The position numbers and the translations under genes are program-made. A stretch of 49,166 nucleotides of DNA, from the NCBI GenBank assembly GCA_903933935.1, contig CAIZMB010000051.1, positions 1-49,166 of the forward strand, written 5' to 3'. Numbering within the stretch: the first letter of the stretch is position 1; every line of letters starts with the position of its first letter. The DNA comes from an uncultured Cytophagaceae bacterium. Lineage in GTDB: Bacteria > Bacteroidota > Bacteroidia > Cytophagales > Spirosomataceae. Below are positions 1-49,166 of this stretch, piece by piece. The notes under the pieces were generated by a model. The model ran no database searches. It worked only from the letters and a program-made list of their open reading frames with translations, and was not told where the DNA came from.

Positions 1-791
1 CCTCCTGGCATCTCCTTTAGGAAAGCCAGCTTATTAGCCGACTCTATAAACCAATGTACATCTCTTTCAGGAATCTTAGATCGATAACCGCCACCAAACA
101 TCGAAGGATCTTTAAAAAATACCTTATCAGTTAAAAATCCAGAGGCTAGTGGCACTCGGCCTATCACATGATATTTTTTTCTACTTGGATGATTTCCCAA
201 AACTGTTTCAACCCTTCGATCCAATGCATTAAATATAACCTCAACCACAGTTCCAAACTCAGCATCCATCACCGATTTAGCCCCATACACACTTTTTGAA
301 CTAACTCCATATTCCTTAATCTTCCCTACATGAACCAATTCATCCAAAGGTCCACGATCATAATTGGCCCAATCAAAATTTTCAGGAGGACTATGAAACA
401 ATAAAATGTCTAGGTAATCGCAGGATAATCGGGCTAGACACGCGTCAACAGCCCTAACTAAATGCTCTGGAGAAAAATCTTGAACCATCGTTCCATCATC
501 CAGCACCCGATTCCCAAACTTGGTGCAAATCATGATTTTACTTCTATCCCAATCAGCCTCTTTTGTATGTTTACGAATAGCCTGGCCAATATATAACTCG
601 GCTTGGCCCTGACCATAAGAGTCAGCGGTATCTATAAACTGAATACCAGATGTAAAAGCTGTTTGAAGAATTTCAACAGCGGTAAGTTCATCCATGGAAT
701 CCCATCCCATGGGTATTCCATTAATCAGATTAACACCACCTAATTGCCAGGTACCTAAACCTAGCTTATGAGTTAAATTAGACCAATTCAA
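1..791 (-). CDS. Aldo/keto reductase, C-terminally truncated by the window edge
   Basis: NADPH-dependent reductase of the aldo/keto reductase superfamily, presumably cytosolic. The visible 263 residues start with the strand and loop LGLGTWQLGG. The four catalytic residues of the family can be placed at about D54 and Y59 (FIDTADSYG), K91 (ICTKFG) and H133 (LLFHSPPE). The end of the TIM barrel lies outside the window. No ATG precedes the conserved N-terminus. The frame is open back into the upstream dioxygenase gene, so I chose the TTG at 791..789, which gives a 14-nt overlap and suggests translational coupling. A CTG two codons earlier is an alternative. The substrate cannot be read from the sequence. 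Confidence 0.85.
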   Translation of the reverse strand, partial: MNWSNLTHKLGLGTWQLGGVNLINGIPMGWDSMDELTAVEILQTAFTSGIQFIDTADSYGQGQAELYIGQAIRKHTKEADWDRSKIMICTKFGNRVLDDGTMVQDFSPEHLVRAVDACLARLSCDYLDILLFHSPPENFDWANYDRGPLDELVHVGKIKEYGVSSKSVYGAKSVMDAEFGTVVEVIFNALDRRVETVLGNHPSRKKYHVIGRVPLASGFLTDKVFFKDPSMFGGGYRSKIPERDVHWFIESANKLAFLKEMPG

Positions 792-1563
792 ATTCAGGAT
801 CCAAAATGATTTTACCTTTTATCAAGCAACGCTCGCCTTTCTGAGTAGCAAAATAGGCATTCCGACCATGTAAGATTCGATCATCATGAAAAAAGACAGC
901 GTCCCCTTTCTCTAATTGCACTGGCATCACCAATCCAGCCTGAATGATTCTAGATTCCAAAAAAGCGTGGAAATCTTCACACAAAGCTAAAGCCGCAGGT
1001 GTATTTTTTTCTCTATCGATGCAATAGTAATTCCAATTAGCTAAATATCCCTTCTCATCCTGATCCAAGATTTTGCGTATTTTTTTATTGCCAGCTTTGT
1101 CAAAATGAACAATTGTCGTCAACAAACGATTCAATAATTCATCTTCTCCATCTGACTTCATGCAAGCCACTAAATCGGGTAAATCAAAGAAAGTTGTCGC
1201 GCCACCAAAGGCCGCTCTAGACTCACAAAAAAAGAATTGCAACGATTTCTCGTCCCCTAATTCAACATAAGAATCATCTGTATGCAAAGGCTGGCGCGTA
1301 TTGCTACTGCGGTAACGATCTTGCAAATCAGGATCATACGAAATATCGATCCAACGATTGTCTTTGCGTTCTCCTGTTAAAATATCCTCATCTTCGTTGA
1401 AAATTTCACCAATCGAATCAGATAAATTGGTGTAAAATTCCTGTATTGGAATCGATAAATTATACCCTGAAAGATGAATGACTTTATATTGACTAATGGC
1501 ATTCTTGAGATTTGAAATGGTCTCATTAGCCGTTGTGAATTCGATTCTTTTGAAATATTCCAT
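778..1563 (-). CDS. TauD/TfdA-family Fe(II)/2-oxoglutarate dioxygenase
   Basis: Probable cytosolic non-haem iron dioxygenase that couples 2-oxoglutarate decarboxylation to hydroxylation of a small molecule. Iron ligands are visible as H94-T-D96 in RQPLHTDDSY and H232 in DDRILHGRNAY. R245 is the likely 2-oxoglutarate contact. At 261 residues it is a little short for TauD (about 280). The segment GGATTFFDLPDL is typical of the family. It is the first gene of a two-gene unit with the aldo/keto reductase, whose start overlaps its end. A promoter candidate lies 40 nt upstream. The substrate is unknown: taurine, or an amino acid modified in secondary metabolism, would both be plausible. Confidence 0.82.
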   Translation of the reverse strand: MEYFKRIEFTTANETISNLKNAISQYKVIHLSGYNLSIPIQEFYTNLSDSIGEIFNEDEDILTGERKDNRWIDISYDPDLQDRYRSSNTRQPLHTDDSYVELGDEKSLQFFFCESRAAFGGATTFFDLPDLVACMKSDGEDELLNRLLTTIVHFDKAGNKKIRKILDQDEKGYLANWNYYCIDREKNTPAALALCEDFHAFLESRIIQAGLVMPVQLEKGDAVFFHDDRILHGRNAYFATQKGERCLIKGKIILDPEFELV

Positions 1564-1602
1564 ATAAATATTTTATTGTAAGCTCAAACATGAATTACAA
1601 CC

Positions 1603-1631
1603 CAAAAGTAATAAATTAAAATGTAAAACAA
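1603..1631 (-). promoter_or_regulatory. Bacteroidota-type promoter for the dioxygenase gene
   Basis: On the minus strand the -7 element TACTTTTG (1610..1603) matches TAnnTTTG exactly. A TTG (1631..1629) lies 18 nt upstream in the -33 position. The predicted transcript would begin about 35 nt before the start codon of the dioxygenase. Confidence 0.5.
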
Positions 1632-1703
1632 TTTGTAAAAAAATTAAGAATTGATAAAAATCATCTATTCAAAATACTTAAATTGGCCCACCTATTCAAA
1701 CCT

Positions 1704-2954
1704 ATGAAAAATATCATCTACCTAGCCGCCGCGCTAATCTCTTTGCAAACCATGGCACAGAAACCTTTTGTAGCTAATTACGACGAAAGTAAAATTAGTC
1801 CTTATACCCTTCCTGAAGCACTAAAAACACCTAATGGTCAAATTGTAAAAGATAAAAATGGGTGGACAAAACAAAAACAATATTGGCTTGAACAATACTC
1901 AAATGTGATGTTTGGGAAAATGCCAAAGAAAAAAATAAGTCAAAGTTTCCAATTGATTTCGAAAAAAGAAATCATGAATGGAAAGGCCATACAATACAAT
2001 TGGAAAGTTACTTTAGCCGGTAAATATAGTTTCGATGTATTAGGAGTTCTGCCTAAATCAACTAAAAAAGTTCCTGTTTTCCTTGGACTAAATTTTTGTG
2101 GGAATCAAACAACTAGCCTGGATGCCGACATATCTGTATTCACAAAATACACGGTTTGTGATGAAAAGGGAGTCATCAAATACCAAGCCAGCGCTCCTGT
2201 AAAAAGAGGTGCATGGGCTTCCAGGTGGCAATTTGAGAAGGTCGTCGAAGCCGGATATGGAAGTATCACAGTAGCCTGTGGCGATTTTGAAGAGGATTTA
2301 CCGGAAGGATACAAAAATGGCGTAAGAACTTTATTGGCGACTGAACTAGGACTTCGTTCAGAAGAGTGGTCGGCCAATGGCGCTTGGGCTTGGGGGCTGC
2401 ATAGAACCGTGGATTTCTTAGAAAAACTACCTGAAATCGATAGCAAACAAATCATCTTGCATGGACATTCGCGCTTAGGGAAAGCGGCTCTTTGGGCAGG
2501 TGCAACGGACACGCGCTTTGCTGCGATTATATCCAACGAATCTGGAGAAGGTGGAGCGGCTATTACGCGTAGAAATTATGGAGAAACGCTTTGGCGCATC
2601 ACCAATAACTTCCCGCATTGGTTTTTAGATTCTTATAAAAACTATGCCTATAGAGAAAATGAGCTACCATTTGATTCACATATTTTACTCTCATTGTTAG
2701 CCCCAAGACCTATTTATGTGGCAAGTGCAGTAGGAGATCAATGGTCAGATCCCAAAGGAGAGTTTATGGGAGCCCAATTAACTGAGCCTGTTTATGCATT
2801 GTTTGGTAAAAAAGGAATTGCAGGATTAGAATTCCCAGCTTTAAATAGTCCGGTCGGTGGACACATTAGGTACCATATTCGGGAAGGAAATCACGACATT
2901 AATGCCTACGATTGGGATCAGTATTTGAATTTTGCTAAGCAAGAAGTTAAATAG
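1704..2954 (+). CDS. Secreted glucuronoyl esterase-like (CE15) alpha/beta hydrolase
   Basis: Extracytoplasmic esterase resembling the carbohydrate esterase 15 family, whose members cleave esters between 4-O-methyl-glucuronate on xylan and lignin alcohols. A signal peptide (MKNIIYLAAALISLQTMAQ) is followed by the hydrolase domain. The catalytic triad can be proposed as S256 in GHSRLGK, E279 in NESGEGG and H397 in EGNHDI. CE15 enzymes usually read GCSRxGK, so His replaces the Cys before the nucleophile elbow here. I used the ATG at 1704; an upstream TTG would add seven residues before the signal peptide. It is transcribed away from the dioxygenase unit and towards the end of the large sugar cluster. 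Substrate is inferred from family only. Confidence 0.8.
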   Translation: MKNIIYLAAALISLQTMAQKPFVANYDESKISPYTLPEALKTPNGQIVKDKNGWTKQKQYWLEQYSNVMFGKMPKKKISQSFQLISKKEIMNGKAIQYNWKVTLAGKYSFDVLGVLPKSTKKVPVFLGLNFCGNQTTSLDADISVFTKYTVCDEKGVIKYQASAPVKRGAWASRWQFEKVVEAGYGSITVACGDFEEDLPEGYKNGVRTLLATELGLRSEEWSANGAWAWGLHRTVDFLEKLPEIDSKQIILHGHSRLGKAALWAGATDTRFAAIISNESGEGGAAITRRNYGETLWRITNNFPHWFLDSYKNYAYRENELPFDSHILLSLLAPRPIYVASAVGDQWSDPKGEFMGAQLTEPVYALFGKKGIAGLEFPALNSPVGGHIRYHIREGNHDINAYDWDQYLNFAKQEVK

Positions 2955-3115
2955 GATACCCCTGAAAAAAGAAGTTGGTATATCTCACGCAGATACCTGC
3001 TAAAAAAGGATTTAGGGCACCAGTCGCGAGTACCTCCTGAAAAAGGGCTCACGCAATTAGTTTATCCACAAATTTAAACCTTCCTAGGCTTACCCAATGT
3101 GCGGCAAAACCCTAC

Positions 3116-4009
3116 CTATTTTACAAATATCTCAAAAGGAATCAGCTTATTTGATTCCTTTAACGGTTTCTTCTGAACTAACTCAAGGGCCAACCGCAAA
3201 GCCTCGGAACCTTGTTGGCCCGCATTCTGAATAATTGTTGCGTCTAAATTTCCTTGGGTCACCGACTTCTTTGCATCTTTAATACCGTCAACACTAACGA
3301 CATAAACACTTTGTTTTTTCTTGGCATCCATTAAAGCCTGAACGGCACCTAAACCCATTTCATCATTTTGAGCAAAAACCGCTTGAATTTGATCGCCATA
3401 CGATTGAATCCAATTTTCCATCAAAGCCATCGATTTAGCGCGATCCCACTCCCCTGTTTGAGAAGCTAATAACTTCAAACCTGGGTATTTAGCCAAAACT
3501 GTTTTAGCCCCACGCTCTCGATCTAATTGGGCTGCTTGGCCCATATACCCTTGAATCATTAATATATTTCCTTTGCCACCTAATTTTTTGGCAATTAACT
3601 CCATCGCCATATTCGCAGATTCAGCATCATCCGAACCAACGAAAGCGTCAGGCTTAGATTTGGTAGATGAATTAACGTTGACAATCGGGATACCTGCTTT
3701 TTTAGCTTTGTCGACCGCCGGTGAACTGGCTTCAAACTCGCAAGGGTTTAAAATAATCGCGTCCACTTGTTGGCTTATAAAGCTCTCCACCTGTTCCACC
3801 TGCTTTAAAGAAGACCTTTCGGCATCGACAATGATTAATTCAACTTGGTTTGTTGACGCCGATTTCTCTAACGCATCAGCTACTTGTTGGATAAACTCAT
3901 TTTGCATGCTCAACATCGAAACACCAATGATTATTTTATCCGATTTCTTTTCCCCACAGGAGAAACCTACAAACAAAATGCATGCGAATAACAAATACTT
4001 CAATTTCAT
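3116..4009 (-). CDS. Sugar-binding lipoprotein of a ribose-type ABC importer (RbsB-like)
   Basis: Type I periplasmic binding protein (Peripl_BP_4 fold) that should deliver a monosaccharide or small glycoside to the permease next to it. The N-terminus MKLKYLLFACILFVGFSCGE is an SPII signal with the lipobox Cys at position 19, so the protein is lipid-anchored. Two lobes follow, with typical segments such as IILNPCEFEAS, FVGSDDAESANMA and FAQNDEMGLGAVQAL. The start was set at the ATG at 4009, whose first base lies in the ATGA overlap with the permease stop. A longer reading frame upstream only duplicates the permease tail. It is the last gene of the cluster; in many rbs operons the binding protein also follows the permease. 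Confidence 0.9.
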   Translation of the reverse strand: MKLKYLLFACILFVGFSCGEKKSDKIIIGVSMLSMQNEFIQQVADALEKSASTNQVELIIVDAERSSLKQVEQVESFISQQVDAIILNPCEFEASSPAVDKAKKAGIPIVNVNSSTKSKPDAFVGSDDAESANMAMELIAKKLGGKGNILMIQGYMGQAAQLDRERGAKTVLAKYPGLKLLASQTGEWDRAKSMALMENWIQSYGDQIQAVFAQNDEMGLGAVQALMDAKKKQSVYVVSVDGIKDAKKSVTQGNLDATIIQNAGQQGSEALRLALELVQKKPLKESNKLIPFEIFVK

Positions 4010-4962
4010 ATATTCATTTTTAATTTTTGATACAAACCATCTAAAACGACCGCTAAGATAATAATTCCTCCCATAATGACTTGCTGCCAATACGCAGAAA
4101 CATTAATTAAATCTAAGCCATTATTAATAACGCCAATAAACAACACGCCCAATAATGTGCCCGTAATAGTCCCTTTTCCCCCTCGAGTACTTGTACCGCC
4201 AATAATCACCGCGGCAATAGCGTCCAATTCAAAACCCAAGCCTGCATTGGGTTGGCCTGTATTGATTCGAGCCGTCAACAAAATACCCGCCAAAGCCGCA
4301 AATAAACCACTAATCATATAGACATAGAGTTTGATGCGATTCACTCGAACTCCAGCCACATAGGAAGCCATTTCATTTCCGCCAATAGCCTTAACATATC
4401 GTCCGAAAACAGTCTTCGTTAATAATAAATGGCATGTTCCATAGGATAATACTAAAAAAAGGATTGGAATAGGAATTCCAAAAAGATCCCCATTACCTAG
4501 AAAATTTAAGGATTCATTCAAGTCCGAAATGGGCCGACCTTTACTCAAAATTAATGCCATTCCTCTGCCAATCGTCATCGTTCCTAAGGTGACGATGAAT
4601 GGAGGCACTTTGGTCAGCACGACAATGATTCCATTAAGTGCTCCTAAGGCGAGACCTGCCACTAATGTCCCTATAATGGCAAGCCATAAACTATAGTCAT
4701 TATTCTGAGACAATAGCGCTACGACTACACCGCATACGGCCACCAACGATCCCAATGACAAATCAATTCCCCCAGCGATGATGACAAATGTGACACCAAA
4801 AGCCAAAATAGCATTCACAGACACTTGGTTTAATATGACAGACAAATTAGTCGTCGTCAAAAAACGGGAAGTCATGGAACTAAATAAGACACAAACTAAC
4901 ATGAGTGCTAAAAAAATTCCTCCCGTAGGCGACTTGGTAAAAAATGCTTTTAATTCTTTCAT
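4006..4962 (-). CDS. Ribose-type ABC transporter permease (RbsC-like)
   Basis: Inner-membrane permease of the BPD_transp_2 family, 318 residues, about ten membrane segments. The family signature is visible near residue 215-265 (ALAGILLTARINTGQPN, then LDAIAAVIIGGTSTRGGKGT). It forms the transport channel with the ATPase encoded just upstream and the binding lipoprotein just downstream. Gaps are 3 nt to the ATPase stop and a 4-nt ATGA overlap with the binding protein, which fits tight co-translation. Sugar ABC importers of this class are uncommon in Bacteroidota, where SusCD plus MFS or SSS transporters usually suffice. The exact sugar is not determined. Confidence 0.92.
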   Translation of the reverse strand: MKELKAFFTKSPTGGIFLALMLVCVLFSSMTSRFLTTTNLSVILNQVSVNAILAFGVTFVIIAGGIDLSLGSLVAVCGVVVALLSQNNDYSLWLAIIGTLVAGLALGALNGIIVVLTKVPPFIVTLGTMTIGRGMALILSKGRPISDLNESLNFLGNGDLFGIPIPILFLVLSYGTCHLLLTKTVFGRYVKAIGGNEMASYVAGVRVNRIKLYVYMISGLFAALAGILLTARINTGQPNAGLGFELDAIAAVIIGGTSTRGGKGTITGTLLGVLFIGVINNGLDLINVSAYWQQVIMGGIIILAVVLDGLYQKLKMNI

Positions 4963-4965
4963 ATT

Positions 4966-6453
4966 CTAATGCAATGCATATTCAAGTATTTTCTCGGGAC
5001 TAGCTTCCTCACGCGTCATTTCCGCCATCTGCTTTCCTTTGGAAATAACAATGACCCGATCACTCATGGCTAGCAATTCTGGTAAATCAGAAGAGATCAA
5101 TAAAATAGCCTTTCCTTGCTTTTTCAAAGCTAATATAAGCGTATAAATTTCAAATTTTGACATCACATCGATTCCGCGTGTCGGTTCATCCAAAATGAGC
5201 ACTTCTGGATTATTTAATAAGATTCGACCAAACAAAACTTTTTGCTGATTTCCTCCGCTCAAATTTTGAATCCTTTGACCTTCCTTGGCAGAGTGAATTG
5301 ATAATTGGGCTTGCATGTCGATCGAATCTGCAGATTCCCTCGTTTGATCCACAAAGAAAAATTTGCGATACGTATCCAACAAACCTAAACTCATATTTTC
5401 AGTAATATTCATTTCCGGAATAATACCCATCTCCTTTCGATCTTCACCCAAATACCCTAATCCAGCTTGCAAAGCCTCACTCGGATTTTCTGGATTGTAT
5501 GCCTGTCCCTTCAAAGACATTTGGCCTGATGTTTTCTTTTTTATTCCAAATAGTACTTGGCCTATGTCGCTACGACCCGCACCCACTAAACCAGATAAAC
5601 CGAGTACCTCCCCTGCACACAGCGTAAAATTCACATGTTCAAAATGCGGAACACATGATAAATCGTCTACACGTAGAATCTGCTGGCCGACCTCAGACAA
5701 AGCTTTCGGATAAAAATCCTTCATCTCCCGACCCACCATTTTTTGGACCAATGACATGGGATTAACCTCCACTTTTGAAAAGGTCCCCACCATTTCACCA
5801 TCCCTTAAAACCGATATTTTATCTGAGAAACCGAAAACTTCATCCATTTTATGTGAAGTAAAAACGATCGAAATGCCCTCAGACTTTAACCTAAAAATAA
5901 GTTGTTTAAAAAAGATTACTTCCTTCTCAGTTAACGAAGATGTGGGTTCATCCATTAAAATCAAACAAGCTTTCTGTGACACTGAACGCATAATCTCGAT
6001 GATTTGTTGGTGCGCAATGCTCAAATCCTTCACAAAGGCCCCAACCGGAATATCCAACTCATACTCCTGAAACAAATCAGATGTCGCCTCATTGATTTCC
6101 CTCAAACCCATTCGTTTTCCTGCTATACTTTCTCGGCCTAAAAAGATATTTTCAGCCACGGTCAATTCGGGAATCAGCATGAGTTCTTGATGAATCATTG
6201 CTATTCCCTTTCTTAAAATTTCACGAATAGGATAGCCTGACAGCGATTCATTTAAAAAAATAATCTCTCCCTGTGAAGGAGAGATTATCCCTAATATACA
6301 TTTAAAAAGCGATGACTTTCCTGCTCCATTTTCACCTACGAGCGCATGAATTTCCCCTTGATTCAAGCTTAAATTCACTGACTTTAAAATAGGTGTTCCT
6401 GAAAATTCTAAGGAAATACCCTTAATTTTTAACAGGCAATCTTGCATAGCCAT
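4966..6453 (-). CDS. Ribose-type ABC transporter double ATPase (RbsA-like)
   Basis: Cytoplasmic ATPase of a carbohydrate ABC importer (CUT2 class) with two nucleotide-binding halves in 495 residues. The first half has a full Walker A (GENGAGKSS), a Walker B (LILMDEPTSSL) and a relaxed signature LSIAHQQ. The second half has the degenerate Walker A usual for RbsA, XylG and MglA (GLVGAGRSD), signature LSGGNQQK and Walker B LILDEPTRGID. The length equals that of E. coli RbsA (about 500). A second ATG two codons in would also serve as start. It lies 9 nt after the oxidoreductase stop and is clearly part of the same transcription unit. Confidence 0.93.
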   Translation of the reverse strand: MAMQDCLLKIKGISLEFSGTPILKSVNLSLNQGEIHALVGENGAGKSSLFKCILGIISPSQGEIIFLNESLSGYPIREILRKGIAMIHQELMLIPELTVAENIFLGRESIAGKRMGLREINEATSDLFQEYELDIPVGAFVKDLSIAHQQIIEIMRSVSQKACLILMDEPTSSLTEKEVIFFKQLIFRLKSEGISIVFTSHKMDEVFGFSDKISVLRDGEMVGTFSKVEVNPMSLVQKMVGREMKDFYPKALSEVGQQILRVDDLSCVPHFEHVNFTLCAGEVLGLSGLVGAGRSDIGQVLFGIKKKTSGQMSLKGQAYNPENPSEALQAGLGYLGEDRKEMGIIPEMNITENMSLGLLDTYRKFFFVDQTRESADSIDMQAQLSIHSAKEGQRIQNLSGGNQQKVLFGRILLNNPEVLILDEPTRGIDVMSKFEIYTLILALKKQGKAILLISSDLPELLAMSDRVIVISKGKQMAEMTREEASPEKILEYALH

Positions 6454-6462
6454 TCGTTTAAA

Positions 6463-7614
6463 TTAACATGGCCATTGGACATTTGTGTCTTTCCAAGCTT
6501 TTTGGTTTGCTGAATCAATCACTGACTCACAAACTTTTTGTGTTTGCAATGCCTCCATAAAAGTAGGTGAACATTTTGTTCCATCTCCTAACGCTTTGAA
6601 GAAATCAGCTGCTTGATGCACAAAACTATGCTCATAACCAATAATCAAACCTGGTACCCACCATTTATCCATGTAAGGCTGATCTCCATCGGTAACTAAA
6701 ATAGACTTCCAACCCCTAGTAATAGACGCATCTGAATGGTCATACATTTCTAACCGGTTCAAATCATGTAGATCCCAACGCAAAGAAGCATGTTCGCCGT
6801 TGATTTCAAAAGTATAAAGTGCCTTGTGACCACGTGCATAACGTGTAGATTCAAAAAGGCCTAAAGAACCATTGTCAAAATGACAATGAAATATACAAGC
6901 ATCATCGATGCCCACTTTTTTCACTTGGCCCGTACCAGAATGCACCCTTTCCTTAATGAAAGTTTCAGTCATTGCACTCACATCAGTAATACCCCCATTT
7001 AACCACATGGCGGTATCAATACAGTGTGCCAATAAATCACCTGTAACACCTGAACCAGCCGCTTCCACGTCTAAACGCCAAGTACCTGCTCCTCCTTGAG
7101 GCAAATCTGGTGAAATGGTCCAATCCTGTAGGAAGTTGGCCCGATAATGAAAAATCTTGCCCAACTTACCCGAATCGATAATTTGCTTCGCCAACGTAAC
7201 CGCTGGTAAACGTCTATAGTTATACCAAACCGTGTTGGCAACCCCAGCTTTTTCAATAGCAGCAACCATTTGCTCACCTTCAGCCAAAGTACGAGACAAT
7301 GGCTTCTCACATAAAATCATTTTTCCTGCTGCAGCTGCGGCAATCGCGATTTCAGCATGTGTGTCGTTTGGTGTACAAATATCCACCGCATCGATGTCAT
7401 CACGCGCAATCATTTTGCGCCAATCCGTTTCATAAGAAGCATATCCCCACTGAGCCGCAAACGCTTTCACACTTGCCTCATTCCGCGAGCAAACTGCCTG
7501 TAAAACAGGCGTACATACTAAATCTGGGAAAAAATTCTGTAAACGATTATATCCATTTGAGTGGGTTCTTCCCATGAAACCCGTTCCAATTAATCCTATT
7601 CTTATCTTTTTCAT
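6463..7614 (-). CDS. Gfo/Idh/MocA-family NAD(P)-dependent sugar oxidoreductase
   Basis: Cytosolic dehydrogenase of the glucose-fructose oxidoreductase family, 383 residues. The Rossmann motif [11 protein letters not shown] starts at residue 5, and the family's EKP motif sits at about 103-105 (ILCEKPLS). The C-terminal half holds the substrate domain with [17 protein letters not shown], where the His-Asp pair is typical of the active site. I trimmed the start to the ATG at 7614 because the extra seven upstream residues precede the first beta strand. It follows the TIM-barrel isomerase gene by 11 nt. In related loci such enzymes oxidise or reduce position 3 of a sugar; here that is inferred from the neighbours (DUF1080, isomerase). 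Confidence 0.9.
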
Positions 7615-7625
7615 CTTTAATTTAA

Positions 7626-8648
7626 TTAAGACCAACCATGCGCATTACGCACTTGAATCATTGCTGCTAAAATATCATCCCACGTTTTTTGCTGCTCCAT
7701 CACTGAATTTGAGAACATGCAACCATCCCAACAAATATGCTTGAACGCTTTTGTTAATTGGCCATCCGCATCTCTCAACCAAAATCCTGCATCTTCCGCG
7801 ATGTTCAACTTTCCATTAGGATCAGTTGCTTGACAGTGACGACCTGTTTTATCGTGACTTCCCGTACCGTGAACAGTACCATCATTTTGAGCTACGTGAA
7901 AATCAATCGTCCATGGACGTAATGCTGCAGTCAATTCCTTTAATGCACCTTTCAATACTTCACGATCATCCCATTGATAATCAACAGGCAAAATACGGTC
8001 TTCAGGACAGTTATAGCCCATCGTGTATAATAAAGTATGTGACATATCGGCTTGGAAACCAATGTTTGGACGGTCTACCGCCTCTAATGTTTGAATCATA
8101 TTTCTCCATGAATGCATGCCACCCCAGCAAATCTCTCCTTCAGCAGCTAGCCTTTCACCAAAATCAGCGGCTACGTCGCAGGCTCTTTGGAATGTGTCAA
8201 CAATCAATTTTGAATTACCTTTTGGATCCTTCGCCCAATCCGCTACTCCCGCAGCAGAATCAATACGAACGATGCCATTAGGACGAATACCTATTTTGCG
8301 TAATTCAGCACCAATTTCACAAGAGCGACGTACCATATCCACAAAAGTATCACGCGCATCCTTATCTCCCATCGCGTTTCCAGCCCAAATAGGTGCTACT
8401 AAACTTCCGATTTCTAATCCATGCGCAGCTACTTTATCAGCTAAAGCTTTCGCTCCTTCTTTACCACTTTCAATATCAAAATGAGGAGGTAATAAACCAA
8501 TGTCCACACCATCAAATTTCACACCGTTCACCTCAGCGGCGGCGGTCATCGCTAACATTTTGTCCAACGAAATAACAGGCTCGGAATCTGGACCTTTTCC
8601 TACAATACCAGGCCATGTGGCATTGTGTAATTTTGGATAATTATTCAT
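7626..8648 (-). CDS. Sugar phosphate isomerase/epimerase (xylose isomerase-like TIM barrel)
   Basis: Cytosolic TIM-barrel protein of the AP endonuclease 2/xylose isomerase-like family, 340 residues, no signal peptide. Metal-binding positions are suggested by E173 in the [10 protein letters not shown] segment, the D200/H203 pair in QADMSHTL and H251 in TIDFHVAQ. Such enzymes isomerise, epimerise or dehydrate keto-sugars. It stands between the cupin gene (19 nt) and the oxidoreductase gene (11 nt), so it probably acts on the same intermediate. It is quite different from the Tat-exported family member at 28.7 kb. Substrate unknown. Confidence 0.85.
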
Positions 8649-8667
8649 TTTAAAAAAATTAATAAGT

Positions 8668-9876
8668 TTAAAATTTTAAATCTGGATTTGATGGACCAAA
8701 GTGCTTCAACATCACGATAGGATCCGTCGTAGAATGATTGGTAATTTGTACACCTTCTTTTGCTGCTTTTTCAGTAACAAAAAACTCATCGTTGGTCAAC
8801 TGCCCATAACGAATCAATGAAGGTGTTTCTATATTCCAAACGCCCATTTTTCCATGACCTTGCATCATGATTAATCCATAGGCTGCAGCATCCGTAATCG
8901 TTACTGTTTGTCCTGGGAAAACCGTTAATTCTTTTGCAGAGAATGCATCTGAACGATAGCAAATCCACTTTTCAGAATATCCTTTCGCTTCCATTTCCGC
9001 CTCATCTGAAACTGGAATCGGTTGCATAAAACGAGTTTCTAATAAATTAGGATTGGTATTTAAATCCCAATCAATCACTTCCATCAATTGGTCATAATTA
9101 CCAATTTCTTCTTTTGGTGTACCATTCCACAATAACTCTTCAGGAATTACAGCTTCATTTACCAAGGATTGATACATCGCAAATACGTCAGAAGCTTTTT
9201 GAGGCTCATACGTACACATACTTCCTGGAGCATGCAACATTCCCGGAGGAACATCCCAGCCAGTACCTGGTATTAATGGAAATGCTTGAGAATACATGGT
9301 GATTTTATTATCCCCTTTTGTGAAGTTCATCAAACACTCTTTAATTTGCTCTTTAGTCGTTCCTGGCGCAATTCCAAAAAACGTATATGGAAAATCACCC
9401 CCATGGTTGTTTAATTGAGGAGGAAAATAATAAGCTTCTGGTTTTCCCAATTGGCCTATCTTAGCAGCATGCTCATCATTGTGATGAATGTGATGCGGCA
9501 AAGGACCCATGTTATCAAAAAACTTGGAATACATAGGCCATGATTTGTATTCATTCCACAAACGATCTCCGATAATTTCACCTTTTAATGCTTCGATAAC
9601 ATCAATCAATAGAATCTGCTCTTCTTTTCCACCTTCGGAATAAACAACTGCACTTAAGCCTTCATTTTCTCCGGTCAATGGACCATTTTTAGCAGGAGTC
9701 GTTGACGATAACCAACGCTCATCGATTCCACCACGTACACCACCCAAAACATAATAATCATCTGGATGTAATTTTATTCGTCTACCAGGCACGCAAAAAG
9801 ACCTCGGAACCCATGTTGGGGCTAATCGTAAAATACCTTTTCCTTGCTCTAGCGCTTTAGCTGCATTATTGCTCAT
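8668..9876 (-). CDS. Uncharacterised 402-residue cupin-like protein
   Basis: I do not recognise a named function. The protein resembles bicupin sugar isomerases (phosphomannose isomerase-like). It has a histidine- and glutamate-rich metal site at about 128-136 (PHHIHHNDEHA), a second possible site in VPPGMLHAPGS near residue 220, and a second beta-rich domain at the C-terminus (from about 310, TVFPGQTVTI). No signal peptide is present, so it is cytosolic. Its start codon overlaps the stop of the DUF4432 gene by one base (TAATG). The setting between an aldose-epimerase-like protein and a keto-sugar isomerase suggests an isomerase or related step on a free sugar. Confidence 0.7.
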   Translation of the reverse strand: MSNNAAKALEQGKGILRLAPTWVPRSFCVPGRRIKLHPDDYYVLGGVRGGIDERWLSSTTPAKNGPLTGENEGLSAVVYSEGGKEEQILLIDVIEALKGEIIGDRLWNEYKSWPMYSKFFDNMGPLPHHIHHNDEHAAKIGQLGKPEAYYFPPQLNNHGGDFPYTFFGIAPGTTKEQIKECLMNFTKGDNKITMYSQAFPLIPGTGWDVPPGMLHAPGSMCTYEPQKASDVFAMYQSLVNEAVIPEELLWNGTPKEEIGNYDQLMEVIDWDLNTNPNLLETRFMQPIPVSDEAEMEAKGYSEKWICYRSDAFSAKELTVFPGQTVTITDAAAYGLIMMQGHGKMGVWNIETPSLIRYGQLTNDEFFVTEKAAKEGVQITNHSTTDPIVMLKHFGPSNPDLKF

Positions 9877-10934
9877 TATTCGTTAATTAAATTGATAAAA
9901 TTAGTATAAGATGTGTATGGACCTACTTCGGGACCCAACACGGATAAATTCACTTCAATCGATTTTTTTTCTCCAGGGGCTAAGAAAGTCAATGTATTTG
10001 ATTCTCTGGCAGCCTTCTGGCCAATCGGCGGATTTGTTCCAGGCTCAATTCCTGTCACATATTCATTTTTGGCAAAATGTTGCCAGTTGGTCAACCAAGG
10101 CAATTCCCTCTTATCAAAAGAAATCTGAACACCTAATTGCTTTTTTTCATTCCATAAACCACAATACACTTGATGATCTGAGTTTGCCTCTGGCTCTATA
10201 AATACCACCGATTCACCCGGTCCATCATGAACGGATAAAGGATCAGGACATTTTTTGATGTCAGCGATCCCTAAAAGTTTGGGGTCAGAAGCCACGCGAT
10301 ATTTTCCTCTCCAAATGATGTCCGTTCCTTCGTCGACCAAAGGCCAACCGAAATTAAAATGGTATAAAAGCATTAAAGGAGCTGGCGTATTACCCTCATT
10401 CATCACCTCATCCTTAATCGTTAAACCAGCTTGTCCCAAACGACCCGATATGGTTCGCTTCAGTGTCAAACACGGTCCAAAAATTTTATGTTGGCGTATA
10501 ATTCCGGTAATCGACATATCTAAAATGCCTGCAGATACATCAGGTTGCTGAATGGATATAATTTCAGCCGGTATGTTACTAATTAAGCCATGCACTCCGC
10601 GAGTACCATGCGCATCTTCATCAGGACCACCTACATGATCTAAACCACAAGTAACCAAAAGGCCTCCACCAAATGTACGAAGCCAATCAATTCCTTGGTT
10701 CGACATAGGCTGAGGCCCTAAAACTCCTACGTGGCTTATCCACGCAAGACTATGCTGGTTGAAAAATGCCTCCGCAATATCCATGGCACGATCAAGCACC
10801 ACTTTATAACGAAATCCTGAACCCGTATCAATCCAAGCAATTCGGACTCCTTTACCTGCGCCGTTATCTAAAACGGACGTTTCAATTCCTCCTAATTGCT
10901 TGTGATTCGATATTTTACCGGTCCATTCTGGCAT
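9876..10934 (-). CDS. DUF4432 family protein (aldose 1-epimerase-like)
   Basis: 352-residue protein resembling DUF4432, a family in the galactose mutarotase-like superfamily. Visible features are the N-terminal TSVLDNGAGKGVRIAWIDTG, the histidine-bearing HVGVLGPQ and TRGVHGLISN segments, and LLYHFNFGWPLVDEGT in the middle. Aldose epimerases use conserved His and Glu residues for anomer interconversion, and H139 (GVHG) and H196 (LYHFNFGWP) are candidates. No signal peptide is seen. It is translationally linked to the cupin gene downstream. A mutarotase role on the sugar released by the upstream enzymes is inference. Confidence 0.75.
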   Translation of the reverse strand: MPEWTGKISNHKQLGGIETSVLDNGAGKGVRIAWIDTGSGFRYKVVLDRAMDIAEAFFNQHSLAWISHVGVLGPQPMSNQGIDWLRTFGGGLLVTCGLDHVGGPDEDAHGTRGVHGLISNIPAEIISIQQPDVSAGILDMSITGIIRQHKIFGPCLTLKRTISGRLGQAGLTIKDEVMNEGNTPAPLMLLYHFNFGWPLVDEGTDIIWRGKYRVASDPKLLGIADIKKCPDPLSVHDGPGESVVFIEPEANSDHQVYCGLWNEKKQLGVQISFDKRELPWLTNWQHFAKNEYVTGIEPGTNPPIGQKAARESNTLTFLAPGEKKSIEVNLSVLGPEVGPYTSYTNFINLINE

Positions 10935-10942
10935 AATTCATT

Positions 10943-13657
10943 TTACTTTTTCTTAAACATTGCGTTGCTTTCGCTTCCACCTGACATTAAATAAGCCATT
11001 AAATCTTTTAACTCCTCAGCATTTAAGCTGTTAATTAAACCTGGCAACATACTAGACACCGGTGAGTATTTAACCGAACGAACATTTTTCTTTAATATTT
11101 TTTCGATTTGCTCTGGCGCATATGGATTTTGAGAAACATAGTAAGCTACTTTATCCTCATTAGTCACACGGCCAATCACCGAAGTTCCGTTACGCAACAT
11201 AATTTGTGTCGCGGCATATTGATCAGAAACAGTTTTGTTCGGGTCTATGATCGACTCTAACATATCCTTCTTCGAGAAACGAGTTCCCAAATTCGTCAAG
11301 TCGGGGCCTACATTTCCTCCGCCGTCACTACCCATAGCATGGCAACGAACGCAAGTAGTCGCAGCAAACATAGATTTACCATTTTGGAAATCGCGGTCAA
11401 CTAATGGAGCGTCAACTAATGCTACTGCATCGGCCAACTTCCATTGTTTTCCTGGACCCTTTGGATAATTGATGGCTGCTATGTCATTGCCACTACTGGT
11501 CAACATATCCGCACCACCCAATTTATCGTAATAAGCACGCTTTGATTCAGCCACATTCTTCAAAGCTAATTTACGTGCACGGTCAATAAAACCAATATAA
11601 CTACGTCCACCTGAGAAAGCAAAACCACGCTTAAACCAAGCGAAATATCGCTCATGCAACTCTGGAGTCCAATTAGTCTTAGCTGCCGATAACATCGTAG
11701 CTAAATAGGTTTGCTGTGCTGGTGGAATTTTTTCCAACATCTTCGCAATGTCCGTTCCGTATTGAGGATTACGCATAATTAAATCAGCAGACGAAGTAGC
11801 TGTTTCTACACGATATGCAGTTGCACTAGCCGTATCCTTCGTTTCCATTAATTTCAACGTACGTTCAATCACTTTTGGAGCTTCCAAAGGAATCAATAAA
11901 CGACTTAACGCGCGATCCATATTCATGCGATTTGATGGATAAGACGCATCAAATTTCGCGATGATTTTAGCTGTTGTAGCAGCATCTGGCATTCCCAAAC
12001 GCAACATAGCTAATTCATAAGCACGTAAAATATCTAATTTTTGTGACTCACTAAATGCTTTACCATCAATCGCAACAAGGGAAGCATAAATAGCTGATTT
12101 TAACTCAGGCTTGCTCTGACGAATTAAACCAATCAAAGCATGAGTTGCAGCGATCGGATCCTTTTCAGTCAAAGCCTTATCTTTCCACTCATTGATTGGC
12201 TGGTGCTCTAAAGCTAAACGAGCGGCATAACGAATAAAACGATCTGGATGCTTTAAATAAGGCCAAGCATATGCAACGGCTGCTGGATTTGCTCCTTGGT
12301 GAAATTGCTCAATCTTACGACGAGTTTCATTCAAAGGATTAGGTGCGCCAACTAACGTTTTTGCACTTGCCTCTTCAGTTCCTACATATGACACACGGTA
12401 TACGTCAGATTCCAAACGACGACCACCCGCCATGAAGTAAAGTGCTCCATCTGGACCAACAACTCCATCCGTTAAAGGCAAAGGAATACCTGAAATAAAT
12501 TCTTCACGATCTGCTAAGAAAGTAGATCCAGAAGCTTTTAATTTAATTAAGTGACCAATACCAAATGTCCAGTCAAAAGCCAACAAAGATTTCTTGTATT
12601 TAGCTGGAAACTTAGCATCCTTCAAAGACAATAAACTGGTAGGCGATCCTTGTCCAATATTCAATACAGGAGGTAAATTATCAGGATAGGTTGTTGACCA
12701 TTTGCTATTACCTGTTCTCCATCCGTATTCAGAAGCACTAGTTACGTGACAAATACGCGTAGGACGGTACCAAGGTAAACCGAAATCCCACTCCATGTCC
12801 GCATCATAGGCAAATAAATCTCCTGTCTCATTAAATGCTATATCAAAAGCATTACGGTAACCTGCAGAAATTAATTCCCATTTTTTTCCTTCTGGATCTA
12901 TGTTGGCAATCCAACCACCCGGAGCCATTCGATCATTCGCATGTCCACGTGGGTCTTTAATTAAAGGGAAAATATTATCTTCTTGCCAGTTTTTAGGTAG
13001 ACGATACGCATTCATGTCTGGAACATCTGTATGATTTCCTGAAATCAAGAAAATAGATTTCTTATCAGGAGATAAAATGATACTGTGTGGACCATGTTCT
13101 CCTTCACCTTTAAATTCTTTCATTAAAGTAATTTTGTCAAACTGATCGTCTCCATCTAAATCCTGAACACGATACAATCCACTTCCTCTTGGCGTAAAAC
13201 CTGGCGCTGGTCCACGACCCGCATTAGCAGGAGCACCTGGTCTTGTTGCTCTAGCATTCACCATCACATAAAGACTATTAAATGCATACAACATACCGTG
13301 TGCGTTTCCAATACCTAAGGTGTCTACTCCTTTACCAAATTTCAATTTCTCTACCTTTGGCTTCACGCTGGCCGATCCGATCGCAGGAATAGTCAAACGA
13401 TATAATCCACCATACTGATCTGAACAAATCATACGACCTTTATCATCAAAAGTCATCGAAACCCAAGAACCCATGTTTTCATCAGATGGGCTTATTAAGT
13501 GTTCAATCTTAAAACCAGGTTGTAATCTGATTTTGTCCAACTTAGGATTGACACCTTCTACGTGAGCAGGTTCAATCTTAAATAAACTGTTGTAGCCAGC
13601 ACTTCCTAGGCCAACTACCGCAACGAGCGCTAATAAATACTTAAAAATTGGTTTCAT
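10943..13657 (-). CDS. PVC-type beta-propeller dehydrogenase with C-terminal cytochrome c domain
   Basis: 904-residue extracytoplasmic protein with an N-terminal signal or anchor (FKYLLALVAVVGLGSAGY). Residues about 40-440 form a PQQ sugar dehydrogenase-like beta-propeller (MTFDDKGRMICSDQYGGLYR, YGWRTGNSKW, LTDGVVGPDGALYFM). A helical HEAT-like middle follows. The C-terminal haem domain has C769-x-x-C772-H773, then GGGNVGPDLTNLGTRF and a late Met ligand candidate. The architecture is that of the 'PVC-type haem-binding' proteins common in Planctomycetes and Cytophagales. Its start lies 1 nt after the DUF1080 stop. I infer oxidation of a sugar in the periplasm with electrons passed to the respiratory chain; the propeller may lack PQQ. 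Confidence 0.85.
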   Translation of the reverse strand: MKPIFKYLLALVAVVGLGSAGYNSLFKIEPAHVEGVNPKLDKIRLQPGFKIEHLISPSDENMGSWVSMTFDDKGRMICSDQYGGLYRLTIPAIGSASVKPKVEKLKFGKGVDTLGIGNAHGMLYAFNSLYVMVNARATRPGAPANAGRGPAPGFTPRGSGLYRVQDLDGDDQFDKITLMKEFKGEGEHGPHSIILSPDKKSIFLISGNHTDVPDMNAYRLPKNWQEDNIFPLIKDPRGHANDRMAPGGWIANIDPEGKKWELISAGYRNAFDIAFNETGDLFAYDADMEWDFGLPWYRPTRICHVTSASEYGWRTGNSKWSTTYPDNLPPVLNIGQGSPTSLLSLKDAKFPAKYKKSLLAFDWTFGIGHLIKLKASGSTFLADREEFISGIPLPLTDGVVGPDGALYFMAGGRRLESDVYRVSYVGTEEASAKTLVGAPNPLNETRRKIEQFHQGANPAAVAYAWPYLKHPDRFIRYAARLALEHQPINEWKDKALTEKDPIAATHALIGLIRQSKPELKSAIYASLVAIDGKAFSESQKLDILRAYELAMLRLGMPDAATTAKIIAKFDASYPSNRMNMDRALSRLLIPLEAPKVIERTLKLMETKDTASATAYRVETATSSADLIMRNPQYGTDIAKMLEKIPPAQQTYLATMLSAAKTNWTPELHERYFAWFKRGFAFSGGRSYIGFIDRARKLALKNVAESKRAYYDKLGGADMLTSSGNDIAAINYPKGPGKQWKLADAVALVDAPLVDRDFQNGKSMFAATTCVRCHAMGSDGGGNVGPDLTNLGTRFSKKDMLESIIDPNKTVSDQYAATQIMLRNGTSVIGRVTNEDKVAYYVSQNPYAPEQIEKILKKNVRSVKYSPVSSMLPGLINSLNAEELKDLMAYLMSGGSESNAMFKKK

Positions 13658-13658
13658 T

Positions 13659-14435
13659 TTATTTTAGGTTTTTGATACGAATATTCCTGTACTCTACTTT
13701 CATTGGGGGACCTACGTGTACTTGAACACCTAACCAACCCTCTGATTTGCCATTAACTTTATCCAAGTCTGTGACGTCACTCATTAAAACTCCATTTACA
13801 TAATGCAAAAGACGATTTCCTTTAACAATTAAATGTACTTCATTCCAATCCTCTGATTTAATTTTGGTTTTCAAAGAATCTGAATTTCCTAATGAACCAG
13901 TTACCTTACGAGGCAACCATGCATTACGAGCTGAATAAGCACGAAGGTTGTTTTTAACCTCTGGATCCGTTTGCTCATTCACATTTACAATCTCACCACG
14001 GTATCCTAGGGTTGTGCGTCCACGTTCCTCATAGTTTTGGCCTGTATAACGTATTGCACCATCAATGTCAGCCTGATATCCTTTTAACGCAAAAGGCAAA
14101 TCGGGCAATAACTCTTCAGAACGATAATTAATCCCTGTATTACCATCTTTAGTTATTTTAACCTCACATTTCAATTCAAAATCAGATGGCTTTGCATCAC
14201 GGTAAATAATAAAGGTATTACGCTTCAATAGAGTTGCAGGTGTAATTTCACCCACAATGCTTCCATTTTCAGCTTTCCAATAGACAGGATCACCCTCCCA
14301 ACCTTTCAATGTTTTACCATCAAAAATTTTCTTGAATCCCTTCTCGGAGGCCTGAGCCTTTTGGGCAAAACTTGGACTATAAAATCCAAGCAGAGGAACA
14401 AATAACCAAACTAGGTTACGGTAATTAATTTTCAT
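13659..14435 (-). CDS. DUF1080 (3-keto-disaccharide hydrolase-type) secreted protein
   Basis: 258 residues with a signal peptide ending near SPSFAQ, then one DUF1080 domain with a concanavalin-like jelly-roll fold. Family hallmarks are visible: FKKIFDGKTLKGWEGD at the start, SDFELKCEVKI, NTGINYRSEE, LKGYQADID and WNEVHLIVKGNRLLHYVNG. Members of this family have been shown to cleave 3-keto-glycosides by elimination/hydration, so the expected substrate is a glycoside oxidised at C3. The gene is directly coupled to the cytochrome-type dehydrogenase downstream, which would be a natural partner in the periplasm. Whether this copy is enzymatic is not shown by the sequence alone. Confidence 0.88.
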   Translation of the reverse strand: MKINYRNLVWLFVPLLGFYSPSFAQKAQASEKGFKKIFDGKTLKGWEGDPVYWKAENGSIVGEITPATLLKRNTFIIYRDAKPSDFELKCEVKITKDGNTGINYRSEELLPDLPFALKGYQADIDGAIRYTGQNYEERGRTTLGYRGEIVNVNEQTDPEVKNNLRAYSARNAWLPRKVTGSLGNSDSLKTKIKSEDWNEVHLIVKGNRLLHYVNGVLMSDVTDLDKVNGKSEGWLGVQVHVGPPMKVEYRNIRIKNLK

Positions 14436-14507
14436 ATGTATAGGTTTAAAGGTTTAAATTAATTTAAAATAAATTGAAAAAAAAGGATTGACTATTTTTT
14501 GTAAAAA

Positions 14508-15698
14508 TTAAATTCTTTTAAACAAAAACACACCCTTTTTATTTGAAATAATAATATCATTTTTCTTATCCTTATTCATATCCTCCACAAAAAAGTTGAT
14601 CCCTGCTCCTGAATCCGAATCTATCACATGTGATACCCAATGTGGCGACGGTTTAGGCTGAAACTCAAACCATTGTAAATTCGCACTTTCAAATTCTCCC
14701 GGATCTTTGCCATTATGAGCCATGAAACGCTTACCCACAATAAAATCAGGATTCTTATCGCCATTCAAATCAACGAATTGCATCGAATGAGTCTGTGAAA
14801 GTGATTTGTCAATTAAATGATTCTCAATTTCGCCCTTCGCTAATGACTTAGTTTCATTCCACCAAATACCATAATCATGCGCGGATGAAGATAAAATATC
14901 CATATCCCCATCTTTGTCAAAATCATACACATACATTTGTGCACAATCAAACTTCGTAGACAAAGCATGGAAAGTCCATTCTGTTTGAAGGTCTTTTGGC
15001 ATTTCAAACCAACCTTCCTTAATGATAACATCCTTTCGTCCATCTTGATTTAAATCAGCAAAGCCTAAACCATGTGTATACTTATGGGTACCTATTTTAG
15101 GGTTAGCTGAAATGGTTCGCGCTACCCAAACACTATCTTTTGAAGAAGGTGCCTGGTACCAAACCACTTTTTGGTTTTTAGAATCGTTACCAATTAAATC
15201 CTTTTTTCCATCTCCATCCACATCTTCAAAAAGTGGTGATTCATTTCCTAAGGATGCACATAAAAAATGTCGTTTCCAGTGGCCCGATTTATTTTGATTA
15301 TTTTCAAACCAATAAACCGCTTCTCCAGGTAAACCTACTTTGATCACATCGACCCAACCATCTTGATTGATATCTGCTGAAAAATTTGCAAATGAATCTG
15401 AATATCCCTCATCTACCTTAAATTTATGAGATTCAGGAAATGGTTTCAATGATTTGTCATACCTAATTTCAGCAGAAAATTGATGCTTAACCCAGGTAGG
15501 TGCTTCATACCAAAATGCACCCGCAATAATGTCCTTATTCCCGTCCTTATTGATGTCACCGACACAAACACCTTCAGAAACAAACTCAGCAGAAATGACA
15601 ATTTTTTGAAATTCTACCGACTTTTTTACCTCAACAATCTCAGGAGAAAACACAGAGAAATAAGCGCAAAAAAGGGCAATTAAATTGAGTATGCTCAT
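14508..15698 (-). CDS. Secreted FG-GAP/VCBS repeat protein with calcium-binding loops
   Basis: 396-residue exported protein with an N-terminal hydrophobic segment (ILNLIALFCAYFSVFSP) and seven calcium-type loops, each Asp-rich: DINKDGNKD, DINQDGWVD, DVDGDGKKD, DLNQDGRKD, DFDKDGDMD, DLNGDKNPD and DMNKDKKND. These mark blades of an integrin-like beta-propeller. Many blades also carry a W-(F/Y)-E or W-Y-(E/Q) stretch. Such proteins may bind carbohydrate or, in some relatives, act as polysaccharide lyases; nothing here decides. A strong terminator hairpin sits just before its start, so it may be expressed less than susCD. Confidence 0.82.
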   Translation of the reverse strand: MSILNLIALFCAYFSVFSPEIVEVKKSVEFQKIVISAEFVSEGVCVGDINKDGNKDIIAGAFWYEAPTWVKHQFSAEIRYDKSLKPFPESHKFKVDEGYSDSFANFSADINQDGWVDVIKVGLPGEAVYWFENNQNKSGHWKRHFLCASLGNESPLFEDVDGDGKKDLIGNDSKNQKVVWYQAPSSKDSVWVARTISANPKIGTHKYTHGLGFADLNQDGRKDVIIKEGWFEMPKDLQTEWTFHALSTKFDCAQMYVYDFDKDGDMDILSSSAHDYGIWWNETKSLAKGEIENHLIDKSLSQTHSMQFVDLNGDKNPDFIVGKRFMAHNGKDPGEFESANLQWFEFQPKPSPHWVSHVIDSDSGAGINFFVEDMNKDKKNDIIISNKKGVFLFKRI

Positions 15699-15707
15699 AA
15701 TTTAGAG

Positions 15708-15740
15708 AAAAAAAATAGCCGCCAATTCCTTGGCGGCTAT
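15708..15740 (-). terminator. Intrinsic terminator/attenuator after susD
   Basis: A perfect 11-bp stem (ATAGCCGCCAA paired with TTGGCGGCTAT, at 15715-15725 and 15730-15740) with a 4-nt loop is followed on the minus strand by eight T residues. It lies 13 nt after the susD stop codon. The T tract ends only about 10 nt before the FG-GAP start codon, so it should end or reduce transcription between susCD and the catabolic genes. Confidence 0.9.
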
Positions 15741-15753
15741 CCATTAATGATAC

Positions 15754-17265
15754 TTATTTAATGTTTGGATTCAAAGCAGCCTCATCAGCAGGCAATGGAT
15801 AGTATTTCTCAATCACTGTGAATGAGTTACTACGCAATGTATATCCTTTCTCATAGTAATGTGCGAAAGGATCCGATTTAATCGCATTTCCCTTAGCCGT
15901 TATTACCTCTTTGAATGTATCCGTACGAACTAAGTCATGCCATCTTTTATTTTCAAAAGCTAATTCCATGCGACGCTCTTTCATTAAAGCCGTACGGAAA
16001 GCAGCTTGAGTAGAAGCAGTAGTTTCAGCTAAACCCGCACGCTTACGTACTTGATTCATAAAAGTAGCCGCTTCAGCTGTTTTTCCTTGCTCATTTAAAG
16101 CTTCCGCTAAGAACAATAAAACTTCAGAATAACGGAAAATAGGCCAATTCATTCCATGGTTACCATTCAATGCATGAGTCCGAACAAACTTCTTGATGTA
16201 TGGATATGTCTTCGCTTGCCATAAAGTTGACGAACAAGTAATATATCCAATAGAAGCGGCTTTACGTAAATCACCTTCCTCATAAGAATTAATCAACTCT
16301 GGCATGGGTGCATTATTACCTTCACCTGTTTGTGGTTGAGGATTTGATGTACCAGCTAACGTAAATAATTCACCTGAAGTCATAGGCCTAGGCAAGAAAT
16401 TGTACATAAATGATCCTTGAAATCCATTCGCACCTTCTTGGTATTGAACTTCAAAAACGCTTTCTGCATTATTCTTGTTGGAAGTACTATTCGTAAATGC
16501 ATTGTTATAATCAGGCATTAAGGAATAACTTCCTTCAGCAACGATCTCGCGGCATAATTTTTCTGCACCAGCCCAGTTTTTCTGAATCAAATACAAATTA
16601 GCCAAAAGTGCTCTTGCAGCTCCAGCCGTAGCACGACCTGCCTCTTGTGTAGCCTTTGGCTTTAAACCGGATATAGCACCCGTTAAATCACCAATGATGA
16701 TTTTTGAGATATCATCCGCAGTTCCAAGCTTTGCAGCAGCTTGTTCACGATTAGCTACAGGAGTTAATTGCAAAGGACCTTTATTGAAATAACGATAGAT
16801 TTCAAAATAAGCAAAGGCACGCATGAACTGCGCTTGACCTTTTAGATTTGCTTTGGAAGCTGCATCAAAATCAGCCTTATCAATTAAGGCTAAAATTTGA
16901 TTTGCACGCGCAATAATCAAATAATCTTGACGATATTGATTTAATACGTGTGTATTTGTCGTTAAATTATTCGATACGGGGATCGAAAAATCCGCCAAAT
17001 CCTCTTGTTGTTCTGTCGCACCAAAAGCCGTATTTCTATAATAATACGTATTATCTGAGTGCATTTCAGACAATAAATACGAACGGTCATTGTAAATAGT
17101 TCGTAATGGAACGTAACAAGCATTCACTGCTTGCGTAAAATCGGCCTCTGTCTTAAAAAACGTAACCGAACTTAAACTTGTTTCTGGAGTTATTTCCAAA
17201 AATTCAGCTGTGCAACCTGATAATCCGATGGCTAACAAACAGCTTAATATGATTTTATTTTTCAT
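15754..17265 (-). CDS. SusD/RagB-family outer-membrane nutrient-binding lipoprotein
   Basis: 503-residue surface lipoprotein that captures the substrate for the SusC channel. The SPII signal is MKNKIILSCLLAIGLSGC with the lipid-anchored Cys at 18. The N-terminal SusD-like domain (LEITPETSLSSVTFFKTEADF) and TPR-like helices (AQFMRAFAYFEIYRYF, AARALLANLYLIQKNW) lead to the RagB/SusD domain, which ends with MKERRMELAFENKRWHDLVRTD and the C-terminal PLPADEAALNPNIK. It lies 33 nt downstream of susC. The order susC-susD and the spacing are standard. The ligand is unknown, presumably the glycoside processed by the downstream genes. Confidence 0.95.
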   Translation of the reverse strand: MKNKIILSCLLAIGLSGCTAEFLEITPETSLSSVTFFKTEADFTQAVNACYVPLRTIYNDRSYLLSEMHSDNTYYYRNTAFGATEQQEDLADFSIPVSNNLTTNTHVLNQYRQDYLIIARANQILALIDKADFDAASKANLKGQAQFMRAFAYFEIYRYFNKGPLQLTPVANREQAAAKLGTADDISKIIIGDLTGAISGLKPKATQEAGRATAGAARALLANLYLIQKNWAGAEKLCREIVAEGSYSLMPDYNNAFTNSTSNKNNAESVFEVQYQEGANGFQGSFMYNFLPRPMTSGELFTLAGTSNPQPQTGEGNNAPMPELINSYEEGDLRKAASIGYITCSSTLWQAKTYPYIKKFVRTHALNGNHGMNWPIFRYSEVLLFLAEALNEQGKTAEAATFMNQVRKRAGLAETTASTQAAFRTALMKERRMELAFENKRWHDLVRTDTFKEVITAKGNAIKSDPFAHYYEKGYTLRSNSFTVIEKYYPLPADEAALNPNIK

Positions 17266-17298
17266 TTTTTCTAAAATAAACGTTTAATATTTAGCTAA

Positions 17299-20200
17299 TT
17301 AAAAGTTGAAGTTTGCACCCAATGTGAAAGTTCTTGGTACTGGATAGTTGGATAAATCCACACCTGGACTCAAGTTACCACCGTCACCTTGACCGTTTCC
17401 TTGTGCAGATGTTTCTGGATTTGGTCCACCCCAATAATTAGTAAACACATAAGCTTGTTGGCATGATGCATATACACGCACCGACTTGTAAACCTTCGTT
17501 GGCTTAGAAAATGTATAACCCAATGTGATGTTACGAATCGTAAAATAAGATGCATCCGCAACAAAACGGCTATTCATCCAGTCACGCTCGATACCAGTTA
17601 CGTTACCACCACCTACAGTCGTTCCATACATTCCCAAACCTGGATTAGCTTCTGAACGGAAACGATATTTAGCACCATCCACCATGTTAAACACACCGTC
17701 TAAGTTGGCAGTCGAGTAAATATGACGAACCAATAATTGGTTACCATAAGAACCAGATCCAATGATATTGAAATCCCAATCTCCATAAGTAACATTATTT
17801 GTTATACCGTATACAAAGTCAGGGAAAGGATTACCCATGATCGTTCTATCATCAGCGTTTCCACCGTAATCAATCACACCATTTCCGTTGAAATCCTTAA
17901 GTTTGATACTTCCCACTGTGGAACGTCCTGGAACTTTAGGAGATGCAGCTAAATCTGCAGCATTTTTGTACACACCATCAGCAATCACACCATAAAATTG
18001 TCCAAAGGGTTGACCTACCTTAGTGATGTGGAAAGATCCATACACACGGTCAATACCTGGAGCTAAAGCAACTACTACGTTTCTATTAAAAGAAATGTTC
18101 GCATTTGTAGTCCACTTAACTTTACCTGTAGTATTGGTTGTATTTACAGAGAACTCATGTCCCCAGAATTTAATTTCTCCGATGTTATCATTGAAGTTAC
18201 CAAAACCAGACTCTTGAGCAATTTGTACGGCATATAATAAGTTGGTCGTATTCTTAGTATAATAATCATAAGCAAAATTAATTCGATTATTAAACAAGTT
18301 TAAGTCCAAACCTAAATCCAATTGCGTTGTAGTTTCCCAACCTAAGTTTGGATTCGCTAATGAACTTACTGCAGCACCTGTAGCCACTGTATTTCCAAAC
18401 ACACCATTCACTGTATTGTTAATCAATGCATAGGAAGTATAGTTACCTAAGTTATTATTACCAATAATACCCCAGCTACCTCTTAATTTCATGAAAGTAA
18501 CAGCAGGCAAATCAGACATGAAAGCCTCATCCGAAACAACCCAACCAGCTCCTACGGATGGGAAAGTACCCCAACGGTTATTAGCACCGAAACGAGATGA
18601 ACCATCACTACGAATAGCCGCATTAAATAAATACTTGCCTTTGAAGTTATAATTCAAACGAGCTAAATAAGAAGTCAAAGACCACTCTTGTACTCCTGAA
18701 ACAGTCGCACCTCTGTTGATATTTATCGCACCTTGAATTGTAGGAAGACGATCATCCGCATAAGTATCTGCTTGAACTTGAGTAGACTCTTGGCGGAAAT
18801 ATTGATTTGTATAACCTCCTAATAATTCAAATTTATGATCATCCCATAAAGTCTTTGAGTACGTAAGCGTATTCTCATTCAACCAAGACAAGTTTTCAAC
18901 GTTTTGACGAATGGAAACTGCTGTGGTAGGAATAGGAACGTTAATCGCTGAAGTTGCATTCGAAGGATTAAAGAAGAAAAATTTCGTTCTTAAAATCTCT
19001 CCGTTCATAGATGACTTAAATTTCAAACCTTTAACAGGCTCAATTTCGATAAATGCATTGGACAACAAATTAGTTGTTGTTGTTTCATTAATCAACTCAT
19101 CAGCAGAACGTACCCAGTTGGCATATGCAAAGATATTACCTGTACTCGCTGGAAAACGGTTAAACTTAGTCAATGTCTTACCATCTGCCTCATAAATAGG
19201 CATAATAGGCCACGTATGCAATGCGTTGAACAAAATACCTGTTCCACGATCACCATCCGTTCTTGGCGTATTATCATAAACCATTTGAGGAGCTACGTTG
19301 AAACCAACAGTAACCTTATCAGAAATATCATACGTTGAATTTAAACGCAATGAATAACGTTGGTAATCTGTATTTCTAACCACCCCTTTTTGTTGCAATA
19401 CTCCAGCAACTAATGAAGTTCTAGATTTCTCTTTGTTTGAAGAGATAGACAAATTATAACTAGAGATAGGAGCATCTTTGTTCAACAATGCGTTATACCA
19501 GTCATTATCCTTGTTTTTATATTCTGAAGGATTTTGGAATTCTACTGGAACGGGTTGCTTAGCATCTTCATAAGACTCTTTCTTAAATTGAGCAAATTCC
19601 TCAGCGTTCATCATATCAAGACGTCCTTTCATCGGTACATTTTGAGTTCCTGTAAATGCGTTAAAACTTACTGTCATTCCAGCACCTTTACCTTTCTTTG
19701 TAGTAATCAACACAACACCATTCGCTGCACGAGAACCGTAAAGTGAAGTTGAAGACGCATCTTTTAAGATGGAAATATCTTCAATCTCATCTGGGTTCAT
19801 GGCACCAATCGAACCTGTAATAGGAAAACCATCCACTACATATAAGGGATCAGAACCAGCCGAAACTGACAATTGACCACGAATACGAACGTTCATACCC
19901 GTTCCTGGCTTACCAGTAGTTTGGTTAATTTGAACACCCGCTAATTGGCCTTGTAATTTTTGACCAATTTGAGTAACAGGTAAATCTTTCAAATCCTTAT
20001 ATGATATAGTTTGTACAGCTCCAGTAATCTCTTTCTTGTTTTGACTACCGTAACCCACAACAACAATCTCATTTAAGGTTTTGTTATCTACTGTTAGCGT
20101 TACATCAATAGACTTCTGTCCTGTGTAAACAACATCAGCAGAGTTGTAACCCACGGAAGTAATTCTCAAGGTTTCGTTTCTGCTCACATTAATTTTAAAA

Positions 20201-20406
20201 TTACCCTCTCCGTCAGTAGAAGCACCACGGGAAGTACCAACAACAGAAACAGATGCACCTATAACAGGCCCGCCATCTGATCCCTTCACTTTTCCTGAAG
20301 CAGCTTGTTGTTGCGCCATCAAGGATGTGGACAGAATTAGAAATAGTCCGAGGAATACTCCCCCAATCTGACTTCCAATTCGATAAACAATAGAATTGTT
20401 TTTCAT
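17299..20406 (-). CDS. SusC/RagA-family TonB-dependent outer-membrane transporter
   Basis: 1035-residue TonB-dependent porin for glycan or glycoside uptake. After a signal peptide (about 1-32) comes a carboxypeptidase-like beta-sandwich domain (ASGKVKGSDGGPVIGASVSV). The SusC-type linker and TonB-contact region follow (NEIVVVGYGSQNKKEITGAV, about residue 112-131), then the plug (VRIRGQLSVSAGSDPLYVVDGFP and SLYGSRAANGVVLITTKKG) and the 22-strand barrel ending with aromatic TFTLGANFNF. It is the first gene of the co-directional run down to 3.1 kb. No FecR/anti-sigma domain or adjacent sigma factor is present, so control is probably at the upstream promoter. Confidence 0.96.
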   Translation of the reverse strand: MKNNSIVYRIGSQIGGVFLGLFLILSTSLMAQQQAASGKVKGSDGGPVIGASVSVVGTSRGASTDGEGNFKINVSRNETLRITSVGYNSADVVYTGQKSIDVTLTVDNKTLNEIVVVGYGSQNKKEITGAVQTISYKDLKDLPVTQIGQKLQGQLAGVQINQTTGKPGTGMNVRIRGQLSVSAGSDPLYVVDGFPITGSIGAMNPDEIEDISILKDASSTSLYGSRAANGVVLITTKKGKGAGMTVSFNAFTGTQNVPMKGRLDMMNAEEFAQFKKESYEDAKQPVPVEFQNPSEYKNKDNDWYNALLNKDAPISSYNLSISSNKEKSRTSLVAGVLQQKGVVRNTDYQRYSLRLNSTYDISDKVTVGFNVAPQMVYDNTPRTDGDRGTGILFNALHTWPIMPIYEADGKTLTKFNRFPASTGNIFAYANWVRSADELINETTTTNLLSNAFIEIEPVKGLKFKSSMNGEILRTKFFFFNPSNATSAINVPIPTTAVSIRQNVENLSWLNENTLTYSKTLWDDHKFELLGGYTNQYFRQESTQVQADTYADDRLPTIQGAININRGATVSGVQEWSLTSYLARLNYNFKGKYLFNAAIRSDGSSRFGANNRWGTFPSVGAGWVVSDEAFMSDLPAVTFMKLRGSWGIIGNNNLGNYTSYALINNTVNGVFGNTVATGAAVSSLANPNLGWETTTQLDLGLDLNLFNNRINFAYDYYTKNTTNLLYAVQIAQESGFGNFNDNIGEIKFWGHEFSVNTTNTTGKVKWTTNANISFNRNVVVALAPGIDRVYGSFHITKVGQPFGQFYGVIADGVYKNAADLAASPKVPGRSTVGSIKLKDFNGNGVIDYGGNADDRTIMGNPFPDFVYGITNNVTYGDWDFNIIGSGSYGNQLLVRHIYSTANLDGVFNMVDGAKYRFRSEANPGLGMYGTTVGGGNVTGIERDWMNSRFVADASYFTIRNITLGYTFSKPTKVYKSVRVYASCQQAYVFTNYWGGPNPETSAQGNGQGDGGNLSPGVDLSNYPVPRTFTLGANFNF

Positions 20407-20460
20407 AAAAAATAGTTTAGGTTAAATAAAATAAATAAAATAAGTTTAGAGGTGTTAAAT

Positions 20461-20489
20461 CAAGTTTACACTCTTTTTAACGGAACAAG
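20461..20489 (-). promoter_or_regulatory. Candidate promoter of the susCD operon
   Basis: On the minus strand TAAACTTG (20468..20461) matches the Bacteroidota -7 box TAnnTTTG at seven of eight positions. CTTG (20489..20486) lies 17 nt upstream in the -33 position. The transcript would start near 20454, giving a leader of about 48 nt before susC. Confidence 0.45.
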
Positions 20490-20510
20490 TTTAACATGCT
20501 TTATCCTATT

Positions 20511-20538
20511 AACTATCCTTATAGGCATTAGGATAGTT
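20511..20538. repeat. Inverted repeat upstream of susC, possible operator
   Basis: AACTATCCT (20511-20519) and AGGATAGTT (20530-20538) form perfect 9-nt arms around a 10-nt spacer. The element lies about 22 nt upstream of the proposed -33 box of susC and about 100 nt before the M24 peptidase gene. It has no T tract, so an operator is more likely than a terminator. Confidence 0.45.
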
Positions 20539-20643
20539 TAACTTTTTATCAATTTATTTAAATAAAATTTTCAAATGTTCTAGTTATTTAAAATTGGCAA
20601 TTTGAATAACCTTGGTATATTTATATTATATAATTTTTAAAAT

Positions 20644-21897
20644 ATGCAATCAACTCGAAGATCCTTTTTGCAAATTTCTAGTTTGGGACTAATAAATTTA
20701 CCTGTAATTAAATCTAGCGAGGTATTTGCATCAAATAATAAAAATAGAATTTCAGAAGCACCCTTAATCCAAAATGAAGAGCGTGTAGAACGTATTAAAA
20801 AAGCACAAAATCTATTACGGCAAAATAAAATGGTTGCTCTAGTTTTGGATGCGGGTACCAACATGGAATATTTTTCAGGAATTCATTGGAATCCTTCAGA
20901 GAGGTCTATGTTGGCCATCATTCCAGCTAACGGAGAGATCACTTATATCTGCCCATCTTTTGAGGAGGATCGATTTCTTGAGGTCAAAAAAATAGGTTCA
21001 AAAGTTTACACTTGGGATGAACATGAAAATCCATTTAAATTAGTTATTCAAATCTTAAAAAAACTAGGCTTTCAACAAGGTCAAATAGCCATCGAAGAAC
21101 AAACACGTTTTTTCATTTCCGACGGAATAAAAAAAGCGGGTAAAGCATTTAAAATAGTCAGTGGCGATCCGATTACGATTCCTTGCCGACTTATTAAATC
21201 GAAAAATGAAATTGCCCTGATGCAAAAAGCCAATGATATGACGGCCATCGCCATTCAATACGGTTTAAGATTTTTATCTGAAGGAATCAGCCCCTCCTCT
21301 ATTTCACAAAAAATTGCGGCTAAACATGCTGAATTAGGTGGACAACACCGATTTGCCTCGGTAACATTTGGGGTAGCAAGTTCATTCCCCCATGGAAGTT
21401 CAAGAAAACAAATACTTAAGAAAGGAGATATCGTGATGCTCGACTGCGGATGTAGTTATGGCGGATATGAGTCAGATATTACTAGAACGGTTGTTTTTGG
21501 TCCAGCATCTGAACAACAAATTAAAATCTGGGAACTCGAAAAAAGAGCACAAGCGGCAGGTTTTGCTGCTGCCAAACTGGGCGATCCTTGTGAAAATGTT
21601 GATTTCGCAGCGCGCAAGGTTATTATTGACGCAGGGTATGGACCCGGATATAAATTGCCCGGACTCCCTCATCGAACTGGACATGGAATTGGAATGAACG
21701 GACATGAATGGGGAAATATGGTGAAGGGAAATAAATTAAAACTTCAAGTGGGCATGTGTTTTAGTATCGAACCTACGATCGCAATACCAAATGAGTTTGG
21801 GGTGAGAATTGAAGACTGTGTATATATGACTGAAAATGGCCCTAAATGGTTTTCAAAACCAAGCCCATCCATCGATCAACCTTTTGAACTAAGCTAA
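20644..21897 (+). CDS. Tat-exported M24-family Xaa-Pro aminopeptidase/creatinase-like enzyme
   Basis: 417-residue metallopeptidase of the pita-bread fold. The N-terminus MQSTRRSFLQISSLG is a Tat-type signal (RRSFLQ), so the folded enzyme is exported. Residues about 40-180 form the creatinase N domain and 185-410 the catalytic domain. The five metal ligands are visible: D267 (VMLDCGCSYGG), D278 (ESDITRT), H347 (RTGHGIGMNGH), E376 (FSIEPTIAIP) and E390 (RIEDCVYM). It cleaves Xaa-Pro bonds or a related C-N bond. It is transcribed divergently from susC and its end overlaps the end of the convergent ModF-like gene by nine bases. Confidence 0.88.
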   Translation: MQSTRRSFLQISSLGLINLPVIKSSEVFASNNKNRISEAPLIQNEERVERIKKAQNLLRQNKMVALVLDAGTNMEYFSGIHWNPSERSMLAIIPANGEITYICPSFEEDRFLEVKKIGSKVYTWDEHENPFKLVIQILKKLGFQQGQIAIEEQTRFFISDGIKKAGKAFKIVSGDPITIPCRLIKSKNEIALMQKANDMTAIAIQYGLRFLSEGISPSSISQKIAAKHAELGGQHRFASVTFGVASSFPHGSSRKQILKKGDIVMLDCGCSYGGYESDITRTVVFGPASEQQIKIWELEKRAQAAGFAAAKLGDPCENVDFAARKVIIDAGYGPGYKLPGLPHRTGHGIGMNGHEWGNMVKGNKLKLQVGMCFSIEPTIAIPNEFGVRIEDCVYMTENGPKWFSKPSPSIDQPFELS

Positions 21898-23310
21898 TTT
21901 AAAATATTGGTTGACACAGTCCGGAATATCGCTGGCATAATGGGACACATAAATAAGCGTAGTTTGACTATTTGAACAGATGTAGTTCAAAATTTCTTTT
22001 ACCCGATGAATTTGTTCCTCATCCAATCCTTGGCAAGGCTCATCCAAAATCAATAAAGGCGGATTCTTAACCAAAGCCCTAGCTAATAAAACCATCCGTT
22101 GTTCGCCGGTTGAAATTTGCTGAAACATCCGATCTGCCAAATGAGAAATACCAAAAATACCTAACCAACATTCAATCTTACTCTTTTGTTCTTCTGTGAT
22201 TTTCTTATAAACGCCCAAGGTATCAAACAATCCTGATCCAACGACATTAAAAACATTGGCTGGCTCCCTAAAATAAACATGAAGTTCAGGGCTAACATAC
22301 CCGATTCGTTTTTTTATATCCCAAATACTCTCCCCCGTCCCTCGCTTTCGATCAAATAAAATGATGTTTTGAGCATATGCCTGAGGATTGTCTGCTGTAA
22401 TTAAACTTAATAAAGTAGATTTACCTGCACCATTCGGTCCAGAGAGAGCCCAACGAGCGCCTGATTTGACTTCCCAATGTATCCCCGATAAAATTACTTT
22501 TTCTCCATAGGCAATGGTCACGTCATTCATATGAACGGCCTGTTGGAATGTCTCGTAAACCTGAGCCGATCTAATCAAATCATCCATCACCGTGTGATTG
22601 AAAACAAATTTATCAACCCTAGTGAACGATTCATAAGCGGATATCGGACCATCCCAAGAAACGCGACCCTCTTCTAAATACATGACTCGATTTACGCATG
22701 CAGGCAAAGCCGAAGGAGAATTGATCAAAATAAATTGAACTGAATTTTCTCTAAGCTTTTCCAAACAAGTAGACAATATTTCCCTCCCCTCCACATCAAG
22801 ACCTAAAAAAGGATTATCCAAAATAAGCCAATCTGGATCCCTTAGGACCGATTTAACTAATTGCAAACGCTTATTTTCACCGTTGGAAAGGGTGACTAAG
22901 GGCTTATCAATCAAATGGCCAAGCATAAAAAAGCCCAACCAAAATGCAACTAATTCTTCATCTTCATTGGTCAATTCCTCCCGAATCGTATAGGCATCTC
23001 CGGCATCAGCTGAATTAAAACGCTGCTGCAGATAAAAATCCTGCATATTACTCCGGTTTTTAAAATGATGCTGTTGCTCAACCAACAAGATACTGGGATG
23101 AACTCGGTTTGATCTTGATTTGAAATAAACGGATCCTGTTCTAAATAAACGACCTGATAAGGCTTTGGCTAAGGTCGTTTTACCGGAACCGACGGGCCCA
23201 ACAATCGCCAAACAATCATCTTCGGATAGCGTAAAGCTAATATCAGTCAAAATTTTAGAACCTCCATAGGAGGCACTTAGGCAATCGATGACAGCTATAG
23301 GTTCCCCCAT
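21889..23310 (-). CDS. ModF-like protein with two ABC ATPase domains
   Basis: 473-residue cytosolic protein with two ABC nucleotide-binding domains and no membrane part, like ModF/PhrA. Domain 1 has Walker A GPVGSGKTT (residue 38), signature LSNGENKRL and Walker B LILDNPFLGLD, where Asn stands in place of the catalytic Glu. Domain 2 has Walker A GPNGAGKST, signature ISTGEQRM and Walker B LLILDEPCQGLD. The first half may therefore bind but not hydrolyse ATP. The ATG at 23310 shares a base with the stop of the acetyl-CoA synthetase gene (TGATG); an in-frame TTG one codon earlier was not preferred. No transporter permease is nearby, so its role is unclear. Confidence 0.8.
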   Translation of the reverse strand: MGEPIAVIDCLSASYGGSKILTDISFTLSEDDCLAIVGPVGSGKTTLAKALSGRLFRTGSVYFKSRSNRVHPSILLVEQQHHFKNRSNMQDFYLQQRFNSADAGDAYTIREELTNEDEELVAFWLGFFMLGHLIDKPLVTLSNGENKRLQLVKSVLRDPDWLILDNPFLGLDVEGREILSTCLEKLRENSVQFILINSPSALPACVNRVMYLEEGRVSWDGPISAYESFTRVDKFVFNHTVMDDLIRSAQVYETFQQAVHMNDVTIAYGEKVILSGIHWEVKSGARWALSGPNGAGKSTLLSLITADNPQAYAQNIILFDRKRGTGESIWDIKKRIGYVSPELHVYFREPANVFNVVGSGLFDTLGVYKKITEEQKSKIECWLGIFGISHLADRMFQQISTGEQRMVLLARALVKNPPLLILDEPCQGLDEEQIHRVKEILNYICSNSQTTLIYVSHYASDIPDCVNQYFKLA

Positions 23311-25220
23311 CAAATGCGCTCGTCTTTAATTTTCTCAACCACTGCAGGATCTAATAAGGTGGAAGTATCTCCTAAATTTGATACATCCCCTTCCGCAATT
23401 TTCCTCAAAATTCTGCGCATAATCTTGCCCGATCTCGTTTTAGGCAAACCACTGACAATCTGAATTTTATCAGGTCTAGCAATGGCTCCTATGATTTTAG
23501 TGACGGTAGCCGAGATATCCTTTTTAATTTGAGACGGATCATGTGTTGCATCATCCATAATCACATAGGCATAAATTCCTTGCCCTTTTATATCATGTGG
23601 ATAGGCGACTACAGCAGATTCAATCACCCCAGAATGCATATTAATGGCATTTTCAACCTCGGCGGTCCCAATTCTGTGACCTGAAATATTCATCACATCA
23701 TCCACTCGGCCAGTAATTCGGTAATATCCATCCTCATCTCGCAAACAACCATCTCCTGTGAAATACAAGTTTTCGTACGTAGCAAAATAAGTTGTCCTGC
23801 ATCTTTCGTGATCACCATACGTAGTTCTAATCATCCCTGGCCACGGGAATTTGATGCATAAATTACCTGATACACCATTTCCTATAATCTCTTCACCCTT
23901 TTCATCGACCAAAATAGGCTGAATTCCGGGTAAAGGTAAAGTTGCATAACAAGGCTTGGTCGGCGTTAAATGTGCCAATGGCGAGATCATAATTCCACCC
24001 GTTTCTGTTTGCCACCAAGTATCAACAATGGGGCAATTTTTCTTACCTATGTGTTCATTATACCAATTCCAAGCTTCCTCATTAATAGGTTCTCCCACCG
24101 AACCCAACACTTGCAAAGAACTTAAATCCTTATTTTTGACAAAATCAAGTCCAAAAGCCATCAATGACCTAATGGCTGTAGGCGCTGTATACAATATATT
24201 GACTTTGAATTTTTCCACGATATCCCAAAAACGACCCGCATCTGGGAAGGTAGGTATGCCCTCAAACATTACGCTCGTGGCACCCGAAGCTAATGGACCA
24301 TAAACAATATAGGTATGGCCTGTAATCCAACCGATATCTGCGGTGCAAAAATAGATTTGGCCTTTTTTATATTGAAATATATTCTGAAAAGTATAAGTCG
24401 CAAAAACCATATAGCCCCCGCAGGTATGCACAACGCCTTTTGGTTTGCCCGTGGATCCTGACGTATATAAAATGAAAAGTGGGTCTTCAGAGTCCATGGG
24501 TTCTGCCACAAAATCCGTTAATCCCAAAGATTCCATGCGCGACATTTCTTGATCATAAAAAACATCACGTCCTTTTTCCATGGAAATAGCCGATTTTGAG
24601 CGCTCAACAACGATTACTCGTTCAACAGATGGACATGAGATTAATGCCTCATCCATGATATTTTTCAAACAAATTTCTTTATTTCCACGAAATGATCCGT
24701 CGGCCGTTACGACAATATTGCATTGCGCGTCTTGAATGCGATCCGAAATGGATTGCGCAGAAAAACCTCCAAAAACCACGGAATGAATTGCACCAATTCG
24801 GGCACAAGCCAGCACGGCAATTTCCAATTCAGGAATCATGGGCATATACAGGCAAATTCGATCCCCTTTCTTAGCTCCATTCTGCTTTAGCACATTGGAA
24901 AACGTACACACTTGTTTATGTAACTCTCGGTAGGAAATATTTCTAGATGCTTCGTCGGGATCATTGGACTCCCAAATAATCGCAATGTCATCTCCGTTAT
25001 TTTCTAAATGCCTGTCTAAACAATTCTCTGTGATATTTAATTTTGCCCCTCCAAACCATTCAATTTTAGGTTCTGAAAAATTCCAATCCAACACGCGATC
25101 CCACTTTTTTTTCCACGTAAAATGGTCGGCAATATTCGCCCAAAAAACTTCAGGTTTGTCGACACTTAATTGATAATATTCTTGATACTCTTCAAAAGAT
25201 TTTACTTGTAAATTCATCAT
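23310..25220 (-). CDS. acs: Acetyl-CoA synthetase
   Basis: AMP-forming acetate:CoA ligase, 636 residues, close to the usual 650. It activates acetate (perhaps also propionate) for the TCA and glyoxylate cycles. The AMP-binding motif YTSGSTGKPKGVVH lies near residue 262, DTWWQTETGG near 410 and the hinge segment YFTGDGCLRDEDGYY near 495. The catalytic lysine is about K599 in LPKTRSGKIMRR, the site normally regulated by acetylation. Two consecutive ATGs open the gene. It lies 9 nt after the small membrane protein and ends in a 1-nt overlap with the ModF-like gene, so the four genes form one operon with the MFS transporter. Confidence 0.95.
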   Translation of the reverse strand: MMNLQVKSFEEYQEYYQLSVDKPEVFWANIADHFTWKKKWDRVLDWNFSEPKIEWFGGAKLNITENCLDRHLENNGDDIAIIWESNDPDEASRNISYRELHKQVCTFSNVLKQNGAKKGDRICLYMPMIPELEIAVLACARIGAIHSVVFGGFSAQSISDRIQDAQCNIVVTADGSFRGNKEICLKNIMDEALISCPSVERVIVVERSKSAISMEKGRDVFYDQEMSRMESLGLTDFVAEPMDSEDPLFILYTSGSTGKPKGVVHTCGGYMVFATYTFQNIFQYKKGQIYFCTADIGWITGHTYIVYGPLASGATSVMFEGIPTFPDAGRFWDIVEKFKVNILYTAPTAIRSLMAFGLDFVKNKDLSSLQVLGSVGEPINEEAWNWYNEHIGKKNCPIVDTWWQTETGGIMISPLAHLTPTKPCYATLPLPGIQPILVDEKGEEIIGNGVSGNLCIKFPWPGMIRTTYGDHERCRTTYFATYENLYFTGDGCLRDEDGYYRITGRVDDVMNISGHRIGTAEVENAINMHSGVIESAVVAYPHDIKGQGIYAYVIMDDATHDPSQIKKDISATVTKIIGAIARPDKIQIVSGLPKTRSGKIMRRILRKIAEGDVSNLGDTSTLLDPAVVEKIKDERI

Positions 25221-25229
25221 TAAGGCTAT

Positions 25230-25454
25230 TTAATCATTACTCTTATACTCATTCTGTAAGGCATAAAGCCCAAAAACACACATTCCACCGGTTAGCAAAG
25301 GCGCTAAAATAAACGTATAAATGATGGCAGGAACGATGTTATCCATTCCTCCTTTTTCAAACAATAGTAATGATTGCTCAAAGACCAAAAAATATCCTGC
25401 AGCTAAGCCAAGCAAGATCCAAACTATTCCAAAAATCTGTCTTATTCCATTCAT
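25230..25454 (-). CDS. Small two-helix membrane protein between MFS transporter and acs
   Basis: 74 residues with two hydrophobic segments (IFGIVWILLGLAAGYFLVF and IIYTFILAPLLTGGMCVFGLYAL) and a short charged tail. It resembles small proteins (DUF6814 type) found beside MHS-family transporters in Bacteroidota. It lies 2 nt after the transporter gene and 9 nt before acs. The constant pairing suggests an accessory subunit or stabiliser of the transporter, which is inference; no catalytic residue is visible. Confidence 0.75.
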   Translation of the reverse strand: MNGIRQIFGIVWILLGLAAGYFLVFEQSLLLFEKGGMDNIVPAIIYTFILAPLLTGGMCVFGLYALQNEYKSND

Positions 25455-25456
25455 AA

Positions 25457-27037
25457 TTAATCGTTAATTTCTTTATCTTTTCCATTGACATACAAGAGTC
25501 CAATCACAAAGCAAACCCCGCCAATAATAATGGGATACCATAAACCCTCTAAATAAGGTTTATCATAAGGAATTGCTTGGCCTGCGGCAACAGCCACTTC
25601 ATTAGCCGTACTAGCCTTAGCAGCTAAATAGGTCGCCACGGCAGGAAGTAATCCTCCAAAAATTCCATTTCCAATGTGATAGGGCAAAGACATAGAGGTG
25701 TAGCGAATGGCGGTTGGGAACATCTCAACAAGAAAAGCAGCAATCGGCCCATACACCATGGTTACGTATAAGACTTGGATAAAGACCAACAAAATTAACA
25801 ACCAAAAACTGGATGAACCCACATGAACGATCCTTTTTACTTCCGGTTTTTTGGGATTTTTACCTGGAAAAATCGTGGTCAACGATGATTCCTCTAATGT
25901 CAATTTGGAACCATCTGTATACGAAAATTCCGTTTTTACCGTCTTCTTCAAATCGACACTATTCGGTATCATGTAATAGTCCGTATGAATCACCTTAGAA
26001 CCTGCCACTTCGGTTTTTAGGGACACATCAGCAGCTTCATACATAGCTTGATAAATGGGTCGATAGGTACAAATGGCTAATAACATTCCTGTCAGCATGA
26101 CTGCTTTTCGGCCAATTTTATCTGAGAGCCAACCAAAAAAGATGAAAAATCCTGTACCTCCTGCTAAAGAAGCAGCAATGATGTAATTGCTTTGCTCAAA
26201 TTCTATGTTGGCAACTTTTTGAAGAAAAGAAAGGGCATAAAATTGACCTGTATACCAGACCACTCCTTGGCCCATCGTGGCACCAAATAAGGCCAATAGA
26301 ACAAATTTGAAATTCAATTTTTTACCAAAGGATTCTTTGAGTGGATTTGCGACAATTTTCCCTTCTTGTTTTGCCTTTTCAAACATAGGCGACTCATCCA
26401 TATTTTTCCGAATGAAATATGATATACCTACCATGACGATGGATATGAGGAATGGGATGCGCCAACCGAAATTCGCGAATGCTTCGGCGCTCATCGATTT
26501 TTTGGTAGCCAGAATGACCAACAAAGAAATGAATAAGCCTAAAGAAGCGGTAGTTTGAATCCAAGCGGTTCGATACCCTCTTTTTCCAGGCTCTGAATGT
26601 TCAGCCACATATGTTGCCGCGCCCCCATATTCACCCCCTAAGGCCAAGCCTTGCAACAATCTCAAAATTAAAACAAGTATAGGCGCTAAAAATCCGATGG
26701 TTTCATAACCTGGAATTAATCCGATCGCAAAAGTTGAGAAGCCCATGATCAACAAAGTAACCATGAACGTATATTTACGGCCAATCAAATCCCCTAAACG
26801 ACCAAAAAATAAGGCACCAAAAGGGCGAACCACAAAACCTGCCGCGAAAGTAGCTAAGGTGGATAAAAATGCAGCGGTGGGGTTATCAGAAGGGAAAAAT
26901 TTAGTCGCTATCACGACGGATAGGCTACCAAAAATATAAAAATCGTACCATTCAATCAGGGTTCCAACAGATGAGGCGGCGATAACTTTGCGAAGTTTTT
27001 TCTTGTCGACCTGTTCGGAGGATAATTTCGAATTCAT
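25457..27037 (-). CDS. MFS transporter of the metabolite:H+ symporter (MHS) family
   Basis: 526-residue inner-membrane proton symporter of the ProP/KgtP/ShiA type. The N-terminus GTLIEWYDFYIFGSLS is the classic MHS signature. Loop 2-3 carries GRLGDLIGRKYTFM, and a second copy, GWLSDKIGRKAVML, sits in the C-terminal half. Segment 5 includes RLLQGLALGGEYGGAATYVAE. A hydrophilic insertion of about 80 residues separates late membrane helices (around 335-405, from KTEVAGSKVIHTDYY to PEVKRIVHVG), which makes it longer than E. coli homologues (about 440). Being first in an operon with acs, it probably imports acetate or a similar carboxylate. Confidence 0.9.
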   Translation of the reverse strand: MNSKLSSEQVDKKKLRKVIAASSVGTLIEWYDFYIFGSLSVVIATKFFPSDNPTAAFLSTLATFAAGFVVRPFGALFFGRLGDLIGRKYTFMVTLLIMGFSTFAIGLIPGYETIGFLAPILVLILRLLQGLALGGEYGGAATYVAEHSEPGKRGYRTAWIQTTASLGLFISLLVILATKKSMSAEAFANFGWRIPFLISIVMVGISYFIRKNMDESPMFEKAKQEGKIVANPLKESFGKKLNFKFVLLALFGATMGQGVVWYTGQFYALSFLQKVANIEFEQSNYIIAASLAGGTGFFIFFGWLSDKIGRKAVMLTGMLLAICTYRPIYQAMYEAADVSLKTEVAGSKVIHTDYYMIPNSVDLKKTVKTEFSYTDGSKLTLEESSLTTIFPGKNPKKPEVKRIVHVGSSSFWLLILLVFIQVLYVTMVYGPIAAFLVEMFPTAIRYTSMSLPYHIGNGIFGGLLPAVATYLAAKASTANEVAVAAGQAIPYDKPYLEGLWYPIIIGGVCFVIGLLYVNGKDKEIND

Positions 27038-27056
27038 TGTGTAAGCTAGGTTTCTC

Positions 27057-27069
27057 GTGATAAAATCAC
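27057..27069. promoter_or_regulatory. Perfect palindrome GTGATAAAATCAC between divergent genes
   Basis: A 13-bp perfect palindrome with arms GTGAT and ATCAC around AAA lies 20 nt before the MFS transporter start and 57 nt before the divergent serine hydrolase. On the minus strand a near -7 box (TTAATTTG, 27086..27079) lies just upstream, so the palindrome would cover the transcription start of the transporter operon. An operator is likely, though its regulator is unknown. Confidence 0.4.
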
Positions 27070-27125
27070 TTATGATGACAAATTAAGCAATATTTCATTA
27101 TTTTTAGAAAAAATTAATCTTAATT

Positions 27126-28649
27126 ATGAAAAAACTATCCTACCTACTAGTCCTCTTTTTAGTCAGTTTTACTTCTTGGTGTCAATCAATCCCAAGAAGT
27201 ACGCCAGAGGCAGAAGGAGTTTCATCATCAGCCATACAAAAATTCATCGAATCCTATAAAAAAGAGAAGCACGAACTACATTCCGTTATGATTTTACGTC
27301 ACGGAAAAGTGATCTCTGAAGCGTGGTGGAGCCCATATGCACCCGAATTAAAACATTCCATGTATTCCGTAAGTAAAAGTTGGACTTCCACAGCCGTAGG
27401 CTTTGCGGTCAGCGAAAACAAACTAAAAGTGACCGACAAAGTACTTTCGTTTTTTCCTGAATACGCCGATTTATCCTCCAATAATTTTCTTAAAGACCTG
27501 ACCATTAAGGATTTATTGACCATGTCGGTGGGACATAAAACAGAACCCCAGCGCAGTGTGATTGTCATGCAACCGGATTGGATTCGCGGGTTTTTAAAAA
27601 CCCCCATCGAATACGCTCCCGGAACAAAATTTTTGTATAATACATTGGCCACCTACATGCTATCAGCGATAGTTCAAAAGGCAACGGGACAATCTTTGAT
27701 CGATTATTTAGAACCTCGATTATTTAAACCCTTGGGCATTTCAGGTGTCGATTGGGAATATGATTCAAAAGGTATCAATACAGGCGGCTGGGGAATCCGT
27801 GTCAAAACGGAGGATATGGCTAAACTAGGGCTTACTTATTTGAATGGAGGGAAATACAATGGAAAACAAATCATCTCAAATGCTTGGGTGAAAGAAGCTA
27901 CTCAAAAACACATTGATCAAAATCCGGAAGCAAGCCAAGCCAAAAAAGACTCATCGGATTGGATTCAAGGATACGGGTATCAGTTTTGGCGTTGCCGAAA
28001 TGGTGCATTCAGAGCCGATGGAGCCTATGGCCAATATATCGTCATGATGCCTGAGCAAGATGCCGTCGTGGTTATTACTTCTGAATCCATGGATTTACAA
28101 GATGATTTAAATATGATTTGGCAGCATTTACTCCCTGCTTTGGGTCCATCTAAAATTCCTGCTAATCAGGCTGCCTACCAGTCTCTCAACCGTTTTTTGA
28201 AAACCAGGAAGCTTGATCCGACCCCAGCTAAAGAGTTGATTGGAAACGAAAGCCTCCTTGGTAAAAAGTTTATGCTGGAAAAGAACCCCTTAGAATTTAC
28301 CTCATTTAAAATAAATAAAACGGAAAAAGGCTTCGTTGCGGAAATTGGTACCAAAGACCAAAAAACACATCAAATACCTTTAGGATTAAATAAATGGGAA
28401 TTGAGTGAAAATCGAATGATAGGACCCTATTCGTTACGATCTGTGCCTGCTCATTTAGAAACTTTTGCTCCCTTTAAAGTGGCTGGAAATTATGTTTGGA
28501 AAGATGAAAATACGATAGAATTGACCATCAGATATATTGAAAGCCCTCATCATTGGAAAATTACGTATCAAGTGCAAGGAGATAAATTAAAATTGACGGC
28601 CATTAATTCCTATGCTCCAAAAGCAATAATTGATATAGCAGGAAATTAA
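27126..28649 (+). CDS. Exported serine hydrolase of the beta-lactamase class C/esterase family
   Basis: 507-residue extracytoplasmic hydrolase. A signal peptide (MKKLSYLLVLFLVSFTSWCQ) precedes the beta-lactamase fold. The nucleophile motif is S81-V-S-K84 (MYSVSKSWTS). The tyrosine motif is Y171-N-T in FLYNTLATYM, and the third element is probably DGAYGQYIVM near residue 295. After about residue 340 follows a beta-rich C-terminal extension seen in many family esterases and peptidases from Bacteroidota. Substrates in the family include esters, D-peptides and beta-lactams, and none can be chosen. It is transcribed divergently from the MFS-acs operon. Confidence 0.85.
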   Translation: MKKLSYLLVLFLVSFTSWCQSIPRSTPEAEGVSSSAIQKFIESYKKEKHELHSVMILRHGKVISEAWWSPYAPELKHSMYSVSKSWTSTAVGFAVSENKLKVTDKVLSFFPEYADLSSNNFLKDLTIKDLLTMSVGHKTEPQRSVIVMQPDWIRGFLKTPIEYAPGTKFLYNTLATYMLSAIVQKATGQSLIDYLEPRLFKPLGISGVDWEYDSKGINTGGWGIRVKTEDMAKLGLTYLNGGKYNGKQIISNAWVKEATQKHIDQNPEASQAKKDSSDWIQGYGYQFWRCRNGAFRADGAYGQYIVMMPEQDAVVVITSESMDLQDDLNMIWQHLLPALGPSKIPANQAAYQSLNRFLKTRKLDPTPAKELIGNESLLGKKFMLEKNPLEFTSFKINKTEKGFVAEIGTKDQKTHQIPLGLNKWELSENRMIGPYSLRSVPAHLETFAPFKVAGNYVWKDENTIELTIRYIESPHHWKITYQVQGDKLKLTAINSYAPKAIIDIAGN

Positions 28650-28744
28650 AATTTCGTCGCAAAAATTACCTTCAAGGGTAAAAATTCTCAAAAATTATTA
28701 TATCATTGTGGTACATTAAAATTTACAATAAAACCTATTTCAAT

Positions 28745-29755
28745 ATGTCAAATCAAAACAATCAATCTCGTCGTCAATTTTTGATCAACGGGTCATTAGC
28801 TTCCTTAGGAGTTTTATGGGCAAGCCAGGCAGCTGTTTCAAGTACATTATTTGCTGGAAAGCCAAATTCTAAATTTGGAGGTGTTCAAATTGGAGCCATT
28901 ACTTATTCATTCCGCAGTATGCCTGGTAGTGTTGATGATTTAATTAAATACTGTGTAGAATGTAACATTAGTGCAATTGAATTAATGGGTGACGCTCCTG
29001 AAGAATATGCGGGCAAACCAAAAAATACGATGGCTAGACCTAATTATGTTCCAGGTCAACCACGTCAGCAGATGACAGATGAACAAAGGGCAGCTATGGC
29101 AAAATACAATAAAGATGTAGCAGATTGGCGTTCAAATGTATCGATGGATAAGTTTGTTGAAGTCAGAAAAATGTTCAACAATGCTGGCATTTCTATATAC
29201 GCATTTAAGCCGAACGCTTTAGGTCCAAATAACTCCGATGCAGAGGTTGAATATGCGTTAAAAGCAGCAAAGGCTTTAGGAGCAAATTCGGTAACGATTG
29301 AATTACCTACCGATTTAAAACAATCTCAAAGATTAGGTGATTTAGCGTCCAAACATAAAGTTTACATCGGATATCATGCACATTTACAGGCAACAGATAC
29401 CGCTTGGGATGCAGCTTTAGCACAATCACCATATAATTCCTTGAACCTAGATTGCGGACACTACATTGCTGCAGGTGGTCCAAATACAACAGCTACCTTA
29501 TTAGCTTTAATCGAAGCAAAACATGACCGCATCACGAGCATGCACATTAAAGACCGCAAGAATAAAGAAAATGGCGGTCAAAATGTTGCTTGGGGTCAAG
29601 GAAATACGCCATTGAAAGATATCTTAGGATTATTAAAATCTAAAAAATATAAATTCCCAGCTTCGATCGAGTTAGAATATGATATTCCTGCTGGTTCTGA
29701 TGCAGTACAAGAGACTAAAAAATGTGTAGAATACGCGAAAGCGATTCTTTCATAA
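28745..29755 (+). CDS. Tat-exported sugar isomerase/epimerase-like TIM-barrel protein
   Basis: 336-residue protein. The Tat signal is SRRQFLINGSLASLGVLWAS at residues 8-27, and the TIM barrel of the xylose isomerase-like family follows (QIGAITYSFRSM, CNISAIELMGD, KVYIGYHAHLQ, LNLDCGHYIAAGG, ITSMHIKDRKN, SIELEYDIPAG). H, D and E residues in these strands form a probable metal site. I moved the start to the ATG at 28745, since the upstream 13 residues are unlike coding sequence for an export signal. Export of a keto-sugar isomerase in folded form implies that a sugar conversion takes place in the periplasm. It stands alone, closed by a hairpin. Confidence 0.85.
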   Translation: MSNQNNQSRRQFLINGSLASLGVLWASQAAVSSTLFAGKPNSKFGGVQIGAITYSFRSMPGSVDDLIKYCVECNISAIELMGDAPEEYAGKPKNTMARPNYVPGQPRQQMTDEQRAAMAKYNKDVADWRSNVSMDKFVEVRKMFNNAGISIYAFKPNALGPNNSDAEVEYALKAAKALGANSVTIELPTDLKQSQRLGDLASKHKVYIGYHAHLQATDTAWDAALAQSPYNSLNLDCGHYIAAGGPNTTATLLALIEAKHDRITSMHIKDRKNKENGGQNVAWGQGNTPLKDILGLLKSKKYKFPASIELEYDIPAGSDAVQETKKCVEYAKAILS

Positions 29756-29773
29756 ATTAAGAATCTACATATG

Positions 29774-29818
29774 AATCGCGTTGTTAATCGACAATTTTGA
29801 TTGGCAACGCGATTTTAT
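29774..29818 (+). terminator. Hairpin terminator after the Tat-exported isomerase
   Basis: AATCGCGTTG (29774-29783) pairs perfectly with CAACGCGATT (29805-29814). A further weaker inner stem is followed by TTTTATAT. It lies 19 nt after the upstream stop and only about 30 nt before the carboxylesterase start, leaving no space for a separate promoter in between. Confidence 0.8.
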
Positions 29819-29848
29819 ATAAGCCAAAAAATACATAAAAATAAAACC

Positions 29849-31492
29849 ATGAAGTCAAAATCTACTTTTTTCATCGTTCTGATAAGCTTTATAACTTTCG
29901 TCATGAATGCACAAGAAATCGCAAATCCATATGGATTAACAACCCAAGTAAAAACTAAATATGGTACGTTAGAAGGAACCTTCGATACTAGAACAAAAAT
30001 TGCCAGTTTCAAAGGTGTTCCCTTTGCGCTACCTCCCGTAGGAGCCTTAAGATGGAGAGAGCCGATGGATCCAAAACCCTGGAGTGGTGTTTTACAAGCT
30101 AAGAAATTCGGTCCAAAAGCCATTCAAGCTCCCTTATTTGGCGACATGGGTTTTCGGAGCAATGGAATGAGCGAGGATTGTTTATATCTAAACATTTGGT
30201 CACCTAATCCAAAATCGACTGCCAAACTACCTGTGTTAGTCTATTTTTATGGAGGTGGATTTATGGCCGGTGATGGTTCAGAGCCAAGATATGATGGAGA
30301 AGTAATCGCTCAAAAAGGAATTGTTACCGTCACGGTCAATTATCGATTGGGCTTATTAGGTTTCTTTTCTCATCCTGAGTTAACGAAAGAATCTCCACAT
30401 AAGGCCAGTGGAAATCAAGGTTTATTAGATCAATATGCTTCATTGAAATGGGTTAAAGAGAATATTGAAAATTTTGGTGGTGATCCAAACCGTGTAACCA
30501 TCGCCGGCGAATCAGCAGGGTCGATGTCAGTAAGTGCCCAAATGGCCTCTCCCCTTTCTAAAAACTTAATTCATGGCGCTGTTGGTGAAAGTGGAGCCTG
30601 GATCGGTTCAGGCTTAGGACCTGTCACGTTAAAAGATGCCGAAAAGGTAGGAGTTACTTTTGGCGAAAAAGCAGGTGCTAAATCTTTGAAAGAATTAAGG
30701 GATATCCCTACCTTAGATTTATACCAAAAAATGTTAGAACCAGGAATGCCACGTTTTTCAGCATGCATCGATGGATATTTTATTTCCAAAACCCTGCCCG
30801 AGATATTTGCCAACAAAGAGCAGGCGATGGTTCCATTGCTATTAGGCTGGAATTCAGAAGAGATGAATTATAAGTCCATGACGAAAGGACAGCCAATAAC
30901 TACAGAAAATTATGCAGCGGCTGTTAAAGACTTGTACAAAGAAAATGCAGACAAGATTTTAGCTCTTTATCCTGGTAAGTCGGCCGAGGAAGCTGAACAA
31001 TCAGCAACTGATTTAGCAGGTGACCGTTTCATCGGCTTCTCTACATGGAAGTGGTTTGATATGCATCGCAAAAACAGTCAAAATCCAGTTTACAGATATT
31101 ATTTTGCAAAGCCTAGACCTGAAATGATCGTAAAAGGTGTCCAAGCAGCTCTTGCGGGTGGCGTAGTGAAAGCGGATCCCAATGCGCCTAAACAAGCAGC
31201 ACCCAAAGGTGCTGTCCACTCAGCAGATATCGAATATTTTATGGGAAATCTATCGACCAATTTGACCTATGGTTGGACCCCTGATGACCATAAAACCTCA
31301 AAAGACATGCAAGATTATTTAGCTAATTTCATTAAAACTGGAAATCCTAACGGAGGCAAATTAGTTAATTGGCCTGCTTCAGGCCAAGAAGCGCAACCAG
31401 AATACATGATTCTAGATGCTAACCCTCGCGTAGTTAAAGGGACAAAAGATGCTCGATATGAATTATTAGATTCCATTATATTTAAAAAATAA
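29849..31492 (+). CDS. Exported type B carboxylesterase
   Basis: 547-residue alpha/beta hydrolase of the COesterase family (cholinesterase/para-nitrobenzyl esterase type), acting outside the cytoplasm. The signal peptide MKSKSTFFIVLISFITFVMNAQ argues for the ATG at 29849 rather than an in-frame codon 16 residues upstream. The oxyanion hole is YFYGGGFMAGDGSE. The nucleophile elbow is GESAGSMS (about residue 220), with the acid Glu in GWNSEEMNYKSM (about residue 341) and a catalytic His candidate in KGAVHSADIEYFMGN (about residue 457). It probably deacylates carbohydrate or aryl esters. It follows a hairpin closely, so it may depend on readthrough from the isomerase gene. Confidence 0.9.
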   Translation: MKSKSTFFIVLISFITFVMNAQEIANPYGLTTQVKTKYGTLEGTFDTRTKIASFKGVPFALPPVGALRWREPMDPKPWSGVLQAKKFGPKAIQAPLFGDMGFRSNGMSEDCLYLNIWSPNPKSTAKLPVLVYFYGGGFMAGDGSEPRYDGEVIAQKGIVTVTVNYRLGLLGFFSHPELTKESPHKASGNQGLLDQYASLKWVKENIENFGGDPNRVTIAGESAGSMSVSAQMASPLSKNLIHGAVGESGAWIGSGLGPVTLKDAEKVGVTFGEKAGAKSLKELRDIPTLDLYQKMLEPGMPRFSACIDGYFISKTLPEIFANKEQAMVPLLLGWNSEEMNYKSMTKGQPITTENYAAAVKDLYKENADKILALYPGKSAEEAEQSATDLAGDRFIGFSTWKWFDMHRKNSQNPVYRYYFAKPRPEMIVKGVQAALAGGVVKADPNAPKQAAPKGAVHSADIEYFMGNLSTNLTYGWTPDDHKTSKDMQDYLANFIKTGNPNGGKLVNWPASGQEAQPEYMILDANPRVVKGTKDARYELLDSIIFKK

Positions 31493-31513
31493 TTTTCGAA
31501 TCTGAGTAAAATT

Positions 31514-31541
31514 AAAGGCCGTTTTTCAAACGGCCTTTTTT
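31514..31541 (+). terminator. Intrinsic terminator after the carboxylesterase
   Basis: AAAGGCCGTTT (31514-31524) and AAACGGCCTTT (31528-31538) form an 11-bp stem with a 3-nt loop, followed by T residues. It lies 21 nt after the stop codon and may work on both strands because of the A tract on the other side. Confidence 0.93.
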
Positions 31542-31585
31542 CATGTATATAATTGATTATTTTTACCCGATCATTATAATTCAAT

Positions 31586-32635
31586 ATGTCAAACCCAATT
31601 ATCAAATCAGCATTACTATCCTATGGGATGTCTGGACGTGTATTCCATGCCCCTTTCATTGATTTACATCCAGGATTTTCTCTAGCAGGTGCCTGGGAAA
31701 GAAGCAACAAAAATATTGAAAAGGATTATCCTGGGGTTAAATCTTATGCAAGCATAGACGAAGTTTTATCAGATCCCTCGATCGATTTAGTCGTAGTTAA
31801 CACGCCCATTTACTCCCATTATGAATATGCATTAGCTGCATTAAATGCCGGGAAACACATCATAGTAGAAAAAGCGTTTACGACTAATTTACAAGAAGCC
31901 TTAGCTTTGGATGCATTAGCTAAATCAAAATCAAAACACATTTTTGTATACCAAAACAGGCGTTTAGATTCTGATTTCCTAACCGTAAAGAAAATAGTTG
32001 ATGCAGGCGTATTAGGCGAGTTGGTGGAAGTGGAGATCCGATACGATCGATTTAATGGAGCTCAATCACCCAAATTACACAAAGAAATCCCTGGACCTGG
32101 TGCAGGCATCGTGAAAGATTTAGGACCACACCTCATCGACCAAGCCATTTATTTATTTGGATCACCGGAAAAAATATTTGCTGACCTTAGAATGACGCGT
32201 CCTGAAACCCAAGTAGATGATTATTTTGAAATATTATTCTATTACCCGAAGCTCAGAGTGAGACTTAGAGGTGGGTATTATTTCAAAGAGCCTGTCCCAT
32301 CGTTCCAATTACATGGAAAAAAGGGAAGTTTTTTGAAAGTGAGGGCCGACAAACAAGAAACTGATTTACTGGCAGGATTAAAGCCTCAGGGGAATGATTG
32401 GGGTAAAGAAACAGAAAATGATTTTGGGATTTTGCACGTAGATGGACAGGAAAAAATTAGAATTCCCTCCGAAAAAGGAAACTTCATGTATTTCTATGAA
32501 AATGTATTTGACACCCTTCAGGGGAAAGCTGAACCATTTGTATCAGCCATGCAGGGAGCCCAATGTATGCAAGTAATCGATGCTGCTTTCGAAAGCGATG
32601 CTGAACAAAAAGTGATTCATTTACCTTCTTTATAA
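31586..32635 (+). CDS. Gfo/Idh/MocA-family oxidoreductase (YdgJ-like)
   Basis: 349-residue NAD(P)-dependent sugar or polyol dehydrogenase, cytosolic. The N-terminus reads ALLSYGMSGRVFHAPFI, the altered dinucleotide loop (G-x-S-G-x-x-F-H) found in the YdgJ/scyllo-inositol dehydrogenase branch. The EKP-type motif appears as VEKAFTTNLQEA, and VKDLGPHLIDQAIYLFG carries the active-site His-Asp pair. It differs clearly from the Gfo/Idh protein at 6.5 kb. The Crp/Fnr gene starts 6 nt after its stop, so the two are probably cotranscribed, though no functional link is evident. Confidence 0.88.
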   Translation: MSNPIIKSALLSYGMSGRVFHAPFIDLHPGFSLAGAWERSNKNIEKDYPGVKSYASIDEVLSDPSIDLVVVNTPIYSHYEYALAALNAGKHIIVEKAFTTNLQEALALDALAKSKSKHIFVYQNRRLDSDFLTVKKIVDAGVLGELVEVEIRYDRFNGAQSPKLHKEIPGPGAGIVKDLGPHLIDQAIYLFGSPEKIFADLRMTRPETQVDDYFEILFYYPKLRVRLRGGYYFKEPVPSFQLHGKKGSFLKVRADKQETDLLAGLKPQGNDWGKETENDFGILHVDGQEKIRIPSEKGNFMYFYENVFDTLQGKAEPFVSAMQGAQCMQVIDAAFESDAEQKVIHLPSL

Positions 32636-32641
32636 CCCAAT

Positions 32642-33277
32642 ATGGAAATTCATCCAATGCTTTTTACTCAATTCGAACCTGAATTATCCAAAAAAATTCA
32701 GCAAGTGGGCGTAGTCAGAAAATTCAAAACAGATGAATTCCTGATGAAGACGGGGCAGTCGATTCGTTCTGCAGTATTAGTGACCAAAGGCATCATAAAA
32801 GTATTCCGAGAGGATGATGAAGGAAATGAAATATTCATGTACAACCTACATCCTGGGGAAGCCTGCGCTATTTCGATGACTTGTGCGGCCCGACAAATCG
32901 CATCCCAAATTATGGCGAAAGCATTGATTGATACTGAAGTTATTGCCATTCCTGCCGAGTTAATGGATGAGTGGGGTTCAAAGTATAAATCTTGGTATCA
33001 ATTTGTATTAGAAACGTATCGATCTAGGTTTGAGGAATTATTGGATACCTTGGATCAAATTGCCTTTAGAAACTTAGATGAGCGTTTGCTTTGGTACCTA
33101 AAACAACATCAAAAAAGCTTAAAAACGAATGTCCTAAAGGCCTCATTTACCGAAATTGCCTATGAACTCAACTCGTCAAGAGAGGTTATTTCAAGGCTTA
33201 TCAAAAAATTAGCGGAGAAAGGACACATCAAAATGCATAAAAATCAAATTGAAATCATCGACTTAAAAGGACTGTGA
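32642..33277 (+). CDS. Crp/Fnr-family transcriptional regulator
   Basis: 211-residue DNA-binding regulator. Residues about 15-130 form the cyclic-nucleotide-binding-like sensor domain (VRKFKTDEFLMKTGQSIRSAVLVTKG, FMYNLHPGEACAISMTC). A long dimer helix and a winged-helix domain follow, with the recognition region FTEIAYELNSSREVISRLIKKL at about 165-186. Cysteines occur at C77 (EACAIS) and C83 (MTCAA), which could sense sulfur species or redox state, but this is speculation. A Crp-type site overlaps its own stop codon and precedes the sulfur operon, so the regulator most likely activates the genes next to it. Confidence 0.92.
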   Translation: MEIHPMLFTQFEPELSKKIQQVGVVRKFKTDEFLMKTGQSIRSAVLVTKGIIKVFREDDEGNEIFMYNLHPGEACAISMTCAARQIASQIMAKALIDTEVIAIPAELMDEWGSKYKSWYQFVLETYRSRFEELLDTLDQIAFRNLDERLLWYLKQHQKSLKTNVLKASFTEIAYELNSSREVISRLIKKLAEKGHIKMHKNQIEIIDLKGL

Positions 33278-33317
33278 TAAAAGTCACTAATTAGCATGGG
33301 AATTTGATCTAAATTTG
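33273..33317 (+). promoter_or_regulatory. Crp/Fnr-type operator plus promoter of the sulfur operon
   Basis: TGTGATAAAAGTCACT (33273-33288) fits the Crp consensus TGTGA-N6-TCACA except for the last base. A perfect -7 box TAAATTTG follows at 33310-33317, with no -33 element. The operator centre lies about 41 nt before the expected start site, the usual position for an activator touching RNA polymerase. The operator overlaps the stop codon of the Crp/Fnr gene. Confidence 0.7.
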
Positions 33318-33336
33318 TCCCAACAAAAAAAAGAAA

Positions 33337-34158
33337 ATGGAAATATTTGGCTATTTTGCCTCCTTACTCATCGGCTTATCCTTAGGTTTAATTGGCGGTG
33401 GCGGATCCATTTTAACAGTCCCTGTTTTAGTCTATCTGTTCGGCGTAAATCCAGTTTTAGCTACGGCCTATTCGTTATTTATCGTTGGCGCAAGTAGTCT
33501 AGTCGGCGCCTTCCCAAAATACAAACAAGGTTTAGTTAATTTAAAAACGGCTATCATCTTTGGGATTCCATCGATTCTATCCGTATTTGCTACGAGAAAA
33601 TTCATCGTTCCACTCATTCCAAATGAAGTATTTAGTTTTGGTGATTTCATCGTAACTAAATCCATTTTAATGATGGTCTTATTTGCCATTTTAATGGTAG
33701 CCGCATCCATCTCGATGATCCGAGGGAAATGCGAACAATGTGAAAAAGAAAAAGAAGGAAATTATATAGACGAAATTCAGGTATTCAACTATCCCTTGAT
33801 ACTTTTGGAAGGGGCTGTCGTAGGTATTTTAACTGGCTTAGTTGGCGCAGGGGGTGGATTTCTGATCATTCCAGCGCTTGTTATGCTGTCAAAACTATCC
33901 ATGAAGCAAGCCATTGGCACCTCTTTATTAATCATTGCCGCCAAATCATTAATTGGTTTCACTGGAGATTTAGGCCATCAAATCATTGATTGGAAATTAT
34001 TATTAACTGTCACGGGATTAGCCATTATAGGCATTTTCTTCGGAGACATTGTGAGTAAAAAAGTAGATGGGAACAAATTAAAAGTAGGTTTCGGCTGGTT
34101 TGTTTTGATTATGGGGGTTTATATCCTGGTCCAACAATTAGCATTTCCCATTAAATAA
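33337..34158 (+). CDS. TauE/SafE-family sulfite/sulfonate exporter
   Basis: 273-residue inner-membrane protein of the TauE/SafE (DUF81) family, about eight membrane helices. Both family repeats are visible: GLSLGLIGGGGSILTVPVLVYLFG at the start and GILTGLVGAGGGFLIIPALVMLSK in the second half. A short hydrophilic loop with two Cys residues (GKCEQCEKEKEG) separates the halves. Members export sulfite, sulfoacetate or similar anions. As first gene of the sulfur operon, it probably removes sulfite formed by the persulfide dioxygenase-like enzyme encoded 17 nt downstream. Confidence 0.88.
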   Translation: MEIFGYFASLLIGLSLGLIGGGGSILTVPVLVYLFGVNPVLATAYSLFIVGASSLVGAFPKYKQGLVNLKTAIIFGIPSILSVFATRKFIVPLIPNEVFSFGDFIVTKSILMMVLFAILMVAASISMIRGKCEQCEKEKEGNYIDEIQVFNYPLILLEGAVVGILTGLVGAGGGFLIIPALVMLSKLSMKQAIGTSLLIIAAKSLIGFTGDLGHQIIDWKLLLTVTGLAIIGIFFGDIVSKKVDGNKLKVGFGWFVLIMGVYILVQQLAFPIK

Positions 34159-34175
34159 TTTTAAAATTTAAAGCC

Positions 34176-35594
34176 ATGAAAGTAGAGCAAATTTACACAG
34201 GATGTTTAGCACAAGGTGCTTATTACATTGAGAACAATGGAGAAGCGGCCATTATTGACCCTCTACGTGAGGTTCAACCCTACATAGAAAAAGCTAAAAG
34301 AAATAATGCTAAAATCAAATATGTGTTTGAAACGCATTTTCATGCAGATTTTGTTTCAGGTCATTTAGATTTATCAGCAAAAACAGGGGCTCCGATTGTT
34401 TATGGGCCCAATGCTGCCTGTGGATTTGATTGTATTTCCGCTGAAGATGGACAAGAATTCCCTTTAGGAGAAGCTAAAATTCGTGTCGTTCATACCCCAG
34501 GTCATACGATGGAATCAACTTGCTTTTTACTAATCGATGAAGATGGGAAAGCCACAAGCTTATTCTCAGGGGACACCTTGTTTATTGGTGATGTAGGCCG
34601 ACCAGATTTAGCTCAAAAAGTATCCGCTGATTTAACAGAGGATATGTTAGCTGGATTTCTTTATGACTCATTACAAAATAAAATTATGCCTTTAGCAGAC
34701 GATATCATCGTATATCCAGCCCATGGAGCGGGTTCTGCTTGTGGTAAAAATATGAGTAAAGAGACTACGGATACCTTAGGAAATCAAAAGAAAACCAATT
34801 ATGCCTTGAACCCCGCGCTAAGCAGAGAACAATTCAAAAAAGAGGTATTAACTGGTTTAGTCGCACCACCAGCCTATTTTCCTTTAAACGTACTAATGAA
34901 TATTCAAGGGTATGATTCGATCGATAAGGTTTTGGAGCGAGGCCAACATGCCTTGTCACCTGCAGCTTTTGAAGCAGCGGCCAATGAAACATCTGCTTTG
35001 ATTTTAGATACCAGAAATGTCCAAACGTTTGCAGCAGGATTCGTACCCAATTCAATTAATATTGCCATAGATGGTTCTTTCGCACCATGGGTAGGCGCGA
35101 TGATTCCAGACATTAAGCAGGAAATATTACTAGTGACAGATGAAGGACGTGAAGAAGAAGTCATTACGCGATTGGCCAGAGTGGGCTACGATTTTACAAT
35201 TGGTTATTTAAAAGGCGGCATTACGGCTTGGAAGGATGCAGGAAAGGAGTTAGATCAAATCGAATCCATCTCTGTGGAGGAGACTTTGAATCGGGCCCAA
35301 TCAGGTGAAGGGGAAATCATTGATGTAAGAAAAAATAGCGAATACCTATCAGAGCATATTGTTGATGTGGAAAATGCACCCTTAGATTTCATTAATGACA
35401 GCATGCTCAAAATCAATAAGGACAAAACGTATTTTGTGCATTGTGCTAGTGGTTATCGATCGATGATATTTATTTCAACTTTAAGAGCAAGAGGCTACGA
35501 GAATTTAATTGATGTTCAAGGTGGATTTAAAGCGATTAAAGAATCTGAAAAATTCAAATTATCAGAATATGTTTGCCCGACGACTTTATTGTAG
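34176..35594 (+). CDS. ETHE1-type metallo-beta-lactamase fused to two rhodanese domains
   Basis: 472-residue cytosolic enzyme, probably a persulfide dioxygenase making sulfite from glutathione persulfide or a similar persulfide. The metallo-beta-lactamase part (1-230) has THFHADFVSGH, HTPGHTMEST, FSGDTLFIGDVGRPDL and YPAHGAGSACG. ETHE1 usually reads HxHADH, so Phe replaces the last His. The first rhodanese domain (about 270-360) lacks the active-site Cys (VTDEGREEE). The second (about 370-465) keeps it in HCASGYRS. The arrangement suggests sulfur transfer from the active rhodanese to the iron site. It is the second gene of the Crp/Fnr-linked operon. Confidence 0.9.
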   Translation: MKVEQIYTGCLAQGAYYIENNGEAAIIDPLREVQPYIEKAKRNNAKIKYVFETHFHADFVSGHLDLSAKTGAPIVYGPNAACGFDCISAEDGQEFPLGEAKIRVVHTPGHTMESTCFLLIDEDGKATSLFSGDTLFIGDVGRPDLAQKVSADLTEDMLAGFLYDSLQNKIMPLADDIIVYPAHGAGSACGKNMSKETTDTLGNQKKTNYALNPALSREQFKKEVLTGLVAPPAYFPLNVLMNIQGYDSIDKVLERGQHALSPAAFEAAANETSALILDTRNVQTFAAGFVPNSINIAIDGSFAPWVGAMIPDIKQEILLVTDEGREEEVITRLARVGYDFTIGYLKGGITAWKDAGKELDQIESISVEETLNRAQSGEGEIIDVRKNSEYLSEHIVDVENAPLDFINDSMLKINKDKTYFVHCASGYRSMIFISTLRARGYENLIDVQGGFKAIKESEKFKLSEYVCPTTLL

Positions 35595-35655
35595 ATCTTT
35601 CAACATATCAACTTTCAATAAAGGAACATTAATTTTTCAAATAAATAACAAGCTT

Positions 35656-35907
35656 ATGCTCGCTAACATCACACAAAATTGGGGATTAATGCGCGTTATT
35701 CGACTCGTTTTAGGCGGATATGCCATGATCGAAGCGGTAAAGGCGCATGAATTATTCATGGGCATGTTGGGACTTTTGATAGCCGGCATGGCCCTATTTA
35801 ATATGGGCTGTGGCGCACAAGGCTGTGGCGTTCCAATGGTAAAAAATACAAAAACCAAAGACCAAAATCAGGATGATGTAGAATATGAAGAAGTTCATTC
35901 TAAGTAA
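35656..35907 (+). CDS. YgaP-like DUF2892 membrane protein
   Basis: 83-residue protein with two membrane segments (MRVIRLVLGGYAMIEAV and FMGMLGLLIAGMALFNMG) and a Cys-rich turn (MGCGAQGCGVP). The tail is charged. It matches the DUF2892 membrane domain that in E. coli YgaP is fused to a rhodanese. I chose the ATG at 35656, since the reading frame above it only overlaps the end of the rhodanese gene. The two Cys residues at the membrane face could take part in sulfane sulfur transfer. The next small gene overlaps its last 23 bases. Confidence 0.85.
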   Translation: MLANITQNWGLMRVIRLVLGGYAMIEAVKAHELFMGMLGLLIAGMALFNMGCGAQGCGVPMVKNTKTKDQNQDDVEYEEVHSK

Positions 35908-36094
35908 TTTTTGGGAAATCCTAGGAGGGATTTTTGGAGGCTTTGTAGGCTATTTTTATTGGCGAGATATTGGCTGCTCAACAGGCACCTGCCCCATTAC
36001 TAGCAAACCTTTGAATAGTATATTGTACTTTGCATTTTTGGGATATTTATTTGTCAACATCATTTCCCAATGGCGAACACAAAAAAATCATTGA
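35885..36094 (+). CDS. Small DUF6132-like membrane protein with CSTGTC motif
   Basis: 69 residues with two membrane segments (WEILGGIFGGFVGYFYW and SILYFAFLGYLFVNII) around the loop RDIGCSTGTCPITSKP. Small proteins of this type (DUF6132) occur next to YeeE and rhodanese genes in Bacteroidota. The loop with two Cys residues resembles the one in the preceding protein, which suggests a common role in handling sulfur at the membrane. Function is not established. The overlap of 23 nt with the upstream gene indicates coupled translation. Confidence 0.8.
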   Translation: MKKFILSNFWEILGGIFGGFVGYFYWRDIGCSTGTCPITSKPLNSILYFAFLGYLFVNIISQWRTQKNH

Positions 36095-36107
36095 AATAAA
36101 TTAAATT

Positions 36108-36148
36108 TACCCAATACCTGTTACCTAATACCTATTACCTAATTTTTA
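36108..36148. repeat. Tandem TACCTAA-type intergenic repeat, copy 1
   Basis: Five units resembling TACCTAA or TACCTAT follow one another, beginning at TACCCAATACCTG. The part from 36127 to 36147 is identical over 21 bases to a copy beside msrB (42649-42669). It lies between the DUF6132-like gene and the first YeeE/YedE gene. Confidence 0.75.
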
Positions 36149-36160
36149 ACTTACCAAATA

Positions 36161-36724
36161 ATGATCGAAACATTAACTCAACCATGGCCATGGTATGTGG
36201 CAGGTACAATCATTGGACTCATTGTCCCTACCCTATTAATTTTAGGCAATAGGCATTTTGGAATTTCAGCCAATTTGAGGCACATGTGTGCGGCATGCTT
36301 CCCGAGCAACATCCCATTTTTCAAATATGATTGGAAGAAAGAATCTTGGAATTTATTTTTCATTGGGGGGATTTTAGTTGGCGGAATCATTTCAACTCAA
36401 TACTTAAACTCGCCTGATCCAGTGGTTATTCACCCAGATTTAGCTAAAGATTTAACTCAATTTGGGATTACTGATTTTTCCGGATTAGTGCCTGTTCAAT
36501 TATTTTCTTTTGACCAATTATTCACTGTTCGAGGATTGATCATGATGGTCGGGGGAGGATTTCTAGTCGGATTTGGCACTCGATATGCTGGGGGATGTAC
36601 TTCCGGACATGCTATTATGGGACTCAGTGATTTGCAATGGCCTTCTTTAGTAGCTACCATATGCTTTATGATTGGAGGGTTTTTGATGACTAACCTAATT
36701 TTACCTTATATTTTAGCCTTATAA
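36161..36724 (+). CDS. YeeE/YedE-family thiosulfate transporter, first half (TsuA-like)
   Basis: 187-residue inner-membrane protein corresponding to one half of E. coli YeeE/TsuA, which imports thiosulfate. About five membrane helices are visible. The functional Cys motif is TRYAGGCTSGHAIMGLSDL near residue 147, where thiosulfate is passed along conserved Cys residues. A second potential Cys pair is in HMCAACFPSN. The second half is encoded by the next gene, 2 nt later. Together they match the length of a single-chain YeeE. The operon position after persulfide oxidation genes fits uptake of external thiosulfate. Confidence 0.9.
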   Translation: MIETLTQPWPWYVAGTIIGLIVPTLLILGNRHFGISANLRHMCAACFPSNIPFFKYDWKKESWNLFFIGGILVGGIISTQYLNSPDPVVIHPDLAKDLTQFGITDFSGLVPVQLFSFDQLFTVRGLIMMVGGGFLVGFGTRYAGGCTSGHAIMGLSDLQWPSLVATICFMIGGFLMTNLILPYILAL

Positions 36725-36726
36725 AG

Positions 36727-37224
36727 ATGAAAATGAAACAAAAAGAAACGGATTTTGAGGTACGCTCACTAGACACCATGTGTGTCAATGAGTCTGAATT
36801 GGTTCACCCGTGGTGGTATAATTTTAAATATGCTGCAGTGGGAGTGATTTTTGGCATTGTATTTATCAAAGCTGAGATTATCTCTTGGTTTAGAATTCAG
36901 GAAATGTTTAAGTTACAAAGCTTCCACATGTATGGCGTGATTGGAACGGCGGTTGTTGTAGGAGCTATTTCAGTGTTTTTAATCAAAAAACTAAAGATTA
37001 AAACCATTCATGGAGAAGAAATTACTTTTACAAATAAGAAATTCAACAAAGGCCAAGTTTATGGTGGATTGATATTTGGTCTGGGTTGGGCCATCACTGG
37101 CGCATGCCCTGGACCCTTATTCGCCCAATTAGGTTCCGGCTCCCTTGCTGTAATAGTGGTCATTGCCAGTGCTATTGCAGGGACATGGGTTTACGGAAAA
37201 TTCAGAGACCAGTTGCCGCATTAG
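36727..37224 (+). CDS. YeeE/YedE-family thiosulfate transporter, second half (DUF6691 type)
   Basis: 165-residue inner-membrane protein, about four helices, the partner of the preceding gene. The conserved motif is GLGWAITGACPGPLFAQLGSG near residue 120-140, with Cys126 corresponding to one of the thiosulfate-relay Cys residues of TsuA. The N-terminal 25 residues are hydrophilic. Two-gene versions of YeeE/YedE are common in Bacteroidota and Proteobacteria, so the split is not a frameshift. Confidence 0.88.
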   Translation: MKMKQKETDFEVRSLDTMCVNESELVHPWWYNFKYAAVGVIFGIVFIKAEIISWFRIQEMFKLQSFHMYGVIGTAVVVGAISVFLIKKLKIKTIHGEEITFTNKKFNKGQVYGGLIFGLGWAITGACPGPLFAQLGSGSLAVIVVIASAIAGTWVYGKFRDQLPH

Positions 37225-37302
37225 GGAAAAGCATCAGAAAAAAAATACAGAGAACTAGAAGTATAATCAAAAATAAAATTTGGCCAATCTTAATATATAA
37301 TA

Positions 37303-37575
37303 ATGGGAAAATTTATGATTAATATCCAATTAGAAGGATTGGACACAGAAACAAGAATGAAATTACTCCCTAGGGAACAGGAGCTAGTGAAAGAGCTGGA
37401 GCAAAATGGAACCATTATAGAAACCTATATTAAACTTGACATGTCAGGGATTTACATGGTAATAATCGCCGCAGATTCTAACGATGTACATACAAAACTT
37501 TCAATTTTGCCCTATTACCCTTTTATGAAAATTGAAATAGTTCCCATAAGAATGGTCAACAATATCAACCAGTAA
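37303..37575 (+). CDS. Small ferredoxin-like fold protein, weakly like muconolactone isomerase
   Basis: 90 residues without signal or membrane segment. The pattern of strand-helix-strand-strand-helix-strand and phrases such as REQELVKELEQNG, MSGIYMVIIAADSNDVHTKL and LPYYPFMKIEIVPI recall muconolactone delta-isomerase and YCII-like dimeric proteins. I would not assign a reaction. It starts 78 nt after the transporter gene, with a near -7 box (AAAATTTG, about 37276) in between, so it may be transcribed separately. A second ATG four codons later is possible. Confidence 0.65.
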   Translation: MGKFMINIQLEGLDTETRMKLLPREQELVKELEQNGTIIETYIKLDMSGIYMVIIAADSNDVHTKLSILPYYPFMKIEIVPIRMVNNINQ

Positions 37576-38064
37576 GAAAAATGCCTCTTGAATAGAGAAA
37601 ATTCAAAAGCAATTCTGAGATATTCCAGCAAGAAATACACCTACTTTAATTTTTAGTGTACCAATCTTTGATCAGCTTATAGGATCCAAATGGGCGATAA
37701 AAAGGCTTTAGGGTAACATTCTACTCATAAATACCCACATCTCTTTGAACTTCTTGATCTATGATAAATGATCATCTAGTGTAATAATTCTTCTTTCTTA
37801 TTTCATAGCTTCTGAATTTAATGGGTCCTAAACTCATTTAAAAATTCGGTTTAGTTTTAAAAATAACTGAACTAATTTCCTCCTCATAGGCGTAGGTGCA
37901 AGCCATAAATCTTCTTAGCTTCCATCGTTGACAAAGTGTTGTTTAAAATATGTGGCATATTAAAATTTGATTTCAAATGCATTCAACTCACAGTTCCATT
38001 TTATAGAATTTCAAAAAACCTTGATGTAAAAACATGAATAAGTAAATTTTTTAAAAATGCCTAA
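37576..38064. other. 489-nt region without an intact gene
   Basis: This stretch holds no open gene of its own. Its left part contains a decayed copy of the end of tsdA on the minus strand (annotated separately). The remainder is AT-rich, lacks a convincing hairpin and shows stop codons in all frames. The last part presumably carries the promoter of the GH5 gene, but I see no perfect -7 box. Confidence 0.6.
37654..37715 (-). pseudogene. Remnant of the C-terminus of a TsdA-like cytochrome gene
   Basis: Read on the minus strand it gives LKPFYRPFGSYKLIKDWYTKN and a stop. The intact TsdA at 39.5 kb ends KPFDHPFGPY, then 14 extra residues, then KPIKDWYAKN and a stop. The final 47 bases differ at only about five positions from the intact copy. 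The 14-residue gap lies between two FGPY repeats, which suggests a deletion between short direct repeats. No upstream haem motif (CxxCH) survives. It is a direct repeat of the intact gene end, with the GH5 gene between them. Confidence 0.75.
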
Positions 38065-39333
38065 ATGAAAAAAAAACTAACGATCGCATTATTATCAATC
38101 ATTTTATTTTCAATAAAAAACGATGTCTATTCTCAAACGCCTTTTGGTGTAAATTTAGCTGGGGCTGATTTCGGATCTAACTTTCCAGGGACCTATAATG
38201 TAGATTACACTTATCCTACCAGTGTAGAATTAGATTACTATCATGCGAAAGGTTTAAATTTAATTCGATTACCCATTAAGTGGGAAAGAATTCAGCCTAT
38301 TTTAAATGGTAATTTAAGTGACGCCGAATTAGTACGAATAAAAAACTTCCTCTTATTAGCACAAAATCGAAATATGAATGTGATCATTGATCTCCATAAT
38401 TATTGCCGATATAATATAAAAGGAATAGATAAAATCATAGGGTCAAATGATTTAAGTATAGCTAATATAAAAAATTTGTGGACTCAACTGGCATTAGAAT
38501 TAAAGACTTATACAAATATTTGGGGTTATGGCATCATGAATGAGCCACATGATTTATTAGTAAATGTACCCTGGTTCAATATTGCACAAGAAATTATTAA
38601 TGGGATTAGAATAAATGACCTAAAGACAAGAATAATTGTCGGTGGAGATAGTTGGAGTTCAGCTGAACGTTGGATGCAGTATAGCAATAATTTAAAAAAC
38701 CTTTCCGACCCCTCAAACAAACTAACTTTTGAAGCTCATGTATATTTTGATAAAGATGCATCAGGTTTATATGTTAATAATTATGATAATGAAGGAGCAT
38801 ATCCCAATATTGGCATTGACAGAGTAGCACCCTTTGTAAACTGGCTTAAAACAAATAATCTAAATGGTTTTATCGGAGAATATGGTGTACCAGCAAATGA
38901 TAACCGCTGGATAATAGCGCTCAATAATTTCTTGAGTTATTTAAAAGAGAATTGTATTAACGGAACATATTGGGCAGGCGGTCCATGGTGGGGCAATTAT
39001 ATTCTTTCTATTGAACCTGTACTTGGTATAGATAAACCACAAATGAGTACTTTGCTTAAACACCTGAGTACAAACGCTAATTGTCCCTCATTAAATATCG
39101 ATTATGTAACGATTCCTTTAAATCAATATCATTTTTCACCTAACCCCTTCCTTGACAAAATAAAAATTAGCGGGATTAATGAAGGTGAATATATAAATAT
39201 TTATGACATGTATGGAAGACTTATTAATTCTCAAAAAATTATTAATTCAAGCATTGATAATTTAGGTAATTTAAAACCAGGTATATATTTTCTTAAATAC
39301 AAAGATTTAATTGTTTCGAAAATGATTAAATAA
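38065..39333 (+). CDS. Secreted GH5-family cellulase with T9SS C-terminal sorting domain
   Basis: 422-residue secreted glycoside hydrolase family 5 enzyme, probably endo-beta-1,4-glucanase or a related beta-mannanase. A signal peptide ends near VYSQ (residue 24). The (beta/alpha)8 domain runs to about residue 340, with IRLPIKWERI, the acid/base E160 in GYGIMNEPH and the nucleophile E272 in GFIGEYG; YWAGGPWWG is typical of family 5. Residues about 350-422 form a type A T9SS sorting domain (YHFSPNPFLDKIKIS ... LKPGIYFLKY ... KMIK). The gene appears more AT-rich than its neighbours and sits between sulfur genes, so recent acquisition is plausible. Confidence 0.92.
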   Translation: MKKKLTIALLSIILFSIKNDVYSQTPFGVNLAGADFGSNFPGTYNVDYTYPTSVELDYYHAKGLNLIRLPIKWERIQPILNGNLSDAELVRIKNFLLLAQNRNMNVIIDLHNYCRYNIKGIDKIIGSNDLSIANIKNLWTQLALELKTYTNIWGYGIMNEPHDLLVNVPWFNIAQEIINGIRINDLKTRIIVGGDSWSSAERWMQYSNNLKNLSDPSNKLTFEAHVYFDKDASGLYVNNYDNEGAYPNIGIDRVAPFVNWLKTNNLNGFIGEYGVPANDNRWIIALNNFLSYLKENCINGTYWAGGPWWGNYILSIEPVLGIDKPQMSTLLKHLSTNANCPSLNIDYVTIPLNQYHFSPNPFLDKIKISGINEGEYINIYDMYGRLINSQKIINSSIDNLGNLKPGIYFLKYKDLIVSKMIK

Positions 39334-39505
39334 AAATTTTAAAATTAGAGATTCAATATAGCCTTAGCTCTGTAAGTGTGCAAGCCCAATAGACTATGGC
39401 CAATGGGCATTAGGAGTCTAGGTAATTAAGAAACAACCTATTAAAATAAAAGACCTTTTGCCCTCATTTTATTGGGATAAAAGGAATATTTCGACCATTT
39501 CTCTT

Positions 39506-40534
39506 TTAATTTTTTGCGTACCAATCTTTAATCGGCTTATAGGGTCCAAATTTATGTTGTTCCTCTGTGAAAGGATCCGCATAAGGCCCGAATGGATGGT
39601 CAAACGGTTTCTTTGAAATTTTTGGCCAATCCATTGACAAATCTTTGCTTGGCCTTGGCATCGAATTAACATAAGCGGCTACATCCCAAGCTTCCTCATC
39701 CGTTAATACTGGCTTTTTAAAGGTTGTTCCTTGTGGCATGTTGTATTTTACGTAACCCGCAAAATTCGAAATTCGAAACAAACCAGCTCCATGGTTATAG
39801 CTATTTTTACCCCATAAAGGTGGATAGGTGTAGGATTTGCCATTTTCGGCCAATAAGCCTCCCCCATCCGCTTGATGACAAGACTGACATTTAGCCACAT
39901 AAACCTCCAAACCCTTTGAGGGATCGCAAGCTCTTTTCATTCCTTTTAATTTAAATATACCAGCACCCCTTGGAATCTTATCTTTCTCCACGTCATTTCC
40001 AAGCCATTTAATATAAGCTAAAATGGCACGCATCTCTCTGCCCGTAGAATCCAAGGCTTTTCCATTTAAACTCCTTTGAAAGCAATCATTGACACGTTTA
40101 ATTTGATTTTCTACGGTTCCTGAACGGGCTCGGAATTTCGGATAGGTCGATTGAACAGCAAAATAATTATTTCCCCAAGGTTGGGTTCCCGCATTCAAAT
40201 GACAATTCTGACAATTCATCCCATTAGACATTTGTAAAACTGAACCCTTGGGACCTAAATATTCGGAAGTATGCGCAATGAGTTCTCGGCCATATTTCAC
40301 TAAATCTCTCTCGCTTGAATCCAAATACATCAAACGCCAATCAGAAGGTGCTGTCCAAACATGGTTGAAATTTGTGTCTGGAGCAATAAAAACTTGAATG
40401 GAATCGGTTGAATTTTCAGATCCGACCTTCGGCAGATAAAATACACTAAAACCTAAAAGTGTAAATAATAACAATAGACATCCATATAAAAATGTGGATA
40501 GTCTTTGGAATAATTTTTGATTAGGAAAACTCAC
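39506..40534 (-). CDS. tsdA: TsdA-like diheme thiosulfate dehydrogenase
   Basis: 342-residue c-type cytochrome that most likely oxidises thiosulfate to tetrathionate (or the reverse) in the periplasm. An N-terminal membrane anchor spans about residues 13-34. Haem 1 is bound by C108-x-x-C111-H112 (NCQNCHLNAGTQPW) and haem 2 by C216-x-x-C219-H220 (KCQSCHQADGGG). C151 in RVNDCFQRSLNG matches the Cys that serves as unusual haem ligand in TsdA. PPLWGKNSYNHGAG, MPQGTTF and the tail GPYKPIKDW are also family marks. It lies 6 nt after the dsrE-like gene and forms an operon with it. The direction of the reaction in the cell is not known. Confidence 0.88.
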   Translation of the reverse strand: MSFPNQKLFQRLSTFLYGCLLLLFTLLGFSVFYLPKVGSENSTDSIQVFIAPDTNFNHVWTAPSDWRLMYLDSSERDLVKYGRELIAHTSEYLGPKGSVLQMSNGMNCQNCHLNAGTQPWGNNYFAVQSTYPKFRARSGTVENQIKRVNDCFQRSLNGKALDSTGREMRAILAYIKWLGNDVEKDKIPRGAGIFKLKGMKRACDPSKGLEVYVAKCQSCHQADGGGLLAENGKSYTYPPLWGKNSYNHGAGLFRISNFAGYVKYNMPQGTTFKKPVLTDEEAWDVAAYVNSMPRPSKDLSMDWPKISKKPFDHPFGPYADPFTEEQHKFGPYKPIKDWYAKN

Positions 40535-40540
40535 AGCTAA

Positions 40541-40948
40541 TTAATATTTCAAATAGGCCCAGCCCTCTTCTTGCTTAATGATTACTTCTGAAACACCTGA
40601 GGGAACAAATCCGGATTGAGGCAAAATGGTAGCCTTATCTATTTTACGTTCTCGAATGGTATTTTCACAAGCCACAAACTTAACACCCATGGCTGCTAAT
40701 TCAGCAATTTTAGCTTGTTGGGTTGTCTTGGAAGCAATGAGTAAACCAATTCCAGAACCATGAGCCACCACTTCAATTTGAGTGTTATTACCTAAGGCTG
40801 TCTGCATATTAGCGATATTTCGCATGACACCATGCCAGACAGTTGTATCCGCGGTATTGATTTGCATTACTACTTTATGTGTTTTTTGGGCAAAGGCCGA
40901 AACAGAGATAAATAGCCCAATGATTGTTGTTAATATTAGTTTTTTCAT
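40541..40948 (-). CDS. Exported DsrE-family sulfur carrier-like protein
   Basis: 135-residue protein of the DsrE/DsrF fold with a cleavable signal peptide (MKKLILTTIIGLFISVSAFAQ), so it acts outside the cytoplasm, unlike classic DsrE. The core shows HKVVMQINTADTTVW, IEVVAHGSGIGLLI and AAMGVKFVACENTIRER, where C103 stands at the place of the active-site Cys of the family. It precedes tsdA by 6 nt. I infer that it carries or binds sulfane sulfur for TsdA or for the rhodanese-thioredoxin lipoprotein encoded nearby. Confidence 0.85.
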   Translation of the reverse strand: MKKLILTTIIGLFISVSAFAQKTHKVVMQINTADTTVWHGVMRNIANMQTALGNNTQIEVVAHGSGIGLLIASKTTQQAKIAELAAMGVKFVACENTIRERKIDKATILPQSGFVPSGVSEVIIKQEEGWAYLKY

Positions 40949-40983
40949 GGTGTGATTTTTTTTAAAACTAGCATTTTAAAATT

Positions 40984-41094
40984 ATGAAAGCAAATTGGGA
41001 TAAACGATTCAACACAGAAGATTTTCAATACAGAAGCGCGCCAAATGATTTCTTTAGATTGAAAATCGACCCATTAAAATTAGTGCAAATATAA
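40984..41094 (+). pseudogene. Remnant N-terminus of a class I SAM-dependent methyltransferase
   Basis: A 36-codon frame starting with ATG encodes WDKRFNTEDFQYRSAPNDFF and ends IDPLKLVQI before a stop. It matches the N-terminus of TehB-like SAM methyltransferases (usual form W(D/N)xRFxxEEYxYGxxPNxFFxxxIDxL). The Rossmann motif that should follow (about 160 more residues) is absent. It lies between the divergent dsrE and rhodanese genes. It could still be expressed as a short peptide, but a broken gene is more likely. Confidence 0.65.
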
Positions 41095-41156
41095 ATGACC
41101 GATTACTAGAAGGATCGAATAAATATCAGCTCCATGGTATTCATTTTATTGATGTT

Positions 41157-41201
41157 GCGGACAAATGTCACGAATTCCAAATTATTGACTTCGTAGATTT
41201 G
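41157..41201 (+). promoter_or_regulatory. Second Crp/Fnr-type site plus promoter, before the rhodanese gene
   Basis: GTCACGAATT at 41167-41176 is followed by the perfect -7 box TAGATTTG at 41194-41201. The distance from GTCAC to the -7 box is 27 nt, exactly as at the sulfur operon promoter (33283 to 33310). The left half-site is poor (GCGGA in place of TGTGA). There is no -33 element, consistent with an activated promoter. Confidence 0.6.
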
Positions 41202-41219
41202 TGTCTAAATAAAACAAAG

Positions 41220-41522
41220 ATGATCGAATTAATAAAAAGTTTATTGGGCTTAGGTGAAAAAGTAAATGTTAAAGAACTTATAGCCAATGGCGCTGTCGTT
41301 CTTGATGTTCGATCCCCAGCAGAATTTAAAGATGGACACATCAAAGGGGCACTTAATTTCCCACTGCAAAATTTAACCTCACAAATGAACAAATTAAAGA
41401 AAGAACAAGTTATTGTAACTTGTTGCCGTTCTGGAAGCCGAAGTGGAATGGCAAAACGCATGTTAAAGTCCAATGGATTCCTACACGTGCATAATGGGGG
41501 CCCTTGGACTAATTTAAGATAA
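41220..41522 (+). CDS. Single-domain rhodanese
   Basis: 100-residue cytosolic sulfurtransferase. A short helix (IELIKSLLGLG) precedes the rhodanese domain with VVLDVRSPAEFKDGHIKGALNFP and the active-site loop TCCRSGSRSGMAKRML, where the second Cys (C69) is the persulfide carrier. It starts 18 nt after a perfect -7 box, and the ATG at 41220 is preferred to a TTG seven codons earlier that would overlap that promoter. It leads a three-gene unit with two thioredoxin-domain proteins, which would reduce its persulfide. Confidence 0.92.
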   Translation: MIELIKSLLGLGEKVNVKELIANGAVVLDVRSPAEFKDGHIKGALNFPLQNLTSQMNKLKKEQVIVTCCRSGSRSGMAKRMLKSNGFLHVHNGGPWTNLR

Positions 41523-41539
41523 GACAAAACACGAATATT

Positions 41540-41836
41540 ATGAGCAAATTCAGCGAACTTTTAAAGACGCCAGAACCCGTTTTAGTTGATTTTTCAGCGG
41601 AATGGTGCGGCCCTTGCAAGCAATTAAAGCCTATTTTAGAACAATTAAAATCCAAAGTAGGCGGATCAGCTAAAATCATCAAGATTGACGTAGATAAAAA
41701 CAAATCATTATCGGACCAATTCCAAATCAGATCCGTGCCGACCTTAATTTTATTTAAAGATGGGAAATCGGTTTGGCGCCAATCGGGGGTTGTTCCCGCC
41801 CATACATTGGAAGGCATCATCAAACAGTATGTGTGA
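41540..41836 (+). CDS. Thioredoxin
   Basis: 98-residue cytosolic thioredoxin fold with the active site SAEWCGPCKQLKP at about residue 23-35, IIKIDVDKNKSLSDQF and the cis-Pro loop SVPTLILFKDGK. It is slightly shorter than E. coli TrxA (109). It lies 17 nt after the rhodanese gene and probably reduces rhodanese persulfide, releasing sulfide, or supports MsrB. Confidence 0.92.
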   Translation: MSKFSELLKTPEPVLVDFSAEWCGPCKQLKPILEQLKSKVGGSAKIIKIDVDKNKSLSDQFQIRSVPTLILFKDGKSVWRQSGVVPAHTLEGIIKQYV

Positions 41837-41869
41837 ACATTAAAACCTACATTAGCAACAATTCTGATC

Positions 41870-42574
41870 ATGAAAAAAATAGTATTATTAACCTCATTCG
41901 CATTTCTCATATTCTCTTGTAGTACAAAACAAGGCCAGCAAAACCTTGATGCAACTGCCTTTCAAAAAGAAATAAATTCAGCGTCTAAGAAACAAATTTT
42001 GGATGTAAGGTCGGCTGAAGAGTTTCAAAATGGACATATTGAAGGAGCAGTTAATGCAGATATTAATTCGCCTAATTTCCAACAAATAGCCACCACCTTA
42101 GAAAAAACAGAAACAGTATTCGTTTATTGCCTTTCTGGGGCAAGGTCGGCCTCTGCCGCCGGTCAATTAAAAGAAATGGGCTTTTCAAAGATCGTTAATT
42201 TAACGGGGGGAATGCTCGCTTGGCAATCAGCTAATTTACCCGTTGCCACAAATCAATTATCAAATGCGTCTAATGGTCTAACAGAAACTACTTTCGCGGC
42301 TAAAATAAAAGGAAAGCCGATGGTCATCATTGACTATAATGCTACTTGGTGCGGCCCTTGCAAACAACTAAGCCCTATTTTAAAGGCATGGGTAAAAACA
42401 CAAAAAGGGGCCGTTGAGCTCATCGAAATAGACGTTGACGAAAATCAAGAACTCGCAAAATCCAAAAAAATCGAAGCGATACCCTACCTTGAAATGTATA
42501 AAAATGGAGAAAAAACTTGGTCCAGCGTGGGACTGATTGGCAAGGAGGAATTAGATAAATCTTTGGGTAAATAA
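41870..42574 (+). CDS. Rhodanese-thioredoxin fusion lipoprotein
   Basis: 234-residue lipoprotein (MKKIVLLTSFAFLIFSC, lipobox Cys at 17). Residues about 28-122 are a rhodanese domain with ILDVRSAEEFQNGHIEGAV and active-site YCLSGARSAS. Residues about 140-234 are a thioredoxin domain with ATWCGPCKQLSP and AIPYLEMYKNG. The fusion places persulfide formation and its reduction on one chain outside the cytoplasm, facing the exported DsrE and TsdA proteins. It closes the rhodanese-thioredoxin unit; the repeat hairpin after it may end transcription. Confidence 0.92.
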   Translation: MKKIVLLTSFAFLIFSCSTKQGQQNLDATAFQKEINSASKKQILDVRSAEEFQNGHIEGAVNADINSPNFQQIATTLEKTETVFVYCLSGARSASAAGQLKEMGFSKIVNLTGGMLAWQSANLPVATNQLSNASNGLTETTFAAKIKGKPMVIIDYNATWCGPCKQLSPILKAWVKTQKGAVELIEIDVDENQELAKSKKIEAIPYLEMYKNGEKTWSSVGLIGKEELDKSLGK

Positions 42575-42577
42575 AGT

Positions 42578-42669
42578 TTAGGTAATAGGTAATAGGTAAG
42601 AAAAAAAGGGATTAAGTAATAGGTTTTAATTTTCAGTTTTTAATACTTAATACCTATTACCTAATTTTT
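42578..42669. repeat. TACCTAA-type repeat, copy 2, arranged as a large inverted repeat
   Basis: TTAGGTAATAGGTA (42578-42591) is the exact reverse complement of TACCTATTACCTAA (42651-42664). An inner pair, ATTAAGTA (42611-42618) and TACTTAAT (42644-42651), extends the structure. It fills the space between the convergent lipoprotein and msrB genes and could act as a bidirectional terminator. A 21-base part is identical to the copy at 36.1 kb. Confidence 0.8.
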
Positions 42670-43166
42670 TATTTTTTATCTATTTTTTTGACCGGCTCAA
42701 AGCCAATCGAAACCGAATTGACACAATAACGTAAACCAGTTTCCGTAGGACCATCATCAAAAACGTGACCTAAATGTCCTCCACATTTTCCACAAGTAAT
42801 CTCAACACGTCGCATGCCCAACGTATTGTCCACCGTTTCCTTAATCACACCGGCTTTTAATTCTTTGTCGAAGGAAGGCCAACCGCAATGCGAGTCGAAC
42901 TTAGAATTTGAACTAAACAGTGGAGCACCACAACCTTTGCATGTGTACACCCCTTTTTCATTATGCATTAAAAACGCACCGGTATATGGTCGTTCAGTAC
43001 CTTTTTGACGTAAAATATAATACTCTTCTTCACTTAATTTAGCTTTCCACTCAGCTTCTGTTTTAGGCAAATTTTCCATTTTATTCGTTTCCATTTTTTT
43101 TTGTCCGCAAGCCTGAAAGCTTATCAATGCAAGCACAATTAACATATTTGACAAAATAGTTTTCAT
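42669..43166 (-). CDS. msrB: Peptide methionine (R)-S-oxide reductase, lipoprotein form
   Basis: 165-residue MsrB that repairs methionine-R-sulfoxide in exported proteins. The SPII signal MKTILSNMLIVLALISFQAC places the protein on a membrane outside the cytoplasm. The domain carries two zinc CxxC pairs (CKGCGAPLF and CGKCGGHLGH) and the catalytic Cys in GLRYCVNSVSIGF. GWPSFDKEL is also conserved. Its reductant may be the thioredoxin lipoprotein encoded by the convergent neighbour. The transcript probably starts near 43190, 24 nt before the ATG. Confidence 0.95.
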   Translation of the reverse strand: MKTILSNMLIVLALISFQACGQKKMETNKMENLPKTEAEWKAKLSEEEYYILRQKGTERPYTGAFLMHNEKGVYTCKGCGAPLFSSNSKFDSHCGWPSFDKELKAGVIKETVDNTLGMRRVEITCGKCGGHLGHVFDDGPTETGLRYCVNSVSIGFEPVKKIDKK

Positions 43167-43192
43167 CTTTATTTTTGTTTGAGTCTTAAACG

Positions 43193-43200
43193 CAAATATA
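43193..43200 (-). promoter_or_regulatory. -7 box of the msrB promoter
   Basis: TATATTTG on the minus strand matches TAnnTTTG exactly, 26 nt before the msrB start codon. I see no convincing -33 element at the expected distance. Confidence 0.45.
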
Positions 43201-43252
43201 GCCCAAATTGTTTCTATAATAAATGTCTTTTTACGGGAATCATACTTACCTA

Positions 43253-46183
43253 TTAATCGGCCCGTCGCGGATCTACCCGCCAGCCTAATTTCCTCAAAGC
43301 CTGAACGCGTAAACTGCGGTGTTCAAACTCCTCCATGACTACACCTTTCATCCAATAAACGCCTCCTCCACGGAAAGAATACTGTTTTAAGTCGGAGGGA
43401 AAATGTAAGGTATCAAAAAACTCGCCCCGAACATCCACAAAATAGCCAAAGTACATACGCTCCCCCGCCTTTGTGCGAGTCGGCTTAAGCGTAACTAAAT
43501 ACCCCAATATATCCCCTCGTTCATAACATAAATCGGCATTCAATAATGTTTCAGGGAGTTCGTCCACCAAGTCAAAGGGAGAACAGAGCGGAAATCCCAA
43601 AATCTCCCACTGATCAAATGCGTCTTCGATCTCATCATGCACCAACTCCGGCAGTACCCCTAAATTCGCAGAATCATCCGCAAACATCTCCATCGAAACC
43701 ACCTGAGATACCTTTCCCTGAAAACGAGCATGCGCCTCCCACAGTAAGGGTTTCTTTTGCAAGCCTAAATTCCTAAAAGCACCCACACGAATCAATAAAA
43801 TCGCCTGTTCCAAACCTAATGATACTCGGTGAACAAAATCATCCCAAGATCGAAATGGACCCAATTGCGCCCTAGAAGTAATAAAATCCTGAATGACACG
43901 CTTCTCCAGGCCTTTGACATGCACCCAACCTAAATAAATCACAGAGCCCCGAATGCTCGTCAAATACCCACTCTCATTAATCTCAGGAGCCTCCACCTGC
44001 GCGCCACAGCGCCTAGCCTCATGTACATAAAATTCGGTCCGGTAAAATCCTCCGAAATTATTGATTACCGCCACCATAAATTCCAAGGGGTAATAAGTCT
44101 TCAGATACAGACTTTGATAACTCTCTACTGCAAATGAAGCCGAATGTGCCTTGGAAAAACTATATCCAGAAAAGCTTTCCATCTGCCTCCACACTTCGCT
44201 GGCGACGGCCAACTCATACCCTTTGTCCGCACAATTTACAAAAAAAGCCTCCCGTATTCGGTCAAATTCTGACCTAGATCGGTACTTGCCCGACATCCCT
44301 CGCCTCAGCACATCCGCCTCCGCCAAACTTAAACCCGCAAAATAATGCGCCACCTTAATGACATCTTCTTGGTATACCATCACCCCATACGTTTCTTTCA
44401 TTAATTCCCCCATCAAAGGATGGACAGGCTCATAAGAATCCGGTGCATGAAAACGCTCAATATAAGCCTTCATCATCCCAGAAGAGGCCACACCCGGACG
44501 AATAATCGATGAGGCCGCAACCAAGGTCAAATAATCCTGACACCTTAATTTTTTAAGTAGTTGGCGCATCGCCGGAGACTCAATGTAAAAACAACCCATG
44601 GTTTCGTGGCGCATCAACTGCCTCCTGACTTGTTCATCGCGCATGAAATCCTGCACGCGGTGAATGTCTACATCTTGGCCTCGATTAGCCCGAATGATGT
44701 CCACCGATTCTTTAATGTGCCCTAAGCCTCTTTGAGACAAAATATCAAACTTCGCAAAACCAATCTCCTCCGCCACATGCATATCAAATTGGCAAATAGG
44801 AAAACCTTTGGGCATAGGTTCCAAGGCCGTATAATGAGCTAAAGGATGCTCAGAAATCAAAATTCCTCCCGCATGAATGCTCAAATAATTAGGAAAATCA
44901 AGCAACAAATTTCCATATTTTACGATCAAACGCTGAACCTCAGACCCCACCTCGCGCATCGCAGCCGCCGGATCCAGCCAAGCATCCACCTCCGATTTAG
45001 GTAAGCCAAAAACCTTGGCCAATTCCCGGTAAATCGATTTATCCCGAAAAGTTACATAGGTCGCCAACAAACACACATATTTTGCCCCATAACGCTTAAA
45101 AATATAATCAATAATGTCATCCCGCTCATCCCACGAAAAATCAATATCAAAATCAGGTGGACTAGTCCGATGTGGATTAATAAATCGCTCAAAATACAAA
45201 TCTAAATCCACCGGATCCACATCCGTAATTCCCAAACAATAAGCCACTATCGAATTCGCACCCGAACCTCGGCCTACGTGAAAATACCCTCTAGAACGCG
45301 CGTAGCGAATAATATCCCAGGTAATTAAAAAATACGCATTGAAGCCAAGCTCATTAATGACCTTTAATTCTTTCTCAACCCTCGCCTTAGCCTCCCGGTC
45401 CGAACGCGGATACCGATACCGCAACCCCTCATAAGCAAGCTTAGTCAAAAGAGCCAAATCATCCTCCGAACTCGACCCAAAAAGTACCCGATTCTTTGAA
45501 CATTTAAAATCAAATTCAAAGGAACAATCTGCTAAAATCCGAGCCGACTCCTCCAGTAAAAATGGGTAATCCTGGCAGTAATCTGCTAACTCTTCTTGCG
45601 TGTACATACGCTCATCTTCCTGAGCTTGTGCATCCACAGAAAGTTTACTCAATAGTGTATTTTCATCGATTGAACGCAGCAAACGATGCATCGAAAAACC
45701 CCGCCTGTCCAAAAACGTAAACGGCTGACACCAAACCGTCTTATCCCAATCCGTTTCCTTCCACAAACGATTGCGATCACTCGCCCGTACCCCCCAGCGC
45801 TCACGCTCCCCTAAATTTTTGAGTTTTTTTTTACGAACCCAAGGAAAAATAGTCCATACATCCTCCCACTCTGGAGGACGCTCAGGCCAAGACTCCTCGG
45901 CCAATAAGTACGTTGAGGCAAAAGCATTAATCTGCGCCATACCATGGGCGTTCCGAGCGAGACATATATACATCAACGTATGATTGTTTCTGAATTCCAT
46001 CCCCACCACAGGTTTGATACCTGCATCCCAACAAGCCTGAACAAAATCAAAAACCCCTGATGCTCTGTGAATATCCGTCAGTGCTAATGTTTTTATCCCA
46101 CGCAACACCGCCTCCGCCACCAATTGCTCAGGGGAGAGTGTTCCATAACGTAAACTATAATAGGAATGGCAATTTAAATACAT
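43253..46183 (-). CDS. dnaE2: Error-prone DNA polymerase III alpha subunit (DnaE2/ImuC-like)
   Basis: 976-residue C-family DNA polymerase for damage-tolerant synthesis. The PHP domain opens with YLNCHSYYSLRYGTLSPEQL and ALTDIHRASGVF. The catalytic palm has the acidic pair in SPPDFDIDFSWDERDD (about residue 350) and GRGSGANSIVAYCLGI before it. Finger and helix-hairpin-helix regions follow (KAHSASFAVESYQSLYLKTYYP). An OB-fold region ends the chain. It is shorter than replicative DnaE (about 1160) and lacks the usual C-terminal extension, as expected for the accessory enzyme. It starts 2 nt after the dinB stop and is controlled with it. Confidence 0.9.
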   Translation of the reverse strand: MYLNCHSYYSLRYGTLSPEQLVAEAVLRGIKTLALTDIHRASGVFDFVQACWDAGIKPVVGMEFRNNHTLMYICLARNAHGMAQINAFASTYLLAEESWPERPPEWEDVWTIFPWVRKKKLKNLGERERWGVRASDRNRLWKETDWDKTVWCQPFTFLDRRGFSMHRLLRSIDENTLLSKLSVDAQAQEDERMYTQEELADYCQDYPFLLEESARILADCSFEFDFKCSKNRVLFGSSSEDDLALLTKLAYEGLRYRYPRSDREAKARVEKELKVINELGFNAYFLITWDIIRYARSRGYFHVGRGSGANSIVAYCLGITDVDPVDLDLYFERFINPHRTSPPDFDIDFSWDERDDIIDYIFKRYGAKYVCLLATYVTFRDKSIYRELAKVFGLPKSEVDAWLDPAAAMREVGSEVQRLIVKYGNLLLDFPNYLSIHAGGILISEHPLAHYTALEPMPKGFPICQFDMHVAEEIGFAKFDILSQRGLGHIKESVDIIRANRGQDVDIHRVQDFMRDEQVRRQLMRHETMGCFYIESPAMRQLLKKLRCQDYLTLVAASSIIRPGVASSGMMKAYIERFHAPDSYEPVHPLMGELMKETYGVMVYQEDVIKVAHYFAGLSLAEADVLRRGMSGKYRSRSEFDRIREAFFVNCADKGYELAVASEVWRQMESFSGYSFSKAHSASFAVESYQSLYLKTYYPLEFMVAVINNFGGFYRTEFYVHEARRCGAQVEAPEINESGYLTSIRGSVIYLGWVHVKGLEKRVIQDFITSRAQLGPFRSWDDFVHRVSLGLEQAILLIRVGAFRNLGLQKKPLLWEAHARFQGKVSQVVSMEMFADDSANLGVLPELVHDEIEDAFDQWEILGFPLCSPFDLVDELPETLLNADLCYERGDILGYLVTLKPTRTKAGERMYFGYFVDVRGEFFDTLHFPSDLKQYSFRGGGVYWMKGVVMEEFEHRSLRVQALRKLGWRVDPRRAD

Positions 46184-46185
46184 GT

Positions 46186-47376
46186 TTACTCGTCCGTATT
46201 AGTGGCTAATCGATTCCTACGTTCTGAACTTCCCATTAATCCACTAGCCCTCAAAATCGAAAACTCTCCATAGCGATTTCTTAATTTATCCATCGCCCCA
46301 TACAAAGGAACCAATCGAGCTCCCTCATCAAAAATCTGCAACTGCTCCTGCCCTTGCCATAGTTTTGAAAAGCGAACGCCAATAAGTCGGATCAACAAGC
46401 GACGATCATACAATTTCTCAAAAAGCTCCTGAACCGCAGGAATCAGTCGGTGATCACTGGCCGAAGCTGGAATGCTGATTTGTCGAGTATGCGTATCAAA
46501 ATTCGAGTACCTTACCTTCACCGTCACACAAGCCGTGCATTGCCCAAGCTTCCGTAAATCATACGATAATTGTTCTGTCAACGACCCCAAAATACGACGC
46601 AACAAAACCACATCCGTACTGTCTTGTTCAAATGTGATTTCCTTCGACAAAGACTTCTGCTCAGAATAAGGAACTACAGGCCTCAAATCAATCCCGTTAG
46701 CCCGCTCCCAAAGAACGGTCCCCGATTTACCAAAAGTCTTTTCCAATATTTTCAAAGGCATCTGACTCAAAGTACCCACATGAACGATGCCCATATTGCG
46801 TAAGGTTTGAGAAGTAACCGCACCGATCATCGGAATCTTACCCACCGGCATAGGGGCCAAAAATGATTTTTCCTGACCCGCGAATACCTGAAATTCCCCC
46901 GCCGGCTTAACATGATTGGTCGCCACTTTTGAAACCGTCTTATTCACCGATAGACCAAAAGACATTTGCAAACCAATCTCCTTTTTTATCCGATTTCGAA
47001 GGTCTTGAGCAAAAGAATAAGAACCGAAAAAACGCTCCATACCCGTCATATCAAGGTAAAATTCGTCAATAGAAGCCTTTTCAACCAAAGGAGCTCTCCC
47101 CATAATTAGCGAGGTCACCGCCTCCGAATGTTGGGTATATGCATCAAAATCACCCCGCAAGACAATCGCATCCGGACATAATTTCAATGCCATCTTCATG
47201 GGCATAGCCGAACGTACCCCAAAAGCCCGCGTCTCATAACTGCATGCCGCCACCACCCCACGATCAGACATCCCACCCACAATGACCGGTTTCCCCACAA
47301 GCCTAGTATCCCGGAGACGTTCCACCGAAACAAAAAAACTATCCAGATCCATGTGCACAATGGCGCGTTCTTGCAT
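46186..47376 (-). CDS. dinB: DNA polymerase IV (Y-family)
   Basis: 396-residue translesion polymerase. The palm starts with IVHMDLDSFFVSVERL (metal-binding D10 and the E of VER), and the second acidic site is EKASIDEFYLDMTG near residue 100. Helix-hairpin-helix (PVGKIPMIGAVTSQTLRNMGI) and little finger domains follow (ITFEQDSTD and the CTACVTVKVRYSNF strand). The C-terminal tail lacks a clear QLxLF clamp motif, though LQIFDEGARLVPLYG near residue 353 could play that part. It leads the dinB-dnaE2 operon and is divergent from the S24 regulator with 108 nt between them. Confidence 0.93.
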   Translation of the reverse strand: MQERAIVHMDLDSFFVSVERLRDTRLVGKPVIVGGMSDRGVVAACSYETRAFGVRSAMPMKMALKLCPDAIVLRGDFDAYTQHSEAVTSLIMGRAPLVEKASIDEFYLDMTGMERFFGSYSFAQDLRNRIKKEIGLQMSFGLSVNKTVSKVATNHVKPAGEFQVFAGQEKSFLAPMPVGKIPMIGAVTSQTLRNMGIVHVGTLSQMPLKILEKTFGKSGTVLWERANGIDLRPVVPYSEQKSLSKEITFEQDSTDVVLLRRILGSLTEQLSYDLRKLGQCTACVTVKVRYSNFDTHTRQISIPASASDHRLIPAVQELFEKLYDRRLLIRLIGVRFSKLWQGQEQLQIFDEGARLVPLYGAMDKLRNRYGEFSILRASGLMGSSERRNRLATNTDE

Positions 47377-47394
47377 AAAATTGGTAGATATTTG

Positions 47395-47458
47395 GGTATT
47401 TTGAATACCTTTCGTAACTTCGAAAAGATTATCAATAAAATTCAGCTACGAATTTTAT
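47395..47458. promoter_or_regulatory. Two palindromes between dinB and the S24 regulator gene
   Basis: GGTATT-TTG-AATACC (47395-47409) and ATAAAATTC-AGCTAC-GAATTTTAT (47435-47443 with 47450-47458) are both perfect inverted repeats in the 108-nt divergent region. They are placed as operators for the LexA-like regulator, one near each gene. The first lies about 20 nt before dinB and the second about 27 nt before the regulator start. Confidence 0.55.
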
Positions 47459-47484
47459 CCATTTTAGTTTAATAAGCAAATCTT

Positions 47485-48186
47485 ATGAGTACTTTTTTTA
47501 GCCAAAATTTACGTTTTTTACGCAGCAAAATGTCGGAGAAAACTTCACAAGAAAAACTAGCTGAACTACTGAATATTAAGAAGCCTACCTTAGGCTCATA
47601 CGAGTCCGGAAGAGCCGAGCCTAAATATAGTGATTTGATCTTATTGGCTGAGTTTTTTAACGTTGAAGTCGACGAGTTACTCAAAGAAGATTTAGCCCAA
47701 AGAATACCAGGATTAGCCAACAAGCCTAAGCTACGAATTTTAGCCACCACAGTGGATTCGAACAACGAAGAAAATATCGAGATGGTACCCATCAAGGCTT
47801 TGGCGGGTTATACCGCGTCATATGATGATTTAGAATTCATCCAAGAGCTACCAACCTTCCAAGTGCCTTTCCTACCCCGAGATAAAAAATACCGCGTTTT
47901 CCCGATCAAAGGAGAATCTATGTTACCCTTAAAGCCTAACTCCCTCGTATTCGCCGAATATGTGGAAGATTGGAAATCGATCAAAGATGATACGATTTGC
48001 ATCGTAGTCACAAGAGAAGAAGGAGTGGTTTTGAAAAAAATCATCAATCACCTAGAAGCCAAGAGCATCCTGATTTTGAAATCGACAAATCCCATATACG
48101 ATCCGTACCCCATCTTAGGAGCTGAAATCCAAGAAATATGGAAGTTTGCAGGTTATTTTCATAGTGATTTCCCTACGAACGAATAG
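47485..48186 (+). CDS. XRE/S24 LexA-like self-cleaving repressor
   Basis: 233-residue regulator. Residues about 8-65 are a helix-turn-helix of the XRE type (SQEKLAELLNIKKPTLGSYESG). Residues about 100-230 form an S24 peptidase domain. The cleavage site Ala107-Gly108 lies in KALAGYTAS. The Ser nucleophile is S145 in IKGESMLPL, and the general base is K184 or K185 in GVVLKKIIN. This is the design of LexA and phage CI proteins: damage-triggered self-cleavage releases repression. Because it is divergent from dinB-dnaE2 and palindromes lie between, it should control that operon and itself. Classic LexA has a different winged HTH. Confidence 0.9.
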   Translation: MSTFFSQNLRFLRSKMSEKTSQEKLAELLNIKKPTLGSYESGRAEPKYSDLILLAEFFNVEVDELLKEDLAQRIPGLANKPKLRILATTVDSNNEENIEMVPIKALAGYTASYDDLEFIQELPTFQVPFLPRDKKYRVFPIKGESMLPLKPNSLVFAEYVEDWKSIKDDTICIVVTREEGVVLKKIINHLEAKSILILKSTNPIYDPYPILGAEIQEIWKFAGYFHSDFPTNE

Positions 48187-48283
48187 AAATCTAAAGCCTT
48201 CAAAAACATATCTCTCAGCTAAAATTCGCGAGTGATCAGCAGCTTTGAACTCACATGTCGCGCCTATACATTACCCACAAATC

Positions 48284-49166
48284 ATGTACAACCTATTTTC
48301 CAAAATATCCACTGCGCTTCAAATCAGCGAGAACCAAGTACGAAAAACCATCGCTTTACTCGATGAGGGAGGTACAATACCCTTTATTTCCCGCTATCGA
48401 AAAGAAATGACCGGGAGTTTGGATGAAGTTCAGGTAGCGGCCATTCGGGATTTAAGGGATCAATTTGTGGAATTAGAAAAACGACGAGACGCTATTTTAA
48501 AATCTTTGCTAGAGCTAGAAAAACTGACTCCGGAATTAGAGAAGGCCGTACGAGCGGCTGAAACATTAGCTAAACTCGAAGATATCTATTTACCCTACAA
48601 GCCTAAGCGTAAAACCCGTGCGATGGCTGCCCGTGAAAAAGGTTTACAGGAACTGGCTAACAAACTGTTCCAGCAACGTCTTGTTTCCCCTGAAGAATTA
48701 GCGGCTGACTACCTTGAGCACGTGACGAACATCGATGAAGCCCTTGCAGGAGCCCGTGATATTTTGGCCGAAGAAATGATGGAAACAGCGGAAGCAAGAG
48801 AAGAAGCAAGGAATTTGTTTACCCGTAAAACGACCCTAAAGTCTAGTATCGCCAAAGGAAAACAAGAAGCCGGAATTAAATACAAAGACTATTACGATTG
48901 GTCTGAGTCTCTTGCACAAGCCCCTTCCCATCGAATTTTAGCTTTGTTTAGAGGAGAAAATGAAGGTTTTTTAAACCTGAGCTTGTTGGGCCCCGATGAA
49001 GAAGTCCTTACAAAACTGGAGCGCAGATTTATCACAGGGAATAATTCATGCGCCAAACAAGTGGAAATGGCCATTCAAGACGGCTATAAGCGCTTATTGA
49101 TGCCAGCCATGGAAACGGAAGTTCGAGCGGAAGCTAAAAAACGAGCCGATGAAAATGCGATACGCG
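48284..49166 (+). CDS. tex: Tex-family RNA-binding transcription accessory protein, N-terminal part
   Basis: The first 294 residues of a cytosolic nucleic-acid-binding protein (full length usually 700-780). The N-terminal helical domain shows LQISENQVRKTIALLDEGGTIPFISRYRKEMTGSLDEVQV, with KTRAMAAREKGLQELA and the DIYLPYKPK segment further on. The RuvC-like, HhH and S1 domains lie beyond the window. The ATG at 48284 fits the start of homologues. It follows the S24 regulator by 97 nt and is probably independent of it. Tex affects transcription and ribosome-linked processes in other bacteria. Confidence 0.93.
   Translation, partial: MYNLFSKISTALQISENQVRKTIALLDEGGTIPFISRYRKEMTGSLDEVQVAAIRDLRDQFVELEKRRDAILKSLLELEKLTPELEKAVRAAETLAKLEDIYLPYKPKRKTRAMAAREKGLQELANKLFQQRLVSPEELAADYLEHVTNIDEALAGARDILAEEMMETAEAREEARNLFTRKTTLKSSIAKGKQEAGIKYKDYYDWSESLAQAPSHRILALFRGENEGFLNLSLLGPDEEVLTKLERRFITGNNSCAKQVEMAIQDGYKRLLMPAMETEVRAEAKKRADENAIR

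Follow-up and report, generated by a model that had tools for sequence, protein, structure and literature searches.

Results

Genes and predicted control elements of the locus

The window, by which we mean the whole stretch of 49,166 nucleotides that was analysed, carries a gene for a Crp/Fnr-type regulator together with genes expected to act on reduced sulfur, among them a TauE operon and a rhodanese-thioredoxin unit. The features relevant here are the following.

32642..33277, + strand: Crp/Fnr regulator, 211 aa (PF00027 and PF13545 over cut-off; recognition helix S-R-E-V-I-S-R)
33274..33287, + strand: predicted operator 1, palindrome GTGATAAAAGTCAC, overlapping the regulator stop codon; conserved before TauE
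33310..33317, + strand: -7 box TAAATTTG of the TauE operon
33337..34158, + strand: TauE/SafE-family exporter, putative sulfite export (PF01925, 147.9 bits)
34176..35594, + strand: metallo-beta-lactamase (MBL) plus rhodanese protein, persulfide-dioxygenase-like (PF00753, PF00581)
35656..35907, + strand: small protein of the TauE operon (no family match; DUF2892-like by eye only)
36161..36724, + strand: YeeE/YedE half transporter (PF04143)
36727..37224, + strand: second YeeE/YedE half, DUF6691 (PF20398, PF04143)
39506..40534, - strand: c-type cytochrome with SoxA/TsdA-type domain (PF21342, PF00034)
40541..40948, - strand: DsrE/F-like protein (PF02635)
41158..41171, + strand: predicted operator 2, CGGACAAATGTCAC, with a conserved right half and a weaker left half
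41194..41201, + strand: -7 box TAGATTTG of the rhodanese-thioredoxin unit (composite match; spacing as in the genus)
41220..41522, + strand: single-domain rhodanese (PF00581)
41540..41836, + strand: thioredoxin (TIGR01068 over cut-off)
41870..42574, + strand: rhodanese-thioredoxin fusion (PF00581, PF00085)

The closest solved structures to the MBL-rhodanese protein (34176..35594) are 3tp9 and 3r2u. A strict operator was not found before the c-type cytochrome gene (39506..40534) in the window; in many relatives one lies near the cytochrome.

Two promoters of identical geometry

The original prediction held that both sulfur promoters share one half-site, GTCACnAATT, at an identical distance from a perfect -7 box, and the coordinates and the spacing proved correct: GTCACTAATT (33283-33292) is followed by TAAATTTG (33310-33317), and GTCACGAATT (41167-41176) by TAGATTTG (41194-41201), with a start-to-start distance of 27 nt in both composites. 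By the -33/-7 promoter rule, a -33 element would be expected directly 3' of the half-site, and there TTTG is absent at both promoters, as had been predicted. The first site, described as a near-perfect Crp palindrome overlapping the regulator stop codon, is a good palindrome, GTGATAAAAGTCAC (33274-33287), and encloses the TGA at 33275-33277. Two points needed revision. The motif GTCACnAATT is present but is better read as the right half of a palindrome, GTGAY-N4-RTCAC, than as the motif itself; and while a perfect -7 box occurs at both sites, the part of it that stays constant genus-wide is TTTG alone. Operator 2 of the window falls short of a full palindrome: in its left half, CGGAC (41158-41162), 3/5 positions match.

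Within the window, the half-site taken by itself does not reach significance (2 observed versus 0.52 expected; two or more in 9/100 shuffles), whereas the half-site plus -7 box, also observed twice, appeared in 0 of 100 shuffles. When the genome was scanned for the exact composite (2.89 Mb, 198 contigs), the only matches were the two places in the window, so that the composite is confined to the two sulfur promoters instead of being scattered before unrelated genes; 12 simulated genomes contained none. The looser pattern RTCAC-N22-TAnnTTTG has 5 places genome-wide versus 2 for the reversed pattern, and its other three matches all lie within reading frames. Because chance should give 1.67 matches per genome to GTCAC-N22-TAnnTTTG alone, a single genome is weak proof of the composite.

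Conservation within the genus Aquirufa

The window belongs to the genus Aquirufa. In most of the loci inspected, Aquirufa regulator orthologues carry a Crp-like TGTGAT-N4-ATCAC 3' of the stop codon, and in the window's own branch the TGA stop lies inside the palindrome. Before TauE, the strict palindrome GTGAY-N4-RTCAC with TTTG exactly 26 nt on was found in 31/31 readable loci (31 genomes, the window included; 10/41 genus loci had no full TauE start and were excluded). Before the rhodanese gene, RTCACG stands in 29/29 readable loci, again counting the window, and TTTG follows at offset 26 in 27/28 parsed loci, the exception reading TTTA. For this second set, 34/38 genomes matched and loci were obtained from 30 matches; L097, with a truncated start, was dropped, and L103 was read by eye for the RTCACG count and is absent from the parsed spacing count. 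The left half of operator 2 varies across the genus (GAGAC, CGGAC, GGGAC, AGGAC, GAGAT and, once, GTGAC), and one relative, L101, has a full palindrome at this position. As the sequence between operator and -7 box varies, the spacing looks selected.

Two relatives examined have an outer-membrane protein gene between the regulator and TauE, and they carry extra copies of the palindrome, 3' of the regulator and 5' of TauE. The outer-membrane protein of L059 has a sub-threshold OprD match.

A genus-wide search for palindrome, spacer and TAnnTTTG returned 39 rows in 31/38 genomes against 1 for the reversed pattern, the spacing being 22 nt in 31 rows, 21 in 3 and 23 in 5. By position or by likeness to a translated hit, 24/39 rows are located at TauE, rhodanese or sulfide:quinone-oxidoreductase-like (SQR)/cytochrome genes. 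We set aside the 23-nt spacing (5/39 rows): the one row whose context was translated, L249, falls within a TonB-receptor-like gene, and the remaining four have a similar look.

Co-occurrence of regulator and site

Among 200 genomes of the family, a regulator match was found in 141, a count that includes divergent paralogues, and the dioxygenase-like gene in 199. Absence was retested in 57 non-genus genomes, leaving outside the two genus genomes without a match (G174, G186); 54 of these 57 gave no hit at 1e-6 and three gave hits of 22-25% identity. Since 56/57 of these regulator-lacking genomes keep the dioxygenase-like gene, the regulator is dispensable for it.

A relaxed operator was then scored within 300 nt upstream of the dioxygenase-like gene or TauE, in the family and in a named set of 80 loci kept from at least 592 matched stretches, which is the basis of all named-locus counts given here. 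The relaxed site was found at 64/68 readable named loci (80 kept of at least 592) and 12/14 readable family loci that have the regulator, compared with 2/30 loci of regulator-lacking genomes, where composition shuffles predict 0.38, 0.08 and 0.26, respectively. The Fisher value for regulator-positive versus regulator-lacking loci (2.6e-18) is descriptive only, being uncorrected for relatedness; the loci are related and the value thus overstates their independence, and not all of the compared gene copies are orthologues. No readable upstream region was available for 12/80 named and 7/21 family loci, and regulator-lacking loci were obtained for 30/56 gene-bearing regulator-lacking genomes. L122, L141 and L161 were kept out of the family set; L141 and L161 are hits of 35% and 32% with the helix ARVVVSR and no second Cys.

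Exceptions occur on both sides. The relaxed site is missing in 6/82 regulator-positive loci (L139, L158, L169, L179, L190, L203), and eight further regulator-positive loci (L289-L296) have it in 5/8, lacking it in L289, L290 and L291. The two site-bearing loci from regulator-lacking genomes belong to G014 (98% complete) and G035 (63% complete); G014 is an unexplained exception, a site without a detected regulator. The difference between the two groups is not solely one of gene order, because TauE flanks 15/30 regulator-lacking loci. Copies of the dioxygenase-like gene away from the regulator carry the site in 7/17 cases, counted from 20 extra copies after exclusion of L337, L344 and L349, which lie near the regulator and have the site; in the genomes behind L338-L340, the regulator match is either a divergent paralogue or unplaced in the list.

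Occurrence in the wider Bacteroidota

The 80 named loci (of at least 592 matches) come mainly from Flavobacterium, Chitinophagaceae, Pedobacter and uncultured Bacteroidota, and in 74 of the 80 the regulator has a gene for TauE, MBL-rhodanese, YeeE or rhodanese no more than 5 kb away. They contain 116 relaxed sites upstream of genes of the sulfur set or the regulator (TauE, MBL-rhodanese, YeeE, cytochrome, rhodanese, regulator). At these 116 sites, in the 80 loci kept of at least 592, the offset to TTTG is 26 for 93 and 27 for 8, 101/116 in total, with any other offset seen at most 4 times. Elsewhere in the same 80 loci (of at least 592) there are 73 sites, 13 of them with TTTG at 26, and these 13 are possibly further targets. 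Among the matches listed, many Flavobacterium loci have before TauE the one-base variant GTGATAAATGTTAC. Taken at the level of sequence, the predicted regulator/operator system occurs widely in Bacteroidota.

Further candidate targets in the genome

On contig C131, the gene for a major-facilitator transporter that bears a rhodanese domain at its C terminus is preceded by a strict site, with TAATTTTA at the same offset. On contig C79, a strict site likewise stands before the gene for an 87-residue heavy-metal-associated protein, whose genus relatives also carry a site. Both are plausible further targets. The small regulon comprising both sulfur promoters, as originally predicted, is retained, but its purely local character is not, because of these two candidates and the wide occurrence in Bacteroidota. 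Relatives add site-bearing genes for an SQR-like oxidoreductase, which scores below the cut-off of its own model, a c-type cytochrome and a peroxiredoxin. Candidate operators precede persulfide-dioxygenase-like, rhodanese and TauE genes and, in relatives, SQR-like genes.

Genome-wide enrichment of the palindrome was discarded as support. The strict palindrome occurs at 7 places versus 6 for the reversed pattern, which is no enrichment, and four of the seven are located within unrelated genes or downstream of them; TGTGATNNNNATCACR with two mismatches occurs at 245 and 223 places versus 83 and 76 reversed, and this loose pattern may reflect common codons. For these reasons neither count is used.

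Fold, recognition helix and cysteines of the regulator

The regulator scores over cut-off with PF00027 (35.1 bits) and PF13545 (38.4 bits), and its AlphaFold model (pLDDT 82.5, pTM 0.59) matches CRP folds. It combines an N-terminal beta-barrel domain like that which binds cyclic nucleotides, a C-terminal Crp-type helix-turn-helix (HTH) and a recognition helix that fits the operator, as expected of the Crp/Fnr superfamily. In an alignment of 19% identity, S179, R180, E181 and R185 are common to E. coli CRP, and the GTGA-type operators fit such CRP-type recognition residues. Two proteins of the genome score over the Crp-HTH cut-off, and only the regulator has the R-E-x3-R helix; the other is a receiver fusion with the helix ATESVIRTL.

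C75 and C81 are the sole cysteines of the regulator. This Cys-X5-Cys pair is invariant in both homologue alignments and present in 80/80 named homologues (kept of at least 592 matches), and aligned with CRP it falls in the phosphate-binding cassette. In the model, C75 stands at the end of a strand and C81 in the next short helix, with moderate confidence (pLDDT about 70). E72 and R82 serve in the phosphate-binding cassette of CRP; in the same 19% identity alignment they correspond to Ile77 and Ala87, while the cassette Ser is kept. With the aligned Glu and Arg missing, we rejected cAMP as ligand, and with it a cAMP-binding CRP proper. The oxygen-sensing 4Fe-4S cluster of FNR is bound by four cysteines, and an FNR-type cluster was rejected as the default because the regulator has two only. 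The Cys pair could instead serve structure, or metal or heme binding.

Discussion

Conservation of the sites, their spacing, the recognition helix and the co-occurrence of site and regulator together lend strong comparative support to the proposal that both sulfur promoters are under the control of the neighbouring Crp/Fnr protein. We consider it likely that this 211-residue protein acts as a dedicated activator of a sulfide/persulfide-oxidation regulon from a class-II-like position; binding, dimerisation, activation, the transcription start and the enzyme activities are what we infer from sequence. A regulator dimer would bind GTGAY-N4-RTCAC at operator 1 and a half-degenerate version at operator 2, occupy the place of the would-be -33 element and recruit RNA polymerase there, thereby switching on the persulfide-dioxygenase-like, TauE, YeeE and rhodanese genes. 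The products of the regulon (MBL-rhodanese protein, rhodaneses, thioredoxin, TauE exporter and YeeE transporters) would convert sulfane sulfur to sulfite or thiosulfate and carry it across the membrane. The signal would be sulfane sulfur, as persulfide or polysulfide, and its target the C75/C81 pair found in place of the phosphate cassette for cyclic nucleotides. Of all steps we are least sure of this one, to which we give roughly an even chance; sulfane sulfur is suggested by the target genes and seems to us the most likely signal.

The geometry speaks for activation. Both operators are centred 29.5 bp upstream of where the -7 box begins, and if transcription starts 5 nt after TTTG, as we take to be usual, the palindrome is centred at -41.5, where CRP sits in class II activation, for which reason activation is favoured over repression. 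Repressor sites can drift in distance, so that the fixed distance points the same way. It is nevertheless conceivable, though distinctly unlikely, that the regulator is a repressor which blocks RNA polymerase and is released by sulfide or persulfide in the manner of SqrR, BigR and CstR: the operator lies over the -33 region of the promoter, and several known persulfide regulators are repressors according to the parts of the review consulted (PMC9774590). Against this stand the spacing between operator and -7 box, constant over about a hundred promoters among the matches listed, and the lack of a visible -33 element, both of which class II activation would lead one to expect. Doubt about operator 2, with its poor left half CGGAC and with about 0.5 half-sites expected in the window by chance, could reduce regulation to the TauE promoter alone; this we find extremely unlikely, given RTCACG at the same spacing in all 29 readable genus loci despite varying intervening sequence and the full palindrome of L101.

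Two other readings accept the sites and question the signal or the protein. The regulator might bind them in response to something other than persulfide, such as oxygen or NO sensed by a heme or cluster, thiols resembling glutathione or thiol oxidation in general. FNR, HcpR and DNR structures are among its fold matches, and at least one relative has the site at a peroxiredoxin gene; the two cysteines compare poorly with the four of the FNR cluster, and the 24/39 genus-search rows at TauE, rhodanese or SQR/cytochrome genes point to sulfur, leaving this unlikely, though deserving of serious consideration. Alternatively, a different Crp/Fnr-type protein might read the sites, the neighbouring regulator gene being incidental. 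The motif resembles TGTGA, the half-site of E. coli CRP, and G014 has a site with no regulator detected, but of the two Crp-HTH proteins in the genome only the regulator has R-E-x3-R, and genomes without the regulator rarely have the site, making this very unlikely. In favour of the thiol variant of the other-signal reading, Vfr and PrfA, of the same superfamily, are reported to be glutathione-activated (PMC7315123).

Returning to the activator that we prefer, its likeness to E. coli CRP lies in the superfamily, R180/E181/R185, the GTGA half-site and an operator over the -35/-33 region; it differs in overall sequence (19% identity), in the Cys-X5-Cys of the cassette and in its sulfur targets. 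Its best hit both by sequence (3.6e-20) and by fold is the Eubacterium rectale Crp/Fnr protein 3dv8, which shares the Cys-X5-Cys (C-LLSAS-C) and is titled only a putative regulator, the entries consulted naming neither a regulon nor a ligand for it. Sensing of persulfide by a Crp/Fnr protein is made plausible by the Crp-like A1S_1182 of Acinetobacter baumannii, reported in the sections consulted to be persulfidated after sulfide exposure, with an effect unknown there (PMC7315123). The same sections describe A1S_1182 as about 50% identical to E. coli Crp and place the Acinetobacter sulfide-oxidation operons under FisR and BigR (PMC7315123); it thus differs from our regulator in family branch and targets.

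Two-cysteine persulfide sensing is described, in the parts of these sources consulted, for CstR of Staphylococcus aureus and for BigR and SqrR of Pseudomonadota, which control sulfide-detoxification genes such as those for persulfide dioxygenase and YeeE-YedE (PMC9774590; PMC7315123). These are CsoR-like or ArsR-family repressors, whereas the regulator here belongs to Crp/Fnr and is probably an activator. FisR of Cupriavidus and Acinetobacter activates a sulfide-oxidation operon with SQR, persulfide dioxygenase (PDO) and TauE (PMC7315123, as far as consulted), but it is a sigma-54 activator with an AAA+ domain, from an unrelated family. The reactive-sulfur sensors named in the review section consulted are CstR, SqrR, BigR, PigS, FisR, OxyR, LasR and OhrR, and none of them is called a Crp/Fnr protein in that section (PMC9774590, section 6). 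Our literature search returned no study of sulfide oxidation in Bacteroidota under a Crp/Fnr regulator and, among the papers listed, none on Aquirufa; as it may miss spelling variants of 'Crp/Fnr' and covers subscription journals poorly, this is weak evidence of absence, and the proposed conserved sulfur-response switch is apparently uncharacterised so far.

A broader proposal, which we hold tentatively and rate a little short of an even chance, is that many Bacteroidota possess a sulfane-sulfur sensor of Crp/Fnr fold in which Cys-X5-Cys replaces the phosphate cassette, governing a widespread sulfide-oxidation regulon by class II activation. Polysulfide might cross-link or persulfidate the Cys pair and so take the allosteric role that cAMP has in CRP. 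If true, the operator and spacing rule GTRAY-N4-RTYAC-N22-n4-TTTG would serve to predict new sulfur genes, and there would be a concrete chemical hypothesis for a Crp/Fnr subfamily whose structure, 3dv8, is solved yet unexplained; as 3dv8 has this cassette too, the mechanism would reach outside the phylum, and a large part of Bacteroidota would have its sulfide-response activator.

Operators and the regulator in other genomes

In two fetched loci, L282 and L284, which belong to genomes G014 (98% complete) and G035 (63% complete), the TauE gene is preceded by GTAAC-type operators, and our search of these two genomes for the regulator found none despite the presence of the operators. Divergent paralogues of the regulator are encoded in L141 and L161, with ARVVVSR as the helix and the second cysteine missing, and within the fetched stretch around these genes the strict operator is absent. 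The regulator (50%), an operator and TauE (72%) also occur together in L225, a contig titled Thermoanaerobaculia, where their presence may reflect either horizontal transfer or a binning error.

Neighbouring genes in the window

The end of the c-type cytochrome gene has a 47-nt copy with 89% identity (37645-37691 versus 39505-39551), as if it had been duplicated when a cellulase gene was inserted here:

38065-39333, gene for a GH5 cellulase that carries a Por secretion tail, between the two copies

A further gene row, its members identified by eye from their translations, is possibly a mutagenesis cassette:

43253-48186, consecutive genes that resemble those for DNA polymerase III alpha, a Y-family polymerase and LexA

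Further operator-bearing genes

Additional putative targets carry operators in other fetched loci:

L355:1582-3012, fusion of a major-facilitator transporter and a rhodanese domain, strict operator at 1501
L057:4227-5486 and L059:12952-14361, outer-membrane protein gene in the regulator-to-TauE interval, own operator
L353:1187-1450 and L247:1217-1480, 87-residue HMA/CopZ-like protein, recurrent target

The outer-membrane protein, OprD-like in L059 by a match below the cut-off, is a candidate porin for sulfur compounds. Because the HMA/CopZ-like protein recurs as an operator-bearing target, a link between copper and sulfur is hinted at.
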